Shown: piece after piece, positions 1-64,000 of the stretch | Layout of the letters: every line of letters starts with the position of its first letter | Position numbering within the stretch: the stretch's first letter is position 1 | Origin: Caldovatus sediminis | GTDB lineage: Bacteria > Pseudomonadota > Alphaproteobacteria > Acetobacterales > Acetobacteraceae | Assembly: GCF_014644455.1 (NCBI RefSeq) | Contig: NZ_BMKS01000001.1 | Span: forward strand, 441,409 to 505,408 | Reading direction: 5' to 3' | DNA length: 64,000 nt | Translations under genes and position numbers: made by a program | Notes under the pieces: model-generated | What the model saw: only the letters and a program-made list of their open reading frames with translations | Database searches by the model: none | Told to the model about the DNA's origin: nothing

Positions 1-12
1 AGGCCGGCTTCC

Positions 13-1884
13 ATGAAAGCTGACCCCGACGCCGAGACCGTCGTGTCGGCGCCGCGCGGCGCCGACGGGCGCGCACGGGCCGGTTCGCCCCATGGCCGCC
101 GCGGGGCGGCGCGCGAGACGCGGCTCAAGGGCATCCCGGTCTCGCCGGGCATCGCCATCGGCGCGATCTTCGACACCACCGAGGCGCCGGCCGAGGCGCC
201 GCGCCGCAGCATCACCGCCGCCGAGGTCGAGGCCGAGCGACAGCGCCTGGCCGAGGCGGTCGCCGCCTCGCGCAAGCAGGTGGCGAAGCTCAAGACGCGC
301 ATCGGCGTGCTGCCGGAGGAGGCGCAGGAGGAACTCTCGCCGCTGCTCGACGCCTACGCGATGATGCTCGCCAACTCCCGGCTCATCCGCGGCGCCCGCA
401 AGCGCATCGAGAGCGACCTGGTCGCCGCCGAGACCGCGGTGCAGGACGAGGCGGAGAGCATCGCCGCGGCGATCCTCGCCACGCGCGACGACGACAAGAC
501 CGGACTGCTGCGGCGCGCCCAGGAGGTGCGCGAGATCGCCCGGCGGCTGACGCGCAACCTCACCGCCCTGCCCTTCCGCGCTCTCAAGGACATCCCGCAG
601 GGTGCGATCCTGATCGCCGAGGAGCTGACGCCGGCGGACGCCGCCCTGCTCAACCCCGCGCGCATCGCAGGCGTCGCCACCGAGGAGGGCGGCGCCGACG
701 GCCACACCGCGATCATGCTGCGCGCGCTCGGCATCCCCTCCGTCCTCGGCTGCCACGGGCTGACGGGCACGGCGCGGCGCGGCGATCCCTGCGTGCTCGA
801 CGGCACGGCGGGCACGGTGGCGCTGAACCCCTCCCCGGCGACGCTCGCCGCGGCGCGCGAGTCGCTCGCCGCCTTCGCGCGGGAGCGGGCGAAGCTCGCC
901 AAGCTGCGGCGTCTGCCGGCGGTCACCACCGACGGGGAGGAGGTGGAGCTCCAGGCCAACCTGGAGATCCCGGCGGAGCTGCCGCTGATCGCGCAGGCGG
1001 GCGCGCAGGGCATCGGCCTGCTGCGCACCGAGTTCCTGTTCATGAACCGCGAGGACCTGCCCGACGAGGAGGCGCAGGTCGCGGCCTACGCCGAGATCCT
1101 CGAGGCGATGGACGGCGAGCCCGTCACCATCCGCGTCCTCGACTGGGGCGGCGAGAAGGACATCGAGGCGCTGGCCGAGGGCATACCCGCGCTGGGCGGG
1201 CCGAACCCGGCGCTCGGCCTGCGCGGCGTGCGGATGCTGCTGAAGCGGCCGGAGCTGCTCGAGGTGCAGTTCGCCGCCATCCTGCGCGTGGCGGCGAAGG
1301 GCCCGGTGCGCATCCTGCTGCCGATGGTCACCATCCCGGCCGAGGTGAAGCAGGCGCGCGAGATCTACGAGCGCGTCGCCCGCCGCCTGCGCCGCCGCGG
1401 CGAGAGGCTGCCCGACCCCCTGCCGCCGCTCGGCGCGATGATCGAGACGCCGGGCGCGGCCCTGGCGGCGGACGCGATCGCGCTGGAGGCCGACTTCTTC
1501 GCCATCGGCACCAACGACCTCGCCATGTACACGCTGGCGGTGGACCGCTCGGAGGCGGAGGTCGCGCACCTCTACGATCCGCTGCACCCGGCGGTGCTGC
1601 GGCTCGTGCAGTTCTCCACCGAGGCGGCGCTGCGGCTGCGCATGCCGGTCTCGGTCTGCGGCGAGATGGCGGGCAATCCGCGCCTGGTGCCGCTGCTGCT
1701 CGGCCTCGGGATCCGCTCGCTCTCGATGAACGCGAGCGCGATCCCGCGCGCGAAGCAGGCGGTGCGTTCGCTCGACATCGCCGACTGCGCCCGCTTCGCG
1801 CGGCGCGTGATGGAGCAGAGCGACCCGGCGCGGATCCAGGAGCTGGTGATGGGCTTCGCCGAGGGCCTGACCGAGCGGGCCTGA
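13..1884 (+). CDS. ptsI: Phosphoenolpyruvate-protein phosphotransferase (PTS enzyme I)
   Basis: Enzyme I takes phosphate from PEP onto a histidine and passes it to HPr in the cytoplasm. The 623 residues show the family order: a conserved start LKGIPVSPGIAIG (about residues 38-50), a helical HPr-binding part, a phosphohistidine loop GGADGHTAI with His231, and a PEP-utilising TIM barrel with LLRTEFLFM, GTNDLAMY and the catalytic Cys549 in VCGEMAGN. It is longer than the usual ~575 residues because of a low-complexity N-terminus (~36 residues), so the true start may lie further in. No GAF domain is present, so it resembles PtsI rather than PtsP. Any ptsH lies outside the window. In alphaproteobacteria without sugar permeases such a phosphorelay is usually regulatory; that role is inferred here. 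Confidence 0.93.
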   Translation: MKADPDAETVVSAPRGADGRARAGSPHGRRGAARETRLKGIPVSPGIAIGAIFDTTEAPAEAPRRSITAAEVEAERQRLAEAVAASRKQVAKLKTRIGVLPEEAQEELSPLLDAYAMMLANSRLIRGARKRIESDLVAAETAVQDEAESIAAAILATRDDDKTGLLRRAQEVREIARRLTRNLTALPFRALKDIPQGAILIAEELTPADAALLNPARIAGVATEEGGADGHTAIMLRALGIPSVLGCHGLTGTARRGDPCVLDGTAGTVALNPSPATLAAARESLAAFARERAKLAKLRRLPAVTTDGEEVELQANLEIPAELPLIAQAGAQGIGLLRTEFLFMNREDLPDEEAQVAAYAEILEAMDGEPVTIRVLDWGGEKDIEALAEGIPALGGPNPALGLRGVRMLLKRPELLEVQFAAILRVAAKGPVRILLPMVTIPAEVKQAREIYERVARRLRRRGERLPDPLPPLGAMIETPGAALAADAIALEADFFAIGTNDLAMYTLAVDRSEAEVAHLYDPLHPAVLRLVQFSTEAALRLRMPVSVCGEMAGNPRLVPLLLGLGIRSLSMNASAIPRAKQAVRSLDIADCARFARRVMEQSDPARIQELVMGFAEGLTERA

Positions 1885-2096
1885 GGGCGCCCCCGGGCGG
1901 TGCCGCGCCCGGCCGCACGCCGACCTCGCCGCCAGGACAACTCGTCGAGCCGGCGATCACGTTTTCTTGGCGGCCGCAGAACGCACGCGTGCCACTGACG
2001 CATGTCAAGGGCCGAGAGCGCGTCCCGCGCCAGTCTCGCTCCGTTCCCGGGGGACCGGACAGTTCCGCGGTGCTGCCCGGGAACCGGAGAGACATC

Positions 2097-2393
2097 ATGC
2101 AGCGCACATTCGCCTTCACGCTGATCGCCGCGGGCTTCCTGCTCGCGGCGTGCGAGACCGCGGCGCCGCCGATGGCGGGAACCGCCGCGGGCACCGCCCC
2201 GGACACCACGATCGGGGCCGCGGCCAGGGAACGGGCCGGCGGCGGCTGTCCCCCCACCACGGCCGGCATGCCTCAGGTGGTCACGCGCGGCGACGGCCCG
2301 CTCGTGCTCCGCACGACGCCGGGTGCCGGCACTGCCGGCGCGCAGGTCGCCCAGGCGATTCCGCCCGGCGGCACCGCCGAGAGCTGCCCGTGA
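2097..2393 (+). CDS. Small secreted lipoprotein, function unknown
   Basis: This 98-residue protein begins with a typical lipoprotein signal. The hydrophobic stretch [12 protein letters not shown] ends in a lipobox with Cys19, so the mature protein should be anchored to a membrane from the periplasmic side. The ATG at 2097 was chosen because a GGAGA ribosome-binding site precedes it and the signal starts right there; an upstream in-frame ATG at 1989 would bury the signal. The mature part is rich in Ala, Gly, Thr and Pro. Its C-terminal stretch, with [10 protein letters not shown], faintly recalls a bacterial SH3 fold, but I cannot assign a domain. Two cysteines remain in the mature region and could pair. 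Confidence 0.62.
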
Positions 2394-2577
2394 CGCGCAG
2401 GGCGGCGTCTCGCGCCGCCCCGCGCCCGTTCGGCAAGGGCCCGCTGCGCCGGGCCCGTCCGGTCGCCGTCGCAGGCCGGCGGCGGCTCGCGACGAGGCGC
2501 ATCGGACCGGACCTCCCCCCTCGCCACCGCACGGGCCGCATGCTAGGGCGCCGCCGGCATTCCGGAGGCACCTGCGG

Positions 2578-3984
<1,407 letters not shown>

Positions 3985-4006
3985 GCCGCTCCGGCCCGGT
4001 CAGCCG

Positions 4007-4846
4007 TCAGGCGGCGCGGCAGACGATCTCGGTCGGGGCGATCACCCCCCGCTCGAGCGCGTCCGCCATGTTGGCGATCTTCTGCGCCGCCGTCGCGCCC
4101 ATCACGATGTGCAGGCCGAGCGGCGGCGGGCCGCCGCGCCGCGCCGTCTCCTCGCCCAGGCGCCGGAAGAACGCGATCGCGGAGTCGCGGCGGTTGCGCT
4201 CCGCCCGCACCTCGAACCCTGCGGCTTCGAGCAGGCGCCGGTAGGCGGCCGGCGTCTCGAGGAAGCTGGTCGCGGGGTCAGAGGCCCAGGGGACCGGAAA
4301 GCGCAAGGCGCCCTCGTCGCCCTCGCGCATCACGTCGTAGACCGCGAACACGCCGCCGGGCCGGAGCACCCGCCGGACCTCGGCGAACAGCGCCGCCTTG
4401 TCCCCGATGTTCATGCCGACGTGGAGCATGGTGGCGCCGTCGAACTCCGCCGGACCGAAGGGCAGGGCGAGCGCGCTGCCGCACCGGTACGACACGCGCC
4501 CGGCCAGCCCGACGCGGCGGGCGAGGCCCTCCGCGACGCGCACGAACTCCTCGGTCAGGTCGATGCCCGTGACCAGGCAGCCATGCGCCTGCGCGAAGTG
4601 GCGCGAGGCCCCGCCGAGGCCCGAGCCGACGTCGAGCAGGCGCATCCCCGGCGCGAGGCCGAGCCGTGCGGCGAGGTCGATCGTTGCCTGGCGCCCCCCG
4701 ATGTGGAACTCGTCCACCGGGGCGAGGTCCTGCGGCGCGAGGCGGTCGGGGTCCACCCCGGCCGCGGCCAGCGCCTCCAGTATCGCGCGTTCCAGCGCGC
4801 CATGCGCGTAGTGCTCGGCGACGCGTCGCTCGGTGCCGTCGGCCAT
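4007..4846 (-). CDS. SAM-dependent methyltransferase (sarcosine/dimethylglycine or UbiE type)
   Basis: This 279-residue cytosolic class I methyltransferase carries motif I (LLDVGSGLGGASRHFA, residues 70-85). The acidic ribose-binding residue sits in TGIDLTEEFV, and the later Rossmann segments FDGATMLHVGMNI and VLRPGGVFAVYDVM follow. The GLGG form of motif I, and the DEFHIGG segment before it, resemble glycine-betaine-forming or tocopherol-type N/C-methyltransferases, but the substrate cannot be fixed from sequence. The start at 4846 has GGAGGAGAG just upstream. The gene is convergent with ahcY (22 bp apart) and divergent from the TRAP receptor gene. No osmolyte operon surrounds it, so a glycine-betaine role is only a possibility. 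Confidence 0.82.
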   Translation of the reverse strand: MADGTERRVAEHYAHGALERAILEALAAAGVDPDRLAPQDLAPVDEFHIGGRQATIDLAARLGLAPGMRLLDVGSGLGGASRHFAQAHGCLVTGIDLTEEFVRVAEGLARRVGLAGRVSYRCGSALALPFGPAEFDGATMLHVGMNIGDKAALFAEVRRVLRPGGVFAVYDVMREGDEGALRFPVPWASDPATSFLETPAAYRRLLEAAGFEVRAERNRRDSAIAFFRRLGEETARRGGPPPLGLHIVMGATAAQKIANMADALERGVIAPTEIVCRAA

Positions 4847-5070
4847 CGCCCTCTCCTCCCTGCCCCTGCCCGCCGGCCTGGCGCCGGCGCGCGGCGACGG
4901 ATCCTGGCGGGCTCGTCCGCGGCCGGGCAGGGCGCGCGCGAGGACGTGCGGGCAGGCCCCGCGCCCGGTCGCCAGGCCGGGGGCGTTCCCGGCTTGCCTC
5001 GCGCCGCCGCCCTGATATTCCACACCCGCCCGCCGTACCGCTGCAACGCCGAACCGGGAGACGGACTTCC

Positions 5071-6171
5071 ATGACCAGCCGCCGCCGCGCCCTGCTGGGC
5101 GCCGCCGCCGCCGCGCCGGCCGCGGCCCTCGCCGCGCCCGCCATCGCCCAGACCGCGAGCCCCGAGATCCGCTGGCGCCTGACCAGCTCCTTCCCGCGCA
5201 GCCTCGACATCCTGTTCGGGACCGCGGAAGGCATCGTGCGGCGGGTCGCCCAGCTCACCGACAACCGCTTCCAGATCCGCGTCTTCCCGGGCGGCGAGAT
5301 CGCGCCGCCCTTCGCCGCGCTCGACGCGGTGCAGTCCGGCTCGGTCGAGTGCTGCCACACCGCCGCCTACTACTACGTCGGCAAGGAGCCTTCCTTCGCC
5401 TTCCTCACCGCCTATCCCTTCGGCCTCAACACCCGGCAGATGACCGCCTGGTTCCGCCACGGCGGCGGCAACCAGCTCGCCGCGGAGCTGCTGCGCGACT
5501 ACTCCGTGGTCGGCTTCCCCTCCGGCGACACCGGGGCGCAGATGGGCGGCTGGTTCCGCAACGAGGTGCGCTCGCTGCAGGACCTGCAGGGCCTCAAGTT
5601 CCGCATCGCCGGCTTCGCCGGCCAGGTGTTCCAGCGCCTCGGCGCCGCGCCGACCCAGGTGCCGGCGGCCGACATCTATCCCTCGCTCGAGCGCGGCGTG
5701 CTCGACGCGGTCGAGTTCGTCGGGCCGCACGACGACGAGAAGCTCGGCTTCGTGCGCGTCGCCCGCTACTACTACGCGCCCGGCTTCTGGGAGCCCGGGG
5801 CGCGGCTGCACTTCATGGTCAACCAGCGCGCCTGGGACTCGCTCCCCGACGCCTACAAGCACGCGATCGAGGTCGCCTGCGCCGAGGCCGACAGCGAGAT
5901 GGTCAGCCGCTACGACCACTCCAACCCGCAGGCGCTGCGCCGCCTGGTCGCGGCCGGGGCGCAGCTCCGCTTCTGGCCGCGCGACCTGATGCAGGCCGCC
6001 TGGCGCGCCGCCCACGAGGTGACGGAGGAGACCGCCGGCCGCAACGAGCGGTTCAAGAAGTTCTGGGAGAGCTACCGCCGCTACCGCGACGAGGAGTACC
6101 AGTGGTTCCGCATCGCGGAGAACAGCTTCGACAACTTTGCCTTCGTCGCCGCCGCCCAGCAGCAGCGCTGA
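5071..6171 (+). CDS. TRAP transporter substrate-binding protein (DctP/TakP-like)
   Basis: This is a periplasmic solute receptor of the DctP family (366 residues). It starts with a twin-arginine-like signal (MTSRRRALLG, cleavage likely after AIA near residue 26). The mature part opens with RWRLTSSFPRSLDILFG and contains FPGGEIAPPFAALDAVQ, LKFRIAGFAGQVFQRLG and ERGVLDAVEFVGPHDDEKLG. These resemble the TakP/2-oxo-acid subgroup, in which the protein works as a dimer bound to a carboxylate through an arginine. The membrane subunits (DctQ/DctM) that would use it are not next to it; methyltransferase and uppP genes flank it instead. It is therefore an orphan receptor or a partner of a permease encoded elsewhere. 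The ligand is unknown, with a carboxylate inferred from family. Confidence 0.88.
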   Translation: MTSRRRALLGAAAAAPAAALAAPAIAQTASPEIRWRLTSSFPRSLDILFGTAEGIVRRVAQLTDNRFQIRVFPGGEIAPPFAALDAVQSGSVECCHTAAYYYVGKEPSFAFLTAYPFGLNTRQMTAWFRHGGGNQLAAELLRDYSVVGFPSGDTGAQMGGWFRNEVRSLQDLQGLKFRIAGFAGQVFQRLGAAPTQVPAADIYPSLERGVLDAVEFVGPHDDEKLGFVRVARYYYAPGFWEPGARLHFMVNQRAWDSLPDAYKHAIEVACAEADSEMVSRYDHSNPQALRRLVAAGAQLRFWPRDLMQAAWRAAHEVTEETAGRNERFKKFWESYRRYRDEEYQWFRIAENSFDNFAFVAAAQQQR

Positions 6172-6311
6172 CCGGATCCGGCACGCGGTGCGGCGCCGCC
6201 CTCCGCGCTCCGCCGCCACGGCCGGGCCGCCGTCGGGCGGCGCGCCGCGGCGGCGCGGCCTCGGCCCGCGCGTGATCCCTGCCGTCGTGCCGCGCTAGCC
6301 CGCACCGTCCC

Positions 6312-7121
6312 ATGGCGGAATCCAGCCCGCTGCTCTCCGCCCTGCTCATGGGGGTCGTGGAGGGCCTGACGGAGTTCGTGCCGGTCTCCTCGACCGGCCA
6401 CCTGATCCTGCTCGGCGAGGCGATCGGCTTCCAGGGCCCGCCGGGCAAGACGTTCGAGATCGCGATCCAGCTCGGCGCCATCCTCGCCGTGGTCTGGGTC
6501 TACCGCGCCATGCTCTGGCGCATCGCCCTCGGGATGTGGCACGCGCGGACGACCGAGCGCTACTACGCGGTCAACCTGGCCCTCGCCTTCCTGCCGGCCG
6601 CGGCGATCGGCGCCACGCTGCACGGACCGATCACGACGCTGCTGTTCACGCCCTGGGTCGTCGCCGTCGCGCTCATCGTGGGCGGCGTCGTCATCATCGC
6701 CATCGAGCGGTACCAGCCGCACGCCTGGATCCGCACCGTGCCGGAGATTGGGCCGCTCACCGCGCTCCTGATCGGGTTCGGGCAGGCGCTGGCGATGATC
6801 CCGGGCACCTCGCGCTCGGGCGCGACCATCATCGCGGCGCTGGCGCTCGGCGTGGCGCGGCGCGCGGCGGCCGAGTTCAGCTTCGTCCTCGCCATCCCGA
6901 CGATGCTCGCGGCGACCGCCTACAGTCTCTGGAAGGCCCGGGAGGCGCTGGACTTCGGCGCCGGGGGGCTGATCGCGGTGGGGTTCTGCTCGGCCTTCGC
7001 GGTGGCGCTGGTGACGGTGCGCGCCGTTCTCGCCGTGATCGGGCGGATCGGCTTCACCCCCTTCGGCTGGTATCGCATCGCGCTCGGCTCGGCGATGCTG
7101 GTCTGGCTTGCGTTGCGTTGA
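6312..7121 (+). CDS. uppP: Undecaprenyl-diphosphatase
   Basis: This inner-membrane enzyme removes a phosphate from undecaprenyl diphosphate so the lipid carrier can be reused in wall and polysaccharide synthesis. Loss of pool turnover also underlies bacitracin sensitivity. The 269-residue protein has both signature motifs: EGLTEFVPVSSTGH (residues 17-30, catalytic Glu and Ser) and PGTSRSGATI (near residue 164). Several hydrophobic helices follow, for example AVALIVGGVVIIAIE and the C-terminal IALGSAMLVWLALR. The length matches the BacA family. It appears to be a single-gene unit, between the TRAP receptor and a lipoprotein gene. Confidence 0.96.
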   Translation: MAESSPLLSALLMGVVEGLTEFVPVSSTGHLILLGEAIGFQGPPGKTFEIAIQLGAILAVVWVYRAMLWRIALGMWHARTTERYYAVNLALAFLPAAAIGATLHGPITTLLFTPWVVAVALIVGGVVIIAIERYQPHAWIRTVPEIGPLTALLIGFGQALAMIPGTSRSGATIIAALALGVARRAAAEFSFVLAIPTMLAATAYSLWKAREALDFGAGGLIAVGFCSAFAVALVTVRAVLAVIGRIGFTPFGWYRIALGSAMLVWLALR

Positions 7122-7297
7122 GGCGCGGCCGGCACGGGCCGCCGCCCGGCCGGGCGCCCGCGGAGCTGGCGCCGCCACAACTCCGACACCGCCGCGCCAC
7201 CGCCCCGCCGCCTCGGGCGCGGAGGCTTCCGGCGATGCCGGCGCGCGCGAGGGCCGAAGCGCGCTTCGCAGCACCGCTCGAAGATCCGGATCACGCG

Positions 7298-7624
7298 ATG
7301 CCATCCCGCCACCGCCGCCGCCTGCCTCGCCCTCTCCTGTTCCTGGCCTCGCTCCTTCCGGTCGCCGCGGCGGGCTGCGTCCAGGACGGTCCCTACGGCT
7401 CCTACGATCCCTATTATGCGGAGCGGGCGCGCGCCTGGCAGCAGGAGGAGGCCGCGCGCCGCGCCGGCTCCGCCGCCCGCTACAGCGATTTCGAGGCCGA
7501 GCGGCAGGCCCGCTGGCGCGAGAGATGGAGCGCCGTCGCGCCTGGGCGGCGCAGCAGCGGGCCTGGGAGCGCGCCCGCCGCGCCGAACTCGGCGGCGGTT
7601 ACGGGGCGCAGGGCGGCGAGGTGA
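7298..7624 (+). CDS. Putative lipoprotein, N-terminal part of a probable frameshifted gene
   Basis: The reading frame opens with a lipoprotein signal: arginine-rich start, hydrophobic LLFLASLLPVAAAG, lipobox Cys27. A polar, Tyr/Arg/Glu-rich part follows (YDPYYAERARAWQQEEAARR). After about residue 77 (RWRERW) the composition turns into Pro/Ala/Ser/Arg-rich nonsense typical of a shadow frame, ending at 7624. From 7525 the next frame (-1 relative) continues the same Arg/Glu/Ala/Trp style and ends in a Pro/Tyr-rich tail. The simplest reading is one gene of roughly 165 codons with a single base lost near 7520. Function is unknown. The start has no strong ribosome-binding site. Confidence 0.5.
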   Translation: MPSRHRRRLPRPLLFLASLLPVAAAGCVQDGPYGSYDPYYAERARAWQQEEAARRAGSAARYSDFEAERQARWRERWSAVAPGRRSSGPGSAPAAPNSAAVTGRRAAR

Positions 7625-7800
7625 GGCGCGAGGACCTGCCGCCGGGCACGGCGCCGCCCTACCCGCAGGCCCATGGCTACGCGCCGCCGCAGCCCTCCCC
7701 CTATGCGGCGCCGGCCGCGCCATACGGCTACCCGGGAGCGGCGCCCTACCCGCCTGCGGCCTATGGGGCGCTGCCGCCGCCGCAGCAGGGCTGGTACTGA
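7525..7800 (+). pseudogene. C-terminal part of the frameshifted lipoprotein (Pro/Tyr-rich tail)
   Basis: This frame starts with MERRRAWAAQQRAWERARR, which continues the Arg/Ala/Trp helix of the upstream lipoprotein frame. It then runs into a low-complexity tail rich in Pro, Tyr, Ala and Gly (YPQAHGYAPPQPSPY, PYGYPGAAPYPP), ending at 7800. The tail resembles proline-tyrosine-rich surface or envelope segments. It overlaps the first frame by about 100 bp with an offset of -1. It could be translated as a separate 91-residue protein from the ATG at 7525, but no signal peptide or clear ribosome-binding site supports that. A real mutation, an assembly error or programmed shifting cannot be told apart here. 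Confidence 0.4.
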
Positions 7801-8017
7801 CGGGCGCACCGTCCCCCGGCCCGCCCTGCTCCACGCCAGGGCGCAGGGGATGCGCGGGCCGGAGCCCCGCCGCTCGGCGCGGTGGCGCCCCTGGCCCGGA
7901 TCGCGACCCTCGTGCCGAGGCCGCAGCGCTCGCTCCGGGCGGCGTCGGGAGGTGGAACCGGAACGGGCGTGCGGCCGGGAAATGCCATACTCTGCGGCGC
8001 GGGAGATCCGACCGGCC

Positions 8018-8470
8018 ATGCCGTTCCTGACCCGCTCCCCGCCATGCCCCGTCGCGCCGCCGGCCTGCTGCCGCCTCGCCGCCGCCGTCCTGGCCGCCTC
8101 CGCCTGGGCCTTCCCCGTCGCGTCCGGGGCGCAGCGCGCGCCCGCATCGGCCGCGCAGGAACCGGCGGCGCTCGACGGTCTCTACACCGGCACGCTGGTC
8201 GAGACCTGGCGCCACCCGGAGGCGCACTGCCCCTGGGCCTCGCCGCGCCCCCTGCTGCGCATCGCCGAGGGGCGCGCGGCGCTGCGCTTCCACGAGGATC
8301 CGCCCTGGGAAGCGACCGGCCCGGTCGCGCCGGGCGGCCGCATCCGCCTGGAATTCGGCCGCGGCACCGAGATCGACGTCGAAGTGGTCGGCGCCGTCGA
8401 GGGCACCGCCTTCCGCGGGATTCTGCGCACCCCAACCTGCGCCTTCGCGCTCGAACTGGTCCGGCGCTGA
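8018..8470 (+). CDS. Secreted protein of unknown function
   Basis: This 150-residue protein begins with a probable Sec signal (hydrophobic CCRLAAAVLAASAWAFPVASGA, cleavage near residue 38). The mature part reads as a small beta-rich domain: LDGLYTGTLVETWRHP, LLRIAEGRAALRFHE, IRLEFGRGTEIDVEVVG and FRGILRTPTCAFALELVRR. Two cysteines (in HCPWAS and TPTCAF) could form a disulfide. I do not recognise a family. The alternating hydrophobic strands suggest a lipocalin-like or beta-sandwich fold, which is a guess. An in-frame ATG at 7982 would add 12 residues and is less likely because it would precede the signal. The gene ends 26 bp before the 105-bp repeat. Confidence 0.6.
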   Translation: MPFLTRSPPCPVAPPACCRLAAAVLAASAWAFPVASGAQRAPASAAQEPAALDGLYTGTLVETWRHPEAHCPWASPRPLLRIAEGRAALRFHEDPPWEATGPVAPGGRIRLEFGRGTEIDVEVVGAVEGTAFRGILRTPTCAFALELVRR

Positions 8471-8496
8471 GGCGGCTGAGGCGGGCGGCGCACCCT

Positions 8497-8601
8497 TAGC
8501 GCCGTTTTCGCTCGGCTGTGCTCGCTGCAACGACTCCTGCTCGTCGTTGGCCGAGCCGATTCACGCTTCCGGCTGTTTCCGGCCGTCCGCGATCGGCTCT
8601 A
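8497..8601. repeat. 105-bp dispersed repeat with terminal inverted ends, copy 1
   Basis: This segment matches 14088-14192 at 98 of 105 positions with no gaps. The right end is CGGCTCTA; the left end is TAGCGCCG, one base off a perfect 8-bp inverted end. An inner inverted pair CTCGGC/GCCGAG lies about 35 bp apart, so the RNA can fold. It fills the space between a plus-strand gene and the convergent MFS gene, whose stop codon lies in the last three bases of the repeat. Size, inverted ends and flanking TA fit a small MITE-like or REP-like element. Confidence 0.8.
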
Positions 8602-9807
8602 GCCGGGCCGGCGGCGCGCCTCCACCGGGCGCAGCAGGTCGATCCCGACCAGCAGCGCCGGCAGCCCGCTGACGAGGAAGCCGAGCCCGTGCCCGCCGGT
8701 CGCCCCGAGCAGCGCCGCGTAGAGCAGCGGCATCAGCAGCGCCCCGATCTGGCCGAAGGACAGCACGCCCCCGGTCACCGCGCCGCGCATCCCCTCGGGC
8801 GCGAGGCGCGCCGTCTCCGACAGCAGGACGCCGTGCCAGGAGAGGGCGGTCATGCTGAGGAGCGTCGCCACCGCGCCGATCGCCACCGTCGGCCAACCGG
8901 GCGTGAACAGCGCCATCAGCCCCGCGCTGCCGGCCATGCCGAGCGCGAGCAGGGCCAGCATCCGCCGCGGAGGCACCAGCACGCTGCCGAGCCATCCCCA
9001 GAGCACGCGCCCCGGGATCGCCACCAGCGTCGCCACCGAGAAGACGAGGCCGGCCGCGGCGAGGGTGTAGTCGAGCGCCACTAGGTAGATGACGAAGTAC
9101 GACGTGAACACGGTCTGCAGCCCGTTGAAGGCGAAGCAGGCGAGCGACAGGCCGCGCAGGTCGTGCGTGCCGACCACGGAGCCGAGCGTGGTGGCGAAGT
9201 CCGACAGCCGGAAGGAGCGGCTCCGCACCCGGTCGGCGTCGAACTCGGCGCGCAGCGGTTCGAGCAGCACGGCGACGACGAGGCTGGCCGCGGCGGCGGC
9301 GAGCAGCGCGCCGCGCCAGCCCCACAGCCCGGTCATGAACGGGCCGAGCAGGCCGGCGAGCAGCAGCCCCATCGGCACCGCCGTCTGCTTGATGGAGAAC
9401 ACCAGCGGCGCATAGCGGGGCGGCGAGTAGCGGCCGAGCAGATGCGAACTGGCCGGCGTGGAGATCGCCGCGCCGCCGCCGGCGATGACCGCCGAGAGCG
9501 CGAAGAGCGCGAGCGTCCCGCCGGCGGCGAGCGACAGGCCGATGGTCAGCATCACCAGCGCCGCCTGGCTCATCCGCAGCGCGCCGTAGCGCAGGATGAA
9601 GCTGCCGCAACCCATCTGGAACACCAGCGCCGCCGCCGCGGCGACGCCGACATAGACGCCGACCAGGGCCGGGTCGAGCCGCAGCTCCTCGACGATCGCG
9701 GGCGCGATCACGGGAGGCAGGATCCGGCCGAGCGCGGCGAAGGTCTGCTGCCAGAAGGTCGCGGCCAGGGCGAGCAGCAGTAGGGTCAGCGGACGGCCGA
9801 GGCGCAT
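8599..9807 (-). CDS. Major facilitator superfamily transporter
   Basis: This 402-residue inner-membrane carrier has about twelve hydrophobic segments, from PLTLLLLALAATFW at the N-terminus to HGLGFLVSGLPALLVGI at the C-terminus. Helices GVAAAAALVFQMGCG, LPLLYAALLG and AGLVFSVATLVAIPGRVLWG fit the two-times-six MFS layout. The long cytoplasmic loop between helices 6 and 7 contains the charged LEPLRAEFDADRVRSR. Substrate is unknown; the layout resembles the CynX/NimT and oxalate/formate-type groups only loosely. I chose the ATG at 9807 because the membrane segment starts directly after it; a start at 9906 would add 33 polar residues. The stop codon lies inside the terminal bases of the 105-bp repeat. 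Confidence 0.85.
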   Translation of the reverse strand: MRLGRPLTLLLLALAATFWQQTFAALGRILPPVIAPAIVEELRLDPALVGVYVGVAAAAALVFQMGCGSFILRYGALRMSQAALVMLTIGLSLAAGGTLALFALSAVIAGGGAAISTPASSHLLGRYSPPRYAPLVFSIKQTAVPMGLLLAGLLGPFMTGLWGWRGALLAAAAASLVVAVLLEPLRAEFDADRVRSRSFRLSDFATTLGSVVGTHDLRGLSLACFAFNGLQTVFTSYFVIYLVALDYTLAAAGLVFSVATLVAIPGRVLWGWLGSVLVPPRRMLALLALGMAGSAGLMALFTPGWPTVAIGAVATLLSMTALSWHGVLLSETARLAPEGMRGAVTGGVLSFGQIGALLMPLLYAALLGATGGHGLGFLVSGLPALLVGIDLLRPVEARRRPG

Positions 9808-10067
9808 CCGGGCGGGTCCGTCGTGGTCGTCGTCGCGCGGCCGGGGCGCGCCGCTGCCGGGCGATGCGCGCCGCGCCGCTGCGAGGGGGATGGTTCGAGG
9901 ACGCAACAGGCCGGCGGCGCCGGAGGGACGCCGGCAGAGGCGGTATCGGATCGCATCGGGACGACAGTCTCCGCCCCGGGGGAAGGGCTGGCAAGCCCGC
10001 CGCCCCGTGACCCGTGCGGCGCTGCCATGCTAGGGGGGTGCGAACCGATCCAAGGGGGAAACGCGCG

Positions 10068-11777
10068 GTGGTGTACGACACGATCATCGTCGGCGGCGGC
10101 TCGGCCGGTTCGGTGCTCGCCCACCGCCTCTCGGCGCGGAGCGCGCACCGGGTCCTGCTCTGCGAGGCCGGGCAGGACACGCCGCCGGGCAAGGTGCCGC
10201 CGGAGATCCTCGACAGCTACCCGGGCACCGCCTACTTCGACCCGCGCTTCCACTGGACCGAGCTCAAGGTCCACACCCAGGTCGTCTCGCACAACGCGCC
10301 CGATTCCGACCGCCCGCCGCTGCGCAAGTACGAGCAGGCGCGGGTGCTCGGCGGCGGCTCCTCGATCAACGGGCAGCTCGCCAACCGCGGCGCGCCGACC
10401 GACTACGCCGAGTGGGTGGCGCGCGGCGCCGAGGGCTGGGGCTGGGACGACGTCCTGCCCTATTTCCGCAAGGTCGAGCGCGACCTCGACTTCGACGGCC
10501 CGTTCCACGGCAAGGAGGGCCGCATCCCGGTCCGCCGCATCATGCCGGAGCACTGGGACGGCCACGCCAGGGCCGTGGGCGAGGCGTTCCGGCGCGCGGG
10601 CTACAGGTTCCTGCCCGACCAGAACGGCCATTTCGAGGACGGCTACTTCCCGATCACCATCTCCAACGCCGAGGAGCAGCGCGTCTCCGCCGCGATCGGC
10701 TACCTCGACGCGGAGACGCGGCGGCGCGAGAACCTCACCATCTCGACCGACACCCAGGTGATGGCGCTGCTGTTCGAGGGGACGCGCTGCATCGGGGTGC
10801 GCGCCCTCGTCGGCGGGCGGGAGCAGGAATTCCGCGGGAACGAGGTGATCCTCTCCTGCGGCGCGATCCACAGCCCGGCGCACCTGCTGCGCGCCGGGAT
10901 CGGGCCGGCGGGGCACCTGCGCGACCTCGGCATCCCGGTGCGCGCGCACCTGCCGGGGGTGGGGCAGCGGCTGATGGACCACCCCTCGATCTCGCTCTCC
11001 TCCTTCATCCGCCGCGGCGCGCGCATGACCGGGCGCACCACGCGCCGGCACATCCAGGTCGGGCTGCGCTACTCCTCCGGCCTCGAGGGGGCGCCGCGCG
11101 GGGACATGTTCGTCGCGGTGGCGAGCAAGTCCGCCTGGCACGCGGTGGGCGAGCAGATCGCCTCCTTCATCCTGTTCGTGAACAAGACCTACTCGGAGAC
11201 GGGCCAGGTGCGCCTCGCCTCGCCCGACTGGCGGGCCGAGCCGGTCGTCGAGTTCAACCTCCTCTCCGACCGGCGCGACCTGGAGCGGCTGATGGGCGGC
11301 TTCCGCCACCTCGCGGCGATCCAGCTCAGCGACCCGCTGCGCGCGGTGACGAGCGACCCCTTCCCGGCGAGCTACAGCGACCGCGTGCGCCGGATCGGCG
11401 TGGTGAACACGAGGAACCGCATCCTGACCAGGCTGATCGCCGGCCTTCTCGACGGCCCGGCGGCGCTGCGCGCCTGGCTCATCAACCGCTACGTCGTCGA
11501 GGGCTTCACCTTCGAGCAGGTGATGCGCGACGACGAGGCGCTGGAGGCCTTCGTGCGCAAGGCGGCGATCGGCGTCTGGCACGCCTCCTGCAGCTGCCGC
11601 ATGGGGCGCGAGGACGACCCGATGGCGGTGGTGGACACGGCGGGCCGGGTGCGCGGGGTGGAGGGGCTGCGTGTGGTGGACGCCTCGATCTTCCCGGTCG
11701 TGCCCTGCGCCAACACCAACTTCCCGACGCTGATGACGGCGGAGAAGATCGCCGACGCGATCCTCGCCGGCGGCTGA
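10068..11777 (+). CDS. GMC-family FAD oxidoreductase (choline/alcohol dehydrogenase-like)
   Basis: This flavoprotein of 569 residues oxidises an alcohol group using FAD. The N-terminus has the dinucleotide motif IIVGGGSAGSVLAHRL (residues 6-21). The GMC signature GGGSSINGQLANRG is near residue 95, the second signature region reads SCGAIHSPAHLLRAGIGPAG, and the active site HASCSCRMG has His505. The C-terminus NTNFPTLMTAEKIADAIL holds the second catalytic position. The start is a GTG at 10068 with AAGGGGGAA 8 bases upstream; an earlier in-frame ATG would add unrelated residues. No betaine-aldehyde dehydrogenase or betI lies beside it, so it need not be a choline dehydrogenase. It diverges from the MFS gene across 260 bp, which may hold a shared control region. 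Confidence 0.9.
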   Translation: MVYDTIIVGGGSAGSVLAHRLSARSAHRVLLCEAGQDTPPGKVPPEILDSYPGTAYFDPRFHWTELKVHTQVVSHNAPDSDRPPLRKYEQARVLGGGSSINGQLANRGAPTDYAEWVARGAEGWGWDDVLPYFRKVERDLDFDGPFHGKEGRIPVRRIMPEHWDGHARAVGEAFRRAGYRFLPDQNGHFEDGYFPITISNAEEQRVSAAIGYLDAETRRRENLTISTDTQVMALLFEGTRCIGVRALVGGREQEFRGNEVILSCGAIHSPAHLLRAGIGPAGHLRDLGIPVRAHLPGVGQRLMDHPSISLSSFIRRGARMTGRTTRRHIQVGLRYSSGLEGAPRGDMFVAVASKSAWHAVGEQIASFILFVNKTYSETGQVRLASPDWRAEPVVEFNLLSDRRDLERLMGGFRHLAAIQLSDPLRAVTSDPFPASYSDRVRRIGVVNTRNRILTRLIAGLLDGPAALRAWLINRYVVEGFTFEQVMRDDEALEAFVRKAAIGVWHASCSCRMGREDDPMAVVDTAGRVRGVEGLRVVDASIFPVVPCANTNFPTLMTAEKIADAILAGG

Positions 11778-11798
11778 GGCCGCGCGGCGGCGGCGGAA

Positions 11799-11880
<82 letters not shown>

Positions 11881-12170
11881 CGACCGGCCGGAACGCCGGC
11901 CCTGCCACAGGATAGCCGCCCGTCCGGCACGGGGGAGTGCGCGGCCGCCGCGCCTCCTTCACGCCCGGGCCGCCACCGCCGCCGGTCCCGATCGCGCGCG
12001 TTCCGTCACAAGCGGGTGAATGCCCCGCCTGCAATCGGCTGCATGCCATGCCCTCGCGCCCGGCGGCGCGAATTCCTTCACGGATCACAGCGCCTCCGGT
12101 GAAGCCGGCCGCCGGGCCGTGCGTTTGCCCAGAGCCCCCGGCCGCGCCGGCGGGGGCGGAGGAGCACCCG

Positions 12171-12869
12171 ATGGAGATGGACCTGCTTCGCCTGCAGCGG
12201 GCCCTGGACCGCGTCGAGCTCGTCAGCGGGCTCGGCATCCCGGGCCGCGGACAGATGTGCATCATGGCGCTCGTCGCCTGCCTCGCCGGCGAGGGCCACA
12301 CCGACCAGCCGCGCACCGCCTCGCCGCTGATCCGCGGCTTCGCCATCCCGGTGAACGACGAGATGCCGGACGCGATGCGCCAGCGCCTGAAGCCCTTCGC
12401 GCCGCGCATCCTCGGCACCAACGACGGCCGCGACGCGGAGCGCGCGGAGCTGCTGCGCGAGGCGCTCGTCACGCAGATCCTGCCGCGCGCGCGGCTGCGC
12501 TACGGGCCGGCGCCGCTCCAGGCGCGTCATCCGCTGCGCCTCGTCGAGCGGGTCTGGCACCGCATGCGGCGCGGCGAGATCCGCCGCCGCATCGACCGGC
12601 TGGTCGAGCAGTCCGAGCGCGGGCTGCGGCCGGGCCAGGAGGTGCAGCTCGCCGCCGCCACCGGCCGGCTGCTCGCGCTCTGCGCGCGCGACGCCTCCGA
12701 TCCGCGCGAGGCCGACTGGTACTGGGGCACCGCGATCACGCTGCTCGACCGGATGTGCGAGGTGGGCGCCGAGACCCGGACGCCGCCGAAGATCCGCGCC
12801 GACCGGCTGGAGGCGCTGGGACCCGCGGCGCACCGCCTGACCTCGGACGGCGTCGCGGCGGCCGGCTGA
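12171..12869 (+). CDS. Conserved-looking protein of unknown function
   Basis: This 232-residue protein has no signal peptide or membrane segment and should be cytosolic. The first half holds a distinctive stretch, GLGIPGRGQMCIMALVACLAG, followed by RTASPLIRGFAIPVNDEM and LGTNDGRDAERAELLREAL. The second half is Arg-rich and helical (RRGEIRRRIDRLVEQSERG, QLAAATGRLLALCARDA). The regular pattern of charged and hydrophobic residues, and an ATG at 12171 preceded by GGAGGAG, support it as a real gene. I cannot name a family. It follows the tRNA-Leu by 290 bp and shares no obvious operon with its neighbours. Confidence 0.6.
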   Translation: MEMDLLRLQRALDRVELVSGLGIPGRGQMCIMALVACLAGEGHTDQPRTASPLIRGFAIPVNDEMPDAMRQRLKPFAPRILGTNDGRDAERAELLREALVTQILPRARLRYGPAPLQARHPLRLVERVWHRMRRGEIRRRIDRLVEQSERGLRPGQEVQLAAATGRLLALCARDASDPREADWYWGTAITLLDRMCEVGAETRTPPKIRADRLEALGPAAHRLTSDGVAAAG

Positions 12870-13211
12870 CCGGCCGGCGGCGCGGCGGGCCGGCCCGGCG
12901 GCGGACCGACCGGGCCCGCCCGCCTCGAGGCGGGCGAGGGCGCGCCTCCCGGGGCGCGCATGCGGCTGCCGGGCGGCGGCCGCGCGCAGGGGAGCGGCGT
13001 GCGCCTTTGCGGCCGCGTCCCTCCGCAGGCGCGTGGCGTGGCGATCCGGCGACACGCTCCGCCGGAGCGCAAGCCGGCGCGGGCCGCTGGTCCGTGCCCG
13101 GCGAGCGGGCCCCGCATCCCGGTAGAAGGTCCCCCTGCCCTCCGCAGCCACGGGTGACGCGGCCGCGCCGCCGGTGCATCATCGGCGCGGGAGCGGGAGG
13201 AACGCACGGCC
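12870..13211. other. Intergenic stretch with a 20-bp palindrome
   Basis: No gene with coding character is visible in these 342 bases. A perfect 20-bp palindrome centred on TCGA (12917-12936, arms CGCCCGCC/GGCGGGCG) lies 47 bp after the preceding stop codon. It could act as a terminator hairpin, although no T-run follows. The last ~15 bases hold the GGGAGGA ribosome-binding site of the next gene. Confidence 0.4.
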
Positions 13212-14090
13212 ATGCGCAACGGCATCACCATCGGCGACGTCACCATCACCAGCGTCATCGAGCGCGACGGCCCCTGGCGCACGCCGGAGGCGATGTTCCC
13301 GGCCTACGACCCCGAGGTGGGGCGCCGCCACCTGGCGGAGATGGACCCCTTCGTCTTCGACCCCGCCTCCGGCCGCATGGTCATCACCTACCAGACCTTC
13401 GTCGTCCGCACCCCGCGCCACACCATCCTGATCGACACCTGCACCGGCGAGGACAAGGGCTACGCCCCGCCCTTCGACTTCCCGAAGCGGGCCTGGCTGG
13501 ACAACTTCGCCGCGCAGGGCCTGCGCTTCGAGGACATCGACTACGTCTTCTGCACCCACCTGCACATCGACCATTGCGGCTGGAACACGCGCCTGGTGAA
13601 CGGCCGCTGGGTGCCGACCTTCCCCAGGGCGAAGTACGTCTTCCACAAGCGCGAATACGCCTTCTGGGAGGCCGCGACCGCGCGCGGCGAGAACCCGCCC
13701 GGCGAGGTCTGGCGCATGAACTGCCTGCCCGTCGTCGAGGCCGGCCAGGCGCTGCTGGTGGACGACGACTTCGCCCTCGACGACACGGTGACGCTGACGC
13801 CGACGCCGGGCCACGCGCCCTGCCACTGCTGCGTCAACATCCACTCGCGCGGGCAGCGCGCGGTCGTCACCGGCGACCTGATGCACCACGCGCTGCAGTG
13901 CCGCGAGCCGGACTGGTCCACGGTGTTCGACTGGGACCCGGCGCTGGCGGCGCAGTCGCGGCGCCGCTTCCTCAGCGCGACGGCCGGGACCGACACGGTC
14001 GTCCTGCCGGTCCACTTCCCCGCGCCCACCGCCGGCCGCATCGAGGCCGACGGCGCGGCGCGGTTCCGCTACCGCTTCCTGAAGCGCTAG
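13212..14090 (+). CDS. Metallo-beta-lactamase-fold hydrolase
   Basis: This 292-residue zinc hydrolase carries the hallmark HTHLHIDHCGW (His-x-His-x-Asp-His, around residues 115-121). Further metal ligands are TPGHAPCHC, the TGDLMHH aspartate and a late VHFPAPTAG. The N-terminal strand part (ITIGDVTITSVIERDGP) and the IDTCTGEDKG loop are typical of the quorum-quenching-lactonase/MBL hydrolase group. It has no signal peptide and is probably cytosolic. The substrate, perhaps a lactone or ester, is unknown. Its start has GGGAGGA upstream. Its TAG stop forms the first three bases of copy 2 of the 105-bp repeat. Confidence 0.87.
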   Translation: MRNGITIGDVTITSVIERDGPWRTPEAMFPAYDPEVGRRHLAEMDPFVFDPASGRMVITYQTFVVRTPRHTILIDTCTGEDKGYAPPFDFPKRAWLDNFAAQGLRFEDIDYVFCTHLHIDHCGWNTRLVNGRWVPTFPRAKYVFHKREYAFWEAATARGENPPGEVWRMNCLPVVEAGQALLVDDDFALDDTVTLTPTPGHAPCHCCVNIHSRGQRAVVTGDLMHHALQCREPDWSTVFDWDPALAAQSRRRFLSATAGTDTVVLPVHFPAPTAGRIEADGAARFRYRFLKR

Positions 14091-14192
14091 AGCCGTTTTC
14101 GCTCGGCTGTGCTCGCTGCAACGGCTCCAGCTTGTTGTTTGCCGAGCCGATTCACGCTTCCGGCTGTTCCCGGCCGTCCGCGATCGGCTCTA
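14088..14192. repeat. 105-bp dispersed repeat with terminal inverted ends, copy 2
   Basis: Both ends are perfect: TAGAGCCG on the left and its complement CGGCTCTA on the right. Length equals copy 1 (8497-8601) exactly, with 7 mismatches. The repeat fills the whole space between two convergent genes: the plus-strand hydrolase stop TAG is bases 1-3, and the minus-strand VOC gene stop is the last three bases. Inner arms CTCGGC and GCCGAG allow a hairpin. TA at both outer ends would fit a TA target duplication. Confidence 0.82.
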
Positions 14193-14597
14193 GGCGGCCG
14201 GCGCCGCCATCTCCACCAGCTCGACCAGCACGCCCGCGGTCGAGCGCGGGTCGAGGAAGGCGATGCGGTGCCCGCCATGCCCGGTGCGCGGCGCCTCGTC
14301 GAGCAGCGCCACGCCCTTGCCGCGCAGCTCGGCGAGCGCCGCCTCGATGTCCTCGACCTCGAGGCAGATGTGGTAGAGGCCCTCGCCCCGCTGCTCGATC
14401 CACTCCCCGGTGCGGGTGCCCTCCCGCTGCGGCTCGAGCAGCTCCAGCGCGGATTCGCCGATCGGCAGCATCGCCAGGCGGACGCCGTTGATCGTCTCCT
14501 CGTGGTCGCAGGCGATCCCGAGCGTCTCGAAGGTGCGGCGCGCCGCGTCCAGGTCCCGCACCGCGATCGCGACGTGCTCGATGCGCTTGATCCTCAT
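14190..14597 (-). CDS. VOC-family protein, methylmalonyl-CoA epimerase-like
   Basis: This 135-residue protein belongs to the vicinal-oxygen-chelate superfamily. It has the paired beta-alpha-beta-beta-beta modules, starting with RIEHVAIAVRDLDAARRTFE (metal-ligand His8) and then GLYHICLEVEDIEAALAELR (second His). The C-terminal VLVELVE strand supplies the Glu ligand. The segment HGGHRIAFLDPRSTAGVLVE matches methylmalonyl/ethylmalonyl-CoA epimerases, which interconvert (2R) and (2S) acyl-CoA epimers in propionate or ethylmalonyl-CoA metabolism. The length is right for that family. The start at 14597 has GGAGAG upstream. It diverges from the aminotransferase operon over 151 bp. Its stop codon is built from the end of the 105-bp repeat. 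Confidence 0.82.
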   Translation of the reverse strand: MRIKRIEHVAIAVRDLDAARRTFETLGIACDHEETINGVRLAMLPIGESALELLEPQREGTRTGEWIEQRGEGLYHICLEVEDIEAALAELRGKGVALLDEAPRTGHGGHRIAFLDPRSTAGVLVELVEMAAPAA

Positions 14598-14748
14598 CCG
14601 CCGCTCTCCTTCCGGGCCGGGCCGCGGGCAGTCTGGCACGGCGCGGCGGCGGGCGGAACCGCCGCGGAGGGCATGGCGCCGCGGGCGGCGGGGGTCTAGG
14701 CTCGCCGCCGACCCCCGCGCCGGGGCGGCAGGAATCGGGAGCCATCGC

Positions 14749-16059
14749 ATGAGTGGGATCACGCGCAGCGAGGCCGAGCTGGCGCTCGTGGAGCGCGCGC
14801 GCCGGGTGCTGCCGGCGGGCGGCTTCGGCAACGTCTCCTTCGACATCGTCATCCGCGAGGGCCGCGGCGGCCGGGTCTGGGACGTCAGCGGCAACGAGTA
14901 CGTGGACTTCCTGCTCGGCTCCGGCCCGATGTTCGTCGGCCACGCCCATCCCGAGGTGGTCGCGGCGGTGCGGGAGCAGCTCCCGAAGGGCTTCACCTTC
15001 TTCGCCAACAACGAGCCCGGCATCGTGCTGGCGGAGAGGATCGTCGAGGCCGTGCCCTGCGCCGAGCAGCTCCGCTACGTCTCCACCGGCACCGAGGCCG
15101 ACCTCTACGCCATGCGCGCCGCCCGCGCCTTCCGCGGGCGCGAGAAGATCGTGAAGTTCGAGGGCGGCTACCACGGCATGAGCGACTACTCGCTGATGAG
15201 CCTCGCCCCGAGGCGCCCGGCGAACTTCCCGCGTCCGGTGCCGGATTCCGCCGGCATCCCGCGCAGCGTCGAGGACGAGGTGCTGATCGCCCCCTTCAAC
15301 GACGTCGCGGCGGTGGAGCGCCTGATCGAATCGCGCCACGACGAGATCGCCGGCGTGATCGTCGAGCCCTTCCAGCGCCTGCTGCCGCCCGCGCCGGGCT
15401 TCCTCCAGGCGCTGCGCGAGATCACCGCGCGCTTCGGCATCCCGCTGATCTTCGACGAGGTCGTCACCGGCTTCCGCTTCGCCTGGGGCGGCGCGCAGGA
15501 ATACTACGGCGTCACGCCGGACCTCTGCACCCTCGGCAAGATCGTCGGCGGCGGCTTCCCGCTCGCGGCGATCGCCGGGCGGGCGGAGATCATGGCGCAT
15601 TTCGACCGTTCGCGCGTCGGCGAGGACCGCTTCCTCTTCCAGGTCGGCACGCTCTCCGGCAACCCCGTCGCCGCGGTGGCCGGCCTCGCCACGCTCGACA
15701 TCCTGCGCCGCCCGGGCGCCTACGAGCGCGTCTTCGCCACCGGCCGCGCGCTGATGGAGGGCTTCGCGCAAGTCCTCCGCGAGGCGGGCGTGCCGGGCCG
15801 GGTGGTGGGCGAGCCGCCGCTGTTCGACGTGTTCTTCGCCGAGGGCGAGATGCGGGACTACCGCGCCACGCTGCGCGCCGACGCGGCGAAGCAGCGCCAC
15901 GTCAACGCGGCGCTCCGGGCGCGCGGCGTACTGAAGGGCGACAGCAAGTTCTACGTCTCGCTCGCGCACGACGAACGCGACGTGGCGCAGACGCTGGACG
16001 CCTTCCGCCACGCCATCGCCACGCTGCCGGGCGAGCGCGCTTCGGCCGCGCCGGAGTGA
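14749..16059 (+). CDS. Class III PLP aminotransferase / glutamate-1-semialdehyde aminomutase-like
   Basis: This PLP enzyme of 436 residues is similar in layout to HemL. It contains RVLPAGGFGNVSFD, VWDVSGNEYVDFLLGSGPM, GHAHPEVVAAV, STGTEADLYAMRAARAF, the cofactor-contact Asp in LIFDEVVTGFR, and the Schiff-base Lys264 in CTLGKIVGGGFPLAAIAG. The second substrate-binding part includes FQVGTLSGNPVAA. True HemL usually reads NSGTEA at the cofactor phosphate site; here it is STGTEA. That, with its place at the head of a catabolic set, argues for an amine or amino-acid substrate rather than haem synthesis. It is the first of six co-directional genes (to 21094). It begins with an ATG after a GGAATCGGGAG sequence. 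Confidence 0.87.
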   Translation: MSGITRSEAELALVERARRVLPAGGFGNVSFDIVIREGRGGRVWDVSGNEYVDFLLGSGPMFVGHAHPEVVAAVREQLPKGFTFFANNEPGIVLAERIVEAVPCAEQLRYVSTGTEADLYAMRAARAFRGREKIVKFEGGYHGMSDYSLMSLAPRRPANFPRPVPDSAGIPRSVEDEVLIAPFNDVAAVERLIESRHDEIAGVIVEPFQRLLPPAPGFLQALREITARFGIPLIFDEVVTGFRFAWGGAQEYYGVTPDLCTLGKIVGGGFPLAAIAGRAEIMAHFDRSRVGEDRFLFQVGTLSGNPVAAVAGLATLDILRRPGAYERVFATGRALMEGFAQVLREAGVPGRVVGEPPLFDVFFAEGEMRDYRATLRADAAKQRHVNAALRARGVLKGDSKFYVSLAHDERDVAQTLDAFRHAIATLPGERASAAPE

Positions 16060-16145
16060 GGCGCGGCGCCGGCGCGGGGCGCTTGACCTCCGCGCCCGGT
16101 CGCCGCAGCCTCGCCATCGCCGGGCAAGAAGGGGGAGATGCCGTC

Positions 16146-17162
16146 ATGCCGCACCCAGGCCGCCGCCTGCTGCTGGGGGCCGCAGCCCTCGCCGCGCTCG
16201 CCGCGCCGCGCGCCGCCGCCCTGGCCCAGCCGGCGGGCGGCGCAGCGGCCGCAGACTGGCCGCGCCGCACCGTCACGATCATCGTCCCCGCCGCGCCCGG
16301 GGGCACGCTCGACGCGCTGGCGCGCTTCCTCGCCCAGGCGATGGGCCCTGCGCTCGGCCGCAACGTGGTGGTGGAGAACGTCAGCGGCGGCAGCGGCCTC
16401 GTCGGGCTGCAGCGGGCGATGCGGGCGGAGGCGGACGGGCACACCCTGGTCTTCGGCAACATGGGCATCTTCGCCGCCCTCGTCGCGATGAACCCGGACG
16501 CCGGCTTCGATCCGCGCCGCGACCTCGCCCCGGTCGGGCTGGTCGCGCACGTGCCGATGGTGCTCTCCGCCGGGCCGCGCAGCGGCATCCGCACCCTCTC
16601 CGACCTGCTCGACCACATCCGCCGCAACGGCGACCGAGCGACCTTCGGCACCGCCGGCGTCGGCACGACGAGCCATCTCGCGCCCGCCTACCTGCTTCAC
16701 CTGACGGGGCTGAAGGCCACGCTCGTCTCCTACCGCGGCGCGGGGCCGGCGATGAACGACCTCGCCGCCGGCGTGGTGGACGCGGTGATCGACCAGACCG
16801 TGACGATGATCCCGGCGCACCGCGGCGGCACCGCGGTCGCGCTCGCCGTCAGCGCGCGCGAGCGGATCCCGCAGCTCCCGGACATTCCGACCTTCGCGGA
16901 GGCCGGCGTGCCGGCCTTCGACCTCGTGGTGTGGAACGCTCTCGCCGCGCCGCGCGGCACGCCGCCGGGCGTGATCGCGCGGCTGGCGGAGGCGATCGAG
17001 GCGGCGTTGAACGACGGCGAGATGCGCCGGCGCCTCTCCGATCTCGCCGCGATCATCCCGGCGGCGGAGGAGCGCGGCCCGCAGGCGCTCGGCGCCCTGA
17101 TCCAGCGCGACGTCGCGAAATGGATCGAGGTCGTGCAGCAGACCGGACTCTCGCGCCAGTGA
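16146..17162 (+). CDS. Bug/TctC-type tripartite tricarboxylate receptor (1)
   Basis: This is a periplasmic solute-binding protein of 338 residues. It has an export signal (RRLLLGAAALAALAAPRAAALA) and a mature start DWPRRTVTIIVPAAPGGTLDALARF, the usual Bug signature with the ligand-binding PAAPGG loop. Later motifs are VVVENVSGGSGLVGLQ, ADGHTLVFGN, VSYRGAGPAMNDLAAG (second ligand loop) and LPDIPTFAEAG. Such receptors feed carboxylates to TctA/TctB permeases; neither permease gene is present here. It lies 86 bp behind the aminotransferase gene, and its TGA overlaps the GTG start of the next gene by 4 bp, so translation is probably coupled. Confidence 0.9.
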   Translation: MPHPGRRLLLGAAALAALAAPRAAALAQPAGGAAAADWPRRTVTIIVPAAPGGTLDALARFLAQAMGPALGRNVVVENVSGGSGLVGLQRAMRAEADGHTLVFGNMGIFAALVAMNPDAGFDPRRDLAPVGLVAHVPMVLSAGPRSGIRTLSDLLDHIRRNGDRATFGTAGVGTTSHLAPAYLLHLTGLKATLVSYRGAGPAMNDLAAGVVDAVIDQTVTMIPAHRGGTAVALAVSARERIPQLPDIPTFAEAGVPAFDLVVWNALAAPRGTPPGVIARLAEAIEAALNDGEMRRRLSDLAAIIPAAEERGPQALGALIQRDVAKWIEVVQQTGLSRQ

Positions 17163-17941
17163 GCGCGGAGTACGAGGTCCACGCGATCCGCTACGCCACG
17201 CGCGACGGGCGGCGCGACCACATGTTCGTGGACGCCGACCCGCACGACGGCCCGATGCCGATGGACTACTTCGTCTGGGTCGCGCGGAGCGCGGACCGCG
17301 TGGTCGCGATCGATTCCGGCTTCTCGCGCGAGGTCGCGGAGCGCCGCGGTCGGACCTTCCTGCGCTGCCCGGCGGAGTCGCTGCGGCTGCTCGGCATCGC
17401 GCCGGAGGCCGTCTCCGACGTGATCCTGACGCACCTGCACAACGACCACGCCGGCAACCTGGACAGGTACCCGAACGCCCGCTTCCACCTGCAGGAGCGC
17501 GAGATGGCCTTCGCCACCGGCAGGCACATGCGCTTCGCCTGCTGCGGCCGCGCCTACGAGCTCGACCAGGTGCTGGAGGCGGTGCGGCTGAACTACGCCG
17601 GCCGGGTGGAGTTCCACGCCGGCGAGGACGAGATCGCCGACGGCGTCACCGTCCATCCCGGCGGCGGCCACACGCCGGGCCTGCAGTTCGTGCGCGTGCG
17701 GACCCGGCGCGGCTGGCTCGTGCTCGCCTCCGACGCCAGCCACTACTACGAGAACATCGAGGCGATGCGGCCCTTCCGGCTGGTGTTCGACGTCGGCGCC
17801 GCGCTCGACTCCTTCCAGGCCGTGCGCCGGCTGGCGGGCGGCGACATCGGGCGGGTGATCCCGGGACACGACCCGGAGGTGATGCGCCGCTACCCGGCGC
17901 CGCGCCCCGAGCTCGAGGGCATCGTCGCGCGGCTGGACTGA
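17159..17941 (+). CDS. Metallo-beta-lactamase-fold hydrolase, AHL-lactonase-like
   Basis: This 260-residue zinc hydrolase has the motif LTHLHNDHAGNLDRYP, giving HxHxDH plus the following Ala-Gly typical of N-acyl-homoserine-lactonase relatives. HPGGGHTPGLQFVRV, LASDASHYYENI and VIPGHDP complete the metal-binding set. No signal peptide is present. Translation should start at the GTG at 17159, which overlaps the upstream receptor's stop codon in a GTGA arrangement. Within a catabolic operon it more likely opens a lactone or cyclic intermediate than quenches quorum signals, but this is inference. The next receptor gene starts 22 bp later with GGGAGGAAA before it. Confidence 0.87.
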   Translation: MSAEYEVHAIRYATRDGRRDHMFVDADPHDGPMPMDYFVWVARSADRVVAIDSGFSREVAERRGRTFLRCPAESLRLLGIAPEAVSDVILTHLHNDHAGNLDRYPNARFHLQEREMAFATGRHMRFACCGRAYELDQVLEAVRLNYAGRVEFHAGEDEIADGVTVHPGGGHTPGLQFVRVRTRRGWLVLASDASHYYENIEAMRPFRLVFDVGAALDSFQAVRRLAGGDIGRVIPGHDPEVMRRYPAPRPELEGIVARLD

Positions 17942-17963
17942 ACCCCGAGGGAGGAAACGCGCC

Positions 17964-18956
17964 ATGACGCACCGCACGAAGACGCGCCGCCGCGCGCTGC
18001 TCGCCACCGCCGCCGCGGCCCCCGTGGCGCTCGGCCTCCGCCCCGCCGCGGCGCAGGACTGGCCGAGCCGGCCGATCCGCCTCGTCGTCGGCTTCCCGCC
18101 CGGCGGCTCCAACGACATCGTCGCGCGCATCCTCGCGCCGAAGCTCACCGCCCTGCTCGGCGGCGCGACCGTGGTGGTGGAGAACCGCACCGGCGCCAAC
18201 GGCACGATCGGCGCCGACAGCGTCGCGCGCGCCGCGCCGGACGGCTACACCTTCCTGCTCGCCAGCGCGAGCGTCGTGGCCATCAGCATGGCCACCTTCC
18301 CGAACCTGCCCTACGACACGCTGCGCGACTTCGCGCCCGTCACCATGGTCGGCATGACGCCGGAACTGCTGGCGGTGAACCCGCAGGTGCCCGCGCGCAC
18401 GCTGCAGGAGGTGATCGCGCTCGCCCGCACGCGCGACCTGCACTTCTCCTCCTCCGGCAACGGCGGCCTGCCGCACCTCGCGATCGAGCTGCTGCGCAAG
18501 GTCGCGGGGGAGCGCATCATCCACGTCCCCTATCGCGGCGCGGTCGCGGCGGCGGTGGACGCGATCAACGGCCAGGTGCAGGGCATCATCATGGACCTGC
18601 CGGCGATCCACAGCATGGCGCGCGAGGGCAAGCTGCGCGCGATCGCGGTCACCGCCAACGCGCGCTCGCCGCTGATGCCCGACGTGCCGACCTCGGTCGA
18701 GCAGGGCGTGCCCTCGCTGATCGCGGTCAACTGGTTCACCGTCGTCGCGCCGGCGCGCACGCCGGAGGCGGTCGTGAACCGGATGCACGCGGCGCTGACC
18801 CGGGCAGTCAACGATCCGGAGGTCCGCGAGCAGTACACCCGCGCCGGCGTGGAGCCGCTGACCTCGCCCTCCCCCGCGGCCTGCCGCGAGTACCTCGCCG
18901 CCGAGATCGAGCGCTGGGGCGCGATCGCGCGCGAGGCCGGGGCGCGGGCGTCGTAG
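17964..18956 (+). CDS. Bug/TctC-type tripartite tricarboxylate receptor (2)
   Basis: This is a second receptor of 330 residues in the same operon. It has a twin-arginine-like signal (KTRRRALLATAAAAPVAL) and a mature start QDWPSRPIRLVVGFPPGGSNDIVARI. It shows VVVENRTGANGTIGADSV, APDGYTFLLASAS, HVPYRGAVAAAVDAINGQ and MPDVPTSVEQGV, all standard for the family. It differs enough from its neighbour (for example FPPGG against PAAPGG) that the two probably bind different ligands. No TctA/TctB genes accompany it. A GGGAGGAAA ribosome-binding site precedes the ATG. The PrpF-like gene starts 17 bp downstream, so both are likely co-transcribed. Confidence 0.91.
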   Translation: MTHRTKTRRRALLATAAAAPVALGLRPAAAQDWPSRPIRLVVGFPPGGSNDIVARILAPKLTALLGGATVVVENRTGANGTIGADSVARAAPDGYTFLLASASVVAISMATFPNLPYDTLRDFAPVTMVGMTPELLAVNPQVPARTLQEVIALARTRDLHFSSSGNGGLPHLAIELLRKVAGERIIHVPYRGAVAAAVDAINGQVQGIIMDLPAIHSMAREGKLRAIAVTANARSPLMPDVPTSVEQGVPSLIAVNWFTVVAPARTPEAVVNRMHAALTRAVNDPEVREQYTRAGVEPLTSPSPAACREYLAAEIERWGAIAREAGARAS

Positions 18957-18973
18957 CGGCGGGGGCGGCCGCG

Positions 18974-20146
18974 ATGGCGAGGCCCGTGCGCTGCGTCATC
19001 ATGCGCGGCGGCACCAGCAAGGCGGTGTTCCTGCGCGAGGCCGACCTGCCGCAGGACCGCGCCGAGCGCGACCGCATGATCCTCGCGATCTTCGGCTCCC
19101 CGGACCGGCGCCAGATAGACGGGCTCGGCGGCGCCGATCCGCTGACCAGCAAGCTCGCCATCATCGGCCCGCCGCGCGAGGACGATCCGCGCGCGGCGGG
19201 CACCCACCTCACCTACACCTTCGGCCAGGTGGAGATCGAGCGCCCGGAGATCGACTGGCTCAGCCTCTGCGGCAACATCAGCGCCGCGGTCGGCGCCTAC
19301 GCGGTGTACGAGGGCCTCGTCGCGCCGCGCGCGCCGGTCACGGCCGTGCGCGCCTTCAACACCAATCTCGGCCGCGTGCTGACCATCGAGGTCCCGGTCG
19401 AGGGCGGGCGTCCGCTGGAGCGCGGCGACTACGTCGTGCCGGGCGTGCCGGGCAGCGGCGCGCGCATCCTGATCGACTTCGCCGACACCGCCGGCGCGGC
19501 GACGGGGCGCGGCGTGCTGCCGACCGGCAACCCGGTGGACGTGCTGGAGGTGCCCGGGCTCGGCGCCATCGAGGCCTCGCTCCTGGACATCGGCAACGCC
19601 CACGTGTTCGTCCGCGCGCGCGACCTCGGCCTCGCCGGCACCGAGGGCGCGGCGCGCCTGGATGCGGACCGCGACCTGCGCGAGCGCCTGGAGCGCATCC
19701 GCGGCGCCGCGGCCGAGCGCATGGGCCTGATCGCCGACGCCGCCCGCTCGCGCGAGGAGAGCCCGGCGGCACCGATCCTCGGCATCGTCGGCCCGCCCGC
19801 CGGCTACGCGCGCGAGCTCGGCGGCGGCACGGTGCGGGCGGAGGAGGTGGACCTGGTCGCCCGCCTGATGTTCATGCAGCAGGCGCACAAGACCTATGCC
19901 GGCACCAGCACCGTCTGCACCGGCGTCGCCAGCCGCCTGCCCGGCACCGTGGTGCACGAGGCCGCCCGGCCGGGCGCGCACAACCGGCTCACGCTGCGCA
20001 TCGGCCACCCCGCCGGGGTGATCGAGACCGAGAGCGAGGTCGCGCAGCGCGCCGACGGCGCGATCTTGGTGCGGCGCGCCACGCTCGGCCGCACCGCAAG
20101 GCGCATCCTGGAGGGCACCGTCTTCGTGCCGGAGGCGGCGGGCTGA
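18974..20146 (+). CDS. PrpF-family isomerase (4-oxalomesaconate tautomerase / aconitate isomerase-like)
   Basis: This is a cytosolic isomerase of 390 residues, the normal family length. It starts with VRCVIMRGGTSKAVFLREADLP, the PrpF fingerprint. It continues with IDGLGGADPLTSKLAII, the cysteine-containing LCGNISAAVGAYAVYEGL, VRAFNTNLGRVLTIEVP and the second-half HKTYAGTSTVCTGVASRLPGT. Members move a double bond in tricarboxylates: PrpF isomerises methylaconitate, and GalD isomerises oxalomesaconate in gallate breakdown. Which one applies here is open; no prpC, prpD or acnD gene is nearby, which disfavours methylcitrate metabolism. An RraA-like aldolase lies 1 kb away on the other strand, which would suit an oxalomesaconate-like route. 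Confidence 0.88.
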   Translation: MARPVRCVIMRGGTSKAVFLREADLPQDRAERDRMILAIFGSPDRRQIDGLGGADPLTSKLAIIGPPREDDPRAAGTHLTYTFGQVEIERPEIDWLSLCGNISAAVGAYAVYEGLVAPRAPVTAVRAFNTNLGRVLTIEVPVEGGRPLERGDYVVPGVPGSGARILIDFADTAGAATGRGVLPTGNPVDVLEVPGLGAIEASLLDIGNAHVFVRARDLGLAGTEGAARLDADRDLRERLERIRGAAAERMGLIADAARSREESPAAPILGIVGPPAGYARELGGGTVRAEEVDLVARLMFMQQAHKTYAGTSTVCTGVASRLPGTVVHEAARPGAHNRLTLRIGHPAGVIETESEVAQRADGAILVRRATLGRTARRILEGTVFVPEAAG

Positions 20147-20215
20147 CGATTCCCCTCACCCGCGCCGCCCGGCCGCGCTAGGCTTCCCCGGCGACGCGAC
20201 GAGGAGGAGGCACGC

Positions 20216-21094
20216 ATGGCCGACCTGTCCTTCCGCCCCCTGACCCCGGACGGGCGCTTCGGCGCCGAGGTGATCGGCGCGCCGCCCGACCTCGCGGTGG
20301 ACGAGGCGGCGTTCCGCCGCATCGAGGACGCCTGGTACCGCCACTCCGTCCTGCTCTTCCGCGGCCTCTCCCTGATGCCGGAGCAGCATATCGCCTTCAC
20401 CCGCCGCCTCGGCCCGCTGCACATCATGGTGCCGACGGACTACAACCTCGAGGGCCATCCGGAGGTCTTCGTCGTCGGCAATGCCGAGGAGGGCGGCAAG
20501 GCGGTCGGGCTGCGCCGCGCCGGCATGGGATTCCACAGCGACGGCGAGGACAAGGCGATCCCCAACGCGGGCTCCTTCCTCTACGCGATCCAGGTGCCGC
20601 CGGAGGGCGGCGACACGCTCTTCGCCGACATGTACGCCGCCTGGGATGCGCTGCCGGAGGCGACGAAGCGCCGCCTCGCCGGCCGCCGCGCGCGCTTCAG
20701 CCGGATCGCGCTGCACCACGTCCACTACCCCCACCTGCCGCCGCTGACCGAGCAGCAGAAGCGCGAGCGCCCCGACGTGTGGCACCCGATCGCCCGCAAG
20801 CATCCGCGCACCGGCCGCACGGCGCTCTACATCGGCCGCTGGGCGGTGGAGATCGAGGGCATCCCGGCGGAGGAAGGCAAGGCGCTGATCGCCGAGCTCG
20901 TCGCCTTCGCGCAGCGGCCGGAATTCCTCTACCGCCACGTCTGGCGGCAGGGCGACGCCGTGCTGTGGGACAACCGCTGCACCCAGCACTGCGCCACGCC
21001 CTTCGACGAGGCGCGCTATACGCGGCGCATGCACCGCACCACGCTGGAGGGCGAGGCGCCGCTGCTCGCGGAGGTGCCGCAGGCGGCGGCCTGA
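20216..21094 (+). CDS. TauD/TfdA-family Fe(II)/2-oxoglutarate dioxygenase
   Basis: This 292-residue enzyme has a complete facial triad: His107 and Asp109 in GFHSDGED, and the distal His258 in NRCTQHCATPFDE. The 2-oxoglutarate-binding Arg274 is in RRMHRTTLEG. The N-terminal part AWYRHSVLLFRGLSLMPEQHIAFTRRLG is typical of TauD/TfdA and clavaminate-synthase-like enzymes. Such enzymes hydroxylate a carboxylate, sulfonate or phenoxyacetate-type substrate, often releasing part of it. The substrate here is unknown. It is the last gene of the six-gene set, 69 bp behind the PrpF-like gene, and converges with the RraA-like gene with only 10 bp between stops. A CGAGGAGGAGG sequence precedes the start. 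Confidence 0.9.
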   Translation: MADLSFRPLTPDGRFGAEVIGAPPDLAVDEAAFRRIEDAWYRHSVLLFRGLSLMPEQHIAFTRRLGPLHIMVPTDYNLEGHPEVFVVGNAEEGGKAVGLRRAGMGFHSDGEDKAIPNAGSFLYAIQVPPEGGDTLFADMYAAWDALPEATKRRLAGRRARFSRIALHHVHYPHLPPLTEQQKRERPDVWHPIARKHPRTGRTALYIGRWAVEIEGIPAEEGKALIAELVAFAQRPEFLYRHVWRQGDAVLWDNRCTQHCATPFDEARYTRRMHRTTLEGEAPLLAEVPQAAA

Positions 21095-21104
21095 CCGCAG
21101 CGGT

Positions 21105-21773
21105 TCAGCCGCGCTTCATCGCCGCGGCCACCTGCGCGCCGGCGCCGCTGATCTCATGCAGCCTCTCGCCGGCGCGCAGCCGGCGGATCGTCTCGGGTTC
21201 CGCCGCCTGGCGCCGCAGCGCCTCCTCCACGACCCATTCGATCTGTTCCGGACGGACGACGACGATGCCGCTCTCGTCGGCGAGGATCGCGTCGCCCGGG
21301 CGCACCATCACGCCGCCGCAGCTCACCGGCACGCAGAAGGCGCCGGAGAGGCCGAGGCGCTTCACCGTCACCGGCGAGGGACCGCGGCACCAGACCGGCA
21401 CGCCGGTGCGGCGGATCTCCTCGAAGTCCGTCGCCGGCCCGTCGATCGCCGCGCCGGCGACGCCCGCGACCTCGGCGGCGATCTCCACCACGCCGCCCCA
21501 GCAGGCGTGGCGGTGGTCGCCCGCGCGGTCCACCACCATGAAGTCACCGGGCCGCGCATGGCCGATCGCGTAGTGCATCATCGTCCCGTCCAGCGGCGGC
21601 ACCAGCACGGTGACGGCGGTGCCGGCGACGCGCCGGTCGGGGATCACTGCGCGCAGCGCCGGGTCCATGAACTGACTGTGCAGGAAGTGGCCGATCGTCG
21701 CGGTCTCGCATTGCGCGAGGCGGGCCAGGCGCTCCGGCGCGATCGGGGGTGGCAGCTCTCCGACGGTGAACAT
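21105..21773 (-). CDS. RraA-family protein (4-hydroxy-4-methyl-2-oxoglutarate aldolase-like)
   Basis: This 222-residue protein has the RraA fold signatures: ETATIGHFLHSQFMDPALR, AGTAVTVLVPPLDGTMMHYA, MVVDRAGDHRHACWGGVVE, AAIDGPATDFEEIRRTGVPV and VRPGDAILADESGIVVV. In this family the Gly-x-x-Asp loops bind a divalent metal and the 2-oxo acid. Catabolic members cleave 4-hydroxy-4-methyl-2-oxoglutarate or 4-carboxy-4-hydroxy-2-oxoadipate to pyruvate and another oxo acid. An unrelated RNase E inhibitor role exists in enterobacteria and is unlikely here. It is the last gene of the transporter operon, with AGGAGGGA before its start and 23 bp between it and the permease gene. Confidence 0.86.
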   Translation of the reverse strand: MFTVGELPPPIAPERLARLAQCETATIGHFLHSQFMDPALRAVIPDRRVAGTAVTVLVPPLDGTMMHYAIGHARPGDFMVVDRAGDHRHACWGGVVEIAAEVAGVAGAAIDGPATDFEEIRRTGVPVWCRGPSPVTVKRLGLSGAFCVPVSCGGVMVRPGDAILADESGIVVVRPEQIEWVVEEALRRQAAEPETIRRLRAGERLHEISGAGAQVAAAMKRG

Positions 21774-21796
21774 GGCGGACGGTCCCTCCTTGCGGT

Positions 21797-22621
21797 TCAG
21801 CGGCGCCGGCCGGGGTCGGCGTAGAGGAAGTCCCCGATCGGCACGAATCGCTCGAGCAGCGCGATCAGGACGAGCGGGATGACGAGGCTCAGCATGGACA
21901 CCGCGGCGAGGGTCGGCGCGAAGCCGAACTCCAGGAAGGCGAGGATCGCCACCGTCACCGGCCGCTCGCCGGGGCTCGCCAGGAACAGCGAGAGGTTGAC
22001 GTCGGTGAAGGAGTGCACGAAGGCGAAGGCCGTCCCGGCGAAGACGCCGCCGCTGATCACGGGGAAGGTGACGCGGCGCAGCACCACGTGCGGCGGTGCG
22101 CCGAGACTCGCCGCCGCTGCCTCGAGCTGGGGCGGCATGGCGCGCAGCGACACCGCGACGGTGCGCACGCAGAAGGGCAGGCTGATCACCACATGGCCGA
22201 TCAGCAGGCCCCAGAACCCGACCAGCGCGCCGAGGCCGAGCACGTGCAGGAACTGCAGCAGCGCGATGCCGGTGACGAGCGTCGGCAGCACCAGCGGCCC
22301 GACGACCAGCGCCTCCACCAGCGCCTTGCCGCGGAACCGCCGGCGCACCAGCGCGAAGGCGAGCGGCGCCCCGATCGCGGCGCTGACCAGGGCGGTCAGC
22401 GCCGCGAGCCGCAGGCTGAACCCCATCGGCTCCCACCACCGCGCCGAGAAGGCCTCGCCCCACCAGCGCAGCGAGAAGCCCTCCGGCGGGAAGACAGAGC
22501 GCGCGCTGCCGTTGAACGACACCGCGGCGGTGATGAGGATGGGTCCCAGAGCGAAGGCGAACACCGCCGCGACGACGGCGCGCAGCGCGATCCAGGGCCC
22601 GTCCGCGCCGCCGCTCCTCAT
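21797..22621 (-). CDS. ABC transporter permease, PotC-like
   Basis: This inner-membrane subunit of 274 residues has about six hydrophobic helices. They begin with IALRAVVAAVFAFALGPIL and end with LAAVSMLSLVIPLVLIALLE. The cytoplasmic EAA loop that docks the ATPase reads EAAAASLGAPPHVVLRRV. It matches the second permease (PotC/PotI type) of spermidine/putrescine-like importers. Its start overlaps the stop of the PotB-like gene in an ATGA arrangement, so translation is coupled. The RraA-like gene follows after 23 bp. No ATPase gene occurs in this operon. Confidence 0.92.
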   Translation of the reverse strand: MRSGGADGPWIALRAVVAAVFAFALGPILITAAVSFNGSARSVFPPEGFSLRWWGEAFSARWWEPMGFSLRLAALTALVSAAIGAPLAFALVRRRFRGKALVEALVVGPLVLPTLVTGIALLQFLHVLGLGALVGFWGLLIGHVVISLPFCVRTVAVSLRAMPPQLEAAAASLGAPPHVVLRRVTFPVISGGVFAGTAFAFVHSFTDVNLSLFLASPGERPVTVAILAFLEFGFAPTLAAVSMLSLVIPLVLIALLERFVPIGDFLYADPGRRR

Positions 22622-23466
22622 GCCGGCGCCGCCGTGCCGCGCCGCGCGCCGCCGCCCAGGAGGCCCGCGACCGCCAGCAGCGCGAGCGCGCTCGCCAGCA
22701 GGATGACGCCCATCGCCGAGCCGAGACCCCAGTCAAGCAGCACCAGCATGAAGTTGCGGATCATGGTCGCCATCGTCTCGGTCGCCGGGCCGCCGAGGAT
22801 GGCTGGCGTCGCATAGGCCCCGATCGCGATCGCGAAGGCGAGGATGAAGCCCGCCGCCACGCCGGGCAGCGTCAGCGGCAGCGTCACCCGCCAGAAGGTG
22901 CGCGCGGGCGAGGCGCCGAGGCTCAGCGCCGCGCGCTCCAGCGCCGGGTCCATGGCGTTGAGCGCGCTCATGATGGACAGCACCCCGTAGGGCAGCAGCG
23001 CGTGCGCGAGGCCGACGATGATCGCCGGCGTCGAGGGCAGGAAGCGCAGCGGCCGCTCGACCAGTCCCGCCCAGAGCAGCAGCGAGTTCAGCGCCCCGTC
23101 CTGGTTCAGAATCACGTACCAGCCATAGGTGCGCACGATCACGCTCGCCAGCAGCGGCGCGAGCGAGAGCGCGATCAGCGCGCCCTTCCAGCGCGAGCGC
23201 GTGCGCACCAGGAAGTAAGCCAGCGGGTAGGCGAGCAGCACCACCAGCAGCCCGACGAAGAAGCCCACGACGAAGGTGCGCAGGATCACCCCGCGGTAGA
23301 GCGGGCTCGACAAAATCAGGCGGAAATTGTCGATCGTCGGCTGGTCCTGGGGGATCATGCCCTCGGCGATCAGCACGCTCGCCGAGAACAGGTAGGCCGT
23401 CGGCGCGGCGAAGCAGAGCAGCAGGAAGGCGCAGGGCAGGGCGACCAGCGGCAAGCCGCGGGGCAT
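22618..23466 (-). CDS. ABC transporter permease, PotB-like
   Basis: This is the first permease subunit (282 residues). It has an N-terminal helix GLPLVALPCAFLLLCFAAPTA, a periplasmic segment, then five more helices including VVGFFVGLLVVLLAYPLAYFL. The EAA loop is ERAALSLGASPARTFWRV. The layout fits the PotB/PotH type. The ATG at 23466 lacks a clear ribosome-binding site, though the gene starts only 20 bp after the receptor gene's stop. Together with the PotC-like subunit it should form the membrane channel for the receptor encoded upstream. Confidence 0.91.
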   Translation of the reverse strand: MPRGLPLVALPCAFLLLCFAAPTAYLFSASVLIAEGMIPQDQPTIDNFRLILSSPLYRGVILRTFVVGFFVGLLVVLLAYPLAYFLVRTRSRWKGALIALSLAPLLASVIVRTYGWYVILNQDGALNSLLLWAGLVERPLRFLPSTPAIIVGLAHALLPYGVLSIMSALNAMDPALERAALSLGASPARTFWRVTLPLTLPGVAAGFILAFAIAIGAYATPAILGGPATETMATMIRNFMLVLLDWGLGSAMGVILLASALALLAVAGLLGGGARRGTAAPA

Positions 23467-23486
23467 GGGCGGGTGGCGGCGCCGCC

Positions 23487-24602
23487 TCAGGTTCCCATGA
23501 TCTCCTGCCACTTCAGCGTCCATTCGCGGCGCCGGCGGCCGATCACCTCGCTGTCGGGGAATTCGATCTGGCGCATCCGCTCCTCCGTCGTGATCTGGGC
23601 GGAGGCGAATTCCGCCGGCCAGTCGGTGATGTCGGGCCGCCCGGGGCTCGACTTGTAGGCCAGGCTGAAGGCGCGCTGCACCTCCGGGTCGAGGCGGAAG
23701 TTCAGGAACTCGAAGGCGAGGCGCTTGTTGCGCGCGCCCACCGGCACCGCGGCGCAGTTGCCGAGGCCGATCGTGCCCTCGCGCGGGATGGTGAGGTCGA
23801 TCGGATGGCCGGTGTCGCGGTAGTACATGCTCCGCGCGCTCCAGTAGGGCGCGATCCACACCTGGCCGTTCTCGAAATAGGGCGCCGCCTGGGCGGAGGT
23901 GGTCACCACCACGCCGACCCAGGGCTTCTGCGCGCGCAGCATCGCCCAGGCCGGCTCCATGTTGTCCACGCCGCCGCCGCCGAGCTTCGCCGCCATGATC
24001 AGGGCATAGACGGCGAGCAGGTTGCCCGGGTTGAAGTTGATCACATGCCCGCGGATCATCTCGCCGTAGCGCGCGCCGGGCGACCAGTAGTCGGCCCAGG
24101 ATTCGGGTCTCGCGATGCGGTCCCGGTTCCAGATCAGCGCGGTGTACTGGTAGCTGTGGACGATGCCGCGGTCGGGGATGATCTCGCGGCTCTTCGCCCA
24201 GACGTGGCGCAGGTTCGGCACCTCGCGCTCGGTGATGCGCTCGAGCAGGTTCTCGCGCGCGCCGAGGATGATCTCGGGCGGCGTCAGCTCCGCCGCCACG
24301 TCGAAGCCCGGCGCGCCGCGCGAGGCGCGGATGCGGGCGTAGTCCTCCGAGGCGGTGCCGGCGTCGTCGTAGATCACGCGCACGCCGAACTTCCGCTCGA
24401 AGGGGCGCACCACGGTCGGGATGAACACGTCCTGGAACTCGCCGCCATAGGCGTTGACGGTGAGCGTCTCCGGCGTCTGGGCGACGATCGCCGGGGCGGC
24501 GAGCGGGGCGGCCGCGCCGCCCGCCGCCAGGCCGAGGACGCCCCGCCGGCCGATCGTTCCGCTGCCTTCGCCGGCCGTGCCGGGTCGAATGCGGTCGCCC
24601 AT
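23487..24602 (-). CDS. ABC transporter substrate-binding protein, PotD-like
   Basis: This is a periplasmic receptor of 371 residues that begins the transporter operon. A twin-arginine-like signal (IGRRGVLGLAAGGAAAPLAAPAIVA) is followed by ETLTVNAYGGEFQDVFIPTVV, typical of extracellular solute-binding family 1/8 (spermidine, putrescine, iron or 2-aminoethylphosphonate-type ligands). Other parts include GVRVIYDDAGTASEDYARI and the hinge VHSYQYTALIWNRDRI. The ligand is unknown; an anionic or amine compound is possible. The start at 24602 has GGAGGACAG upstream. The gene diverges from the LLM oxidoreductase gene across 185 bp, where a shared promoter region may sit. Confidence 0.87.
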   Translation of the reverse strand: MGDRIRPGTAGEGSGTIGRRGVLGLAAGGAAAPLAAPAIVAQTPETLTVNAYGGEFQDVFIPTVVRPFERKFGVRVIYDDAGTASEDYARIRASRGAPGFDVAAELTPPEIILGARENLLERITEREVPNLRHVWAKSREIIPDRGIVHSYQYTALIWNRDRIARPESWADYWSPGARYGEMIRGHVINFNPGNLLAVYALIMAAKLGGGGVDNMEPAWAMLRAQKPWVGVVVTTSAQAAPYFENGQVWIAPYWSARSMYYRDTGHPIDLTIPREGTIGLGNCAAVPVGARNKRLAFEFLNFRLDPEVQRAFSLAYKSSPGRPDITDWPAEFASAQITTEERMRQIEFPDSEVIGRRRREWTLKWQEIMGT

Positions 24603-24787
24603 GGCCCTGTCCTCCGCTCTCGCTGCGCTCGTCCGCGCGGCGCGCCTCCCGCGCGGATGGTAGGAACGCGCGGCCGCCAGCGTCAAACGAAAGCCGATGC
24701 CGCCCCGCCTTTCGCGCGCCGGTGTCCCCGTGGCAGCATGGCGGCCCGCCGCGGGCACGGCGGATCGAGGCCTGGGGAGCGCGAGAC

Positions 24788-25780
24788 GTGCGGTTCGGCC
24801 TGTTCGGCGGCGCCCGGACCGGGCGTGGCGCCGGCCCCTCCGATAGCCACGGCTATCAGGACTTCATCGAATACGTCGTGGAGGCGGAGCGACTCGGCTT
24901 CCACGGCGTCTTCCTGGTGGAGCACCACTTCACCGGCCAGGGCCAGGTCTCGGCCTCGATGACGCTGCTCGCCTACCTCGCGGCGCGCACCTCGCGCATC
25001 CGGCTCGGCACGGCGGTGGTGGTGCTGCCCTGGCACAACCCGGTGCTGGTGGCGGAGCAGGCGGCGACGCTCGACCTGCTCTCGGGCGGGCGGCTCGACC
25101 TCGGCGTCGGCAAGGGCTACCGCCGGGCCGAGTTCGCCGGCTTCTGCACGCCGATCGAGGAGGCGCAGGAGCGCTTCGACGAGGCGATCGAGGTCATCCG
25201 CAAGGCCTGGACCAGCGAGGGCCGCTTCAGCCACCGCGGCCGGCGCTGGCAGTTCCGGGACATCGTGGTGGAGCCGGAGCCGCTGCAACGCCCCCACCCG
25301 CCGCTCTGGCTCGCCGCCGGCAGCGAGGGCTCGATCCGCCGCGCCGCGCGCGAGGGCTACAACCTGCTGCTCGACCAGATCGCCTCCACCGACCAGATCG
25401 TCGAGCGCGTCGCCCTGTTCCGCGAGGAATGCGCCCGCGCCGGGCGCGCCTACGACCCGGCGATGGTCGGCGTCGCGCGCGGGCTGCAGCTCATCCACTC
25501 CGAGGCGGAACGCGCCGCGGCCTACGAGACCCGCGCCCGCGTCGTCGAGCGGATCGGCGACATCGCGCAGGGCACGCGCCGCGACGTGCCGATCGAGCAG
25601 GACGACGCGCCGCTGCTCGGCCTGCCCTCCGAGGTCGTCGCGCGGCTGAGGCGGCTGGAGGCCGGCGGCGTCGGCTACGTGCTCCTCGTGGACCCCAACG
25701 CCAGCGTCGCCGGCCTGCGCGCCTTCGCCGCCGAGGTGATGCCCGCCTTCGCCGCCGGCGGCGCGGCGGCCGTGCGGTAG
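24788..25780 (+). CDS. LLM-class flavin-dependent oxidoreductase (luciferase-like)
   Basis: This cytosolic flavoenzyme of 330 residues has the bacterial-luciferase TIM-barrel fold. It starts VRFGLFGGARTGRG and holds VVEAERLGFHGVFLVEHHF, SRIRLGTAVVVLPWHNPVLVAEQ, LDLLSGGRLDLGVGKGYRRAEF and PPLWLAAGSEGSIRRAAREG. Such enzymes use reduced FMN or F420 for monooxygenation; the pattern here is closest to FMN-type alkanal or nitrilotriacetate-like monooxygenases, with unknown substrate. The GTG at 24788 was chosen because GGGGAG lies before it and the conserved strand begins at once. Its TAG stop is the start of a 15-bp remnant of the 105-bp repeat. Confidence 0.88.
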   Translation: MRFGLFGGARTGRGAGPSDSHGYQDFIEYVVEAERLGFHGVFLVEHHFTGQGQVSASMTLLAYLAARTSRIRLGTAVVVLPWHNPVLVAEQAATLDLLSGGRLDLGVGKGYRRAEFAGFCTPIEEAQERFDEAIEVIRKAWTSEGRFSHRGRRWQFRDIVVEPEPLQRPHPPLWLAAGSEGSIRRAAREGYNLLLDQIASTDQIVERVALFREECARAGRAYDPAMVGVARGLQLIHSEAERAAAYETRARVVERIGDIAQGTRRDVPIEQDDAPLLGLPSEVVARLRRLEAGGVGYVLLVDPNASVAGLRAFAAEVMPAFAAGGAAAVR

Positions 25781-25792
25781 AGCCGATCGCGG
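25778..25792. repeat. 15-bp remnant of the 105-bp repeat end
   Basis: These 15 bases (TAGAGCCGATCGCGG) match exactly the complement of the right end of the repeats at 8497-8601 and 14088-14192; similarity then stops. Like copy 2, it supplies the stop codon of the plus-strand gene and lies between convergent genes. It could be the relic of a deleted copy or a chance match extended by selection for a stop codon. Confidence 0.5.
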
Positions 25793-25814
25793 CCGCGCCG
25801 CGCGCCCCTGCGCG

Positions 25815-26426
25815 TCAGGCGCGGATCCAGGTCTCCGAGAAGGCGAGCATCGCCGTGGTGATGCGCTGCCCGGCGATCTCGCGCGACGCCGGACGGCCCG
25901 GCCGCGCGCGGCCGTTCACCGTCACCGTCGCGCTCTCGCAGCCGACGAAGAGGCTCGGCATGTAATGCCGCCCGGTCGCCGACTTGTCCGGCGGCAGGGC
26001 GAAGCAGAAGGGCCTGCCGAGCCCGCTCCAGGCCAGTTCCACGGTCAGGTCGCCGGCGCGCACCGTCTCGCTGTAGCGGCTGCCCGGATCGCCCGAGGCG
26101 ACGACGCTGTCGAGGCGGCGGTAGGCGAGGCCGGAGAGGCCAGGCAGCCCGCGAAAGGCGCCGAAGTGCGAGACGAACTCGGCGACCAGCCAGCGCGCCA
26201 GCGGCTCGTTGTCGTGCAGGCAGAGGTTCGCCCGCCCCGCCGGCGGGCTCGCCTCCTGCGGCGACTGCAGCAGCACCAGCGCGTGGCCGCGGCCATGCGG
26301 CGAGAGGACGACGCGGAAGAAGCTCGCCAGCGTGGTGAAGGGTCCGTCCGGGTCCTCCTTCAGCGAGATGCCGGGATTCTCGCCCGACCACTCGACGGTG
26401 CCGGGGAACAGGATGGGCTCGGCCAT
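25815..26426 (-). CDS. Protein of unknown function
   Basis: This 203-residue protein without signal peptide or membrane helix is probably cytosolic. It begins MAEPILFPGTVEWSGENPGISL. Other stretches are TTLASFFRVVLSPHGRGHALVLL, LCLHDNEPLARWLVAEFVSHFG, LTVELAWSGLGRPFCFALPP and a C-terminal TTAMLAFSETWIRA. The mix of beta strands and the GLGRPFCFALPPD segment suggest a small ligand-binding or hydrolase-like domain, but I recognise no family. The ATG at 26426 follows a GGAGGA sequence. It converges with the LLM gene (34 bp apart) and diverges from the gamma-glutamyltransferase gene. It looks like a single-gene unit. Confidence 0.62.
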   Translation of the reverse strand: MAEPILFPGTVEWSGENPGISLKEDPDGPFTTLASFFRVVLSPHGRGHALVLLQSPQEASPPAGRANLCLHDNEPLARWLVAEFVSHFGAFRGLPGLSGLAYRRLDSVVASGDPGSRYSETVRAGDLTVELAWSGLGRPFCFALPPDKSATGRHYMPSLFVGCESATVTVNGRARPGRPASREIAGQRITTAMLAFSETWIRA

Positions 26427-26576
26427 GGCGTCCTCCTCGCTCGGCGCATCCACCGGGATGCGGAGGGCAGCCTAGCCCGGCGCGCCGGCCGCGCGCGAGG
26501 CCGCGTCGCCGCCGGGCCCTTCACGCCGCCGCGGCGCCGTGCTGCGCTGGCGCCTCTTCGCATCGGGGGGCCGCCG

Positions 26577-28256
26577 ATGACCGCCACATCCTTCGCCTGC
26601 GAGAAGCGGCCCGCGCGCGCCGCGCGCGGGATGGTCGTCACCAACCACCCGCTCGCCTCGGCCGCGGGCGCCGAGATGCTCGCCGCCGGCGGCAACGCCG
26701 TGGACGCCGCGGTCGCCGCGCTGTTCGCCCTCACCGTCGTGGAGCCGATGATGGTCGGCCTGCTCGGCGGCGGCATGACCCATCTGCGCCTGCCCGACGG
26801 CTCGCACACGGTCATCGACGGGCTGAGCACCGCCCCGCTCGCCGCGCGCCCCGACACCTTCCGCCCGGACCCCGCCGCGCCGCCCGGCTCCACCGAGGCG
26901 GCGGGGCGCGAGAACAGCATCGGCCCGCGCTCCGTCGCCGCGCCGGGCAACCTGCTCGCCTGGTGCGAGGCGCTCGCGCGCTTCGGCACCATGCCGCTCG
27001 CCGACGTGATGGAGCCGGCGATCCGCCACGCCGCGCGCGGCTTCGCCGTCACGCCCTACCTCTCCGAATGCATCGCGGAGGTCGCCGCCGACCTCGCGCG
27101 CGATCCCGCCATCGCCGCGCGCTTCCTGCCGGACGGCGCGCCGCTCCGCCCCGGCGCGCGGCTGGTGCAGCCGGACACCGCCGAGACGCTGCGCGCCGTC
27201 GCGCGCGAGGGCGCCGCCGCGCTGCACGGCGGCGCGATCGGCATCGCGGTGGCGGACCAGATCGCGCGCAGCGGCGGCCTGCTGTCGCGCCGCGACCTCA
27301 TCGAATACCGCACCGTCGAGCGCGCGCCGGTGCGCGGCACCTATCGCGGCGCGACGATCCTCGGCCCGCCGCCGCCCTCCTCCGGCGGCGTGCACGTGAT
27401 CCAGATGCTGAACATCCTGGAAGGCTACGACATCGCCGGCCTCGGCTTCGGCACGCCGGACTCGCTGCACCTGCTCGCCGAGGCGCTGAAGATCGCCTTC
27501 GCCGACCGCGCCGCCGCCACCGCCGATCCGGCCTTCGTCCCCGTCCCCGTGGCGCGCCTCACCGACAAGGCCTACGCCGCGGAGCGCCGCGCGCGCATCG
27601 CCCCGGACCGCGCGCGGGACTGGCCGGCCGGGGTCGCGCCCGCGGACTCGCCCAACACCACCCACCTCACCGTCGCCGACAGGGAAGGCCGCATCGTCTG
27701 CGCGACCCACACCATCAACAGCCTGTTCGGCGCGCGCTTCCTGATCCCCGAGGTCGGGCTGATCCCGAACAACTACATGGCGCTGTTCGACCCGCGCCCG
27801 GGCCGCGCCCTCTCCATCGCGCCGGGCAAGCGCATCACCACCTCGCAGGCGCCGGTCATCGCGCTGCGCGGGGACGGCAGCCCGCTCGTCGCGCTCGGCA
27901 TGCCGGGCGGGCTGCGCATCTTCGGCTCGGTGATGCAGGCGCTGGTGAACCTGCTCGACCACCGCATGACCCTGCAGCAGGCGGTCGAGGCGCCCCGGCT
28001 CTGGACCCAGGGCGCGGCGCGGGTGGTGGAGGTCGAGACCGGCTTCCCCGCGCCGGTGCGCGAGGCGCTCGCCGCGCGCGGCCACGTCGTGCAGGCGGTG
28101 GCGCATGTCGGCGGCGGCATGTGCGCCATCGGCTTCGACCCCGACGGCACGCTGGAGGGCGCGGCCTGCTGGCGCGCCGACGGCACCGCGATCGGCCTCG
28201 GCGGCGGGCTGGCGCGGGAGGGCGCGCGCTTCTGGCCGGACGCGGCGCGCGGCTGA
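26577..28256 (+). CDS. Gamma-glutamyltransferase family protein (YwrD-like)
   Basis: This N-terminal-nucleophile hydrolase precursor has 559 residues. The large-subunit start reads GMVVTNHPLASAAGAEMLAAGGNAVDAA in two joined family motifs. The autocleavage site is SPNTTHLTVADREG, where Thr361 becomes the nucleophile after self-processing. Oxyanion and substrate motifs NSLFGARFLIPEVGLIPNNYM and PGKRITTSQAPVI follow. There is no signal peptide, unlike classical periplasmic glutathione-degrading GGT, so a cytosolic YwrD-like or acylase-like role is likelier. Candidate substrates are gamma-glutamyl amides or other N-acyl compounds. No obvious operon partner is present; the ATG comes after GGGGGG. 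Confidence 0.88.
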   Translation: MTATSFACEKRPARAARGMVVTNHPLASAAGAEMLAAGGNAVDAAVAALFALTVVEPMMVGLLGGGMTHLRLPDGSHTVIDGLSTAPLAARPDTFRPDPAAPPGSTEAAGRENSIGPRSVAAPGNLLAWCEALARFGTMPLADVMEPAIRHAARGFAVTPYLSECIAEVAADLARDPAIAARFLPDGAPLRPGARLVQPDTAETLRAVAREGAAALHGGAIGIAVADQIARSGGLLSRRDLIEYRTVERAPVRGTYRGATILGPPPPSSGGVHVIQMLNILEGYDIAGLGFGTPDSLHLLAEALKIAFADRAAATADPAFVPVPVARLTDKAYAAERRARIAPDRARDWPAGVAPADSPNTTHLTVADREGRIVCATHTINSLFGARFLIPEVGLIPNNYMALFDPRPGRALSIAPGKRITTSQAPVIALRGDGSPLVALGMPGGLRIFGSVMQALVNLLDHRMTLQQAVEAPRLWTQGAARVVEVETGFPAPVREALAARGHVVQAVAHVGGGMCAIGFDPDGTLEGAACWRADGTAIGLGGGLAREGARFWPDAARG

Positions 28257-28484
28257 GCCGGCGCCCGGGCAGCCGCACCGGATCCTCCTCTGGCCGCGAC
28301 GGCGGCCGTGCCAGCCTGGCAGCGGGCCCCGCGCGCCGGCGAGCCGCGGCCGGGCGCGCGGCGCGGCGCGTCTCGCAGAGGATTGCGCCGCGGCCGGCGG
28401 CGGCGGCGGCGGCCGCGGTTGCGCCGGGCCCCGCGTCTTGGCACACCCCGGCCTCCCCCGCCCCGGTCCAGATCGCCCGCCGCC

Positions 28485-30230
28485 ATGCCCTTCCCCGAGA
28501 ACGCGCACCCCCAGCTGCTCCGCGCCCTCGCCGAGCGCGGCTACGCCGAGCCGATGCCGGTCCAGGCCGCGGTGCTCGCGCCCGAGGTGGACGGCCGCGA
28601 CCTGCTCGTCTCCGCCCAGACCGGGTCCGGCAAGACCGTCGCCTTCGGCCTGGCGCTCGCGCCCACCCTGCTCGACGGCGCCGACCGCTTCGGCCCGCCC
28701 GGCGCGCCGCTCGCCCTCGTCATCGCGCCGACGCGCGAGCTGGCCCTGCAGGTGCAGCGCGAGCTGGCCTGGCTCTACGCCCACACCGGCGCGCGCGTGG
28801 TCTCCTGCGTCGGCGGCATGGACATCCGCCGCGAGCAGCGCGAACTCGCGCGCGGCGCGCACATCGTCGTCGGCACGCCGGGGCGGCTGCGCGACCACCT
28901 GGACCGGCAGCACCTCTCCGCCGCCGCGATCCGCGCCGTGGTGCTGGACGAGGCGGACGAGATGCTCGACCTCGGCTTCCGCGAGGAGCTGGAGGCGATC
29001 CTCTCCGCCCTGCCCTCGGAGCGGCGGACGCTGATGTTCTCCGCCACCATCCCGCGCGAGATCGCGCGGCTGGCGCGGGAGTACCAGCGCGACGCGCTCC
29101 GCATCGCCGCCGGCGGCGAGGAGGAGGCGCACCGCGACATCGAGTACCGCGTCGCGCTCTGCGCCCCGCACGAGACCGAGAAGGCGGTGGTGAACCTGCT
29201 GCGCTGGTACGAGGCGCGCGGCGCCCTCGTCTTCTGCCAGACGCGCGAGGCGGTGGCGCGGCTGCACGGCAACCTGCTGGAGCGCGGCTTCGCCGTCGTC
29301 GCGCTCTCGGGCGAGCTCTCCCAGGCCGAGCGCAACCGCGCGCTGCAATCCCTGCGCGACGCGCGGGCGCGGGTGTGCGTCGCGACCGACGTGGCGGCGC
29401 GCGGCATCGACCTGCCCGATCTCGGCCTCGTCATCCACGCCGACCTGCCGCGCGACCGCGAGACGCTGCTGCACCGGAGCGGCCGCACCGGGCGGGCGGG
29501 GCGCAAGGGCATCTCCGTGCTGGTCGTGCCCTTCAACCGCCGGCGCATGGCGGAGCGGCTGCTCGCCGCGGCGCGCGTGCAGGCGAGCTGGTCCGGCGCG
29601 CCCTCGGCCGACGCGATCCGCGCCCGCGACCAGGAGCGGCTGGTGCAGGAGGCGCTGCCGGCGGAGGAGGCGCTCGCCGAGGAGGACCTGGCCGCGGGGC
29701 GCGCCCTGCTCGCCCGGCGCAGCCCGGAGGAGATCGCCGCGGCGCTGGTGCGCCTGCACCGCGCCCGCCTGCCCGCGCCGGAGGAGCTGCAGGAGGCGCT
29801 CCCGGCGCCGCCGCCGCGCGGCGCCCCGGAGGAGCGCCGCCGCGCCCCGCCGCCGCGCCGCGGCGAGGAGGCGGGCGGCGTGTGGTTCCGCATGAGCGTC
29901 GGCCGCAACGCCAACGCCGACCCGCGCTGGCTGCTGCCCTTCCTCTGCCGCCGCGGCCAGGTGACGCGCCAGGAGGTCGGCGCGATCCGCGTCATGGACC
30001 GCGAGACGCGCTTCGAGATCGCGCCGCACGCCGCGGCGCGCTTCGCCGCCGCGCTGCGCCGGCCGGACAGCCACGACGAGGGCATCCGCATCGAGCCGAT
30101 GGAGCCGCTGCCGCGGCCCCGCCACGCCCCGGCGCCGCGCCCGCATTTCGCCCGCGGCGGGCCGCCGGGCCGCGCCCCCGCGCGGCGCGGGGGCGGCGGC
30201 TACGAGCCGCGCAAGCGCCGGCCGGCCTGA
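28485..30230 (+). CDS. DEAD-box RNA helicase, DbpA-like
   Basis: This ATP-dependent RNA helicase has 581 residues. The core motifs are complete: Q-motif region GYAEPMPVQAAV (19-30), Walker A AQTGSGKT with Lys50, PTRELA, DEAD (155-158), SAT (186-188), VFCQTREAVARL, ATDVAARGIDLPDL and HRSGRTGRAG. After a Pro/Arg-rich linker comes a DbpA-type RNA-binding domain (about 466-525, VWFRMSVGRNANADPRWLLPFL). The tail is Arg/Gly/Pro-rich. The C-terminal domain suggests a role in 23S rRNA maturation or in cold-associated RNA remodelling. The gene stands alone between the GGT gene and the convergent DUF35 gene. Confidence 0.93.
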   Translation: MPFPENAHPQLLRALAERGYAEPMPVQAAVLAPEVDGRDLLVSAQTGSGKTVAFGLALAPTLLDGADRFGPPGAPLALVIAPTRELALQVQRELAWLYAHTGARVVSCVGGMDIRREQRELARGAHIVVGTPGRLRDHLDRQHLSAAAIRAVVLDEADEMLDLGFREELEAILSALPSERRTLMFSATIPREIARLAREYQRDALRIAAGGEEEAHRDIEYRVALCAPHETEKAVVNLLRWYEARGALVFCQTREAVARLHGNLLERGFAVVALSGELSQAERNRALQSLRDARARVCVATDVAARGIDLPDLGLVIHADLPRDRETLLHRSGRTGRAGRKGISVLVVPFNRRRMAERLLAAARVQASWSGAPSADAIRARDQERLVQEALPAEEALAEEDLAAGRALLARRSPEEIAAALVRLHRARLPAPEELQEALPAPPPRGAPEERRRAPPPRRGEEAGGVWFRMSVGRNANADPRWLLPFLCRRGQVTRQEVGAIRVMDRETRFEIAPHAAARFAAALRRPDSHDEGIRIEPMEPLPRPRHAPAPRPHFARGGPPGRAPARRGGGGYEPRKRRPA

Positions 30231-30256
30231 AGCCGCCGGCGCCGCGCGCCGCGCCT

Positions 30257-30646
30257 TCAGGCCGGGGTGAACATCGGGAAGGGCGGGCCGTCGCCCTCCG
30301 TCGGCTTGAACACCAGCTTGACCTTCTGGCCGATCTTCAGCGCGTCGAAGTCGCAGTCGACGATGTTGGTCATCATCGTCGGCCCTTCCTCGAGCGTGAC
30401 ATAGGCCATCACGTAGGGCTCCGGCGCCCGCTTCATCACGCTCAGGCTGTAGATCACGCCCCTGCCGGAGGCCGGGCGCCATTCCGTCCGGTCGCTGAAG
30501 CAGAACGGGCAGATGGCGCGCGGGTACCAGTGGTTCTTCCCGCAGCTCGCGCAGCCCTTGACGAGGAACCGGCCCTCGCGGGCCGCGGTCCAGAAGGGCT
30601 CGGTCTCCGGGTTGACGCCCGGGGCGGGAATCTTGCGGTCCGCCAT
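30257..30646 (-). CDS. DUF35 OB-fold/zinc-ribbon acyl-CoA-associated protein
   Basis: This 129-residue protein has an N-terminal helix (ETEPFWTAAREGRFLVKGC), a four-cysteine zinc ribbon (Cys32, Cys35, Cys46, Cys49) and a C-terminal OB fold (GVIYSLSVMKRAPEPYVMAYVTL, LKIGQKVKLVF). DUF35 proteins pair with thiolase-like or hydratase enzymes that act on acyl-CoA. In steroid side-chain breakdown such a domain binds an Ltp2-type aldolase. The thiolase-like gene sits immediately upstream, 5 bp away, so the two products very probably form a complex. The substrate is unknown. Confidence 0.9.
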   Translation of the reverse strand: MADRKIPAPGVNPETEPFWTAAREGRFLVKGCASCGKNHWYPRAICPFCFSDRTEWRPASGRGVIYSLSVMKRAPEPYVMAYVTLEEGPTMMTNIVDCDFDALKIGQKVKLVFKPTEGDGPPFPMFTPA

Positions 30647-30651
30647 CTCTC

Positions 30652-31818
30652 TCACTCCCGCTCCATGATCAGCGTCGCGGCGCCGTGGCGGCTGCCGAGC
30701 AGCCCGCCGGTGCCGTGCGCCAGCGCCAGGTCGCAGTTCTTCACCTGCACCGCCGGATGCGCCTCGCCGCGCAGCTGGCGGACGGCCTCGATCACCTTGG
30801 TGATGCCGCCGCGGTTCGCCGGGTGGTTGTTGCAGAGCCCGCCGCCGTCGGTGTTGAAGGGCAGCTTGCCGACGCCGGAGATCAGGTTGCCGTCGGCGAC
30901 GAACCTGCCGCCCTGGCCCTTCTCGCAGAAGCCGAGGTCCTCGATCTGGATCACCACCGTGATGGTGAAGCTGTCGTAGATCGAGGCGTACTTGATGTCG
31001 GCGGGCTTCACCCCCGCCTCGGCGAAGGCCGCGGGGCCGGAGCGCACGCCGGCGGAGTAGGTCAGGTCCACCTCGCCGCCCATCTGCCCCTTCATGGACT
31101 CGCCGGCGCCGAGCACCTTCACTCTCGGCCGCTTCAGCGACTTCGCGATCTCCGGCGCCACCACCACCAGCGCGCCGCCGCCGTCGGAGACGACGCAGCA
31201 GTCGAGCCGATGCAGCGGCGTCGCGATCAGCGGCGACTTCACCACGTCCTCGACCGTCACCACGTCGCGCAGCATGGCGTGCGGGTTGTGCTGCGCGTGG
31301 TGCGAGGCCGCGACCTTGACCCAGGCGAGCTGCTCGGAGGTGGTGCCGTACTGGTACATGTGCCGCGCGGCGCACATGGCGTAGGCGTTGATGGTGGCGA
31401 CGCCGAGCGGGAACTCCCACTGCGTGTCGGGCGCGTCGGCGCCGCGCATGCGCGGCACGGCGCCGCTGTGCCCCTCGCTGCGCGGCCGGCCGGCGAGGGT
31501 GATCAGCGCCACGCGGCACTTGCCCATCGCGATCGCCTGCGCCGCGTGCGCGACGTGCGCGATGTAGGAGCAGCCGCCCATGTCGGTGGAGTCGAGGTGG
31601 CGGAGCTTCAGGTTCATGTAGTCCGCCATCGCGAGCGGACCGAGGCCGGGCGCGTCGCCGGCGCAGAAGTACCCGTCCACGTCCTCCTTGGAGAGACCCG
31701 CATCGGCGAGCGCGCCGAGCGCGCACTCCGCATGCAGCTGGGCGACGGACTTGTCCTTCGCCAGCCGCGTCGGGTGTTCGTAGGCCCCCATGATGTAGGC
31801 CTTGCCCTTGATGGTCAT
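30652..31818 (-). CDS. Thiolase-like / SCP-x or Ltp-type acyl-CoA enzyme
   Basis: This 388-residue thiolase-superfamily enzyme is probably cytosolic. The reactive cysteine position is present (Cys83 in DMGGCSYIAH). The conserved His332 lies in a CNNHPANRGG segment in place of the usual GHP. The C-terminal loop, which in degradative thiolases holds a second cysteine, reads HGTGG here (His368-Gly371). This places it among lipid-transfer-protein thiolases and the related Ltp2-type retro-aldolases, which act together with a DUF35 protein. It could release acetyl- or propionyl-CoA by thiolysis or carry out aldol cleavage. The DUF35 gene follows after 5 bp. No other beta-oxidation gene is near. Confidence 0.87.
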   Translation of the reverse strand: MTIKGKAYIMGAYEHPTRLAKDKSVAQLHAECALGALADAGLSKEDVDGYFCAGDAPGLGPLAMADYMNLKLRHLDSTDMGGCSYIAHVAHAAQAIAMGKCRVALITLAGRPRSEGHSGAVPRMRGADAPDTQWEFPLGVATINAYAMCAARHMYQYGTTSEQLAWVKVAASHHAQHNPHAMLRDVVTVEDVVKSPLIATPLHRLDCCVVSDGGGALVVVAPEIAKSLKRPRVKVLGAGESMKGQMGGEVDLTYSAGVRSGPAAFAEAGVKPADIKYASIYDSFTITVVIQIEDLGFCEKGQGGRFVADGNLISGVGKLPFNTDGGGLCNNHPANRGGITKVIEAVRQLRGEAHPAVQVKNCDLALAHGTGGLLGSRHGAATLIMERE

Positions 31819-31936
31819 GCGACGGCGTCCCCTCCTCCTCGCTGCGATGCGGAACGGCGGGGCAGCTTACCGGTGCGGGGGGCGGGCGCAAGCCGGGCGC
31901 GGGCCAGGCGCGGCCCGCGCGCTCGTACTCCCGGCG

Positions 31937-32926
31937 TCAGCCGCCCTGCAGCAGCCCCGCGGCCTGCGCGGCGCGGCGCGACAGCTCGCGTTCGCGCTCC
32001 ATCAGCCGGGCGAAGCCCTCGGGCGTCACGTCCTCGCCGGTCGCGACCACGCTGCCCAGCCCCTCGATCCGCTCGCGCGTCGGCGGGTCGGCGAGGGCGG
32101 CGGCCAGCGCGTCGCGGATCCTCGTGATCGCCTCCCGCGGCGTGCCGGCGGGCGCGAGCAGGCCGATGAAGGCGACCAGCCCGCCGTCCGGCAGCCCGAC
32201 CTCCGCCAGGGTCGGCACGTCCGGCAGCAGGGGCGAGCGCTGCGGCATGGCGATGCCGATGATGCGCACCTTCTCGTCGCGGTGCAGCGGCAGCGCGGTG
32301 GTGATCTGGTCGAGCGAGCAGGCGAGGTTCCCCGCCATGAGATCGGGGGCCGAGCCGCTGGAGGCGCGGTAGGGCACGTGCACCAGCCCCGCCCCGGTCG
32401 TGATGCTGAACAGCTCGATCAGCAGGTGGTTGGAGCTGCCGCTGCCGGGCGAACCGCAGGCCACCTGCCCCGGCCGAGCCTTGGCGTAGGCGATGAAGTC
32501 GGCGAGCGTCGTCACCGGCAGCCGCCGGCTGATCACCAGCACGTTCGGCGTGCGGAACCCGAGCGCGATCGGCGCGAAGTCGCGCACCGGATCGTAGGGC
32601 ACGCGCGGCATGACGATCGGGTTGATCACCATCGCCGAGTTCGAGCCGACGAGGATGGTGTAGCCGTCGGGCTGCGACCGCGCGACGTGCTCGGTGCCGA
32701 TGGTGCCGGTCGCGCCGGCGCGGTTCTCCACCACCACCGGCTGGCCGAGGTGCTGCGACATCACCGGCGCGACGATGCGGATCAGCGTGTCCAGGTTGCC
32801 GCCCGGCGCGAAGGGGACGACGACGCGGATCGGCCGTTCCGGCCAGGCCGCGCGGGCGATGCGCGGCGCTCCCAGCGCCGCGGCCGCGCCGCCGCTCCCG
32901 AGCAGATGCCGGCGTGTGACGATCAT
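31937..32926 (-). CDS. Bug/TctC-type tripartite tricarboxylate receptor (3)
   Basis: This is a periplasmic receptor of 329 residues. A twin-arginine-like signal (VTRRHLLGSGGAAAALGAP) precedes WPERPIRVVVPFAPGGNLDTLI, with the ligand loop FAPGG. Other family motifs are VVVENRAGATGTIGTEHVA, QPDGYTILVGSNSA, VHVPYRASSGSAPDLMAGN and LPDVPTLAEVGL. It follows the TcuA-like dehydrogenase gene by 111 bp in the same direction. A tricarballylate- or citrate-like ligand is therefore a reasonable inference. TctA/TctB permease genes are absent. The thiolase-like gene lies 118 bp further on and may be a separate unit. Confidence 0.9.
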   Translation of the reverse strand: MIVTRRHLLGSGGAAAALGAPRIARAAWPERPIRVVVPFAPGGNLDTLIRIVAPVMSQHLGQPVVVENRAGATGTIGTEHVARSQPDGYTILVGSNSAMVINPIVMPRVPYDPVRDFAPIALGFRTPNVLVISRRLPVTTLADFIAYAKARPGQVACGSPGSGSSNHLLIELFSITTGAGLVHVPYRASSGSAPDLMAGNLACSLDQITTALPLHRDEKVRIIGIAMPQRSPLLPDVPTLAEVGLPDGGLVAFIGLLAPAGTPREAITRIRDALAAALADPPTRERIEGLGSVVATGEDVTPEGFARLMERERELSRRAAQAAGLLQGG

Positions 32927-33037
32927 GGGCCGTTCTCCTCCCGATCCGAAAGCCGCGTCCCGGGCTCCAGCCGGGGCCGGCGCCCTCCCCCGCCGGCGGC
33001 GCGGCGGGGAACCTGCCGGGGCGGCCCGGCCGCCCCC

Positions 33038-34546
33038 TTAGGCGTTCCGGCGCAGGTCGGCGACCGCGGTCGCCCCGGCGATCTTGCCGAACACCGCGCC
33101 GTTGATCAGCCCCGAGCCGCCCGGATAGTTGAAGTAGAAGATGCCGCCGACCAGCTCGCCGCAGGCGTAGAGCCCGCCGATCGGCTCCTGGTCCTGGTCG
33201 AGCACCCGCGTCTCCGGGTCTATGCGCAGCCCGCCGAAGGTGAAGGTGATGCCGCAGCCGACCTGGTAGGCCTCGAAGGGCGGCTCCTCGATCGTGTTCG
33301 CCCAGTTGGACTTGTTGATCGCGAGCCCCTCGGTGCGGCGCCCGTCCTTGACGTTCGGGTTGAACGGGATGTCGGTGCGCACCGCGGCGTTGTAGGCGCG
33401 GATCTCCTCGAGGAACGCCTTGCCGTCCACGCCCTCCAGCTTCTGCGCCAGCTCCTCCAGCGTGTCGGCCCGCACCTTGGTCACCTGCTTGATGCGGTAC
33501 TCGTCGCGCAGCAGGTGCAGCACCTTCCTGTCGAAGACCTGCCAGGCGAAGTTGCCGGGCTGCTCCAGCACCACGCGGCCGTACTTGGCGTAGGTGTAGT
33601 TGCGGAAGTCCGCGCCCTCGTCGAGGAAGCGCCGGCCGTTGGCGTTGACCAGCACCGACCAGGGATAGGAGTGCTTCTGGAAGGCGTCGCCCACGGCGAG
33701 GTCGCCGTACTCGGGGGCGTTGAAGTCCCACTGCACGGCGTGGCAGCCGGACCAGTTGCCGAAGGGCGAGGCGCCGATGTCGAGCGCCATCTTGATCCCG
33801 TCGCCGGTGTTGAAGCGCGTGCCGCGCACCTTCGCCAGCTCCCAGCCCGGCCCGAGGTAGCGCGTGCGCATCTCCGCGTCGCCCTGGAAGCCGCCGGCGG
33901 CGAGGATCACCGCCGGGGCCCGCAGCTCGTAGAGGCGGCCCGGCGTCTTCACCTGCACGCCCTGCACGCGGAAGCCGTCGGTCAGGATGCGCGTCGCGCG
34001 GCTGCGGTAGCGGATCTCGATCCCGCGCTTCCGGCACGCCTCGGTCTCGGCCTGGACGAGGCCCGGCCCGCCGCCCCAGGCCTCCACCGTCAGGCCGCCC
34101 CAGAACTTGAACTTCCCGTCCACCTTGAAGGCCTGGCGGCCCCAGATCGGCTGGAAGCGCACGCCCTTGCCGCGCAGCCACTTCAGCGTCTCGAAGCTGC
34201 GCCGCACCAGGATCTCGCACAGCACCGGGTCGGTGCGGTTGCGCGTGACCCGGAACATGTCGTCGAAGAACTGGTCCTCGGTGTAGGTGCCGAAGTCGGT
34301 CTGCGCGATCTCGTCCTCGGTGAGGTCGGGCATCAGCTCGCGCAGGTCGTCCACCCCGCGGTAGGCGACGCGGATCGCGCCGGCGGTGAAGCGGGAATTG
34401 CCGCCCGATTCCTCCTCCGGCGCCCGCTCCAGCACCACCACCCGCGCGCCCTGCTCCTGCGCCGAGAGCGCGGCGCAGAGCGCGGCGTTGCCGGCGCCCA
34501 CGACGATGACATCGAAACTGTCGCCCGAATTCGCCGCGTCCGGCAT
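33038..34546 (-). CDS. tcuA: FAD-dependent tricarballylate dehydrogenase-like protein
   Basis: This flavoprotein of 502 residues belongs to the fumarate-reductase/succinate-dehydrogenase flavoprotein group, in the TcuA branch. The N-terminus binds FAD through DVIVVGAGNAALCAALSA and VVVLERAPEEESGGNSRF. Substrate-capping and active-site parts include NGRRFLDEGADFRNYTY and GGIFYFNYPGGSGLINGAVFG near the C-terminus. TcuA oxidises tricarballylate to cis-aconitate and passes electrons to TcuB; neither tcuB nor tcuC is visible here. A Bug receptor gene follows on the same strand, suggesting import of a related tricarboxylate. Translation may start at ATG 34546 or at a TTG two codons earlier; GGAG precedes both. 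Confidence 0.8.
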   Translation of the reverse strand: MPDAANSGDSFDVIVVGAGNAALCAALSAQEQGARVVVLERAPEEESGGNSRFTAGAIRVAYRGVDDLRELMPDLTEDEIAQTDFGTYTEDQFFDDMFRVTRNRTDPVLCEILVRRSFETLKWLRGKGVRFQPIWGRQAFKVDGKFKFWGGLTVEAWGGGPGLVQAETEACRKRGIEIRYRSRATRILTDGFRVQGVQVKTPGRLYELRAPAVILAAGGFQGDAEMRTRYLGPGWELAKVRGTRFNTGDGIKMALDIGASPFGNWSGCHAVQWDFNAPEYGDLAVGDAFQKHSYPWSVLVNANGRRFLDEGADFRNYTYAKYGRVVLEQPGNFAWQVFDRKVLHLLRDEYRIKQVTKVRADTLEELAQKLEGVDGKAFLEEIRAYNAAVRTDIPFNPNVKDGRRTEGLAINKSNWANTIEEPPFEAYQVGCGITFTFGGLRIDPETRVLDQDQEPIGGLYACGELVGGIFYFNYPGGSGLINGAVFGKIAGATAVADLRRNA

Positions 34547-34751
34547 GTGCAAGCCACTCCGCCTGTGGGTGAGAAGGTCGTTGCGTCGCCTTGTATCACT
34601 CCGGCGGGGGCGGTCCAGACGCGCCCTTCCCGGACTCGCGCCCGTCCCCGCCGTCGCGCTCCGCCGCGCCGGCGGAACGGTCGCGGGATTGTGAGGGCAA
34701 GCCGATCCGGGGCGGGGCGGGCTTTCCGGCGGCCCCGGTTAGAACGCCCGC

Positions 34752-37172
34752 GTGCCGCGCCTTCGCCAGCCCCCCACGCTGCTACAGCGCCTGTTCCTTC
34801 TCGTCGCCTTCGCGCTGCTGCCGGCGGCGCTGCTGCTCGTCGGCGCGGTGGCCGCGCTGCGCGCCCAGCACGCCGAGGCGGCCCGCGACCAGGCCCGCCG
34901 CATCGCCGACAACGCCGCGGCGCGGCTGGAGCGCGTCATCGAAGGCACGCGCCAGACGCTGCTCGTGCTTTCGGAGAGCGACGCGGTGCGCGACGCGGTC
35001 CGCGACGGCGACCCCGGGGTCTGCGCGGCGCGGTTGCACGGCCTCGGCCAGCGCCTGCCGGAGCGGATCCGCGTCGGCGTCCTCGACCGCGGCGGCCGGA
35101 TCCTGTGCGACACCATCGGCTCGCCGCCCGGTGGCGGGTTCGGCGGCGCACCGGGCCTGCACCCGCTGGACGCCGTGCTCTCCTCGGACAGTCTCGCCGT
35201 CGCCGGTTTCGGGCCCGAGCCGGCCGAGACAGGCGCCGCCCGCACCGCAGGCGGCGCTCCGCTCGCGCTCCACCTCGCCCTGGCGGTGCGCCGGGCGCCG
35301 GAGGAGCCCCCGCCCGGCGTGGTCGCCGCGGCGCTGGGGCTGCCCTGGATCGCCGCCCAACTCCGCCCGATCGGCCTGCCGCCCGGCGCCGAGCTGTTCC
35401 TGCTCGACCGGGAAGGCGATGTCGTCCTGCGGCTCCGCGCCCACCCGGCCTCGTCCGACGACCACGCACCGCCGCGCGCCGGCACGGAGACCGCCGAGAC
35501 GCTCGCGGCGCTCCTGGCGTTCCGCCCGGCCGTCACCCCGGCGGACGGCACGGCGCCTCCCCCGACCGCGGGCGGCAGCACGTCCGGCGCGGTCGCGGAC
35601 ACGCGGCTGCCGTACCATTCCCCCCGTGCCGCCCTCCTCCGCGACGCCCCCGGGCCGGACGGGACGCCACGGATCTACGCCCTGGCCCCCGAGATCGCGC
35701 CGGCCCAGGGCGCGCTGCACCTTGTGGTCTCGCTGGACGCCGCCGCCGCCCTCGCTCCCGCCGCCGAGGTCGGGCGGCGCTGGGCGGTGCTGCTCGCGCT
35801 CGGCCTGGTCGCCTCGTTCGCCGCCGCCGGGATCGGCGCGCAGCGCTTCGTGCTTGCCCCGATCCGCGCGCTCCAGCAGACGGCGAGGCACTGGGCGAGG
35901 GGCGAGTACGGCGCGCGGGCGACGCCCGTCCTGGTCGCGCCGCCGCCCGAGTTCGCCCGCCTCGCCGCCGCGCTCGACCGCGTCGCCGAAGCGGCGGAGC
36001 AGCGCGACCGGGCCGCCGCGGCCCTGGCCGAGAAGGAGGCGCGGCTCTCGCTGGCGCTGGAGGCGGGCGGCCTCGGCGCCTGGGAGATGGACCCGCGCAG
36101 CGGCTCGGTGGTGCGCTCGCCGCGCCACGACGCGCTGTTCGGCTACCCGCGGCCGCAGACGCGGTGGAGCTACCGCCGGATGCTGCGCCACGTCCTGCCG
36201 GAGGACCGCCCGAGGGTCGAGGCCGCCTTCCGCCGGGCCTTCGCGGAGGCGGCGCCGATCCGCGTGGAGTGCCGCATCCGCACCGCCGGCAAGGGCGAGG
36301 CGCGCTGGCTGGAGGCGAGCGGCGCCCCCCACCGCGGGCCGGACGGCCGCGTGAAGTTCCTCGGCGTCGTCGCCGACACGACCGAGCGCCGCCGCACCGA
36401 GGAGCGGCTGCGCCTGGTCGCCGGCGAACTGAACCACCGGGTCAAGAACACGCTGGCCGCGGTGCAGTCCATCGCGGCGCAGACCCTGCGTTGGCCGGCC
36501 GGCGATCTCCCCGCCGCCGAGGCCGCCCGCGCCGCCTTCCAGTCGCGGCTGCTCGCCCTCGCGCGCTCGCACGAGCTGCTCACGCGGGAGGGCTGGACCG
36601 GCGCCGACCTCGCCGAGCTCGCGACGCACGCGCTGGCGCCGCACGCCGGGGCGCGCGGGGGGAGCGGCGACGCGGTGCCGACGCGGGTGACGATCGCCGG
36701 GCCGCCGGTGCGGCTCGCCCCGCGGTGCATTGTCCCGCTCGCGATGGCGCTGCACGAGCTGGCGACGAACGCGGCGCGCCACGGCGCGCTCTCGCGGCCC
36801 GAGGGGCGCGTCACGGTCCGCTGGTCGGTGCGTGCGGCTCCGGCGGAAGGCGCTGCCGCCGGCGGTGTCGCCGGGCCGGCCCCCGGCGCGGAGGTCCTGA
36901 CCCTGCGCTGGGAGGAGAGCGGCGGCCCCCCGCTCGCCGGGCCGCCCACGCGGCGCGGCTTCGGGACGCGGCTGCTGGAGCGCGGCCTGGCGATGGAGCT
37001 GCGCGGAACGGTGCGGCTCGACTTCGCGCGCGACGGCTTGCGCTGCGAGGTCGAGGCGCCGCTCGCCGCCGCCGGTGCTCCCCCCGGCGAGGAACCGAAG
37101 GCCGCGGTCCGCCCGGCGCCCTGCGCGCCGCGGCGGGCGGCGGTCGGCGCGGCGGCGGCCGCGTCGGGCTGA
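34752..37172 (+). CDS. HWE-family sensor histidine kinase with periplasmic sensor and PAS
   Basis: This membrane-bound sensor kinase has 806 residues. TM1 (about 11-33, LLQRLFLLVAFALLPAALLL) and TM2 (about 340-362, WAVLLALGLVASFAAAGIG) enclose a ~300-residue periplasmic sensor domain of the double-Cache type. A HAMP-like linker (FVLAPIRALQQTARHWARGEYG), a PAS_3 domain (about 430-540) and the kinase core follow. The phospho-acceptor is His562 in ELNHRVKNTLAAVQSIA, and the N-box is HELATNAARHG with Asn673. The HRVKN-type H-box marks the HWE/HisKA_2 class, common in alphaproteobacterial stress and light signalling. No response regulator is adjacent. The start is a GTG without a strong ribosome-binding site. 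Confidence 0.9.
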   Translation: MPRLRQPPTLLQRLFLLVAFALLPAALLLVGAVAALRAQHAEAARDQARRIADNAAARLERVIEGTRQTLLVLSESDAVRDAVRDGDPGVCAARLHGLGQRLPERIRVGVLDRGGRILCDTIGSPPGGGFGGAPGLHPLDAVLSSDSLAVAGFGPEPAETGAARTAGGAPLALHLALAVRRAPEEPPPGVVAAALGLPWIAAQLRPIGLPPGAELFLLDREGDVVLRLRAHPASSDDHAPPRAGTETAETLAALLAFRPAVTPADGTAPPPTAGGSTSGAVADTRLPYHSPRAALLRDAPGPDGTPRIYALAPEIAPAQGALHLVVSLDAAAALAPAAEVGRRWAVLLALGLVASFAAAGIGAQRFVLAPIRALQQTARHWARGEYGARATPVLVAPPPEFARLAAALDRVAEAAEQRDRAAAALAEKEARLSLALEAGGLGAWEMDPRSGSVVRSPRHDALFGYPRPQTRWSYRRMLRHVLPEDRPRVEAAFRRAFAEAAPIRVECRIRTAGKGEARWLEASGAPHRGPDGRVKFLGVVADTTERRRTEERLRLVAGELNHRVKNTLAAVQSIAAQTLRWPAGDLPAAEAARAAFQSRLLALARSHELLTREGWTGADLAELATHALAPHAGARGGSGDAVPTRVTIAGPPVRLAPRCIVPLAMALHELATNAARHGALSRPEGRVTVRWSVRAAPAEGAAAGGVAGPAPGAEVLTLRWEESGGPPLAGPPTRRGFGTRLLERGLAMELRGTVRLDFARDGLRCEVEAPLAAAGAPPGEEPKAAVRPAPCAPRRAAVGAAAAASG

Positions 37173-37350
37173 TCGCGCGCGGACCCCAGCCCGCCATGGC
37201 GGCCCGGGCGCAGCGCGCGGCGGGCGAGCTGCCGACCCGCGCTGCGCGTGCCGAGCGATGTGCGGGGGCGCTCGCCGCCGCCCCTTGGCAGCGGACCGCA
37301 ACGCCGGCAGCCTGCGGCCCGCCAGGCGCTGCAGCAGAAGGATCCGCCGC

Positions 37351-38529
37351 ATGCGGCTCGACCATACCGCCGTGCTGCCCGAGGACTGGCCGCGAGGGAG
37401 CTACGCCGCGCGGATCATGACCGAGGCGGGCCCGGTTGTCCTCGGCATCGCCGACGGCGAGCCCTTCGACCTCACCCCCGCCTTCGGCACCGTCAGCCGC
37501 TGGCTCGAGGAGGAGGACGCCCCGGCGGCGATCCGCGCGCGCGGCGAGCCGATCGCCCTCGATCTCGCCGCGCTGATCGCGAATTCCGCGCACGACGCCC
37601 GCCGCGCCGACCGGCCCTGGCTGCTGGCGCCGGTGGACCTCGCCACGGTGAAAGGCGCGGGCGTGACCTACGTGCGCTCGATGCTGGAACGCGTGATCGA
37701 GGAGCGCTGCCGCGGCGACGCGCTGCGCGCCGAGGCGGTGCGCGCCGAGGTGCGCGCCATCATCGGCGACGAGATCGCCGACCTGCGCCCCGGCAGCCTC
37801 GAGGCCGAGCGGGTCAAGCACGTCCTCGTCGCGCGCGGCTGGTGGAGCCAGTACCTGGAGGTCGGCATCGGTCCCGACGCCGAGATCTTCACCAAATGCC
37901 CGCCCATGGCCGCGGTCGGCCTCGGCGCCAAGGTCGGCGTGCACCCGATGAGCGCCTGGAACAACCCGGAGCCCGAGGCGGTCTTGGTGGTGAACGCGCG
38001 CGGGCGCATCGTCGGCGCCACGCTCGGCAACGACGTGAACCTGCGCGACGTGGAGGGGCGCTCGGCGCTGCTCCTCTGCCGGGCGAAGGACAACAACGCC
38101 TCCTGCGCGCTCGGTCCGATGATCCGCCTGTTCGACGGCTCCTTCACGCTCGAGGACGTGCGCCGCGCCACGCTCTTCCTCGCGATCGAGGGCCGCGACG
38201 GCTTCCGGCTCGAGGAGTGCGGCGCGATCGGCGCGATCAGCCGCGATCCGGTCGAACTCGTCGGCCAGCTCATCGGACCGCACCACCAGTATCCGGACGG
38301 CGTGGCGCTGTTCCTCGGCACCCCCTTCTCGCCGGTGAAGGACCGCGGCGCGCCGGGCATGGGCTTCACGCACAGGGAGGGCGACCTGGTCACCATCCGC
38401 ACCCCGCTCCTCGGCGCCCTGGTCAACGAGGTGGACCGCACCGACGAGTGCCCGCCCTGGACCTTCGGCGCCGGCGCGCTGTTCGCGAGCCTCGCCCGCC
38501 GCGGCCTGCCGCGGAGCATGCGCCGATGA
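37351..38529 (+). CDS. Fumarylacetoacetate hydrolase family protein
   Basis: This enzyme of 392 residues has the FAH C-terminal fold. Its signature block is GNDVNLRDVEGRSALLLCR, followed by KDNNASCALGPMIRLFDG and late strands VALFLGTPFSPVKDR and FTHREGDLVTIRTPLLG. The acidic residues in EVGIGPDAEIFTK are probable metal ligands. Size and motifs resemble the ~390-residue subgroup that acts on 2-keto-3-deoxy sugar acids (dehydratases) rather than true fumarylacetoacetase. The substrate is not fixed. Its stop codon overlaps the start of the alpha/beta hydrolase gene (ATGA), so the two are translationally coupled. It begins 178 bp after the kinase gene. Confidence 0.82.
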   Translation: MRLDHTAVLPEDWPRGSYAARIMTEAGPVVLGIADGEPFDLTPAFGTVSRWLEEEDAPAAIRARGEPIALDLAALIANSAHDARRADRPWLLAPVDLATVKGAGVTYVRSMLERVIEERCRGDALRAEAVRAEVRAIIGDEIADLRPGSLEAERVKHVLVARGWWSQYLEVGIGPDAEIFTKCPPMAAVGLGAKVGVHPMSAWNNPEPEAVLVVNARGRIVGATLGNDVNLRDVEGRSALLLCRAKDNNASCALGPMIRLFDGSFTLEDVRRATLFLAIEGRDGFRLEECGAIGAISRDPVELVGQLIGPHHQYPDGVALFLGTPFSPVKDRGAPGMGFTHREGDLVTIRTPLLGALVNEVDRTDECPPWTFGAGALFASLARRGLPRSMRR

Positions 38530-39287
38530 CGCACGAGGAGAGCGGCACCCTCGCGCGCCCCGACGGCGTGCCCCTCGCCTGGCGGCGCCTGCGCGGGCGC
38601 GGCCCCGGCGTGGTGTTCCTCGGCGGCTTCCGCTCCGACATGACCGGGCAGAAGGCGGAGGCGCTGGCCGCCTTCTGCGCCGCGCGCGGCCAGGCCTTCC
38701 TGCGCCTCGACTACTCCGGCCACGGCGCGAGCGGGGGGCGGTTCGAGGACGGCACCATCGGGATCTGGACCGACGATGCCGCGCTGCTGATCGAGCGGCT
38801 CACCGAGGGCCCGCAGGTCCTGGTCGGCTCCTCGATGGGCGGCTGGATCGCGCTGCTGCTGGCGAAGCGGTGGCCCGGGCGCGTCGCCGGCCTGATCGGC
38901 ATCGCCGCCGCGCCCGACTTCACCGCCGAGCTGCCGGAGCGCCGCATGACGCCGGAGCAGCGCGCGGCACTCGCCCGCGACGGCATCGTCCGCCTGCCGA
39001 GCGCCTATGGCGACCCGACGCCCGTCACCCGCGCGCTGATCGAGGACGGCAACCGCCACCTGGTGCTGCACGCGCCGATCCCGCTTGCCGGTCCGGCGCG
39101 GCTGCTGCATGGGCAACAGGACCCGGACGTGGACTGGCGCCTCTCGCTGCGCACGGCGGAGGCGCTCGCGTCGCCGGACGTGCACGTGATCCTGGTCAAG
39201 GACGGCGACCACCGCCTGTCGCGGCCGCAGGACCTCGCGCTACTGACGCGGACGCTCGACGCGCTGCTCTCTGCCGCCGCGTGCTGA
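38526..39287 (+). CDS. Alpha/beta hydrolase, ABHD10-like
   Basis: This serine hydrolase of 253 residues is cytosolic. The nucleophile elbow is VLVGSSMGGWIALL with Ser103, the general-base His229 lies in KDGDHRLSRPQ, and the acid is probably in HGQQDPDVDW. The start VVFLGGFRSDMTGQKAEAL and FLRLDYSGHGASGGRFEDGT match the ABHD10 group (acyl-protein or acyl-glucuronide thioesterase/esterase). It overlaps the upstream FAH-family gene by 4 bp. Its last 48 bp overlap the convergent SDR gene on the opposite strand. The pairing suggests that it frees an acid which the FAH-type enzyme then processes, but this is inference. Confidence 0.86.
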   Translation: MTHEESGTLARPDGVPLAWRRLRGRGPGVVFLGGFRSDMTGQKAEALAAFCAARGQAFLRLDYSGHGASGGRFEDGTIGIWTDDAALLIERLTEGPQVLVGSSMGGWIALLLAKRWPGRVAGLIGIAAAPDFTAELPERRMTPEQRAALARDGIVRLPSAYGDPTPVTRALIEDGNRHLVLHAPIPLAGPARLLHGQQDPDVDWRLSLRTAEALASPDVHVILVKDGDHRLSRPQDLALLTRTLDALLSAAAC

Positions 39288-40178
39288 GGCGCCCGCCGCC
39301 TCCTCGGCGAGGATCGCGCGCAGCCCCTCGCGGTAGGTCGGATGGCGCCACGCGATGCCGAGCGCCGCCTTGGTGCGCGCGTTCGCGACGCGGCGGTCCT
39401 CCTCCCAGAAGCCGCGCGCCATCGGCGACATCGCCCGCACCGCCTCCTCGAAGGGCACGGCCGGCGGCGGCGCGACGCCGAGCAGGCGCGCCGCCTCTTC
39501 GATCACCGTCGCGGGTTCCGCCGGCTCGTCGTCCACCAGGTGCAGCACGCGCGCGCGTCCGGGCGCCGGGGGCCGCGCGGCCGCCGCGAGCACCGCGCGC
39601 GCGAGATCGTCGCGGTGGATGCGCCCGAAGGCGTGGCCCGGCTTGATCACGCGTCGCGCCGTGCCGGCGCGCAACGCGTCGAAGGGGGAGCGCCCCGGAC
39701 CGTAGATGCCGCCCGCGCGGAGCAGGTCGAGCGCCGGCCGGCCCGCCATGGCCGCCGCCAGCGCGCGCCATGCCTCCTCGGCCGCGAGGCGCCTGCGGCT
39801 GCGGTCTTCGGTCGGCGCGGGCGGCGTGATCTCCTCGACCTGCCCGCCCTTGCGGTCGCCATACACGCCGGTGGTCGAGACATAGCCGATCCAGACGATC
39901 GCCGGCGCGGCCAGGATCGCATCGCGATGCGCGGCGATCACCGGATCGCCCTCCTCTCCTGGCGGCGCCGTCACCAGGAGATGCGTCGCACGCGCCAGCG
40001 CGGGCGCGGCCTCCGCGAAGGCGACCACCTGCACGCCCTCCGGCGCGCCGGCGCGCCGGCGCGCCGGGTCGCGCGCGGTGCCCGCGACCCTCCAGCCGCG
40101 CCTCGCCGCGCACCGCGCAACCGCCGTGCCCGCATAGCCGAGCCCGAAGATGAGGAGATGCGGTGGCGCCCCGTCCAT
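39240..40178 (-). CDS. NAD(P)-binding SDR/epimerase-like protein (YeeZ-like)
   Basis: This extended short-chain-dehydrogenase-type protein has 312 residues. The nucleotide motif is LLIFGLGYAGTAVARCA (8-24). Later parts are VWIGYVSTTGVYGDRKGG, where the usual catalytic Tyr segment is altered, LDLLRAGGIYGPGRSPFD, and GRIHRDDLARAVLAAA, which is typical of nucleoside-diphosphate-sugar epimerase relatives. The C-terminal half (VIEEAARLLGVAPPPAVPFEEA) matches YeeZ/YbjT-type proteins with unknown substrates. The start at 40178 has a G-run upstream. The 3' end overlaps the convergent hydrolase gene by 48 bp. Confidence 0.82.
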   Translation of the reverse strand: MDGAPPHLLIFGLGYAGTAVARCAARRGWRVAGTARDPARRRAGAPEGVQVVAFAEAAPALARATHLLVTAPPGEEGDPVIAAHRDAILAAPAIVWIGYVSTTGVYGDRKGGQVEEITPPAPTEDRSRRRLAAEEAWRALAAAMAGRPALDLLRAGGIYGPGRSPFDALRAGTARRVIKPGHAFGRIHRDDLARAVLAAAARPPAPGRARVLHLVDDEPAEPATVIEEAARLLGVAPPPAVPFEEAVRAMSPMARGFWEEDRRVANARTKAALGIAWRHPTYREGLRAILAEEAAGASARGGREQRVERPRQ

Positions 40179-40295
40179 CGCCCCCCCTCTGCCGCAACGG
40201 CGCGCGGTGCGCCAGGGCCGAGACCGGCGCGCCCGGACCGGGCGACCGGCAGCGCGCCATGGCGCGGGCGGGGTCCGGCGCATAGAGTCCGTGGC

Positions 40296-41168
40296 ATGCC
40301 GCCGCCACCGCATCGGCTCTTCCGGCCCCGCCCCGCCGGCGCGTTCCTCGCCGCGTCCCTCCTGCTTCTCCTCCTCGTCCTCGCCCGGGGCGGCGTGCCG
40401 TGGCGCGCCCAGCACGACGCCGGGGAGGCGGCCGGCGGAACCCTCCCTCTCCCGCCCGAGCCGCCGCGCCTGGTCGAGGGCGAGCCCGACTACGACCGCT
40501 GCCTGGTCCTGCTGCGCGACGATCCCGAAGCCGCCCGCGCCTTCGCCGAAGCCTGGGCGGCACGCGACGGCCGCGCCGCCGCGCAGGAGGGCGCGCGGCA
40601 CTGCCTCGCCCTGGCCCTGCTCGCCGCCGACGAACCCGCCCGCGCGGCGGAGCGGCTTGAGGCGCTCGCCGCCGCCACCAGCGCCGGCCCCGCCGCGCGC
40701 GCCGCGCTGCTCGCCGAGGCGACGCAGGGCTGGCTGATGGCCGGCGATCCGGCGCGCGCGTGGCGGGCCGCCGGCGCGGGGCTCGCCCTCGTCCCGTCCG
40801 ATGCCGGGCTGCTCGCCGACCGGGCGCGGGCGGCCGGGCAGCTCGGCCGCACGGAGGAGGCGCTGGAGGACCTCGCCCGCATCGTCGCCCTCGACCCCGC
40901 GCGCACCGAGGCGCGCATCGCGCGCGCCGCGCTCCTTCGCCGCCTCGACCGGACCGCGGAGGCGGAGGCGGAGATCGAGGCGCTGCTGCGCGCCGTCCCG
41001 GACCACGCCGAGGCGCTGCTCGAGCGCGGCATCCTCCGCCAGCTGCGCGGCGACGCGGCGGGCGCGCGCGCCGACTGGGAGCGCGCCATCGCGCTCGCCC
41101 CGGACTCGGCGACCGCGGATCTCGCGGAGCAGAACCTCGCGCTCAGCGCGGCGGGGCCGGCGCCCTAG
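40296..41168 (+). CDS. Membrane-anchored TPR-repeat protein
   Basis: This 290-residue protein has one N-terminal membrane anchor (RPAGAFLAASLLLLLLVLARG). The rest is made of Ala/Leu/Glu-rich helical pairs that read as tetratricopeptide repeats: AGLLADRARAAGQLGRTEEAL, DPARTEARIARAALLRRLDR, DHAEALLERGILRQLRGDAAG and ADWERAIALAPDSA. The consensus spacing of about 34 residues is clear in the last four. It should face the periplasm and mediate protein contacts. No partner can be named. It diverges from the SDR gene (117 bp) and converges with the amidohydrolase gene across a likely terminator. Confidence 0.8.
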   Translation: MPPPPHRLFRPRPAGAFLAASLLLLLLVLARGGVPWRAQHDAGEAAGGTLPLPPEPPRLVEGEPDYDRCLVLLRDDPEAARAFAEAWAARDGRAAAQEGARHCLALALLAADEPARAAERLEALAAATSAGPAARAALLAEATQGWLMAGDPARAWRAAGAGLALVPSDAGLLADRARAAGQLGRTEEALEDLARIVALDPARTEARIARAALLRRLDRTAEAEAEIEALLRAVPDHAEALLERGILRQLRGDAAGARADWERAIALAPDSATADLAEQNLALSAAGPAP

Positions 41169-41199
41169 CCGCCGTTGCCGAGGCTGAGGGACGGCTTTC

Positions 41200-41225
41200 C
41201 GCCACCGGGCCGGCTGCCGGTGGCG
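41200..41225. terminator. Candidate bidirectional terminator hairpin
   Basis: A perfect 9-bp stem (CGCCACCGG / CCGGTGGCG) with an 8-base loop lies in the 68-bp space between the convergent TPR and amidohydrolase genes. Position and symmetry suit a terminator for both. No clear T-run follows on either strand, so efficiency is uncertain. Confidence 0.4.
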
Positions 41226-41236
41226 TCACGAGGCGC

Positions 41237-42955
41237 TCAGATCCGGCCGGCGCGCACCAGCTTGCCGGGCAGGGCGCCGGTATGCGCGCCGTCCTCGAAG
41301 ACCGGCACGCCGGAGACGAAGGTGGCCTTGTAGCCGTCCACCTTCTGCACCAGGCGCCGCCCGCCGGCGGGCAGGTCGTAGACGACCTCCGGCTTCCGCA
41401 CGCGCAGTGCGGCGTGATCGATCACGTTCACGTCGGCCTTCTTGCCCGGCGCGAGCACGCCGCGGTCGGTCATGCCGAAGAACTGGGCCAGCTCGCTGGT
41501 CTGCCGCTTCACCACGAATTCCAGCGGCAGCCGCGGCCCCCGCGTGCGGTCGCGCGCCCAGTGCGTGAGCATGAAGGTCGGCATGCCCGCGTCGAGGATC
41601 GAGGAGCAGTGCGCGCCGCCGTCGGAGAGGCCGAGCATCGTCGCCTCGTCCGTCAGCATGCTGCGGGTGATCTCCAGGTTGTCCTCGTTGTAGCCGGTGA
41701 CCGGGAAGAAGATCAGGTTCGCCGGATCGGCGGCCATGTAGTCGTAGGCGACCTCGTCCGGGGTGCGGCCTTCGCGCTCGGCGATCGCGGCGATGCTCTC
41801 GCTCGCCGGGGGCTCGTAGTTGGGCGGGTCGCCCAGCCTGAACATGCGGTGCCAGCGGCGGACGATGTGCTGGCGGAACTGCGAGAGCCGCTGGACCAGC
41901 TCCTCCGCCGGCCTGTCGGCCAGGATCTCCGCCCGCACGGCGGGGTCGCGCAGCCGCGCCATCCGCTCCGCGATCGGCAGCCCCAGCAGGCGCTGATAGC
42001 TGGGCCGGATCGAGAAGGGGTTGAGCGCGGTGTCGGCGCCGAGCAGCACGCCGACGGGCCGCCCCGGCACCTGCGCCGTCACGTACGCCCCCCTGGCGCG
42101 GGCGGCGCGCACGCCCTGCATCAGCCGCTGCCAGCGCTCCGTGTCGGTCGGGCGGTCGGTCAGCAGGAACCACATCGGCCGCCCGGTCTCCAGGCCCAGC
42201 CGGGTGAGCCACTCGAGCTCCGTCTCCTCGATGTCGAAGTCGGAGTTCATGCCGAAGGCGCCGTGGCCGACCCTGCCGAGCGCGCGGCCGATGCCCATCA
42301 GCTCGTCCACCTGGGAGTACCGGCTCGGCACCATCCCGCCGGTCAGGGTCTTGTGGGAATTGGTGCGGGAGGTGGTGAAGCCGAAGGCGCCGGCCCGCAG
42401 CCCCTGCTCCGTCAGCCGGTGCATCTCGGCGATGTCGTCGGCCGTCGCTGGCTCGAGGTTGATCGCGCGCTCGCCCATGACATAGACGCGCAGCGGGTGG
42501 TGGGGGATCTGCGCGGCGACGTCGATGGTCCGTCGCATCCCCTCCAATGCGTCGAGATAGTCGGGGAAGCTCTCCCAGTTCCACCTGAGCCCTTCGGCGA
42601 GAGCGATGCCCGGGATCTCCTCCACCGCCTCCATCAGGCCGATGAGCTGCTCGTGGTCCGCCGGGCGCACGGGGGCGAAGCCGACGCCGCAATTGCCGAA
42701 GAGGATGGTGGTGACGCCGTGCCAGGAGGAGGGCGCGAGTTCCGGGTCCCAGGTGGCCTGGCCATCGTAGTGCGTGTGCGCGTCCACCCAGCCGGGCGTG
42801 ACCAGCAGGCCGTCCGCCTTGATCTCGCGCCTGGCGGGGCCGGCCTTGCCGCCGACCTGGGTGATGCGATCGCCGTCGAGCGCCACGTCGCCGGTGAAGG
42901 CCGGTTTGCCCGTGCCGTCCACGATGGTGCCGCCGCGTATGACGGTGTCGTGCAT
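41237..42955 (-). CDS. N-acyl-D-amino-acid deacylase-family amidohydrolase
   Basis: This is a metal-dependent amidohydrolase of 572 residues. The start TVIRGGTIVDGTGKPAFTGDVA is typical of D-aminoacylases. The HxH metal motif is VDAHTHYDGQATWDPE (His60, His62). Later ligands are expected in GERAINLEPA and at the conserved Asp in GLSDGGAHCSSILD. The C-terminal barrel-capping strands include LAPGKKADVNVID. The family removes acyl groups from N-acyl-D-amino acids or cleaves related amides; members of this 570-residue branch are often only called amidohydrolase. A GGAGGGAG sequence precedes the ATG. The 308-bp upstream gap holds two inverted repeats. Confidence 0.88.
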   Translation of the reverse strand: MHDTVIRGGTIVDGTGKPAFTGDVALDGDRITQVGGKAGPARREIKADGLLVTPGWVDAHTHYDGQATWDPELAPSSWHGVTTILFGNCGVGFAPVRPADHEQLIGLMEAVEEIPGIALAEGLRWNWESFPDYLDALEGMRRTIDVAAQIPHHPLRVYVMGERAINLEPATADDIAEMHRLTEQGLRAGAFGFTTSRTNSHKTLTGGMVPSRYSQVDELMGIGRALGRVGHGAFGMNSDFDIEETELEWLTRLGLETGRPMWFLLTDRPTDTERWQRLMQGVRAARARGAYVTAQVPGRPVGVLLGADTALNPFSIRPSYQRLLGLPIAERMARLRDPAVRAEILADRPAEELVQRLSQFRQHIVRRWHRMFRLGDPPNYEPPASESIAAIAEREGRTPDEVAYDYMAADPANLIFFPVTGYNEDNLEITRSMLTDEATMLGLSDGGAHCSSILDAGMPTFMLTHWARDRTRGPRLPLEFVVKRQTSELAQFFGMTDRGVLAPGKKADVNVIDHAALRVRKPEVVYDLPAGGRRLVQKVDGYKATFVSGVPVFEDGAHTGALPGKLVRAGRI

Positions 42956-43031
42956 GCTCCGCTCCCTCCAGGGCCGCGCCGGATGACGCGCCCGTGGCCG
43001 TGGTGTCGTCTCTCGGGCGGATTGGGGCACC

Positions 43032-43050
43032 CTTGACACGGGGGGTCAAG
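43032..43050. promoter_or_regulatory. Inverted repeat CTTGAC-N7-GTCAAG, possible operator
   Basis: Perfect 6-bp arms (CTTGAC and GTCAAG) are separated by 7 bases, 77-95 bp upstream of the amidohydrolase start. Each arm carries TTGAC, so it also resembles a -35 element on either strand. Spacing fits a dimeric regulator binding site. No regulator gene is adjacent. Confidence 0.3.
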
Positions 43051-43063
43051 CCGGGCGGTCGGG

Positions 43064-43100
43064 CCGCGCGCGGACGCCGCGATCGGGCGTCCGCGCGCGG
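43064..43100. terminator. Strong GC hairpin downstream of the phosphonate operon
   Basis: A perfect 15-bp stem (CCGCGCGCGGACGCC / GGCGTCCGCGCGCGG) with a 7-base loop lies 164 bp after the last operon gene's stop codon. It is the strongest simple hairpin noticed in the intergenic spaces of this window. It may end transcription of the phn operon, although no T-run follows and the distance is long. Confidence 0.4.
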
Positions 43101-43263
43101 GCGACGGCCGCGGCAGAAGCGCCGCGCCCCCAGCCGCGGGCGCCGACCAGGCCGGCGACCGGACCGAGCGCGAAGGCATGGGCGGACGCGAAGGCTGCTC
43201 CGGGCGCCGCTGCCGCCCATGAACGGGCGCGGATGCCCGCCGGCGCCCCGCTGGCCGGGGTGG

Positions 43264-43935
43264 TCAGCCCCGCAGCGGCAGCCGGTCCGCGATCAGGAAA
43301 GGCGCATCGGGCGCCGCCTGGGCGAACAGGCAGAGTTCCCGCACCCGGCGGGGGCGCCCCGCGGCGGCGCCCAGCAGGGCCTCGGCCGCCGTCCGCACCG
43401 CGGGCAGGTCGGCCGGCGCGAGCCGGCACGTCAGCGTCACGTGGAAGCGCCACTCCTCCAGCACGTAGGGATAGCCCCAGCGCCGCAGCAGGGCCTGCTG
43501 CGGCGGGCTGAGATCGTGCCGCCGCCGCCGCTCGATCTCGTCGGCCGATGGCGGGGCGCGAAAGGCGTCGAGCTCCACCACGCAGGCATCGGCAAGGCGG
43601 CGGAGCTCGGCGCAAGGCACCGTCTCGCGCAGCGCCAGGAAGCCGTGCAGCGGCGCGACGCGCAGCGGCGGCAGCAGAAAGGGCCGGGTCCGCGCCGCCA
43701 GGGCCGCGGCCGCGGCATGCAGCTCCGGCCAGGGCGCGGCGAGGCGAAAGGGCGGCTTCAGCGTGGCGTGCAGGCCGTAGCGCCGCGGCTCTTCGGTCAG
43801 CGCCGCCAGGTCCAGGCCAGGGATCGCCGGCTGCGGCACGACTGCCCCGGTCTCGGCGTCGCGCCCCAACCAGCGGCTGCCCAGCGCATGCAGCGGGTCC
43901 GAGCGTTCCGGCGCCCAGTAGAGGGCCGCGCGCAT
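43264..43935 (-). CDS. DUF1045 phosphonate-metabolism 2H phosphoesterase-like protein
   Basis: This 223-residue protein is the last gene of the C-P lyase operon, 15 bp behind phnL. It has two His-x-Thr motifs, His56-x-Thr58 in GLHATLKPPF and His165-x-Thr167 in FHVTLTCRLA, the signature of 2H phosphoesterases that open cyclic phosphates or phosphodiesters. This DUF1045 family is found repeatedly in phn operons. Because phnP is missing here, it may hydrolyse the 1,2-cyclic phosphate left by the C-P lyase reaction; that is inference from motif and context. Start and length (ATG at 43935) fit the family. It should be cytosolic. Confidence 0.86.
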   Translation of the reverse strand: MRAALYWAPERSDPLHALGSRWLGRDAETGAVVPQPAIPGLDLAALTEEPRRYGLHATLKPPFRLAAPWPELHAAAAALAARTRPFLLPPLRVAPLHGFLALRETVPCAELRRLADACVVELDAFRAPPSADEIERRRRHDLSPPQQALLRRWGYPYVLEEWRFHVTLTCRLAPADLPAVRTAAEALLGAAAGRPRRVRELCLFAQAAPDAPFLIADRLPLRG

Positions 43936-43950
43936 GGTCGATTCCCCCGC

Positions 43951-44643
43951 CTATGCGGCCGGCCGCACCTCGAACAGCCGGGTCGCCACCCGCTCCCGCA
44001 CATCGGCGTCGTGGAAGATGCCGACCACGGCGCTGCCGGCCGCCTTGGCCTCCTCGATCAGGTCCACCACCACCTCGCGGTTCGCCGCGTCCAGGCTGGC
44101 GGTCGGCTCGTCCAGCAGCAGCACCGGCCAGGGCGCGACGAAGCCGCGCGCCAGGTTCACCCGCTGCTGCTCGCCGCCCGAGAAGGTGGCCGGCGGCAAG
44201 GCGTGCAGCCGCGGCGGCAGGTTGAGCCGCGCCATCATCGCCGCCGCCCGGGCCAGCGCCTCCGCCTCGGCCACGCCGCGGGCGCGCAACGGCGCCGCCA
44301 CCACCTGCACCGCCGGCACGCGCGGGATCACGCGCAGGAACTGCGAGACGTAGCCGATGGTCTCGCGCCGCACCGCGCGCACCTCCTGCGCGTCGGCGGC
44401 GGCGAGGTCCAGCGTCCGCCCCCCATGGCGCAGGAGGATGCGGCCGCCGCCGGCGCCGTAATTGCCGTAGAGGCAGCGCATCAGCGTGGACTTGCCGGCG
44501 CCGGAAGGCCCGTGCAGCGCCACGCATTCGCCGGGCGCGACCGAGAGCCCCACCCCGTCCAGCACCGGGATGCGGACGCCGCCCTGCAGGTGCAGCAGGA
44601 ACTCCTTGCGCAGGCCTTCGGTCCGGAGCGCCCAGTCGGTCAT
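43951..44643 (-). CDS. phnL: C-P lyase complex ABC-type protein PhnL
   Basis: This ABC-ATPase-like subunit has 230 residues. The Walker A is GPSGAGKST, the signature TFSGGEQQRVNLARGF, and Walker B LLLDEPTASLD. PhnL is not a transporter part; with PhnG, PhnH and PhnI it takes part in linking the phosphonate to the ribose of ATP with loss of adenine. Its start overlaps the stop of phnK (ATGA). A segment VSQFLRVIPRVPAVQVVAAPL is typical of PhnL rather than a transport ATPase. The gene order K-L is as in E. coli. Confidence 0.95.
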   Translation of the reverse strand: MTDWALRTEGLRKEFLLHLQGGVRIPVLDGVGLSVAPGECVALHGPSGAGKSTLMRCLYGNYGAGGGRILLRHGGRTLDLAAADAQEVRAVRRETIGYVSQFLRVIPRVPAVQVVAAPLRARGVAEAEALARAAAMMARLNLPPRLHALPPATFSGGEQQRVNLARGFVAPWPVLLLDEPTASLDAANREVVVDLIEEAKAAGSAVVGIFHDADVRERVATRLFEVRPAA

Positions 44644-45413
44644 GCCGCGATCACCGAGCTGACGAGCAGTTGCGTGTATTCGTGCTGCGGGTCGTCCAGC
44701 ACGCGGTCGGCGAGCCCGGCTTCCACCACGCGGCCGCGGCGCATGACCAGGATGCGGTGGGCGAGCAGCCGCGCCGCGGCGATGTCGTGCGTCACCAGCA
44801 GCACCGCGAGGTCCAGCTCCGCCACCAGGGCGCGGATCAGGTCGAGCAGCCGCGCCTGGACCGAGACGTCGAGCCCGCCGGTCGGCTCGTCCATGAAGAC
44901 CAGGCGCGGACCGGTCACCAGGGCGCGGGCGATCTGCAGGCGCTGCTGCATGCCGCCGGAGAAGGCGCGCGGCAGGTCGTCCAGCCGGCCGGGATCGATC
45001 TCGACGCGCCGCAGCCAGGCCTCGGCGGTCTCGCGCAGCCGGCCGTAGTGGCGGGCGCCCAGGGCCATCAGCCGCTCGCCGATGTTGCCGCCGGCCGAGA
45101 CGCCGAGGCGCAGCCCGTCGCGCGGACTCTGGTGGACGAAGCCCCACTCGGCGCGGCTCAGCCGGCGCAGCGCGGCATCCGACAGGCTCTGCACGGCATG
45201 CGCCACGCCCTCGGCATCGCGATAGGTCACCTGGCCCGATTGCGGCCGGAGCTGTCCGGCCAGCACGCGCAGCAGGGTGGACTTGCCGGAGCCGGATTCG
45301 CCGACGATCGCCACCACCTCGCCCGGCCAGAGATCGAGGCTGACGCCGTCGAGCGCCCGCAGGCCGCCGAAGGCCAGATGCAGGTCGCGCGCGGCGAGGA
45401 TGGGGCCGTTCAT
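44640..45413 (-). CDS. phnK: C-P lyase complex ABC-type protein PhnK
   Basis: This ABC-ATPase-like protein of 257 residues binds the PhnGHIJ core through PhnJ. Walker A is GESGSGKST, the signature FSGGMQQRLQIARAL, Walker B LVFMDEPTGGLDVS, and the H-loop LLVTHDIAAARLL. The insertion with FVHQSPRDGLRLGVSAGGNI is characteristic of PhnK. It overlaps phnJ and phnL by 4 bp each (ATGA), so stoichiometric, coupled translation is likely. Confidence 0.96.
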   Translation of the reverse strand: MNGPILAARDLHLAFGGLRALDGVSLDLWPGEVVAIVGESGSGKSTLLRVLAGQLRPQSGQVTYRDAEGVAHAVQSLSDAALRRLSRAEWGFVHQSPRDGLRLGVSAGGNIGERLMALGARHYGRLRETAEAWLRRVEIDPGRLDDLPRAFSGGMQQRLQIARALVTGPRLVFMDEPTGGLDVSVQARLLDLIRALVAELDLAVLLVTHDIAAARLLAHRILVMRRGRVVEAGLADRVLDDPQHEYTQLLVSSVIAA

Positions 45414-46264
45414 GCCGCCTCCCCCCGCCGCTGCCGCGCCTGGCGCTCGCCGCAGTAGTCGGTGTCGGAGCAGACGAAGAGCCGTCCGCCGGCGTCGTCG
45501 GTCACCACCTCGTCCAGGTAGCTGGCGTCGCTGCCGCACAGGGCGCAGCGCGCATCGGCGCGGATCGGGCGGAAGGGATGGTCCTCGAAATCCAGGCTGT
45601 GCACGGCGGTATAGGGGGGCACGGCGTAGATCCGCTTCTCCCGCCCCGCGCCGAACACCTGCAGCGCCGGCATGCGGTGCATCTTCGGGTTGTCGAAGGC
45701 CGGGATGGGCGAGGGCGACATCAGGTAGCGATGGTTCACCATCACCGGGTAGTTGTAGGACAGCCCGACGTGGCCGAGCCGGGCGATGTCCTCGTACAGC
45801 TTCACCTGCATCAGCCCGTAGTCGGCGAGCGCGTGCAGGCGCCGGGTCTCGGCGACGCGCGGCTCCAGCCGGAACAGCGGCTCCGGCATCGGCACCTGGT
45901 AGACGAGGATCTGGCCCTCGCGCAGCGGGGTTTCCGGGATGCGGTGGCGGGTCTGGATGATCGTCGCTGCGGCCGTCCTCTCGGTGGTCGCGACGCCGGC
46001 GACGCGGGCGAAGAAGCGGCGGATGGAGACGGCGTTGGTGGTGTCGTCGGCGCCCTGGTCGATCACCTTCAGCACGTCGTCGCGGCCGATCAGGCTGGCC
46101 GTCACCTGGATGCCGCCGGTGCCCCAGCCGTAGGGCAGCGGCATCTCCCGCCCGCCGAAGGGCACCTGGTGCCCGGGGATCGCCACCGCCTTGAGGATGG
46201 CGCGGCGGATCATCCGCTTGGTCGCCTCGTCCAGATAGGCGAAGTTGTAGCCCGTCTCGGTCAT
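45410..46264 (-). CDS. phnJ: Carbon-phosphorus lyase PhnJ (radical SAM enzyme)
   Basis: This is the radical-SAM subunit that breaks the C-P bond of ribose-1-phosphonate 5-phosphate, giving an alkane and a 1,2-cyclic phosphate. The 284 residues carry the unusual cluster motif Cys240-x2-Cys243-x21-Cys265-x5-Cys271 (CALC ... CSDTDYC). This spacing is exactly that known for E. coli PhnJ (241, 244, 266, 272). The N-terminal part FAYLDEATKRMIRRAILKAV and the YGWGTGGIQVTASLIG loop are highly conserved. The start overlaps phnI's stop codon and the stop overlaps phnK's start. All catalytic residues appear intact, so the operon should be functional. Confidence 0.98.
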   Translation of the reverse strand: MTETGYNFAYLDEATKRMIRRAILKAVAIPGHQVPFGGREMPLPYGWGTGGIQVTASLIGRDDVLKVIDQGADDTTNAVSIRRFFARVAGVATTERTAAATIIQTRHRIPETPLREGQILVYQVPMPEPLFRLEPRVAETRRLHALADYGLMQVKLYEDIARLGHVGLSYNYPVMVNHRYLMSPSPIPAFDNPKMHRMPALQVFGAGREKRIYAVPPYTAVHSLDFEDHPFRPIRADARCALCGSDASYLDEVVTDDAGGRLFVCSDTDYCGERQARQRRGEAA

Positions 46265-47358
46265 TCCGCCGCCTCCGGCAGGGTTGCGGCCGCCGCCTGC
46301 GCGGCGGCGCGGATGCCGCGCAGGTTTTCCAGCTCGCTCTGGAAGTCCACGTGGTGCGGCAGCTTCAGGTGCTCGACGAAGCCGGTCGCCTCGACGTTGT
46401 CGGCGTGGTAGAGGACGAACTCCTGGTCCTGCGCCGGGGCCGTCACCTCCTCGCCAAGCTCCCCGGCGCGCAGCGCGCGGTCGACCAGCGCCATGGCCAT
46501 CGCCTTGCGCTCGCCGCGGCCGAAGACCAGGCCGTAGCCGCGGGTGAACTGCGGCGGCTCCGTCCTCGAGCCGAGGAACTGGTTGACCATCTGGCATTCG
46601 GTGACGGTGATCTCGCCGATCTGGACGGGGAAGCCGAGCTCCGGCGGGGTGAACTCGACCGCGACGGCGCCCTGGCGGATCTCGCCGACGAAGGGATGGG
46701 CGTTGCCGTAGCCGCGCTGGGTGGAATAGCCGAGCGCCAGCAGGAAGCCCTCGTCGCCGCGCGCCAGGGCCTGCAGCCGGAGCGGCCGCGCGGCCGGACA
46801 GGCGAGCGGCTGGCGCGTCAGGTCGGGCGGCTCGGACTCGGCGCGCGGTTCGGGCTGCATCAGCCCCTCGTCGGCCAGCAGGTCGCTGACCCGCGGCGCC
46901 GCGGCCGCGGCGGCGCATGCCTCCTCGGCCGGCGCCGGTGGCGGCGCGCCAGGCGCCGCCAGGGAGAAATCGAGCAGCCGGTGGGTGTAGTCGAAGGTCG
47001 GACCCAGCAACTGGCCGCCGGGCAGGTCCTTGTAGGTGGCGCTGACCCGCCGCCACAGCCGCATCCGCGCCGTGTCCAGCGGCAGCGAGGCGCCGAAGCG
47101 CGGCAGGGTGGTGCGGTAGGCGCGCAGCAGGAAGGCGGCCTCGATCAGGTCGCCGCAGGCCTGCTTGATCGCCAGCGCCGCCAGGTCCGGATCGTGGCAG
47201 GCGCCTTCGGCCATCACCCGGTCCACCGCCAGGCCGAGCTGCTCGCGGATCTGCGCCAGCTCCAGCTCCGGCACGGCCGCCTCGCCGCGACGCAGCGCCG
47301 CCAGCCAGGCGTGGGCGTGGGAGATCGCCCTCTCGCCGCCCTTCACCGCGACGTACAT
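46261..47358 (-). CDS. phnI: C-P lyase core subunit PhnI
   Basis: PhnI (365 residues) is a nucleosidase-type core subunit. It helps replace the adenine of ATP by phosphonate and also holds PhnJ. Conserved blocks are MYVAVKGGERAISHAHAWL at the start, LPRFGASLPLDTARMRLWRR, LALGYSTQRGYGNAHPFVGE, and EFVLYHADNVEATGFVEHLK with HVDFQSEL near the end. Length agrees with other PhnI proteins. The start lies 4 bp behind phnH and the stop overlaps phnJ. A central Pro/Ala-rich stretch (APGAPPPAPAEE) looks like a tolerated linker. Confidence 0.97.
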   Translation of the reverse strand: MYVAVKGGERAISHAHAWLAALRRGEAAVPELELAQIREQLGLAVDRVMAEGACHDPDLAALAIKQACGDLIEAAFLLRAYRTTLPRFGASLPLDTARMRLWRRVSATYKDLPGGQLLGPTFDYTHRLLDFSLAAPGAPPPAPAEEACAAAAAAPRVSDLLADEGLMQPEPRAESEPPDLTRQPLACPAARPLRLQALARGDEGFLLALGYSTQRGYGNAHPFVGEIRQGAVAVEFTPPELGFPVQIGEITVTECQMVNQFLGSRTEPPQFTRGYGLVFGRGERKAMAMALVDRALRAGELGEEVTAPAQDQEFVLYHADNVEATGFVEHLKLPHHVDFQSELENLRGIRAAAQAAAATLPEAAE

Positions 47359-47362
47359 CGGC

Positions 47363-47935
47363 TCAGCCCTGCCCCAGCGCGATGCCGCGCGGCAGGGCGG
47401 CGATCCGCGTGCCGGCGCACAGCAGCACGTCCACCCCGCGCGGGAAGCCGCGGCGCTGCGCCTCCCAGGCGGCCGGGAACCAGGACGGGAGCCCTTCCAC
47501 CAGCAGCCGGTGCTCCTGCGCGATGCCGGGGCCGGTGAGGCGCCAGCCGCTCCCCTCGGCCAGGCCGGCGACCTGGACGAGCAGGGTGGCGGAGTCTTCC
47601 GGCGCCTCGTCGCTGCCCGCGTCCAGCTCGGAAAGCGGCGGCGGGGCGCCGCAGGCGAGCACGAGGCGCGCCTCGCCGGGACGGCCGGCCGCCGGGCTGC
47701 CGCAATGGAAGCGCAGCCAGGCGTCGGCGGCGGCGCCGGCATCGTGCCAGAGCGGCGTGTCGGCATCGGCCAGCGTCAGCAGCACCGCGGCGGCGGCCGG
47801 CAGCAACGGCGCCGGCGGTCGCAGCCCGGCGCCAAGGCTTTGCACGCGGCCGGGGCGGCTGAGCGCCGCCAGGATGGCGCGGAAGGACTGCTGCGCCTCG
47901 GCGACCGGATCGGCGAAACCGGGGGAAAGGGTCAT
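47363..47935 (-). CDS. phnH: C-P lyase core subunit PhnH
   Basis: PhnH (190 residues) is one of the four core subunits of the C-P lyase complex. It has the expected start GFADPVAEAQQSFRAILAALSRPGRV, the central TLADADTPLW and a C-terminal GVDVLLCAGTRIAALPRG. It has a PLP-transferase-like fold without the catalytic lysine in known members and mainly scaffolds the complex. Its start overlaps phnG's stop (ATGA). Confidence 0.95.
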   Translation of the reverse strand: MTLSPGFADPVAEAQQSFRAILAALSRPGRVQSLGAGLRPPAPLLPAAAAVLLTLADADTPLWHDAGAAADAWLRFHCGSPAAGRPGEARLVLACGAPPPLSELDAGSDEAPEDSATLLVQVAGLAEGSGWRLTGPGIAQEHRLLVEGLPSWFPAAWEAQRRGFPRGVDVLLCAGTRIAALPRGIALGQG

Positions 47936-48405
47936 CGCGTCGTCACCATGGTCAGGAACTCCACCCGCGTCGCCGCCGCGCGGCGCGCCTCCCGCGCCGC
48001 GGCCGCGGCCTGGGCGGCGGCGAGCGGCTCGATCACCGTCGCCAGCAAGACCTCGCGCCGGGCGGGGTCCTGCAGCAGCGCGTCGAGCAGCGCGGCGAGC
48101 TCCGCCTTGCGGGCGTCACGCCCGGCGACATAGGCGTGACCCACCGCGCCGCCCTCGAGCTGCACCGTGCAGCGCGTCACGGTCATCTCGCCGAGGTTGA
48201 AGGGCGCGCCGTCGCCGCCCAGGCGGCCGCGCACCATCACCAGCCCGGCCTCCGGCCCGCGCAGGCGGCGGTGCGGCGGGGGCGGCGTCAGCGTTTCCAG
48301 CCGCGCGGCGATCGCGGCTGCGTCGGCCCGCGCCAGCACGGCCATCCAGCGCTGTCGCTGCGGGTCGGCCGCCGTGCCGGCGGGGGAGGGCGGAGTGTCG
48401 TGCAT
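47932..48405 (-). CDS. phnG: C-P lyase core subunit PhnG
   Basis: PhnG (157 residues) is a small core subunit of the C-P lyase complex that acts with PhnH and PhnI in the ATP-dependent first step. The recognisable parts are RWMAVLARADAAAIAARLE, the GLVMVRGRLGGDGAPFNLGEMTVTRC segment in two adjoining blocks, and GHAYVAGRDARKAELAAL. It starts the second half of the operon after a 132-bp gap behind the hexapeptide transferase gene. The ribosome-binding site is weak. No phnF repressor gene precedes it, unlike many phnG-led operons. Confidence 0.95.
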   Translation of the reverse strand: MHDTPPSPAGTAADPQRQRWMAVLARADAAAIAARLETLTPPPPHRRLRGPEAGLVMVRGRLGGDGAPFNLGEMTVTRCTVQLEGGAVGHAYVAGRDARKAELAALLDALLQDPARREVLLATVIEPLAAAQAAAAAREARRAAATRVEFLTMVTTR

Positions 48406-48452
48406 CGGCTGGTCCGTGGCGGGTTCGTCTGGCTGGCGCGCCGCGTCATCGG

Positions 48453-48469
48453 CGGCCGGCGTCCGGCCG
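48453..48469 (-). promoter_or_regulatory. Hairpin in the gap before phnG
   Basis: Arms CGGCCGG and CCGGCCG with a 3-base loop lie in the only long gap (132 bp) inside the phosphonate operon. It could stabilise or trim the phnC-N part of the transcript, or lower read-through into phnG-L. No T-run follows. Confidence 0.3.
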
Positions 48470-48537
48470 GCTCGCCGCGGCGATCGGCGCGGACGCTTGC
48501 CGCGGGCCCGAGGCGCGGGACGCGGCCGATCGTCGCC

Positions 48538-49179
48538 TCAGGCCGCAGGGTCATAGCGTCTGCAGAATTCGAGGGCGTCTAGCGCGCGGAAGTCGGCGAG
48601 CCTTTCGCGCAGCTGCTCGTGCGTCCAGTGCCACCAGGCGATGCGCAGCAGCGCCGCGCGCAGCGGCTCGGCGAAGCGGTAGCGGATCAGCCTGGCCGGC
48701 ACGCCCGCCACCACCGCGAAATCCGGCACGTCCCTGGAGACGACGGCCCCGGCGCCGATGGCCGCGCCGCAGCCGACCGCGACGCCGGGCAGGATGATGG
48801 CGCCATGCCCGACCCAGACGTCATGGCCGAGCGTCACCTTCTGCGCGCGCCGCCAGTCGAAGAATTCGGCCTCGTCCTCGCCGAGGCCGTAGGCCGAGGA
48901 GCGGTAGGTGAAATGGCTCAGCGCCACGCGCTGCAGCGGATGGTTGCCGGGATTGATCCTGGCATGCGCGGCGATGGAGCAGAAGCGGCCGATCTCGGGG
49001 TAGATGATCTCGCTGTCGTGCACCACGTAGCTGTAGTCGCCGATGCGGGATTCGGCGATGCGGGTGCGGGCGCCGACCTCGCACCAGGCGCCGATGCGGC
49101 TGTCGCGCACGACCGCGCTCGGGTCTATCCGCGCCTGCGGACCAAGCGTCCGCGTGGCGGGGTCGCGATGCGCGGTCAT
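48538..49179 (-). CDS. Phosphonate-associated hexapeptide-repeat acyltransferase
   Basis: This 213-residue left-handed beta-helix transferase has hexapeptide repeats ARIDPSAVVRDSRIGAWCEVG, TRIAESRIGDYSYV, LGHDVWVGHGAIILPGV and GCGAAIGAGAVVSRDVPDFAV. The catalytic-type His is in INPGNHPLQRVALSHFTY. Close relatives form a family repeatedly found in phn operons; related CatB-type enzymes acetylate xenobiotics. In this operon it may acetylate aminoalkylphosphonates or an intermediate, taking the place of phnO, which is absent; that is inference. It overlaps phnN by 4 bp. Confidence 0.87.
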   Translation of the reverse strand: MTAHRDPATRTLGPQARIDPSAVVRDSRIGAWCEVGARTRIAESRIGDYSYVVHDSEIIYPEIGRFCSIAAHARINPGNHPLQRVALSHFTYRSSAYGLGEDEAEFFDWRRAQKVTLGHDVWVGHGAIILPGVAVGCGAAIGAGAVVSRDVPDFAVVAGVPARLIRYRFAEPLRAALLRIAWWHWTHEQLRERLADFRALDALEFCRRYDPAA

Positions 49180-49745
49180 GCGGGCATGGCCTCCGAGGCC
49201 GCGTCCGCCCGGGCGCGCAGGTGCGCCAGCAGGATCGCGGCGGCCGCTTCCGGCGTGCCGTCGTTGCGGATGGTGACGTCCGGGGCGGGGCCTTCCAACG
49301 GCACCGCCCGGCGCAGCCGGGCGGCGAGGTCGCCGTCGCTCGCCCGGACGCGGCCGGCGAGGCGCGCCGCCAGCACGAGGGGCGGCGCGGTGACCTGCAC
49401 CACGCTCACCGCCGGCAGTCGCGCGCGCGCGACGCCGACGACGCCGCGCGAGACGTTGCAGACGGCCACCGCCCCCCGCCGCACCGCCGCCGCCACCGCG
49501 GCCGGAATGCCGTAGCTCAGGCCATGCGCCCGCCAGGAGAGGCAGAAGCCGCCTGCCGCCTCGGCAGCGGCGAATTCCGCGGGGCCCAGGCTGTCGTGCT
49601 CCTCGGCGGCGGAGCTTTCGCGGGTGACCACGCGCCGGGCGAAGACGAAACGCGCGTCGCCGGCCAGCGCCTGGCGCGCCAGGCGGATCAGCGTGTCCTT
49701 GCCGGCGCCGCTGGGGCCGACCACCAGCACGAAGCCGCCCGGCAT
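49176..49745 (-). CDS. phnN: Ribose 1,5-bisphosphate phosphokinase PhnN
   Basis: PhnN (189 residues) phosphorylates ribose 1,5-bisphosphate to PRPP, returning the C-P lyase by-product to nucleotide synthesis. The P-loop is VLVVGPSGAGKDTLI with Lys16. FVFARRVVTRESSAAEEHDSL is the guanylate-kinase-like substrate part, and GLSYGIPAAVAAAVRRG and VTIRNDGTPEAAAA follow. Its ATG overlaps the final base of phnM's TGA (TGATG). The start at 49745 was chosen because the first strand begins directly after it. Confidence 0.93.
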   Translation of the reverse strand: MPGGFVLVVGPSGAGKDTLIRLARQALAGDARFVFARRVVTRESSAAEEHDSLGPAEFAAAEAAGGFCLSWRAHGLSYGIPAAVAAAVRRGAVAVCNVSRGVVGVARARLPAVSVVQVTAPPLVLAARLAGRVRASDGDLAARLRRAVPLEGPAPDVTIRNDGTPEAAAAILLAHLRARADAASEAMPA

Positions 49746-50923
49746 CACACCACCCTCTCGCCGGCGCGCCACACCTGGCGCACCACCGGCACGTCGCCGC
49801 ACAGCCGCACCCGCACGAGGTCGGCGCGCAGCCCGGGCGCGATCGCGCCGCGGTCGTGCAGGCCGGTGGCGCGGGCCGGGGCGCTGGTGACCATCGCCAC
49901 CGCCCGCGGCAGGGCGATGGCGGGCACCAGGCCGGGCAGGCGGAAGGCCGCCAGCAGGAGGCTCGCCGGGACGTAGTCGGAGGACAGCATGTCCAGCAGC
50001 CCGGCCTCCGCCAGGGCCTTTGCCGACACATTGCCGGAATGCGAGCCGCCGCGGATGAGGTTCGGCGCGCCCATCATCACGCCGATGCCATGGCGGCGGC
50101 AGGCTTCCGCCGCCTCGACCGTCGTCGGGAATTCCGCCAGCGCCACCCCCTCCCGCACCGACTGCTCGACGTCCGCCGGGGTGGTGTCGTCATGGCTGGC
50201 GAGGGGGATGCCGCGCTCCCGCGCGAAGGCGATCAGCGCCGGGCGGTTCACCGCGATCCGCGCCGCCGCGACCCGCTTCTTCTCCTCCGCCCGCGCCTCC
50301 AGCTCGTGGCGCAGGCCGCCGTGGCGCGCAGCGTAGACGTAGTAGCGCTCCATGTCGCGGAACTGGCGCTGGCCGGGCGTGTGGTCCATCAGCGAGATCA
50401 GCCCGACCGGTACCTCCGCGGCGAGCTGCTCCACCGCCTCCACCACGCCCGGCGCCGGCACCTCGCAGCGGATATGGGTCAGGTGCTCGGCGCGGAAGAG
50501 CCGGTCGCGGCGCGCCCGGTCCAGCGCCGCGGCGATGTCGTGCACCTCGCCGCCGAGGCCGCCGCCCTCGTCGAGGCCGGCGCGCAGGCTGTCGAAGACC
50601 GTGGTGATGCCGGCGGCGGCGATCTGCGAGTCGTAGGCCAGCGCCGCGCCGAGCAGGTCCCAGCGCACCCGGGGGCGCGGCTGCACGTGGCTCTCCAGGT
50701 GGTCGGTGTGCAGCTCGACCAGCCCGGGCAGCAGGAAGTCGCCGTCGAGGTCGAGCCCGGCCTCCGGCGCCCGCCCCTCGCCCAGCGCGAGGATGCGGCC
50801 GTCGGCCACGGCCACCCAGCCGTGCACCACCGCCTCCGGCAGCACGAGGCGGGCATTGGCCAGCAGCAGGGGCGCGGCGGCGGTGGCCGGCGGCAGGGCC
50901 GCCAGGAGCGTATCGGGACTCAT
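49745..50923 (-). CDS. phnM: Alpha-D-ribose 1-methylphosphonate 5-triphosphate diphosphatase PhnM
   Basis: PhnM (392 residues) is an amidohydrolase-superfamily enzyme. It removes pyrophosphate from ribose-1-phosphonate 5-triphosphate, just before the PhnJ step. Metal-binding motifs include LPGLVELHTDHLESHVQPRP (His72, Asp74, His79), and SLMDHTPGQRQFRD, ASHDDTTPADVEQS and VMMGAPNLIRGGSHSGN, all typical of PhnM. The C-terminal strands end GDVPVVRQVWRAGERVV. It overlaps phnE by 4 bp (ATGA) and phnN by one base. Confidence 0.96.
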   Translation of the reverse strand: MSPDTLLAALPPATAAAPLLLANARLVLPEAVVHGWVAVADGRILALGEGRAPEAGLDLDGDFLLPGLVELHTDHLESHVQPRPRVRWDLLGAALAYDSQIAAAGITTVFDSLRAGLDEGGGLGGEVHDIAAALDRARRDRLFRAEHLTHIRCEVPAPGVVEAVEQLAAEVPVGLISLMDHTPGQRQFRDMERYYVYAARHGGLRHELEARAEEKKRVAAARIAVNRPALIAFARERGIPLASHDDTTPADVEQSVREGVALAEFPTTVEAAEACRRHGIGVMMGAPNLIRGGSHSGNVSAKALAEAGLLDMLSSDYVPASLLLAAFRLPGLVPAIALPRAVAMVTSAPARATGLHDRGAIAPGLRADLVRVRLCGDVPVVRQVWRAGERVV

Positions 50924-51792
50924 GCGCGGGGTTCCTCGCCTCTCCCCATGATGGCGGCGCGCAGCCGGCCGGAGAGCGCATCGATCGCCGCCACGACCAG
51001 CAGGATCAGCACCAGGATGAAGGCGACCGCCTGCCATTCCAGCGTGCGGATCATCTCCGCCAGCTGCAGGCCGATGCCGCCGGCGCCGACGATGCCGATG
51101 ATGGTCGAGGAGCGGGTGTTGGATTCGAACAGGTAGAGGACGTGCCCGGCCATCACCGGCAGCACCTGCGGCAGCACGGCGAAGCGGATGCGATGCGGTC
51201 CGCCGCCGCCTGCGGCGGTGACGCCCTCGTCCGGCCGCCGGTCGGCGGCCTCGATGGTCTCGGAGAAGAGCTTGCCGAAGGTGCCGATGTCGGCCGTGGC
51301 GATGGCCAGCACGCCGGCGAAGGGGCCGAGGCCGACGATGCCGATCCAGATCAGCGCCCAGATCAGCGCGTCCACGCCGCGGATGCCGTCGAGCAGCCGG
51401 CGGGAGGCGAAGCGCACCACGCCGTGCAGCGTGGCGTTGCGTGCCGCGAGGAAGCCGAGCGGGAAGGCGAGCAGTGCCGCCAGCAGCGTGCCGAGGAAGG
51501 CGATCGCCAGCGTCTCCGCGAGCCCTTGCAGCATCATCCGCAGCTGCGCCCAGCCGCCGGGGTCGGGCGGCAGCATCAGCCGCAGGAAATGCAGCAACTG
51601 GCCGATGCCGGTCAGCAGCCGCGCCGGCTCGATCTCCATCCGCCACAGGCCGAGGGCGAGCAGCGCCGCGACGGCCAGCAGCGCCGCGACGGCGCGCAGC
51701 CGCCCGGGCGTGAGGAGGCGGAACTGCCGCGGATGGCGGGCGCGCAGGCCGGGCAGGTCGGCCAGGGCGATCTCGCGGAGCGCGCTGCTCAT
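50920..51792 (-). CDS. phnE: Phosphonate ABC transporter permease PhnE (second copy)
   Basis: This 290-residue inner-membrane permease has about six helices, from LRAVAALLAVAALLALGLW to VAFILVLILLVVAAIDAL. The ATPase-docking region includes VLPQVLPVMAGHVLYLFESN, and the FVLGFVGAGGIG-type end motif reads IIGIVGAGGIGLQL, characteristic of PhnE. A Gly/Pro-rich segment (GVTAAGGGGPHRIR) replaces part of the normally tidy loop before it. Paired PhnE subunits are usual in alphaproteobacterial phn operons and form a heterodimer. It overlaps both neighbours by 4 bp. Confidence 0.93.
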   Translation of the reverse strand: MSSALREIALADLPGLRARHPRQFRLLTPGRLRAVAALLAVAALLALGLWRMEIEPARLLTGIGQLLHFLRLMLPPDPGGWAQLRMMLQGLAETLAIAFLGTLLAALLAFPLGFLAARNATLHGVVRFASRRLLDGIRGVDALIWALIWIGIVGLGPFAGVLAIATADIGTFGKLFSETIEAADRRPDEGVTAAGGGGPHRIRFAVLPQVLPVMAGHVLYLFESNTRSSTIIGIVGAGGIGLQLAEMIRTLEWQAVAFILVLILLVVAAIDALSGRLRAAIMGRGEEPRA

Positions 51793-52685
51793 GCCGCCCG
51801 CTCCATCCCGGCGAGGCGGGCGCGCAGCCGGCCGGTCAGCAGGTCTATCACCACCACGGTGGCGATGATCAGCACCAGCAGCGCCGAGACGTCGCTGTAG
51901 TGGAACTTGCGGATCGCCTCGAGCAGATCCTGGCCGATGCCGCCGGCGCCGACGAAGCCGAGCACCGAGGCGCCGCGCACGTTGATCTCGAAGCGCAGCA
52001 GGGCGTAGCTGGCCAGGCTGGGCAGCACCTGCGGCAGCGCGCCGAAGCACACCATCGCCGGCCAGGCGGCGCCGGCGGCGATCGCGCCTTCCACCGGCTT
52101 CATGTCGATGTTCTCCACCGCCTCGGAGAACTGCTTGCCGAGCCCGCCGAGGCTGTGGACGGCGATCGCCAGCACGCCCGGGAACGGCCCCAGGCCGAAG
52201 GCGAGGACGAAGATCAGCGCGAAGACGATCTCCGGCACGGTGCGGCAGAATTCCAGCAGGCGCTTCGCCGCGTGGCGGAGCCAGGGGTTGCGCACCATGT
52301 TGCCGGCCGAGGCGAAGCCGAGCGCCGCGCCCGCCGCCGTGCCGAGCAGCGTGCCGACCGCCGCCATCAGCACCGTGTCGGCGAGCAGCGGCAGCCAGCG
52401 GTGGAGGCCCCAGAACCACTCGCCGGGATCCGTCCACACCCGCTGGCCGGCGGCGTCGCCGCCTTCGAGCGTCAGCAGCCGGTCGAAATAGCCGAAGAAG
52501 CGGCTGATATGGGTGAGCAGCCGCGGCAGATCCACCTGCGCCACCCAGGCGCTGAGGAACGTCAGCGCCGTCAGCACCCCCAGGGCGAGCAGCAGGCGCT
52601 GGCGGCGGTTCCGCTGCACGGCGGCATAGGCGCCGGCCAGCGGCGCCAGCCGCGCGGGCGGCAGGCGGGAAGGTTTCACCGGCAT
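51789..52685 (-). CDS. phnE: Phosphonate ABC transporter permease PhnE (first copy)
   Basis: This is the first permease subunit (298 residues). It has an N-terminal helix RLLLALGVLTALTFLSAWVA, a periplasmic part (VWTDPGEWFWGLHRWLP), then the core helices. The docking loop with GAAWPAMVCFGALPQVLPSLASY and the end motif VLGFVGAGGIGQDLLEAIRKF are diagnostic of PhnE. ATG 52685 was preferred because an upstream alternative adds only polar residues. It starts 27 bp after phnD and overlaps the second permease gene by 4 bp. Confidence 0.94.
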   Translation of the reverse strand: MPVKPSRLPPARLAPLAGAYAAVQRNRRQRLLLALGVLTALTFLSAWVAQVDLPRLLTHISRFFGYFDRLLTLEGGDAAGQRVWTDPGEWFWGLHRWLPLLADTVLMAAVGTLLGTAAGAALGFASAGNMVRNPWLRHAAKRLLEFCRTVPEIVFALIFVLAFGLGPFPGVLAIAVHSLGGLGKQFSEAVENIDMKPVEGAIAAGAAWPAMVCFGALPQVLPSLASYALLRFEINVRGASVLGFVGAGGIGQDLLEAIRKFHYSDVSALLVLIIATVVVIDLLTGRLRARLAGMERAA

Positions 52686-52712
52686 CGGGCGCGGAGGTCG
52701 GCAGCGCAAGCG

Positions 52713-53618
52713 TCAGCCGCGCCGGCGGCGCAGATTGTCCACGAAGCGGTTGAGCTCGATGATCGGCTGGTAGGCGGCGTTGTCCACCGGCGCGAACGGC
52801 CCCTGCCTGCCTTCGTAGAGGCGGTCGAAGGCGGCCCGATCGCGCTGCGGCAGCGCCAGGACGGCATCGCGGATCGCCGTCTTCAGCTCCGGCGGCAGCG
52901 AAGCGAGGTAGGTCATCGGCGAGTTCAGGATCTGGTCGGACTTGTAGATGATGCGGAAATCGGCCGCGCGGGCCATGCCCTTGCGCTCCATCCGCAGCAG
53001 GTTGGATTCCTGCTCGTCGTTCCACCAGTTGGCGGCGACGTCCACCGTGCCCTGCTGCAGCGCGATCACCGCATTCTCGTGGCTGCCGGTGTAGATGACG
53101 CGGCCGAAGAACCGCTCCGGGTCTATGCCCATGTTGTGCAGGGCGAAGCGCGGCACGTTGTTGCCGGAGGCGGAATTGGGATCCACCAGCCCGAGGTTCC
53201 TCCCGCGCAGGTCCTCGAGCGTGCGGTAGGGCGAATCCGCCCGCACGTAGAAGACCGAGTAGTAGCCCCTGCTGCCGTCGAGATTGGTCTCGATGGCGAA
53301 GGCCTCGATCGGCACCCCGCTCATCAGCGCGCGGGCGAAGGAGGCCGGGCCGTGCATGGCGACATGGATGTTGCCGGCGCGCTGGCCCTCGATCACCGCC
53401 GCGTAGTCGTTGGCGATGCGCAGGGTGACCCTGGTGCCGATCTCGCGCGAGAGGTAGGCGACGAAGGGCCCGTAGCGATCGAGCACGCCGGCGGCGTTCT
53501 CCGCCGGGATCACCGCGAAGGTGATCTCCGGGAACCGCTCCCGCCAGGGCTGGGCGTGCAGGGCGGGGGCGAAGCCGGCAGCCAGGGCGCTGCCGAGCAG
53601 GAGGCGGCGACGGATCAT
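52713..53618 (-). CDS. phnD: Phosphonate-binding periplasmic protein PhnD
   Basis: This is a periplasmic receptor of 301 residues with a signal peptide (IRRRLLLGSALAAGFAPALHA). The mature start ITFAVIPAENAAGVLDRYGP is a PhnD signature. Other conserved parts are IHVAMHGPASFARAL, LVDPNSASGNNVPRFAL, where the phosphonate oxygens are bound by Ser/Thr side chains, VIYTGSHENAVIALQQGTVD and YKSDQILNSPMTYLASLP. It lies 28 bp after phnC and before the two permease genes. The phosphonate specificity cannot be read from sequence. Confidence 0.95.
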   Translation of the reverse strand: MIRRRLLLGSALAAGFAPALHAQPWRERFPEITFAVIPAENAAGVLDRYGPFVAYLSREIGTRVTLRIANDYAAVIEGQRAGNIHVAMHGPASFARALMSGVPIEAFAIETNLDGSRGYYSVFYVRADSPYRTLEDLRGRNLGLVDPNSASGNNVPRFALHNMGIDPERFFGRVIYTGSHENAVIALQQGTVDVAANWWNDEQESNLLRMERKGMARAADFRIIYKSDQILNSPMTYLASLPPELKTAIRDAVLALPQRDRAAFDRLYEGRQGPFAPVDNAAYQPIIELNRFVDNLRRRRG

Positions 53619-53646
53619 CGGGGGACCTCGACGGAAGGGTTCGGGA

Positions 53647-54456
53647 TCAGGCGTATTGCGCGGTGAGGGCGGGCGTCAGCGCCGGCCGCGGCGGCGGCGC
53701 CCGGCCCGGCGTGGCCGCCGCCTCCTCCAGCCCGTAGAGGTCGCGGGCGACCTCCTCGGTCAGCATCTCGGGGGTGCCGTCGAACACCAGGCGGCCGGCG
53801 GCCAGGCCGATCAGGCGGTCGCAATAGCCGCGCGCCAGCTCAAGCGAATGGAGGTTGCACAGCACGGTGATGCCGAAGCGGCGGTTGATGTCGGCCAGCG
53901 CCTCCATCACCAGGCGGGCATTGCGCGGGTCCAGCGAGGCGACCGGCTCGTCGGCCAGGATCAGCTCCGGCTCCTGCACCAGGGCGCGGCAGATGGCGAC
54001 GCGCTGCTGCTGGCCGCCGGAGAGGCGCTCGGCACGCTGCGCGGCGAGGCCGCCCATGTCGAACTGCTCCAGCGCCGCGAGCGCGATGGCGCGGTCCTCC
54101 TCGGGCCACAGGCGCAGCAGCGAGCGGTAGGCCGGCACGTGGTTCAGGCGGCCGACCAGCACGTTCGTCAGCACGTCGAGCCGGCCGGAGAGGTTGAACT
54201 GCTGGAAGACCATGGCGCAGCGCGACCGCCAGGCCCGCAGCGCCGCGCCGCGCAGGGCGGTGACCTCCTGCCCGCGCCAGAACACCCGCCCCGCGCTCGG
54301 CTCGACCAGCCGGTTGAGCATGCGCAGCAGCGTGGACTTGCCGGCACCGGAGCGGCCGATGACGCCGACGAAGCTGCCGGAGACGATCCGCAGCGACACC
54401 CTGTCCACCGCCACGCAGCCGGGATAGCGGCGCGTCAGCTCCTCGATGACCAGCAT
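53647..54456 (-). CDS. phnC: Phosphonate ABC transporter ATPase PhnC
   Basis: This transport ATPase of 269 residues is the first gene of the operon. Walker A is GRSGAGKST (Lys40), the Q-loop [19 protein letters not shown], the signature [16 protein letters not shown], Walker [13 protein letters not shown], and the H-loop [14 protein letters not shown]. The [20 protein letters not shown] insertion is typical of PhnC. GGAGAGG lies right before the ATG at 54456. A Pro/Ala-rich tail of ~30 residues follows the conserved domain. A Pho-box-like array is 45-84 bp upstream. Confidence 0.95.
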
Positions 54457-54500
54457 GGCCTCTCCGCATTTCGCCGATGCGCGGGAGATAGGCTTCCTGC

Positions 54501-54540
54501 TTTGCGGCACGATGACGGAATGCGGAAGGTTCGATGACGG
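54501..54540 (-). promoter_or_regulatory. Pho-box-like heptamer array upstream of phnC
   Basis: On the minus strand four heptamers repeat every 11 bp: CCGTCAT, CCTTCCG, CCGTCAT, CCGCAAA (starting at 54540, 54529, 54518, 54507). Two are identical and close to the PhoB consensus CTGTCAT; the other two match at about four of seven positions. Ten bases after the last unit is TATCTC (54490-54485), a weak -10 element. The phnC ATG is 45 bp from the array. This predicts PhoB-dependent induction under phosphate starvation. Confidence 0.65.
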
Positions 54541-54725
54541 ACTTCAGCACGATGCGGCGCGATGGGCGGCGTGGAGACCGGCCACGGACCGCGCATCGCA
54601 CGCACCCGACGGGAAGGCCGCCCGCGTTGACCGGGTCCACGCCACGCGCCTTCGCCCTGGCCGTCGGCGGCGGAAAGGGCCGTGCCGACCGGCACGGCGG
54701 CCGCTCGCCCGTGCCCCGTCTCCGC

Positions 54726-55466
54726 TCACCCGGCCGCGTAGCCGCCATCCGCGACGAGGGTCTGGCCGGTGACGTAGCTCGCCGCGTCGGAGCAGAGGAA
54801 GAGCGCGGCCTTCGCCACCTCCTCCGCCGTGCCCCAGCGGCCGAGCGGCACGCGCGCCAGGCCGCGGTCGCCCGCATGGGAGGGCGCGGCGGTGTCGCGC
54901 GTCATGCGCGTCAGGGACCGGCCCGGCGCGAGGCTCACCACGCGCACGCCGCGCGGCCCCCACTCCACCGCCAGGCTGCGGGTGAGCTGCGCGATCGCCG
55001 CCTTGGCCGCCGCGTAGACGGCGCGGTTCTCGCCGCCGCAGAAGGCGGTCTGCGAGCCGATGCTGAGCACGACGCCACGCCCGCGCGCGACCATGCCGGC
55101 GCCGACCAGGCGGGTGAGCAGGATCACGCCCACCAGGTCAACGTCGATCAGCCGGCGGATCTGTGCGGGCGTCGTCCCGAGCAGCGGCGCGGCGACGAGG
55201 ATGCCGGCGTTGTTCACCAGCACGTCCACCGCGCCGGCACGGGCGGCGAGCGCCTCGACCGAGGCCGGGTCGGCCTGGTCGTAGGCGACCGCCTCGGCGC
55301 CGAGCCCGGCGGCGATGGCCGAGAGCGCGTCGGCCTCGATGTCGGCGAGGACCAGCCCCGCGCCGTGCGCGTGGAACAGCCGTGCGATGGCGGCGCCGAA
55401 GCCGTTGGCGGCGCCGGTGACGAGCACGCGCCGGCCGGTGAATTCGAGGTCGCGGTGCAGGCTCAT
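54726..55466 (-). CDS. Short-chain dehydrogenase/reductase
   Basis: This classical SDR of 246 residues has the cofactor motif VLVTGAANGFGAAI (14-27), NNAG (85-88) and the catalytic set Ser138, Tyr151 and Lys155 in a YAAAK segment. The C-terminus SYVTGQTLVADGGYAAG is standard. ADIEAD after the second strand suggests NAD(H) rather than NADPH. It is the last gene of the liv-hyu operon: its start overlaps the stop of hyuB (ATGA), so it probably oxidises an alcohol intermediate of the same pathway. The substrate is unknown. Confidence 0.92.
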   Translation of the reverse strand: MSLHRDLEFTGRRVLVTGAANGFGAAIARLFHAHGAGLVLADIEADALSAIAAGLGAEAVAYDQADPASVEALAARAGAVDVLVNNAGILVAAPLLGTTPAQIRRLIDVDLVGVILLTRLVGAGMVARGRGVVLSIGSQTAFCGGENRAVYAAAKAAIAQLTRSLAVEWGPRGVRVVSLAPGRSLTRMTRDTAAPSHAGDRGLARVPLGRWGTAEEVAKAALFLCSDAASYVTGQTLVADGGYAAG

Positions 55467-57496
55467 GCCGGCAGCGCCCGCACCGCGCGCACCTCCACCG
55501 CGTCGCCGGGCCTCGCCTTCAGGATCGCCAGGCCGATCGGATCCAGCGGCAGCGTGCCCGGCGCGACCCGGGGATCGCACCGGACCCAGCCGCGCAGCGG
55601 CGCGGCGCGCCCGGTGTCCATCTCCACCAGCAGGTCCTCCGCGAGGCCGCGCGCGATCGCGTCCTCGGGGTGCAGGCGGCAGAGGCGGCGCCGGCTCACC
55701 GCGCCCCTAGCGAACACGCCCTCCGCGGGCGCCGGCCGGGCGGCGAGCGGCCGGCGCGCGGCCCGCAGCGCCGCCCGCCGCGTCGTAGTCGCCGCCGCGT
55801 CCGGCACCCCGTCCGGGGCGAGGACGACGCCGTAGAATTCCGCGGCCGCCGCCGCGGAGACGAGGCCGAGCCGGACGTCCTCCGCCACCCGCTCGGGCGG
55901 GCGCAGCAGCGGGTCGCCATAGCCGCCGCCGCCCGCCGAGCGCAGCACGACGGCATCGCCCTCCCGCATCAGGTGGCCGCCCACCTTGCCGGGCGTGGGG
56001 AATTCCTCGACCGCGCCGTCGCTCCGCTCGATCCAGGACGCGACCGGCAGGCCGCTGCGCCCGCCGAGCACGCCGAAGGCCGGCACCACCGCGCCGTCGG
56101 AGAGGACGGAGTACCGGCCCTCGGCGGTGCGCAGGCGGATGCGGCGCTGCATGGACAGCCCGCCGCGCGTCGCCCCGGCGCCGCCGGAATCCGTGCGCAG
56201 GCGGGATTCCTCGACCAGCAGCGGATAGCGCGTCTCCAGCACCTCCGAGGGCTGCACGGTGACGAGGTCGCCCCAGTCAATCGTGGCCATGGCGCTCGGC
56301 CCGTCGCCCTCGCGGAAGGCGCCGTTGCCGCCGGCGGACCACTCGTAGTGCACCCATTCGCGCCGGCTGCGCGGGTCCCAGCCGCCGATCAGGTTGTGGA
56401 AGGAGGTGCGGCAGAGGTCGCCGGCGACGCGCTCCGGCGCCACCTGGCTCAGCGCGCCGACCATGGCGGCGATGACGCGCTTGCGCACCTCGCCGTGCGA
56501 GCCGGCGGGCGCCGGCCGCTCCACGTTCAGCACCGTCCCCGGCGGCGCGACCACCTCGACCGTGCGGAAGCTGCCCTGGTTCAGCGGCAGGGCCGGATCG
56601 AGCACGGACTTCACCGCGATGAACACGGAGCCGGCGGTGACCGCGAGGGTGGAGTTCACCGGCACCGGCACCTGCGGCGCCGCGCCCGTGAAGTCCGCCA
56701 CCATGCGCTCGCCGGCGATGCTGAGGCGGAGCGGCACGAGCAGCGGCTCGAAGCGGCCGCCGGGGAAGGTCTCGAGGTAGTCCTCGTAGTGGTAGTCGCC
56801 GTCCGGCAGCGCCGCGATCGCGGCGCGCATGCGCGCCTCGGAGCGGTCGAGGTCGAGCCGCACCGCCTCCTCCACGGTCGCGATGCCGTAGCGCGCGAGC
56901 ATCTCCTGGATGCGCGCCTCGGCGACGCGGCAGGCGGCGAGCGCGGCCTCGAAGTCGCCCTTGCGCTCCTCCGGCACGCGCATGTTGGCGAGCAGCAGCT
57001 CGAGCACGGACGCGTTGAGCCGGCCCGCCTCGATCACCTTGAGCGGCGGGATGCGCACGCCCTCCTGGTAGATCTCCGTCGCCGTGCCGGACATGCTGCC
57101 GGGGACCATGCCGCCGACATCGGGCCAGTGCGCGCGCACGGCGGGGAAGAACACCAGGCGGCCGTCGCGGAAGACGGGGACGATCACCGTCACGTCGTTC
57201 AGGTGGGTGCCGCCGGCGTAGGGATCGTTCATCAGCAGCACGTCGCCCGGCGCCAGCCCCTCGCCCAGCCGCTCCATGGCGGCGCGCACGGACCACGGCA
57301 TCGGCACGACGTGGGAGCCGATGTCGTTGGACTGCGCCACGACCTGGGCGTCGGGGGCGAACAGGCCGCAGGAGAAGTCCTTCGCCTCGTAGATCGCGAC
57401 CGACTTGGCGGTGCGCATCACCGTCGCGCGCATCTCGCGCACGATCGAGATCAGGCCCTGGCTGATGACCTCGAGGGTGATGGGATCGAGGGCCAT
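55463..57496 (-). CDS. hyuB: Hydantoinase/5-oxoprolinase subunit B (HyuB-like)
   Basis: This 677-residue subunit belongs to an ATP-dependent hydantoinase, oxoprolinase or acetone-carboxylase-type enzyme. The start LDPITLEVISQGLISIVREM, FSCGLFAPDAQVVAQSNDIGSH, VLLMNDPYAGGTHLNDVTVI and the C-terminal block VVLRSAGGGGYGDPLLRPPERV are HyuB hallmarks. After this block a further ~130 residues (from about residue 545) extend the protein with an Ala/Arg-rich part and LARGLAEDLLVEMDT, longer than typical ~550-residue HyuB. The stop codon of hyuA lies 1 bp before its start. Together HyuA/HyuB would open a cyclic amide using ATP. Confidence 0.92.
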   Translation of the reverse strand: MALDPITLEVISQGLISIVREMRATVMRTAKSVAIYEAKDFSCGLFAPDAQVVAQSNDIGSHVVPMPWSVRAAMERLGEGLAPGDVLLMNDPYAGGTHLNDVTVIVPVFRDGRLVFFPAVRAHWPDVGGMVPGSMSGTATEIYQEGVRIPPLKVIEAGRLNASVLELLLANMRVPEERKGDFEAALAACRVAEARIQEMLARYGIATVEEAVRLDLDRSEARMRAAIAALPDGDYHYEDYLETFPGGRFEPLLVPLRLSIAGERMVADFTGAAPQVPVPVNSTLAVTAGSVFIAVKSVLDPALPLNQGSFRTVEVVAPPGTVLNVERPAPAGSHGEVRKRVIAAMVGALSQVAPERVAGDLCRTSFHNLIGGWDPRSRREWVHYEWSAGGNGAFREGDGPSAMATIDWGDLVTVQPSEVLETRYPLLVEESRLRTDSGGAGATRGGLSMQRRIRLRTAEGRYSVLSDGAVVPAFGVLGGRSGLPVASWIERSDGAVEEFPTPGKVGGHLMREGDAVVLRSAGGGGYGDPLLRPPERVAEDVRLGLVSAAAAAEFYGVVLAPDGVPDAAATTTRRAALRAARRPLAARPAPAEGVFARGAVSRRRLCRLHPEDAIARGLAEDLLVEMDTGRAAPLRGWVRCDPRVAPGTLPLDPIGLAILKARPGDAVEVRAVRALPA

Positions 57497-57497
57497 G

Positions 57498-59525
57498 TCA
57501 GCCTCCCCGCTCCAGCAGCAGCACGTCCTGCGGCAGCAGGCGCAGCGTCCAGCCGGGCGGCACCACCGTGCAGGCGCCGTCCTCCTCGACGATGGCGGGA
57601 CCGGGGAGCGCCTCCCCGGGCGGCAGCCGGTCGCGCGCCAGCACGGGCGTCTCGATCCCGGCGCCGCCGAAGCCGACGACGCGGGCGCCCAGGCGCGCGG
57701 CGTCGCGGCCGCGGCCGGCGGCGTCCACCACCGGAAGCTCCGGCTTGGCGGTCGTGCCGAAGGCGGCGATGCGGTAGTTCACGATCTCCGCCGCGCCGTC
57801 CTCCGGCGCGGCGCCGTAGCGTGCGGCGTAGACGCCGCGGAAGGCGGCCTCGATCTGCGCCATGTCGGCGGCCCCGACCGGCACCGGCACGGCGAGCTCG
57901 AAGGCCTGGCCGGCGAAGCGCATGTCGAGCGTCGCCTCGTAGCGCCGCAGCGCCGGCGGCACGCCGGCGGCCTCCAGCTCCGCCGCGGCCTCCGCGGTCA
58001 GGGCGGCGAGCGTCTCCCGCACCGCGGAGAGCGGCGTGGCGGCGGTGGTGCCGACGCGGGTGCGCACGGTGTCGCGGCGGATGTCGGCGACCAGCAGCCC
58101 GAAGGCGGAGAAATTCCCCGGCCGGGGCGGGACGAGCACGGTGCGCATGCCGAGCTCCTCCGCCACCTCGGCGGCGTGGAGCGGCCCGGCCCCGCCATAG
58201 GCGAGCAGCGCGAAGTCGCGCGGATCGAGGCCGCGCATCACCGAGACCTCCTTGATCGCGCCGGTCATGCCGACCACCGCCATGCGCAGGATGCCCTCCG
58301 CCATCGCCTCGACGCCGAGGCCGAGCCTCGCGCCCAGCCGCCCGACGGCCGCCGCCGCCGCCTCGCGGTCCAGGCGGATCTCGCCGCCGAGCGGCCGGTC
58401 GGTGCCGAGCCGGCCGAGCACGAGGTTGGCATCCGTCACCGTCGGCTCCGTGCCGCCGCGGCCGTAGCCCGCCGGGCCCGGCACGGCGCCCGCCGAGCGC
58501 GGCCCGACGCTCAGCGCGCCCACCGCGTCCGCCGCGGCGATGCTGCCGCCGCCGGCGCCGATCGAGTTGATGTCGATCTGGCGGATCTTCACGCGATAGG
58601 GCCCCACGCGGCCGTCCTGCGTCATGCCGAAGGCGCCGTCGCGGATGACGGCGACGTCGGTCGAGGTGCCGCCCATGTCGCAGGTGATGACGTTGGGGTG
58701 GCCGAGCGCCGCCCCGACGAAGCGCGCCGCGATGACGCCCGCGGCGGGGCCGGAGAGCATGGAGAGCACCGGCAGCGCCTCGATCCGCGCCGAGGGCAGG
58801 GTGCCGCCGCCCGAGGTCATGATCGCCAGCTCCGCCGCGGCGCCGGCGGCCTCCAGGCGCCGGCGCAGCCGGCCGAGGTAGCTCCGCATGCGCGGCGCGA
58901 CGGCGACGTTCAGCGCGGTGGTGCTGAAGCGCTCGTGCTCGCGGTATTCGGGCAGCACCTCGGCCGAGGTCGCGACCACCGACTCCGCGGGCAGCGCGGC
59001 GCGCAGGATCGCCGCCGCGCGCGCCTCGTGCGCCGGGTTGGCGTAGCTGTGCAGGAAGCAGACGGCGACCGCGGTCGCCCCCTCCGCCCGCAGCCGCTCC
59101 GCCAGCGCCGCGACCTGCGCCTCGTCGAGCGGCCTGAGCGCCTCGCCGGAGGCGAGCATGCGCTCGCGCACGCCGAAGATGCGGTCGCGCGGCACGACCG
59201 GCGGCGGGGCGGGCGCCTTGATGTCGTACATCACCGTGCGGTTGCCCCGCCCGACGACGAGGACGTCGCCGTGCCCCTCCGTGACCAGCGCGGCGACGCG
59301 CGCGCCGGTGCCCTCCAGCGCCGCGTTGGTCGCGACCGTCGTGCCGTGCGCGAGGCGCGAGAGCCGCGCGGGATCGAGCCCGAGGGCGCGGATGCCGTTG
59401 AGGATGCCCTCCGACAGGTCCGCCGGCGTGGAGGGCGTCTTGACCGTCGCCAGGCGGCGGGTCGCCGCGTCGTAGAGCACAAGGTCGGTGAAGGTGCCGC
59501 CGACGTCGATGCCGAGCCAGAGCAT
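57498..59525 (-). CDS. hyuA: Hydantoinase/5-oxoprolinase subunit A (HyuA-like)
   Basis: This is the ATP-using subunit (675 residues) with an ASKHA-type nucleotide fold. It starts LGIDVGGTFTDLVLYDAATR, the phosphate-binding turn. Further motifs are AHGTTVATNAALEGTGARVA, VTEGHGDVLVVGRGNR, SMLSGPAAGVIAARFVG, VITCDMGGTSTDVAVIRDGA and LAYGGAGPLHAAEVAEELGM. It phosphorylates the ring oxygen or amide of a hydantoin- or lactam-like substrate for hydrolysis with HyuB. The gene lies 4 bp behind the crotonase-family gene. Substrate is open: 5-oxoproline, N-methylhydantoin and related rings are possible. Confidence 0.93.
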   Translation of the reverse strand: MLWLGIDVGGTFTDLVLYDAATRRLATVKTPSTPADLSEGILNGIRALGLDPARLSRLAHGTTVATNAALEGTGARVAALVTEGHGDVLVVGRGNRTVMYDIKAPAPPPVVPRDRIFGVRERMLASGEALRPLDEAQVAALAERLRAEGATAVAVCFLHSYANPAHEARAAAILRAALPAESVVATSAEVLPEYREHERFSTTALNVAVAPRMRSYLGRLRRRLEAAGAAAELAIMTSGGGTLPSARIEALPVLSMLSGPAAGVIAARFVGAALGHPNVITCDMGGTSTDVAVIRDGAFGMTQDGRVGPYRVKIRQIDINSIGAGGGSIAAADAVGALSVGPRSAGAVPGPAGYGRGGTEPTVTDANLVLGRLGTDRPLGGEIRLDREAAAAAVGRLGARLGLGVEAMAEGILRMAVVGMTGAIKEVSVMRGLDPRDFALLAYGGAGPLHAAEVAEELGMRTVLVPPRPGNFSAFGLLVADIRRDTVRTRVGTTAATPLSAVRETLAALTAEAAAELEAAGVPPALRRYEATLDMRFAGQAFELAVPVPVGAADMAQIEAAFRGVYAARYGAAPEDGAAEIVNYRIAAFGTTAKPELPVVDAAGRGRDAARLGARVVGFGGAGIETPVLARDRLPPGEALPGPAIVEEDGACTVVPPGWTLRLLPQDVLLLERGG

Positions 59526-59529
59526 GCGG

Positions 59530-60312
59530 TCAGGCTCCCACGAAGACGGGCGGCCGCTTCTCGAGGAAGGCGCGGCTCGCCTCGCGGTAGTCGGCGCTGT
59601 CCACGGCGCGCCCGATCGCGGCCTGGATCTCGGCCGCGCGGGCCTCCGCCTCGCCGCGCGCCATCGCCTCCAGGACCAGCTTGGCGCCGGCGACGGAGAG
59701 CGGGGCGTTGGCGGCGATCTCCGCCGCCAGCGCCTGCGCGGCCCGCAGCGCCGATCCTTCCGGCGCGAGCACGTCGAGCAGGCCGAGGCGGTGGCACTCG
59801 GCCGCGTCCAGCAGGCGCCCGGAGAACAGGATCAGCTTCGCCGCGGAGAGGCCGACGGCGCGCAGCAGCAGCCCCGTGTCGGGCGGGCCGTACACGATCC
59901 CCCTCTTGGCCGCCGGGATGCCCATGCGGGTCGTCGCGTCGCCGACGCGCAGGTCGCAGGCCAGCGCGATGCCGCAGCCGCCGCCGACGCCGTAGCCCGA
60001 GACCGCGGCGATGGTCGGCCTCGGGCAGTCGCGGATCGCGGCGGTCGCGCCGTCGGCTACCTCCTCGTAGGCGCGCGCCGCCTCGGCGCCGCTCCGCAGC
60101 GCGGCGAACTCCGAGATGTCCGCCCCGGCGCTGAAATGCCCGCCCGCCCCGGCGAGGATCACCGCGCGCACCGCCGCGTCGCCGCCGAAGCCGCGGAACA
60201 GGCGGCCGAGCTCGCGCCACATGGCGAGCGAGACGGCGTTGCGCTTCTCCGGCCGCGCCAGCGTGACGACGACCACGCCGTCGCCGGCGCCGCGGACCTC
60301 GATCTCCTTCAC
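59530..60312 (-). CDS. Enoyl-CoA hydratase/isomerase (crotonase) family protein
   Basis: This crotonase-fold protein has 260 residues. Both oxyanion-hole segments are present: AGGHFSAGADISEFAAL and GYGVGGGCGIALACDLRVG. The two glutamates of classical hydratases are not in their expected places: the segment reads TRMGIPAAKRGIVYGPPDTG instead of the usual E-x-x-x-G and G-G-T patterns. It is thus unlikely to be a standard enoyl-CoA hydratase; an isomerase, decarboxylase, thioesterase or C-C hydrolase of the family is possible. The start is a GTG with GGGAGG 8 bp upstream; a nearby ATG is out of frame. It lies between livF (42 bp) and hyuA. Confidence 0.88.
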   Translation of the reverse strand: MKEIEVRGAGDGVVVVTLARPEKRNAVSLAMWRELGRLFRGFGGDAAVRAVILAGAGGHFSAGADISEFAALRSGAEAARAYEEVADGATAAIRDCPRPTIAAVSGYGVGGGCGIALACDLRVGDATTRMGIPAAKRGIVYGPPDTGLLLRAVGLSAAKLILFSGRLLDAAECHRLGLLDVLAPEGSALRAAQALAAEIAANAPLSVAGAKLVLEAMARGEAEARAAEIQAAIGRAVDSADYREASRAFLEKRPPVFVGA

Positions 60313-60354
60313 CCCATGCCTCCCGTCCCTCCTGGCGGTCCCGCCCCGCCGGCG

Positions 60355-61056
60355 TCAGCCGAGGTAGCTGCGCAGCACCTCCTCGTCCCCGAGCAGCCTC
60401 GCCGCCGGGCCCGAGTGCACGATGCGGCCGCCCCGCAGCACATGCGCGGTGTCGGCCACCGCCGCCGCGACGCCGACGTTCTGCTCCACGAGCAGGATCG
60501 TCATCCCCTCCGCGCGCAGGGCGCGGATCGTGGCGACCATGTCGCCCAACACCGCCGGCGCCAGGCCGACCGAGGGCTCGTCCATCAGCAGGAGGCGCGG
60601 GCCGCTCATCATCGCGCGCGCGACCGCCAGCATCTGCTGCTCCCCGCCCGAGAGCGTGCCGGCGCGGCGGCGCGCCTTCTCGCGCAGCCGCGGGAAGAGC
60701 GCGAGCACGCGCTCGGTGTCGCGCCGCACGCCGTCGCGGTCGCGCCGGGCGTAGGCGCCCATCTCGAGGTTCTCGGCGACGGTCATGGTGGCGAACACCT
60801 CGCGCCCCTGCGGCACCTGGGCGACGCCGCGGCGCAGGATCTCGTCGGGGCGCCGCCCGGTGCAGTCCTCGCCCGCGATTCGCGCCGACCCGCCGTCGGG
60901 GCGCACCATGCCGCACAGCGCGTTCAGCACCGTGGTCTTGCCGGAGCCGTTGCCGCCGAGCAGCGACACCACCTGCCCCTCCGGGACGGCGAAGCTGACG
61001 TCCTCCAGGATGCGCGTCGGGCCGTAGCTGACCGCCAGGTGCTCGACCTCAAGCAT
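60355..61056 (-). CDS. livF: Branched-chain-type amino-acid/amide ABC transporter ATPase LivF
   Basis: This transport ATPase of 233 residues has Walker A GGNGSGKTT, Q-loop VAQVPQGREVFATMTVAENLEMG, signature LSGGEQQMLAVARAM, Walker B LLLMDEPSVGLAP and H-loop LLVEQN. These forms mark LivF of the hydrophobic amino-acid/amide importers. Its start overlaps livG by 8 bp. Associated catabolic genes follow downstream, so the importer probably takes up a substrate other than leucine. Confidence 0.93.
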   Translation of the reverse strand: MLEVEHLAVSYGPTRILEDVSFAVPEGQVVSLLGGNGSGKTTVLNALCGMVRPDGGSARIAGEDCTGRRPDEILRRGVAQVPQGREVFATMTVAENLEMGAYARRDRDGVRRDTERVLALFPRLREKARRRAGTLSGGEQQMLAVARAMMSGPRLLLMDEPSVGLAPAVLGDMVATIRALRAEGMTILLVEQNVGVAAAVADTAHVLRGGRIVHSGPAARLLGDEEVLRSYLG

Positions 61057-61822
61057 GCACCGCGGTCCCGAGATAGGCGGCGACGACGGCGGGGTCCTCG
61101 CGCACCGCGGCGGGCGGCCCCTCGGCGATCACCGCGCCGGAGCCGAGCACGGTGATGCTGTCCGAGACCTCCATCACCAGGCGGATCACGTGCTCGATCA
61201 GCAGCAGCGTGACGCCGCGCTCGTCGCGGATGCGGCGCAGCAGCCGGTCTATGTCGGCGAGGCGGTTGAGGCTCAGCCCGACCGCGGGCTCGTCCATCAG
61301 CACCACGCGCGGCTCGGCGACCAGGGCGCGGGCGATCTCGACCAGGCGCTGCTGGCCGAAGGAGAGCGCGTGGGCGGGGCGGTCGGCGCAGGCGGCCATG
61401 CCGACGAAGTCCAGCGCCTGCCGGGCCCTCTCCGCCGCCTCGCGCTCCTCCTCCCGCAGCCGGCGGCTGCCGAGCACGCCGTCGAGCAGGCCGGCGCGCG
61501 TCTCGGTGTGAAGGCCGGTGGCCACGTTCTCCAGCACCGTCAGCCCGCGGAACAGCGCCGTGGTCTGGAAGGTGCGCCGGACGCCGCGCGCGGCGATGCG
61601 CGAGGGCGAGAGGCCGGTGATGTCCTGGCCGTCCAGCAGAACCCGTCCCTCGCCGGGCGGGATGATGCCGCAGATCACGTTCAGCAGCGTGGTCTTGCCG
61701 GCGCCGTTCGGGCCGATGATGCCGCGGATCTCGCCGGGCGCGACCGCCATGCCGACGCCGCGCAGCGCCGCGACCCCGCCGAAGGCGAGGCCGATGCCCT
61801 CCACGGCGAGGCGCGGCGTCAC
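61049..61822 (-). CDS. livG: Branched-chain-type amino-acid/amide ABC transporter ATPase LivG
   Basis: This transport ATPase of 257 residues has Walker A GPNGAGKTT, the LivG-type segment RTFQTTALFRGLTVLENVATG, signature ALSFGQQRLVEIARAL, Walker B VVLMDEPAVGLSL and H-loop LLIEHVIRLVMEVSD. It overlaps livM by 4 bp (ATGA) and livF by 8 bp, so the two ATPases are made together and pair as a heterodimer on the LivH/LivM channel. Confidence 0.94.
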   Translation of the reverse strand: MTPRLAVEGIGLAFGGVAALRGVGMAVAPGEIRGIIGPNGAGKTTLLNVICGIIPPGEGRVLLDGQDITGLSPSRIAARGVRRTFQTTALFRGLTVLENVATGLHTETRAGLLDGVLGSRRLREEEREAAERARQALDFVGMAACADRPAHALSFGQQRLVEIARALVAEPRVVLMDEPAVGLSLNRLADIDRLLRRIRDERGVTLLLIEHVIRLVMEVSDSITVLGSGAVIAEGPPAAVREDPAVVAAYLGTAVHA

Positions 61823-62814
61823 GGCGGCGCCTCGCGCGGCACGGCGGCGGCGGGCGCGCGCTCCGCGGGCGCGGCGCGCAGGTAGCGCTCCTGCCAGCCC
61901 GGCAGCCGATCGAGCAGGCCGGCGAGGCCGCGCGGCGCGAGGATCACGGCGCCCATCAGCAGCGCGCCGAAGGCGATCTCCTGCGCGCCCTTGAAGGCGC
62001 GCAGCCCCTCGAGCAGGAACAGCACCGCGCCGGCGCCGACGACCGAGCCCGCGATGCTGCCGAGGCCGCCGACCACGATCATCGCCTTCATCAGCGCCAT
62101 GTGGAACAGGTCGAAGCTCTCCGGCGCGACGTAGCCGAGCATCAGCGCCTGCAGCCCGCCGGCCACGCCGGCGTAGAAGGCCGACAGCCCGAAGGCCATC
62201 GCCTTGGTGCGCAGCAGGTCCACGCCGAGCGCCTGGGCCGCCACCTCGCCGTCGCGGACGGCGATCATCGCGCGGCCGAGCCGCGAGCGCACCAGCGACG
62301 CCGCCGCGAGGGTGAGCAGCACGGCCAGCGCCAGGGCGAGATAGAAGGTCCCGATGCCCGCCGTGACGCCCGGGATCGGCCAGGATGGGGCCGGCACGCG
62401 GAAGCCGCCGGCGCCGAAGGTCACCGGCTCCCAGTGCAGGAACACCCAGAGGGTGAACTGCGCGAAGGCGAGCGTCGCGAGCGACAGGTAGAGGCCGGAG
62501 AGGCGGAGCGCCGGCAGGGATATCGCGAGGCCGACCGCCGTCGCCAGCAGCGCGCCGCAGGGCAGAGAGACCGCGAAAGGCACGCCGAGATGCACCTTGA
62601 GCAGCGCCGTGCCGTAGGCGCCGATGCCGAACAGCGCCGCATGCGCGAAGGCGAGCTGGCCGCAGTAGCCGACCAGCAGGTTGAGCCCGACCGCCAGGAT
62701 GACGAAGATGCTGAGCTGGTTGCCGACGAACAGCAGGTAGGGATTCGCGACCAGCGGCAGCACCGCCAGCGCGAGCGCGGCCGCGAGGCCGACCCAGAGC
62801 GGCCGGACGGTCAT
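61819..62814 (-). CDS. livM: Branched-chain-type amino-acid/amide ABC transporter permease LivM
   Basis: This inner-membrane permease of 331 residues has about nine hydrophobic segments, from PLWVGLAAALALAVLPLVAN to a final FGALLMGAVILAPRGLAGL. The family parts VGLNLLVGYCGQLAFAHAALFGIGAY and IAVRDGEVAAQALGVDLLRTKAMAF (each longer in the protein) are typical of LivM. A charged tail with PGWQERYLRAAPAERAP follows. It overlaps livH and livG by 4 bp each. Confidence 0.94.
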   Translation of the reverse strand: MTVRPLWVGLAAALALAVLPLVANPYLLFVGNQLSIFVILAVGLNLLVGYCGQLAFAHAALFGIGAYGTALLKVHLGVPFAVSLPCGALLATAVGLAISLPALRLSGLYLSLATLAFAQFTLWVFLHWEPVTFGAGGFRVPAPSWPIPGVTAGIGTFYLALALAVLLTLAAASLVRSRLGRAMIAVRDGEVAAQALGVDLLRTKAMAFGLSAFYAGVAGGLQALMLGYVAPESFDLFHMALMKAMIVVGGLGSIAGSVVGAGAVLFLLEGLRAFKGAQEIAFGALLMGAVILAPRGLAGLLDRLPGWQERYLRAAPAERAPAAAVPREAPP

Positions 62815-63686
62815 GCGCGCCGGGGCGGCGGGCCGCCCATCAGCCCGCGCGGGCGGAGGACCAGCGTCGCCATGATGGCGACGAACGCCGAGACCTCGAG
62901 GAAGCTCGAATGGATGTAGCCCGCGGCGAGCGCCTCGACGACGCCGATGGCGATGCCGCCGACCAGGGCGCCGGGCAGGCTGGTGAGCCCGCCCAGCACC
63001 GCCGCGGCGAAGCCCTTGATGAACAGCATGAAGCCGATGTCGGGATAGAGCAGCGTCAGCGGCGCCATCAGCGTCGCCCCCGCGCCGGCGATCGCGGCGC
63101 CGACCGCGAAGGCGAGCAGGTGGATGCGCTCGACCCGGATGCCGACCAGGCGCGCGGCCCTCGGGTTGTCCGCGGTCGCCTGCATCGCCTTGCCGATCGT
63201 GGTGAGGCGGAAGAACAGGGCGAAGAGGCCCATGACCGCCAGCGCGCCCGCGGTGACGACGAGCTGCTGGGGCAGCAGGACCATGTCGCCGATCAGGATG
63301 GGCTCCGGCCGCACCAGCGGCGGGAAGGAGAGGTAGTCGCTGATGCCGCCCCAGGTGAGCCGCGCGAACCCCTTCAGCACGAAGGCGAGGCCGAGGGTGG
63401 CGAGCACGACGTTGACGAGGCTCGTGCGCAGCACGGCGCGGAAGCCCACCTGCGCAGCGACGGCGCCGAGCGCGAAGCTGCCGGCGACGGCCCCGGCCAG
63501 CGCGACCAGGTAGGGCAGCCCGAGCAGCACGTGCAGCGTGAAGGCCAGGAACCCCGCGATCATCAGCTGGTCGCCGTGGGCGAAGTTGATCGTCCCCGTC
63601 GCCTTGTAGACGAGGACGATCCCGAGCGCGACGAGCGCGTAGATGGAGCCGGTCGTCAGCCCGCTGAGCAGGAGGTAGGAGAGCAA
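62811..63686 (-). CDS. livH: Branched-chain-type amino-acid/amide ABC transporter permease LivH
   Basis: This inner-membrane permease of 291 residues starts with LLLSGLTTGSIYALVALGIV, the LivH fingerprint. It continues with VYKATGTINFAHGDQLMIAG, ATADNPRAARLVGIRVERIH (substrate-path loop) and FIKGFAAAVLGGLTSLPGAL. The end LVLRPRGLMGGPPPRRA is standard. The gene begins 19 bp after livK and overlaps livM by 4 bp. Confidence 0.94.
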   Translation of the reverse strand: MLSYLLLSGLTTGSIYALVALGIVLVYKATGTINFAHGDQLMIAGFLAFTLHVLLGLPYLVALAGAVAGSFALGAVAAQVGFRAVLRTSLVNVVLATLGLAFVLKGFARLTWGGISDYLSFPPLVRPEPILIGDMVLLPQQLVVTAGALAVMGLFALFFRLTTIGKAMQATADNPRAARLVGIRVERIHLLAFAVGAAIAGAGATLMAPLTLLYPDIGFMLFIKGFAAAVLGGLTSLPGALVGGIAIGVVEALAAGYIHSSFLEVSAFVAIMATLVLRPRGLMGGPPPRRA

Positions 63687-63705
63687 CGCCCGCCCGCGCG
63701 CGCCG

Positions 63706-64000
63706 CTACCGCACCGTCGTGGTGCCGATGACGCGGATCGGGCCGCCGGGCTCCTTCTGGATCCAGACGACCGTCTTGTTGCAGCGGCCGTCCTCCGGGG
63801 TGCAGGTGATGCCGCCGCCGAAGGCGTCGGTTGGGAAGTCGCGGATGCCGTTCAGCGCCTCGATCAGCCGCTCGCGCGTCGGCTCCGGACCGGCGCGGCG
63901 CAGCGCCTCGACCAGCACCTGCGCGGCGCCGACGCCGAAGAGGTTGAACACCGACAGCCGGTCGCCCGGGTACTTCGCCTGGATGGCGTCGCGCCAGGGC
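63706..64000 (-). CDS. livK: Branched-chain-type amino-acid/amide substrate-binding protein LivK, partial
   Basis: Only the C-terminal ~97 residues are inside the window; the gene continues past the edge. The visible part shows NLFGVGAAQVLVEALRRAG, TRERLIEALNGIRDFPTDAFGG, a ITCTPEDGRCNKTVVWIQKE segment and a short end VIGTTTVR. This is the typical closing helix and strands of periplasmic-binding family 6 receptors. Two cysteines (TCTPEDGRC) could form a disulfide. Its place before livH confirms the assignment. It probably heads the operon and defines its substrate. Confidence 0.88.
   Translation of the reverse strand, partial: PWRDAIQAKYPGDRLSVFNLFGVGAAQVLVEALRRAGPEPTRERLIEALNGIRDFPTDAFGGGITCTPEDGRCNKTVVWIQKEPGGPIRVIGTTTVR

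Follow-up and report, generated by a model that had tools for sequence, protein, structure and literature searches.

In the nicotinate fermentation of Eubacterium barkeri, a carbon-carbon double bond is shifted by 3-methylitaconate delta-isomerase (Mii; PDB 3g7k), and in the lower pathway of protocatechuate 4,5-cleavage and gallate degradation a lactonase occurs together with isomerase and aldolase enzymes of the PrpF and RraA families. In Microbacterium and Sphingobium from maize roots, BxdA is described as the lactonase acting on MBOA (PMC11297187, in excerpt), a 127-aa lactonase of another kind sits in an itaconate cluster (PMC9875883, in excerpt), and orphan TctC expansions are treated in published work (PMC5994714, in excerpt).

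The locus compared here lies in a window of 64,000 nucleotides, the whole stretch analysed, from Caldovatus sediminis (contig NZ_BMKS01000001.1; genome of 4.8 Mb, 98.6% complete). An initial annotation had read six co-directional genes as one catabolic set. Their order, their plus strand and the gaps of 86, -4, 22, 17 and 69 bp were found exactly as claimed, and the open-licence literature of PubMed Central likewise yielded no named pathway with this combination. Of the set itself, the subset of receptors, lactonase-like hydrolase and PrpF-type isomerase is upheld by independent linkage, while the outer genes have to be taken out. It is fairly likely that the six genes represent three neighbouring modules, of which only module B (Bug1-MBL-Bug2-PrpF) is a real, operon-like peripheral catabolic unit; it probably serves the use of an unsaturated acid or lactone.

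14749-16059, + strand: class III aminotransferase, GSAM-like, PF00202 (Aminotran_3); module A
16146-17162, + strand: Bug1, TctC-type periplasmic receptor, PF03401 (TctC), under purifying selection; module B
17159-17941, + strand: MBL-fold hydrolase of lactonase type, PF00753 (Lactamase_B), GTG start; module B
17964-18956, + strand: Bug2, TctC-type periplasmic receptor, PF03401 (TctC); module B
18974-20146, + strand: PrpF-family isomerase, PF04303 (PrpF); module B
20216-21094, + strand: TauD/TfdA-type 2-oxoglutarate dioxygenase, PF02668 (TauD); module C
21105-21773, - strand: RraA-like protein, aldolase arginine absent (DGPATD), PF03737 (RraA-like); module C
21797-22621, - strand: ABC permease 1, BPD_transp_1 profile; module C
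22618-23466, - strand: ABC permease 2, named by position and look; module C
23487-24602, - strand: ABC substrate-binding protein, SBP_bac profile; module C

Gene identities and active sites

Pfam profiles match the family name of all six open reading frames and of RraA. The presence of the active-site motifs, together with dN/dS values of 0.14-0.33 against the sister genome G127 for five of the six genes (purifying selection), establishes these as real genes; TauD has no such value because it is deleted in G127. The narrow gaps (-4, 22 and 17 bp, with the MBL start overlapping the Bug1 end by 4 bp) lie within module B and the wide ones (86 and 69 bp) at the module borders. Scanning positions 14100-24800 gave a single promoter-like site, at 24686 on the minus strand and outside the row (mean of 0.3 in shuffles), and a single terminator-like site, at 15799 within the aminotransferase (mean of 1.6 in shuffles); the scan is thus uninformative on transcript borders. 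As TauD starts 69 bp past PrpF on the same strand, the two could be co-transcribed.

For the aminotransferase, MBL, PrpF and TauD, the motif residues named below presumably have the catalytic roles usual in these families. The aminotransferase carries its active-site lysine (K264) and has the aminomutase GSAM 2cfb as top solved relative (318 bits), with scores below both glutamate-1-semialdehyde aminomutase cut-offs (NF000818, 375 vs 398 bits; TIGR00713, 358.5 vs 527 bits). Bug1 and Bug2 reach 162 and 211 bits on PF03401 (cut-off 27), and Bug1 is 83% identical in G127 with a dN/dS of 0.33. As 101 TctC/Bug matches occur in this genome, all but one above the cut-off, an adjoining Bug gene alone is weak evidence. 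No TctA gene stands beside the receptors, and none of the 8 TctA matches of the genome falls in the window.

The dinuclear metal site of the MBL hydrolase is complete (HxHxDH with H92, H94, D96 and H97, then H171, D192 and H237), and its ligands are kept in 101-102 of 102 relatives. In its AlphaFold2 model (pLDDT 85), the closest solved structures are lactonases (8x78, GcL, AiiA, 4-pyridoxolactonase; Z 22-28), so that the model suggests a lactonase-fold hydrolase, the fold by itself being no proof of lactonase activity. PrpF scores 369 bits on PF04303 (cut-off 27) and is closest to Mii (3g7k, 353 bits, 51% identity over 191/371 aligned positions), ahead of PrpF 2pvz (255 bits) and 4-oxalomesaconate isomerase 6p3j (191 bits). 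All 42 relatives of at least 35% identity retain K60 and C99. The structure model was poor (pLDDT 60) and was left unused; by sequence, the enzyme is nearest to 3-methylitaconate delta-isomerase and is predicted to isomerise its substrate.

TauD possesses the motif residues H107-x-D109, H258 and R270. Its top solved relative is 6d1o, named (R)-phenoxypropionate dioxygenase (158 bits), and it lies under the taurine dioxygenase cut-off (NF007104, 157 vs 313 bits). In RraA, aligned with 3noj and 5x15, T115-D116 replaces the R-D pair which we take to be part of the active site of HMG/CHA aldolase (LigK-type RraA); the orthologue in locus L162 likewise has T in place of R.

Sister genomes and linkage elsewhere

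The genus sample comprises three genomes. G127 (78% complete) keeps aminotransferase-Bug1-MBL-Bug2-PrpF intact, with 144 bp between aminotransferase and Bug1 and inner gaps of -4, 27 and 11 bp in module B. TauD and RraA are lost there, the scar consisting of roughly 30 bp from the TauD start, a 71-bp RraA piece and the RraA start region, after which the permease follows. In G047, the aminotransferase is intact (96% identical) and adjoins a decayed Bug1/Bug2 fusion, in which the 5' part of Bug1 runs directly into the 3' end of Bug2 with a broken frame; MBL is absent from this site and a PrpF orthologue from the whole genome at E <= 1e-120. As this scar also cuts within module B, it separates A from B and is silent on C. 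Such deletion scars in sister genomes can take apart a tempting reading of an operon as a pathway.

The proposed transamination step finds no support in the distribution of the aminotransferase, a gene common in the family (51 of 150 genomes, own included, at no less than 64% identity) that occurs widely without these neighbours and stays intact in the decayed G047 locus. Among 13 compared neighbourhoods (the gene was called by our gene-calling script in 12 and missed in one), common partners were confined to two same-genus pairs and three stray single matches, and none was common to different genera. In G005, aminotransferase and PrpF lie on different contigs (C1 and C6), both large. The aminotransferase is therefore probably a separate, widespread gene outside the catabolic unit.

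In G064, TauD and RraA stand beside an ABC transporter whose three genes match those of the window at 57-62%. Both thus belong to the facing unit, a grouping drawn mainly from this one other genome. In G014, a TauD orthologue lies near a different ABC transporter and RraA is absent. Of 150 family genomes, three (the own genome among them) contain a TauD relative of at least 65%, and no PrpF was found near it in the two others; the short loci of nine weaker TauD relatives (40-45%) gave no RraA match. The suggested 2-oxoglutarate-dependent oxidation as a step of the same pathway likewise lacks support, as TauD disappears with RraA in G127 and accompanies the ABC transporter in G064. Release of pyruvate by RraA as the final step is at odds with the replaced arginine and with the same transporter grouping.

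Linkage in module B is best read from the counts in 150 genomes, a sample of the family and the unbiased figures of this analysis. A PrpF orthologue (at least 68%) is present in 6 of them, own included, and MBL (E <= 1e-80) in 37; the four genomes with both hold them within 2.1 kb of each other. PrpF and MBL are immediate neighbours in Afifella and a sphingomonad; in Roseomonas, one gene separates them. The exact order Bug1-MBL-Bug2-PrpF was found only in the window and G127, and the full six-gene row is absent from every other genome examined; conservation of the order, when checked across genomes, gave way to scatter for the outer genes. In G090 and G144, no MBL was found beside the PrpF orthologue or genome-wide at E <= 1e-80, and none was found near PrpF in the four loci examined out of five in the g99 genus.

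Neighbourhoods of MBL were compared in the best 80 of 392 confirmed relatives among the matches listed. These loci were picked by MBL similarity and are therefore biased for rates of Bug2 or PrpF without MBL. Our script missed MBL in 12 of the 80, L055 and L123 are one Roseomonas rosea region under two names with identical MBL sequence, and a single in-frame stop interrupts MBL in each of L039 and L066. A Bug2 relative (at least 53%) directly follows MBL at 9 of 86 usable places in these loci and a less similar Bug at another 19; a Bug2-type receptor thus often travels with MBL. The relatives are found among catabolic genes and Bug receptors, and adjoin PrpD, OYE, HIBDH or CMD genes more often than PrpF; one plasmid copy has genes for quorum sensing and transfer in its vicinity. 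In the MBL tree, the nearest rows after G127 are Rubritepida (MBL, then Bug2) and Afifella (PrpF upstream; support 88/95). CMD-HIBDH-MBL cassettes are present elsewhere in the own genome, and the MBL of the window is without adjoining OYE, PrpD, HIBDH or CMD.

Alternative explanations and proposed function

A single six-gene pathway, with uptake, transamination, lactone opening, double-bond shift, 2-oxoglutarate-dependent oxidation and pyruvate release by RraA, is suggested by the common strand, the short gaps and the position of TauD 69 bp after PrpF. In addition, locus L120 of G090 shows Bug-PrpF-Bug and, directly after it, a TauD-family gene from a different subfamily and a CoA transferase-like gene, so that a dioxygenase may act with PrpF. 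Nevertheless, this pathway is very unlikely and was rejected in view of the deletion scars and the scattered relatives: the aminotransferase is widespread without these genes, survives the decay of the rest in G047 and is on another large contig than PrpF in G005; TauD and RraA are lost as a pair in G127 and go with an ABC transporter in G064; and RraA is without the aldolase arginine. A mere chance row of co-directional genes would suit a genome of 4.8 Mb with 101 TctC matches and many catabolic enzymes, as well as an exact order found in just two genomes, but is quite unlikely for module B given that the overlap and gaps of -4/22/17 are kept as -4/27/11 in G127, that MBL and PrpF lie within 2.1 kb in four of four family genomes with both, and that they adjoin in Afifella and a sphingomonad.

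Two further explanations assign the locus to known functions. A variant of protocatechuate 4,5-cleavage or gallate degradation, in which MBL would stand in for LigI, PrpF act as LigU/GalD and RraA as LigK, is extremely improbable, although the known pathway joins the same three enzyme families and PrpF scores 290 bits on the NCBIfam model for 4-oxalomesaconate tautomerase (NF033377, OMA_tautomer). This score is under the cut-off of 440, PrpF is far nearer to Mii than to 6p3j (353 vs 191 bits), RraA lacks the arginine and goes with another module, and the LigB-family extradiol dioxygenase profile (PF02900), which finds 4 of 14 controls, has no match in the own genome; on these grounds, the pathway was rejected. 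Quorum quenching by MBL as an acyl-homoserine lactonase, with incidental neighbours, draws on the nearest fold, that of the AHL lactonase 8x78 (Z 27.8), yet identity to it is only 23-26%, and the scores on the AidB, AttM and AiiA models (69, 59 and 54 bits) are far under the curated cut-offs of 360, 390 and 375, for which reason it was rejected as main role. The relatives, bar the one plasmid copy, stand among catabolic genes and Bug receptors, and BxdA of the same annotated family degrades the plant compound MBOA (PMC11297187, in excerpt). Quorum quenching is hence highly improbable.

For module B as a peripheral catabolic unit, the following course can be proposed. In the periplasm, Bug1 and Bug2 would bind a carboxylate, or two that are related, for delivery to a permease encoded elsewhere, of TctAB type or another. 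Ring opening of a lactone, or of a similar cyclic ester, by the MBL hydrolase would yield a hydroxy acid. In the manner of 3-methylitaconate isomerase, the PrpF-family enzyme would move a C=C bond, the resulting isomer feeding housekeeping hydratases and lyases. We infer these reactions, their order and their union in a single pathway. Module C (TauD, RraA and the ABC transporter) would serve a different substrate. The six-step proposal is thereby narrowed to a four-gene unit with two enzymes that are assayable with few compounds.

Comparison with known systems

As a tentative and, on balance, unlikely extension, module B could be one face of a widespread undescribed route around this MBL family, combining the MBL lactonase and TctC receptors with a varying set of PrpF/Mii-type isomerase, PrpD-type hydratase, old-yellow-enzyme reductase, HIBDH-type dehydrogenase and PEP-mutase-type lyase for the degradation of plant or fungal unsaturated lactones or alkylitaconate-like acids. 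Such a route, if true, would correspond to the final steps of nicotinate fermentation in an aerobic, B12-free form. In many Proteobacteria, the MBL family is accompanied by the same few partner families, and its names often refer to quorum quenching, a role not suggested by most neighbourhoods examined; the substrate of one member would thus aid the annotation of many.

Mii and the PrpF of the window have K60, C99-G-N and H305-K-T-Y-A-G-T stretches in common. Here, TctC receptors and MBL accompany the isomerase, and no other nicotinate fermentation genes were recognised beside it in the window by eye and Pfam. The LigI-LigU-LigJ-LigK pathway resembles the locus in its lactonase, PrpF-family isomerase and RraA-family aldolase, but LigI belongs to another superfamily than the MBL of the window. 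4-Pyridoxolactonase (3aj3/4keq) has the same fold as MBL (Z 22.5) at 19% identity, and its NCBIfam model gives 40 bits against a cut-off of 325. The BxdA system, likened by annotated family alone, differs in its bxd genes for an aldehyde dehydrogenase, a VOC protein and an NAD(P)-dependent oxidoreductase (PMC11297187, in excerpt). In the DTDP region of Advenella mimigardefordensis, a PrpF lies close to a dioxygenase, a solute-binding receptor and a family III CoA transferase; this PrpF, however, is the AcnD partner of methylcitrate genes, the dioxygenase is a 3-mercaptopropionate dioxygenase, and the paper nowhere contains the word lactamase (PMC5373536, in excerpt). No paper was found in the open-licence PubMed Central literature on the OYE-MBL and CMD-HIBDH-MBL clusters. 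A Roseomonas cluster (PrpF-OYE-MBL-PrpD-Bug) differs from the window by its OYE and PrpD. The OYE-MBL-Bug-Bug-PrpD-PrpD-MBL-Bug and CMD-HIBDH-(OYE)-MBL clusters of Alcaligenaceae-like and Acetobacteraceae-like genomes contain the same MBL family as the window (about 50-62%), and in these OYE/PrpD/HIBDH/CMD-type clusters a Bug gene, sometimes Bug2-like, often lies downstream, as it does here.

The gene row and its three probable modules

The six-gene row of the initial annotation was reproduced exactly by an ORF check and Pfam searches with respect to reading frames, strand, gaps and families, each named family of the row and the facing RraA being confirmed. The window features a GC content of 75% and originates from an assembly of 43 contigs and 4.8 Mb.

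Features of the window
13212-14090, upstream of the row: second MBL-fold hydrolase, AidB-like (84 bits versus a cut-off of 360)
14749-21094, + strand: class III aminotransferase, Bug1 (TctC-type periplasmic receptor), MBL (lactonase-type metallo-beta-lactamase-fold hydrolase), Bug2, PrpF and TauD, with successive gaps of 86, -4, 22, 17 and 69 bp
21105-21773, facing the row, 10 bp off: RraA
30257-34546, minus strand: thiolase-like gene, small zinc-ribbon-like partner, Bug receptor (clustering with Bug proteins) and flavin oxidoreductase-like gene, named by eye except for the Bug receptor
43264-53618, minus strand: C-P lyase (phn)-like block, by the look of its translations

All four row enzymes carry active-site motifs, namely K264 in the aminotransferase, H92/H94/D96/H97/H171/D192/H237 in MBL, K60 and C99 in PrpF, and H107-D109-H258 plus R270 in TauD. 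The first five genes are under purifying selection, with dN/dS values against the same-genus sister genome G127 of 0.16 (aminotransferase), 0.33 (Bug1), 0.14 (MBL), 0.31 (Bug2) and 0.26 (PrpF).

The row probably comprises three modules: the aminotransferase (module A), Bug1-MBL-Bug2-PrpF (module B, 16146-20146), and TauD together with RraA and the facing ABC transporter (module C). The earlier reading of six genes as one catabolic pathway is supported for the middle part and not for the rest. The genus-level comparison covers three genomes, with a completeness of 78% for G127 and 98% for the other sister, G047. A single G127 contig carries the aminotransferase, Bug1, MBL, Bug2 and PrpF (93, 83, 93, 88 and 91% identity), followed by ABC permeases. 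Between PrpF and the permease, TauD is reduced to about its first 30 bp, which run into a 71-bp RraA fragment and the RraA start region. According to these remnants, TauD and RraA were once present and were later removed, while the five left-hand genes stayed. In G047, the aminotransferase is 96% identical to that of the window (dN/dS 0.13), and the match to the window ends at 16458 in Bug1 and resumes from 18733, at the end of Bug2, with a broken frame. MBL is absent from this site between the two Bug remnants, and the G047 genome has no PrpF orthologue at E <= 1e-120; a PrpF paralogue (45%) and an MBL paralogue (57%) occur elsewhere in it. The spacing points in the same direction as the deletions, as the wide gaps (86 and 69 bp) form the module borders and the narrow ones (-4, 22 and 17) lie inside module B. 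The corresponding G127 gaps are 144 bp between aminotransferase and Bug1 and -4, 27 and 11 bp within module B.

The aminotransferase resembles glutamate-1-semialdehyde aminomutase, missing the curated cut-offs, and 51 of 150 family genomes, including the own one, have a copy with an identity of at least 64%. Among 13 aminotransferase neighbourhoods compared by called genes, G047 included, the same-genus pairs G112/G024 and G144/G077 have, besides the aminotransferase, 15 and two genes in common, respectively, and outside these pairs just three stray single matches are shared. In G005, the aminotransferase and PrpF are located on different large contigs. Most likely, the aminotransferase is a free-standing gene that came to sit upstream of module B.

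Module C reappears in genome G064, where one strand encodes, in this order, a cupin-like gene (named by eye), RraA (53%), TauD (67%), a second TauD (38%), a binding protein (61%), permeases (62 and 57%) and an ATPase-like gene. This set is the TauD, RraA and facing ABC transporter of the window, and no gene of module A or B was found in the 19 kb of G064 around TauD/RraA. The second TauD-family gene (locus L162, 10464-11237) directly follows the TauD orthologue inside the RraA/ABC unit. Two genomes count against a clean split: G014 has a TauD orthologue near a different ABC transporter and without RraA, and the Bug-PrpF-Bug row of G090 is followed by a TauD-family gene from a different subfamily, so that some lineages may combine PrpF with 2-oxoglutarate dioxygenases. 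RraA had also been proposed to finish the pathway by pyruvate release. This is doubtful from its residues, as T-D replaces the R-D of 3noj and 5x15 in both the window RraA and its G064 orthologue, the arginine having an active-site role in pyruvate release.

Conservation of module B

PrpF orthologues with at least 68% identity occur in 6 of 150 sampled family genomes, with weaker relatives (up to 47%) in further ones, and MBL (E <= 1e-80) in 37 of 150. Four genomes (G000, the own genome; G127, G005 and G003) possess both, at most 2.1 kb apart in all four. Order-wide, 9 of 299 genomes, own included, have PrpF orthologues (at least 66%); one of them, G337, shows the order PrpF-OYE-MBL-PrpD-Bug (OYE, old-yellow-enzyme reductase) that is also found in Roseomonas strains. 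PrpF adjoins MBL in Afifella (73 and 62% identity) and in a sphingomonad (71 and 56%), and no MBL was found at the PrpF loci of the four genomes of genus g99 that were examined, out of five.

The MBL loci were the best 80 of at least 392 confirmed relatives, picked by MBL similarity. Within this set, a Bug gene directly follows MBL at 28 of 86 usable MBL places, nine of these being Bug2 relatives (at least 53%); all Bug2 matches of at least 50% over 200 aligned residues lie directly after MBL, with the bias of an MBL-picked set. In the 68 loci with a called MBL, genes up to three positions away include Bug (33), PrpD (22), OYE (22), the dehydrogenase type HIBDH (17), CMD (14) and PrpF (3). By tblastn, PrpF (at least 68%) is near MBL in 5 of these best 80 loci, two of the five having been missed by the gene caller. 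In the MBL tree, the copies closest to the window are those of G127, Rubritepida (followed by Bug2) and Afifella (preceded by PrpF; moderate support, 88/95), and betaproteobacterial Bug2-linked copies form a separate clade.

Other MBL loci feature different surroundings. The own genome has two further copies (L124 9706-11715 and L125 7970-10078; 55 and 52%), each in a CMD-HIBDH-MBL cassette that recurs in several relatives. Alcaligenaceae-like loci (L073, L093 and L096; similarly L071 and L103) share a LysR / OYE-MBL-Bug-Bug-PrpD-PrpD-MBL-Bug cluster, for which no paper was found in the literature searched; the two MBL paralogues in L073, L093 and L096 belong to different clades. On plasmid pAA03 of Aminobacter aminovorans (L182 6986-12360), a distant relative (48%) is preceded by a TRAP transporter and has LuxR-type and conjugal-transfer genes at a distance of about 4 kb.

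Module B itself lacks a TctA; genome-wide, 8 TctA matches face 101 TctC/Bug matches (100 over the cut-off) in 4.8 Mb. Such an orphan-receptor pattern is described in PMC5994714. The genome shows an orphan-receptor expansion, and its close relatives include Roseomonas-type Acetobacteraceae.

Candidate reactions and known systems

The structure model of MBL (pLDDT 85) has lactonases as best structural matches, including 8x78 (Z 27.8, 253 residues, rmsd 2.9), GcL, AiiA, AiiB and 4-pyridoxolactonase. Judged from this model, MBL likely opens a lactone. AHL is not favoured as its substrate, because identity to the matched lactonase structures is low (~19-26%) and scores fall far under the cut-off of curated AHL-lactonase models. 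PrpF is 51% identical to the 3-methylitaconate isomerase Mii and scores highest with this type (353 bits), ahead of PrpF (255) and 4-oxalomesaconate isomerase (191). Accordingly, the best guess from sequence would be that PrpF shifts the double bond of an acid resembling itaconate or maleate. PEP-mutase-type lyases (8 genomic matches) could finish a route of this kind, without any tie to module B.

Every protein family of the row is already known, and no match to the gene combination was found in open-licence PubMed Central. The nearest published region found comprises the DTDP genes of Advenella, with PrpF, dioxygenase, CoA transferase and receptor; it differs in purpose, and no lactonase-like gene was found there in the available part of the source (PMC5373536). 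Within the annotated family of MBL, a catabolic precedent is offered by BxdA, a lactonase converting the plant compound MBOA (PMC11297187).
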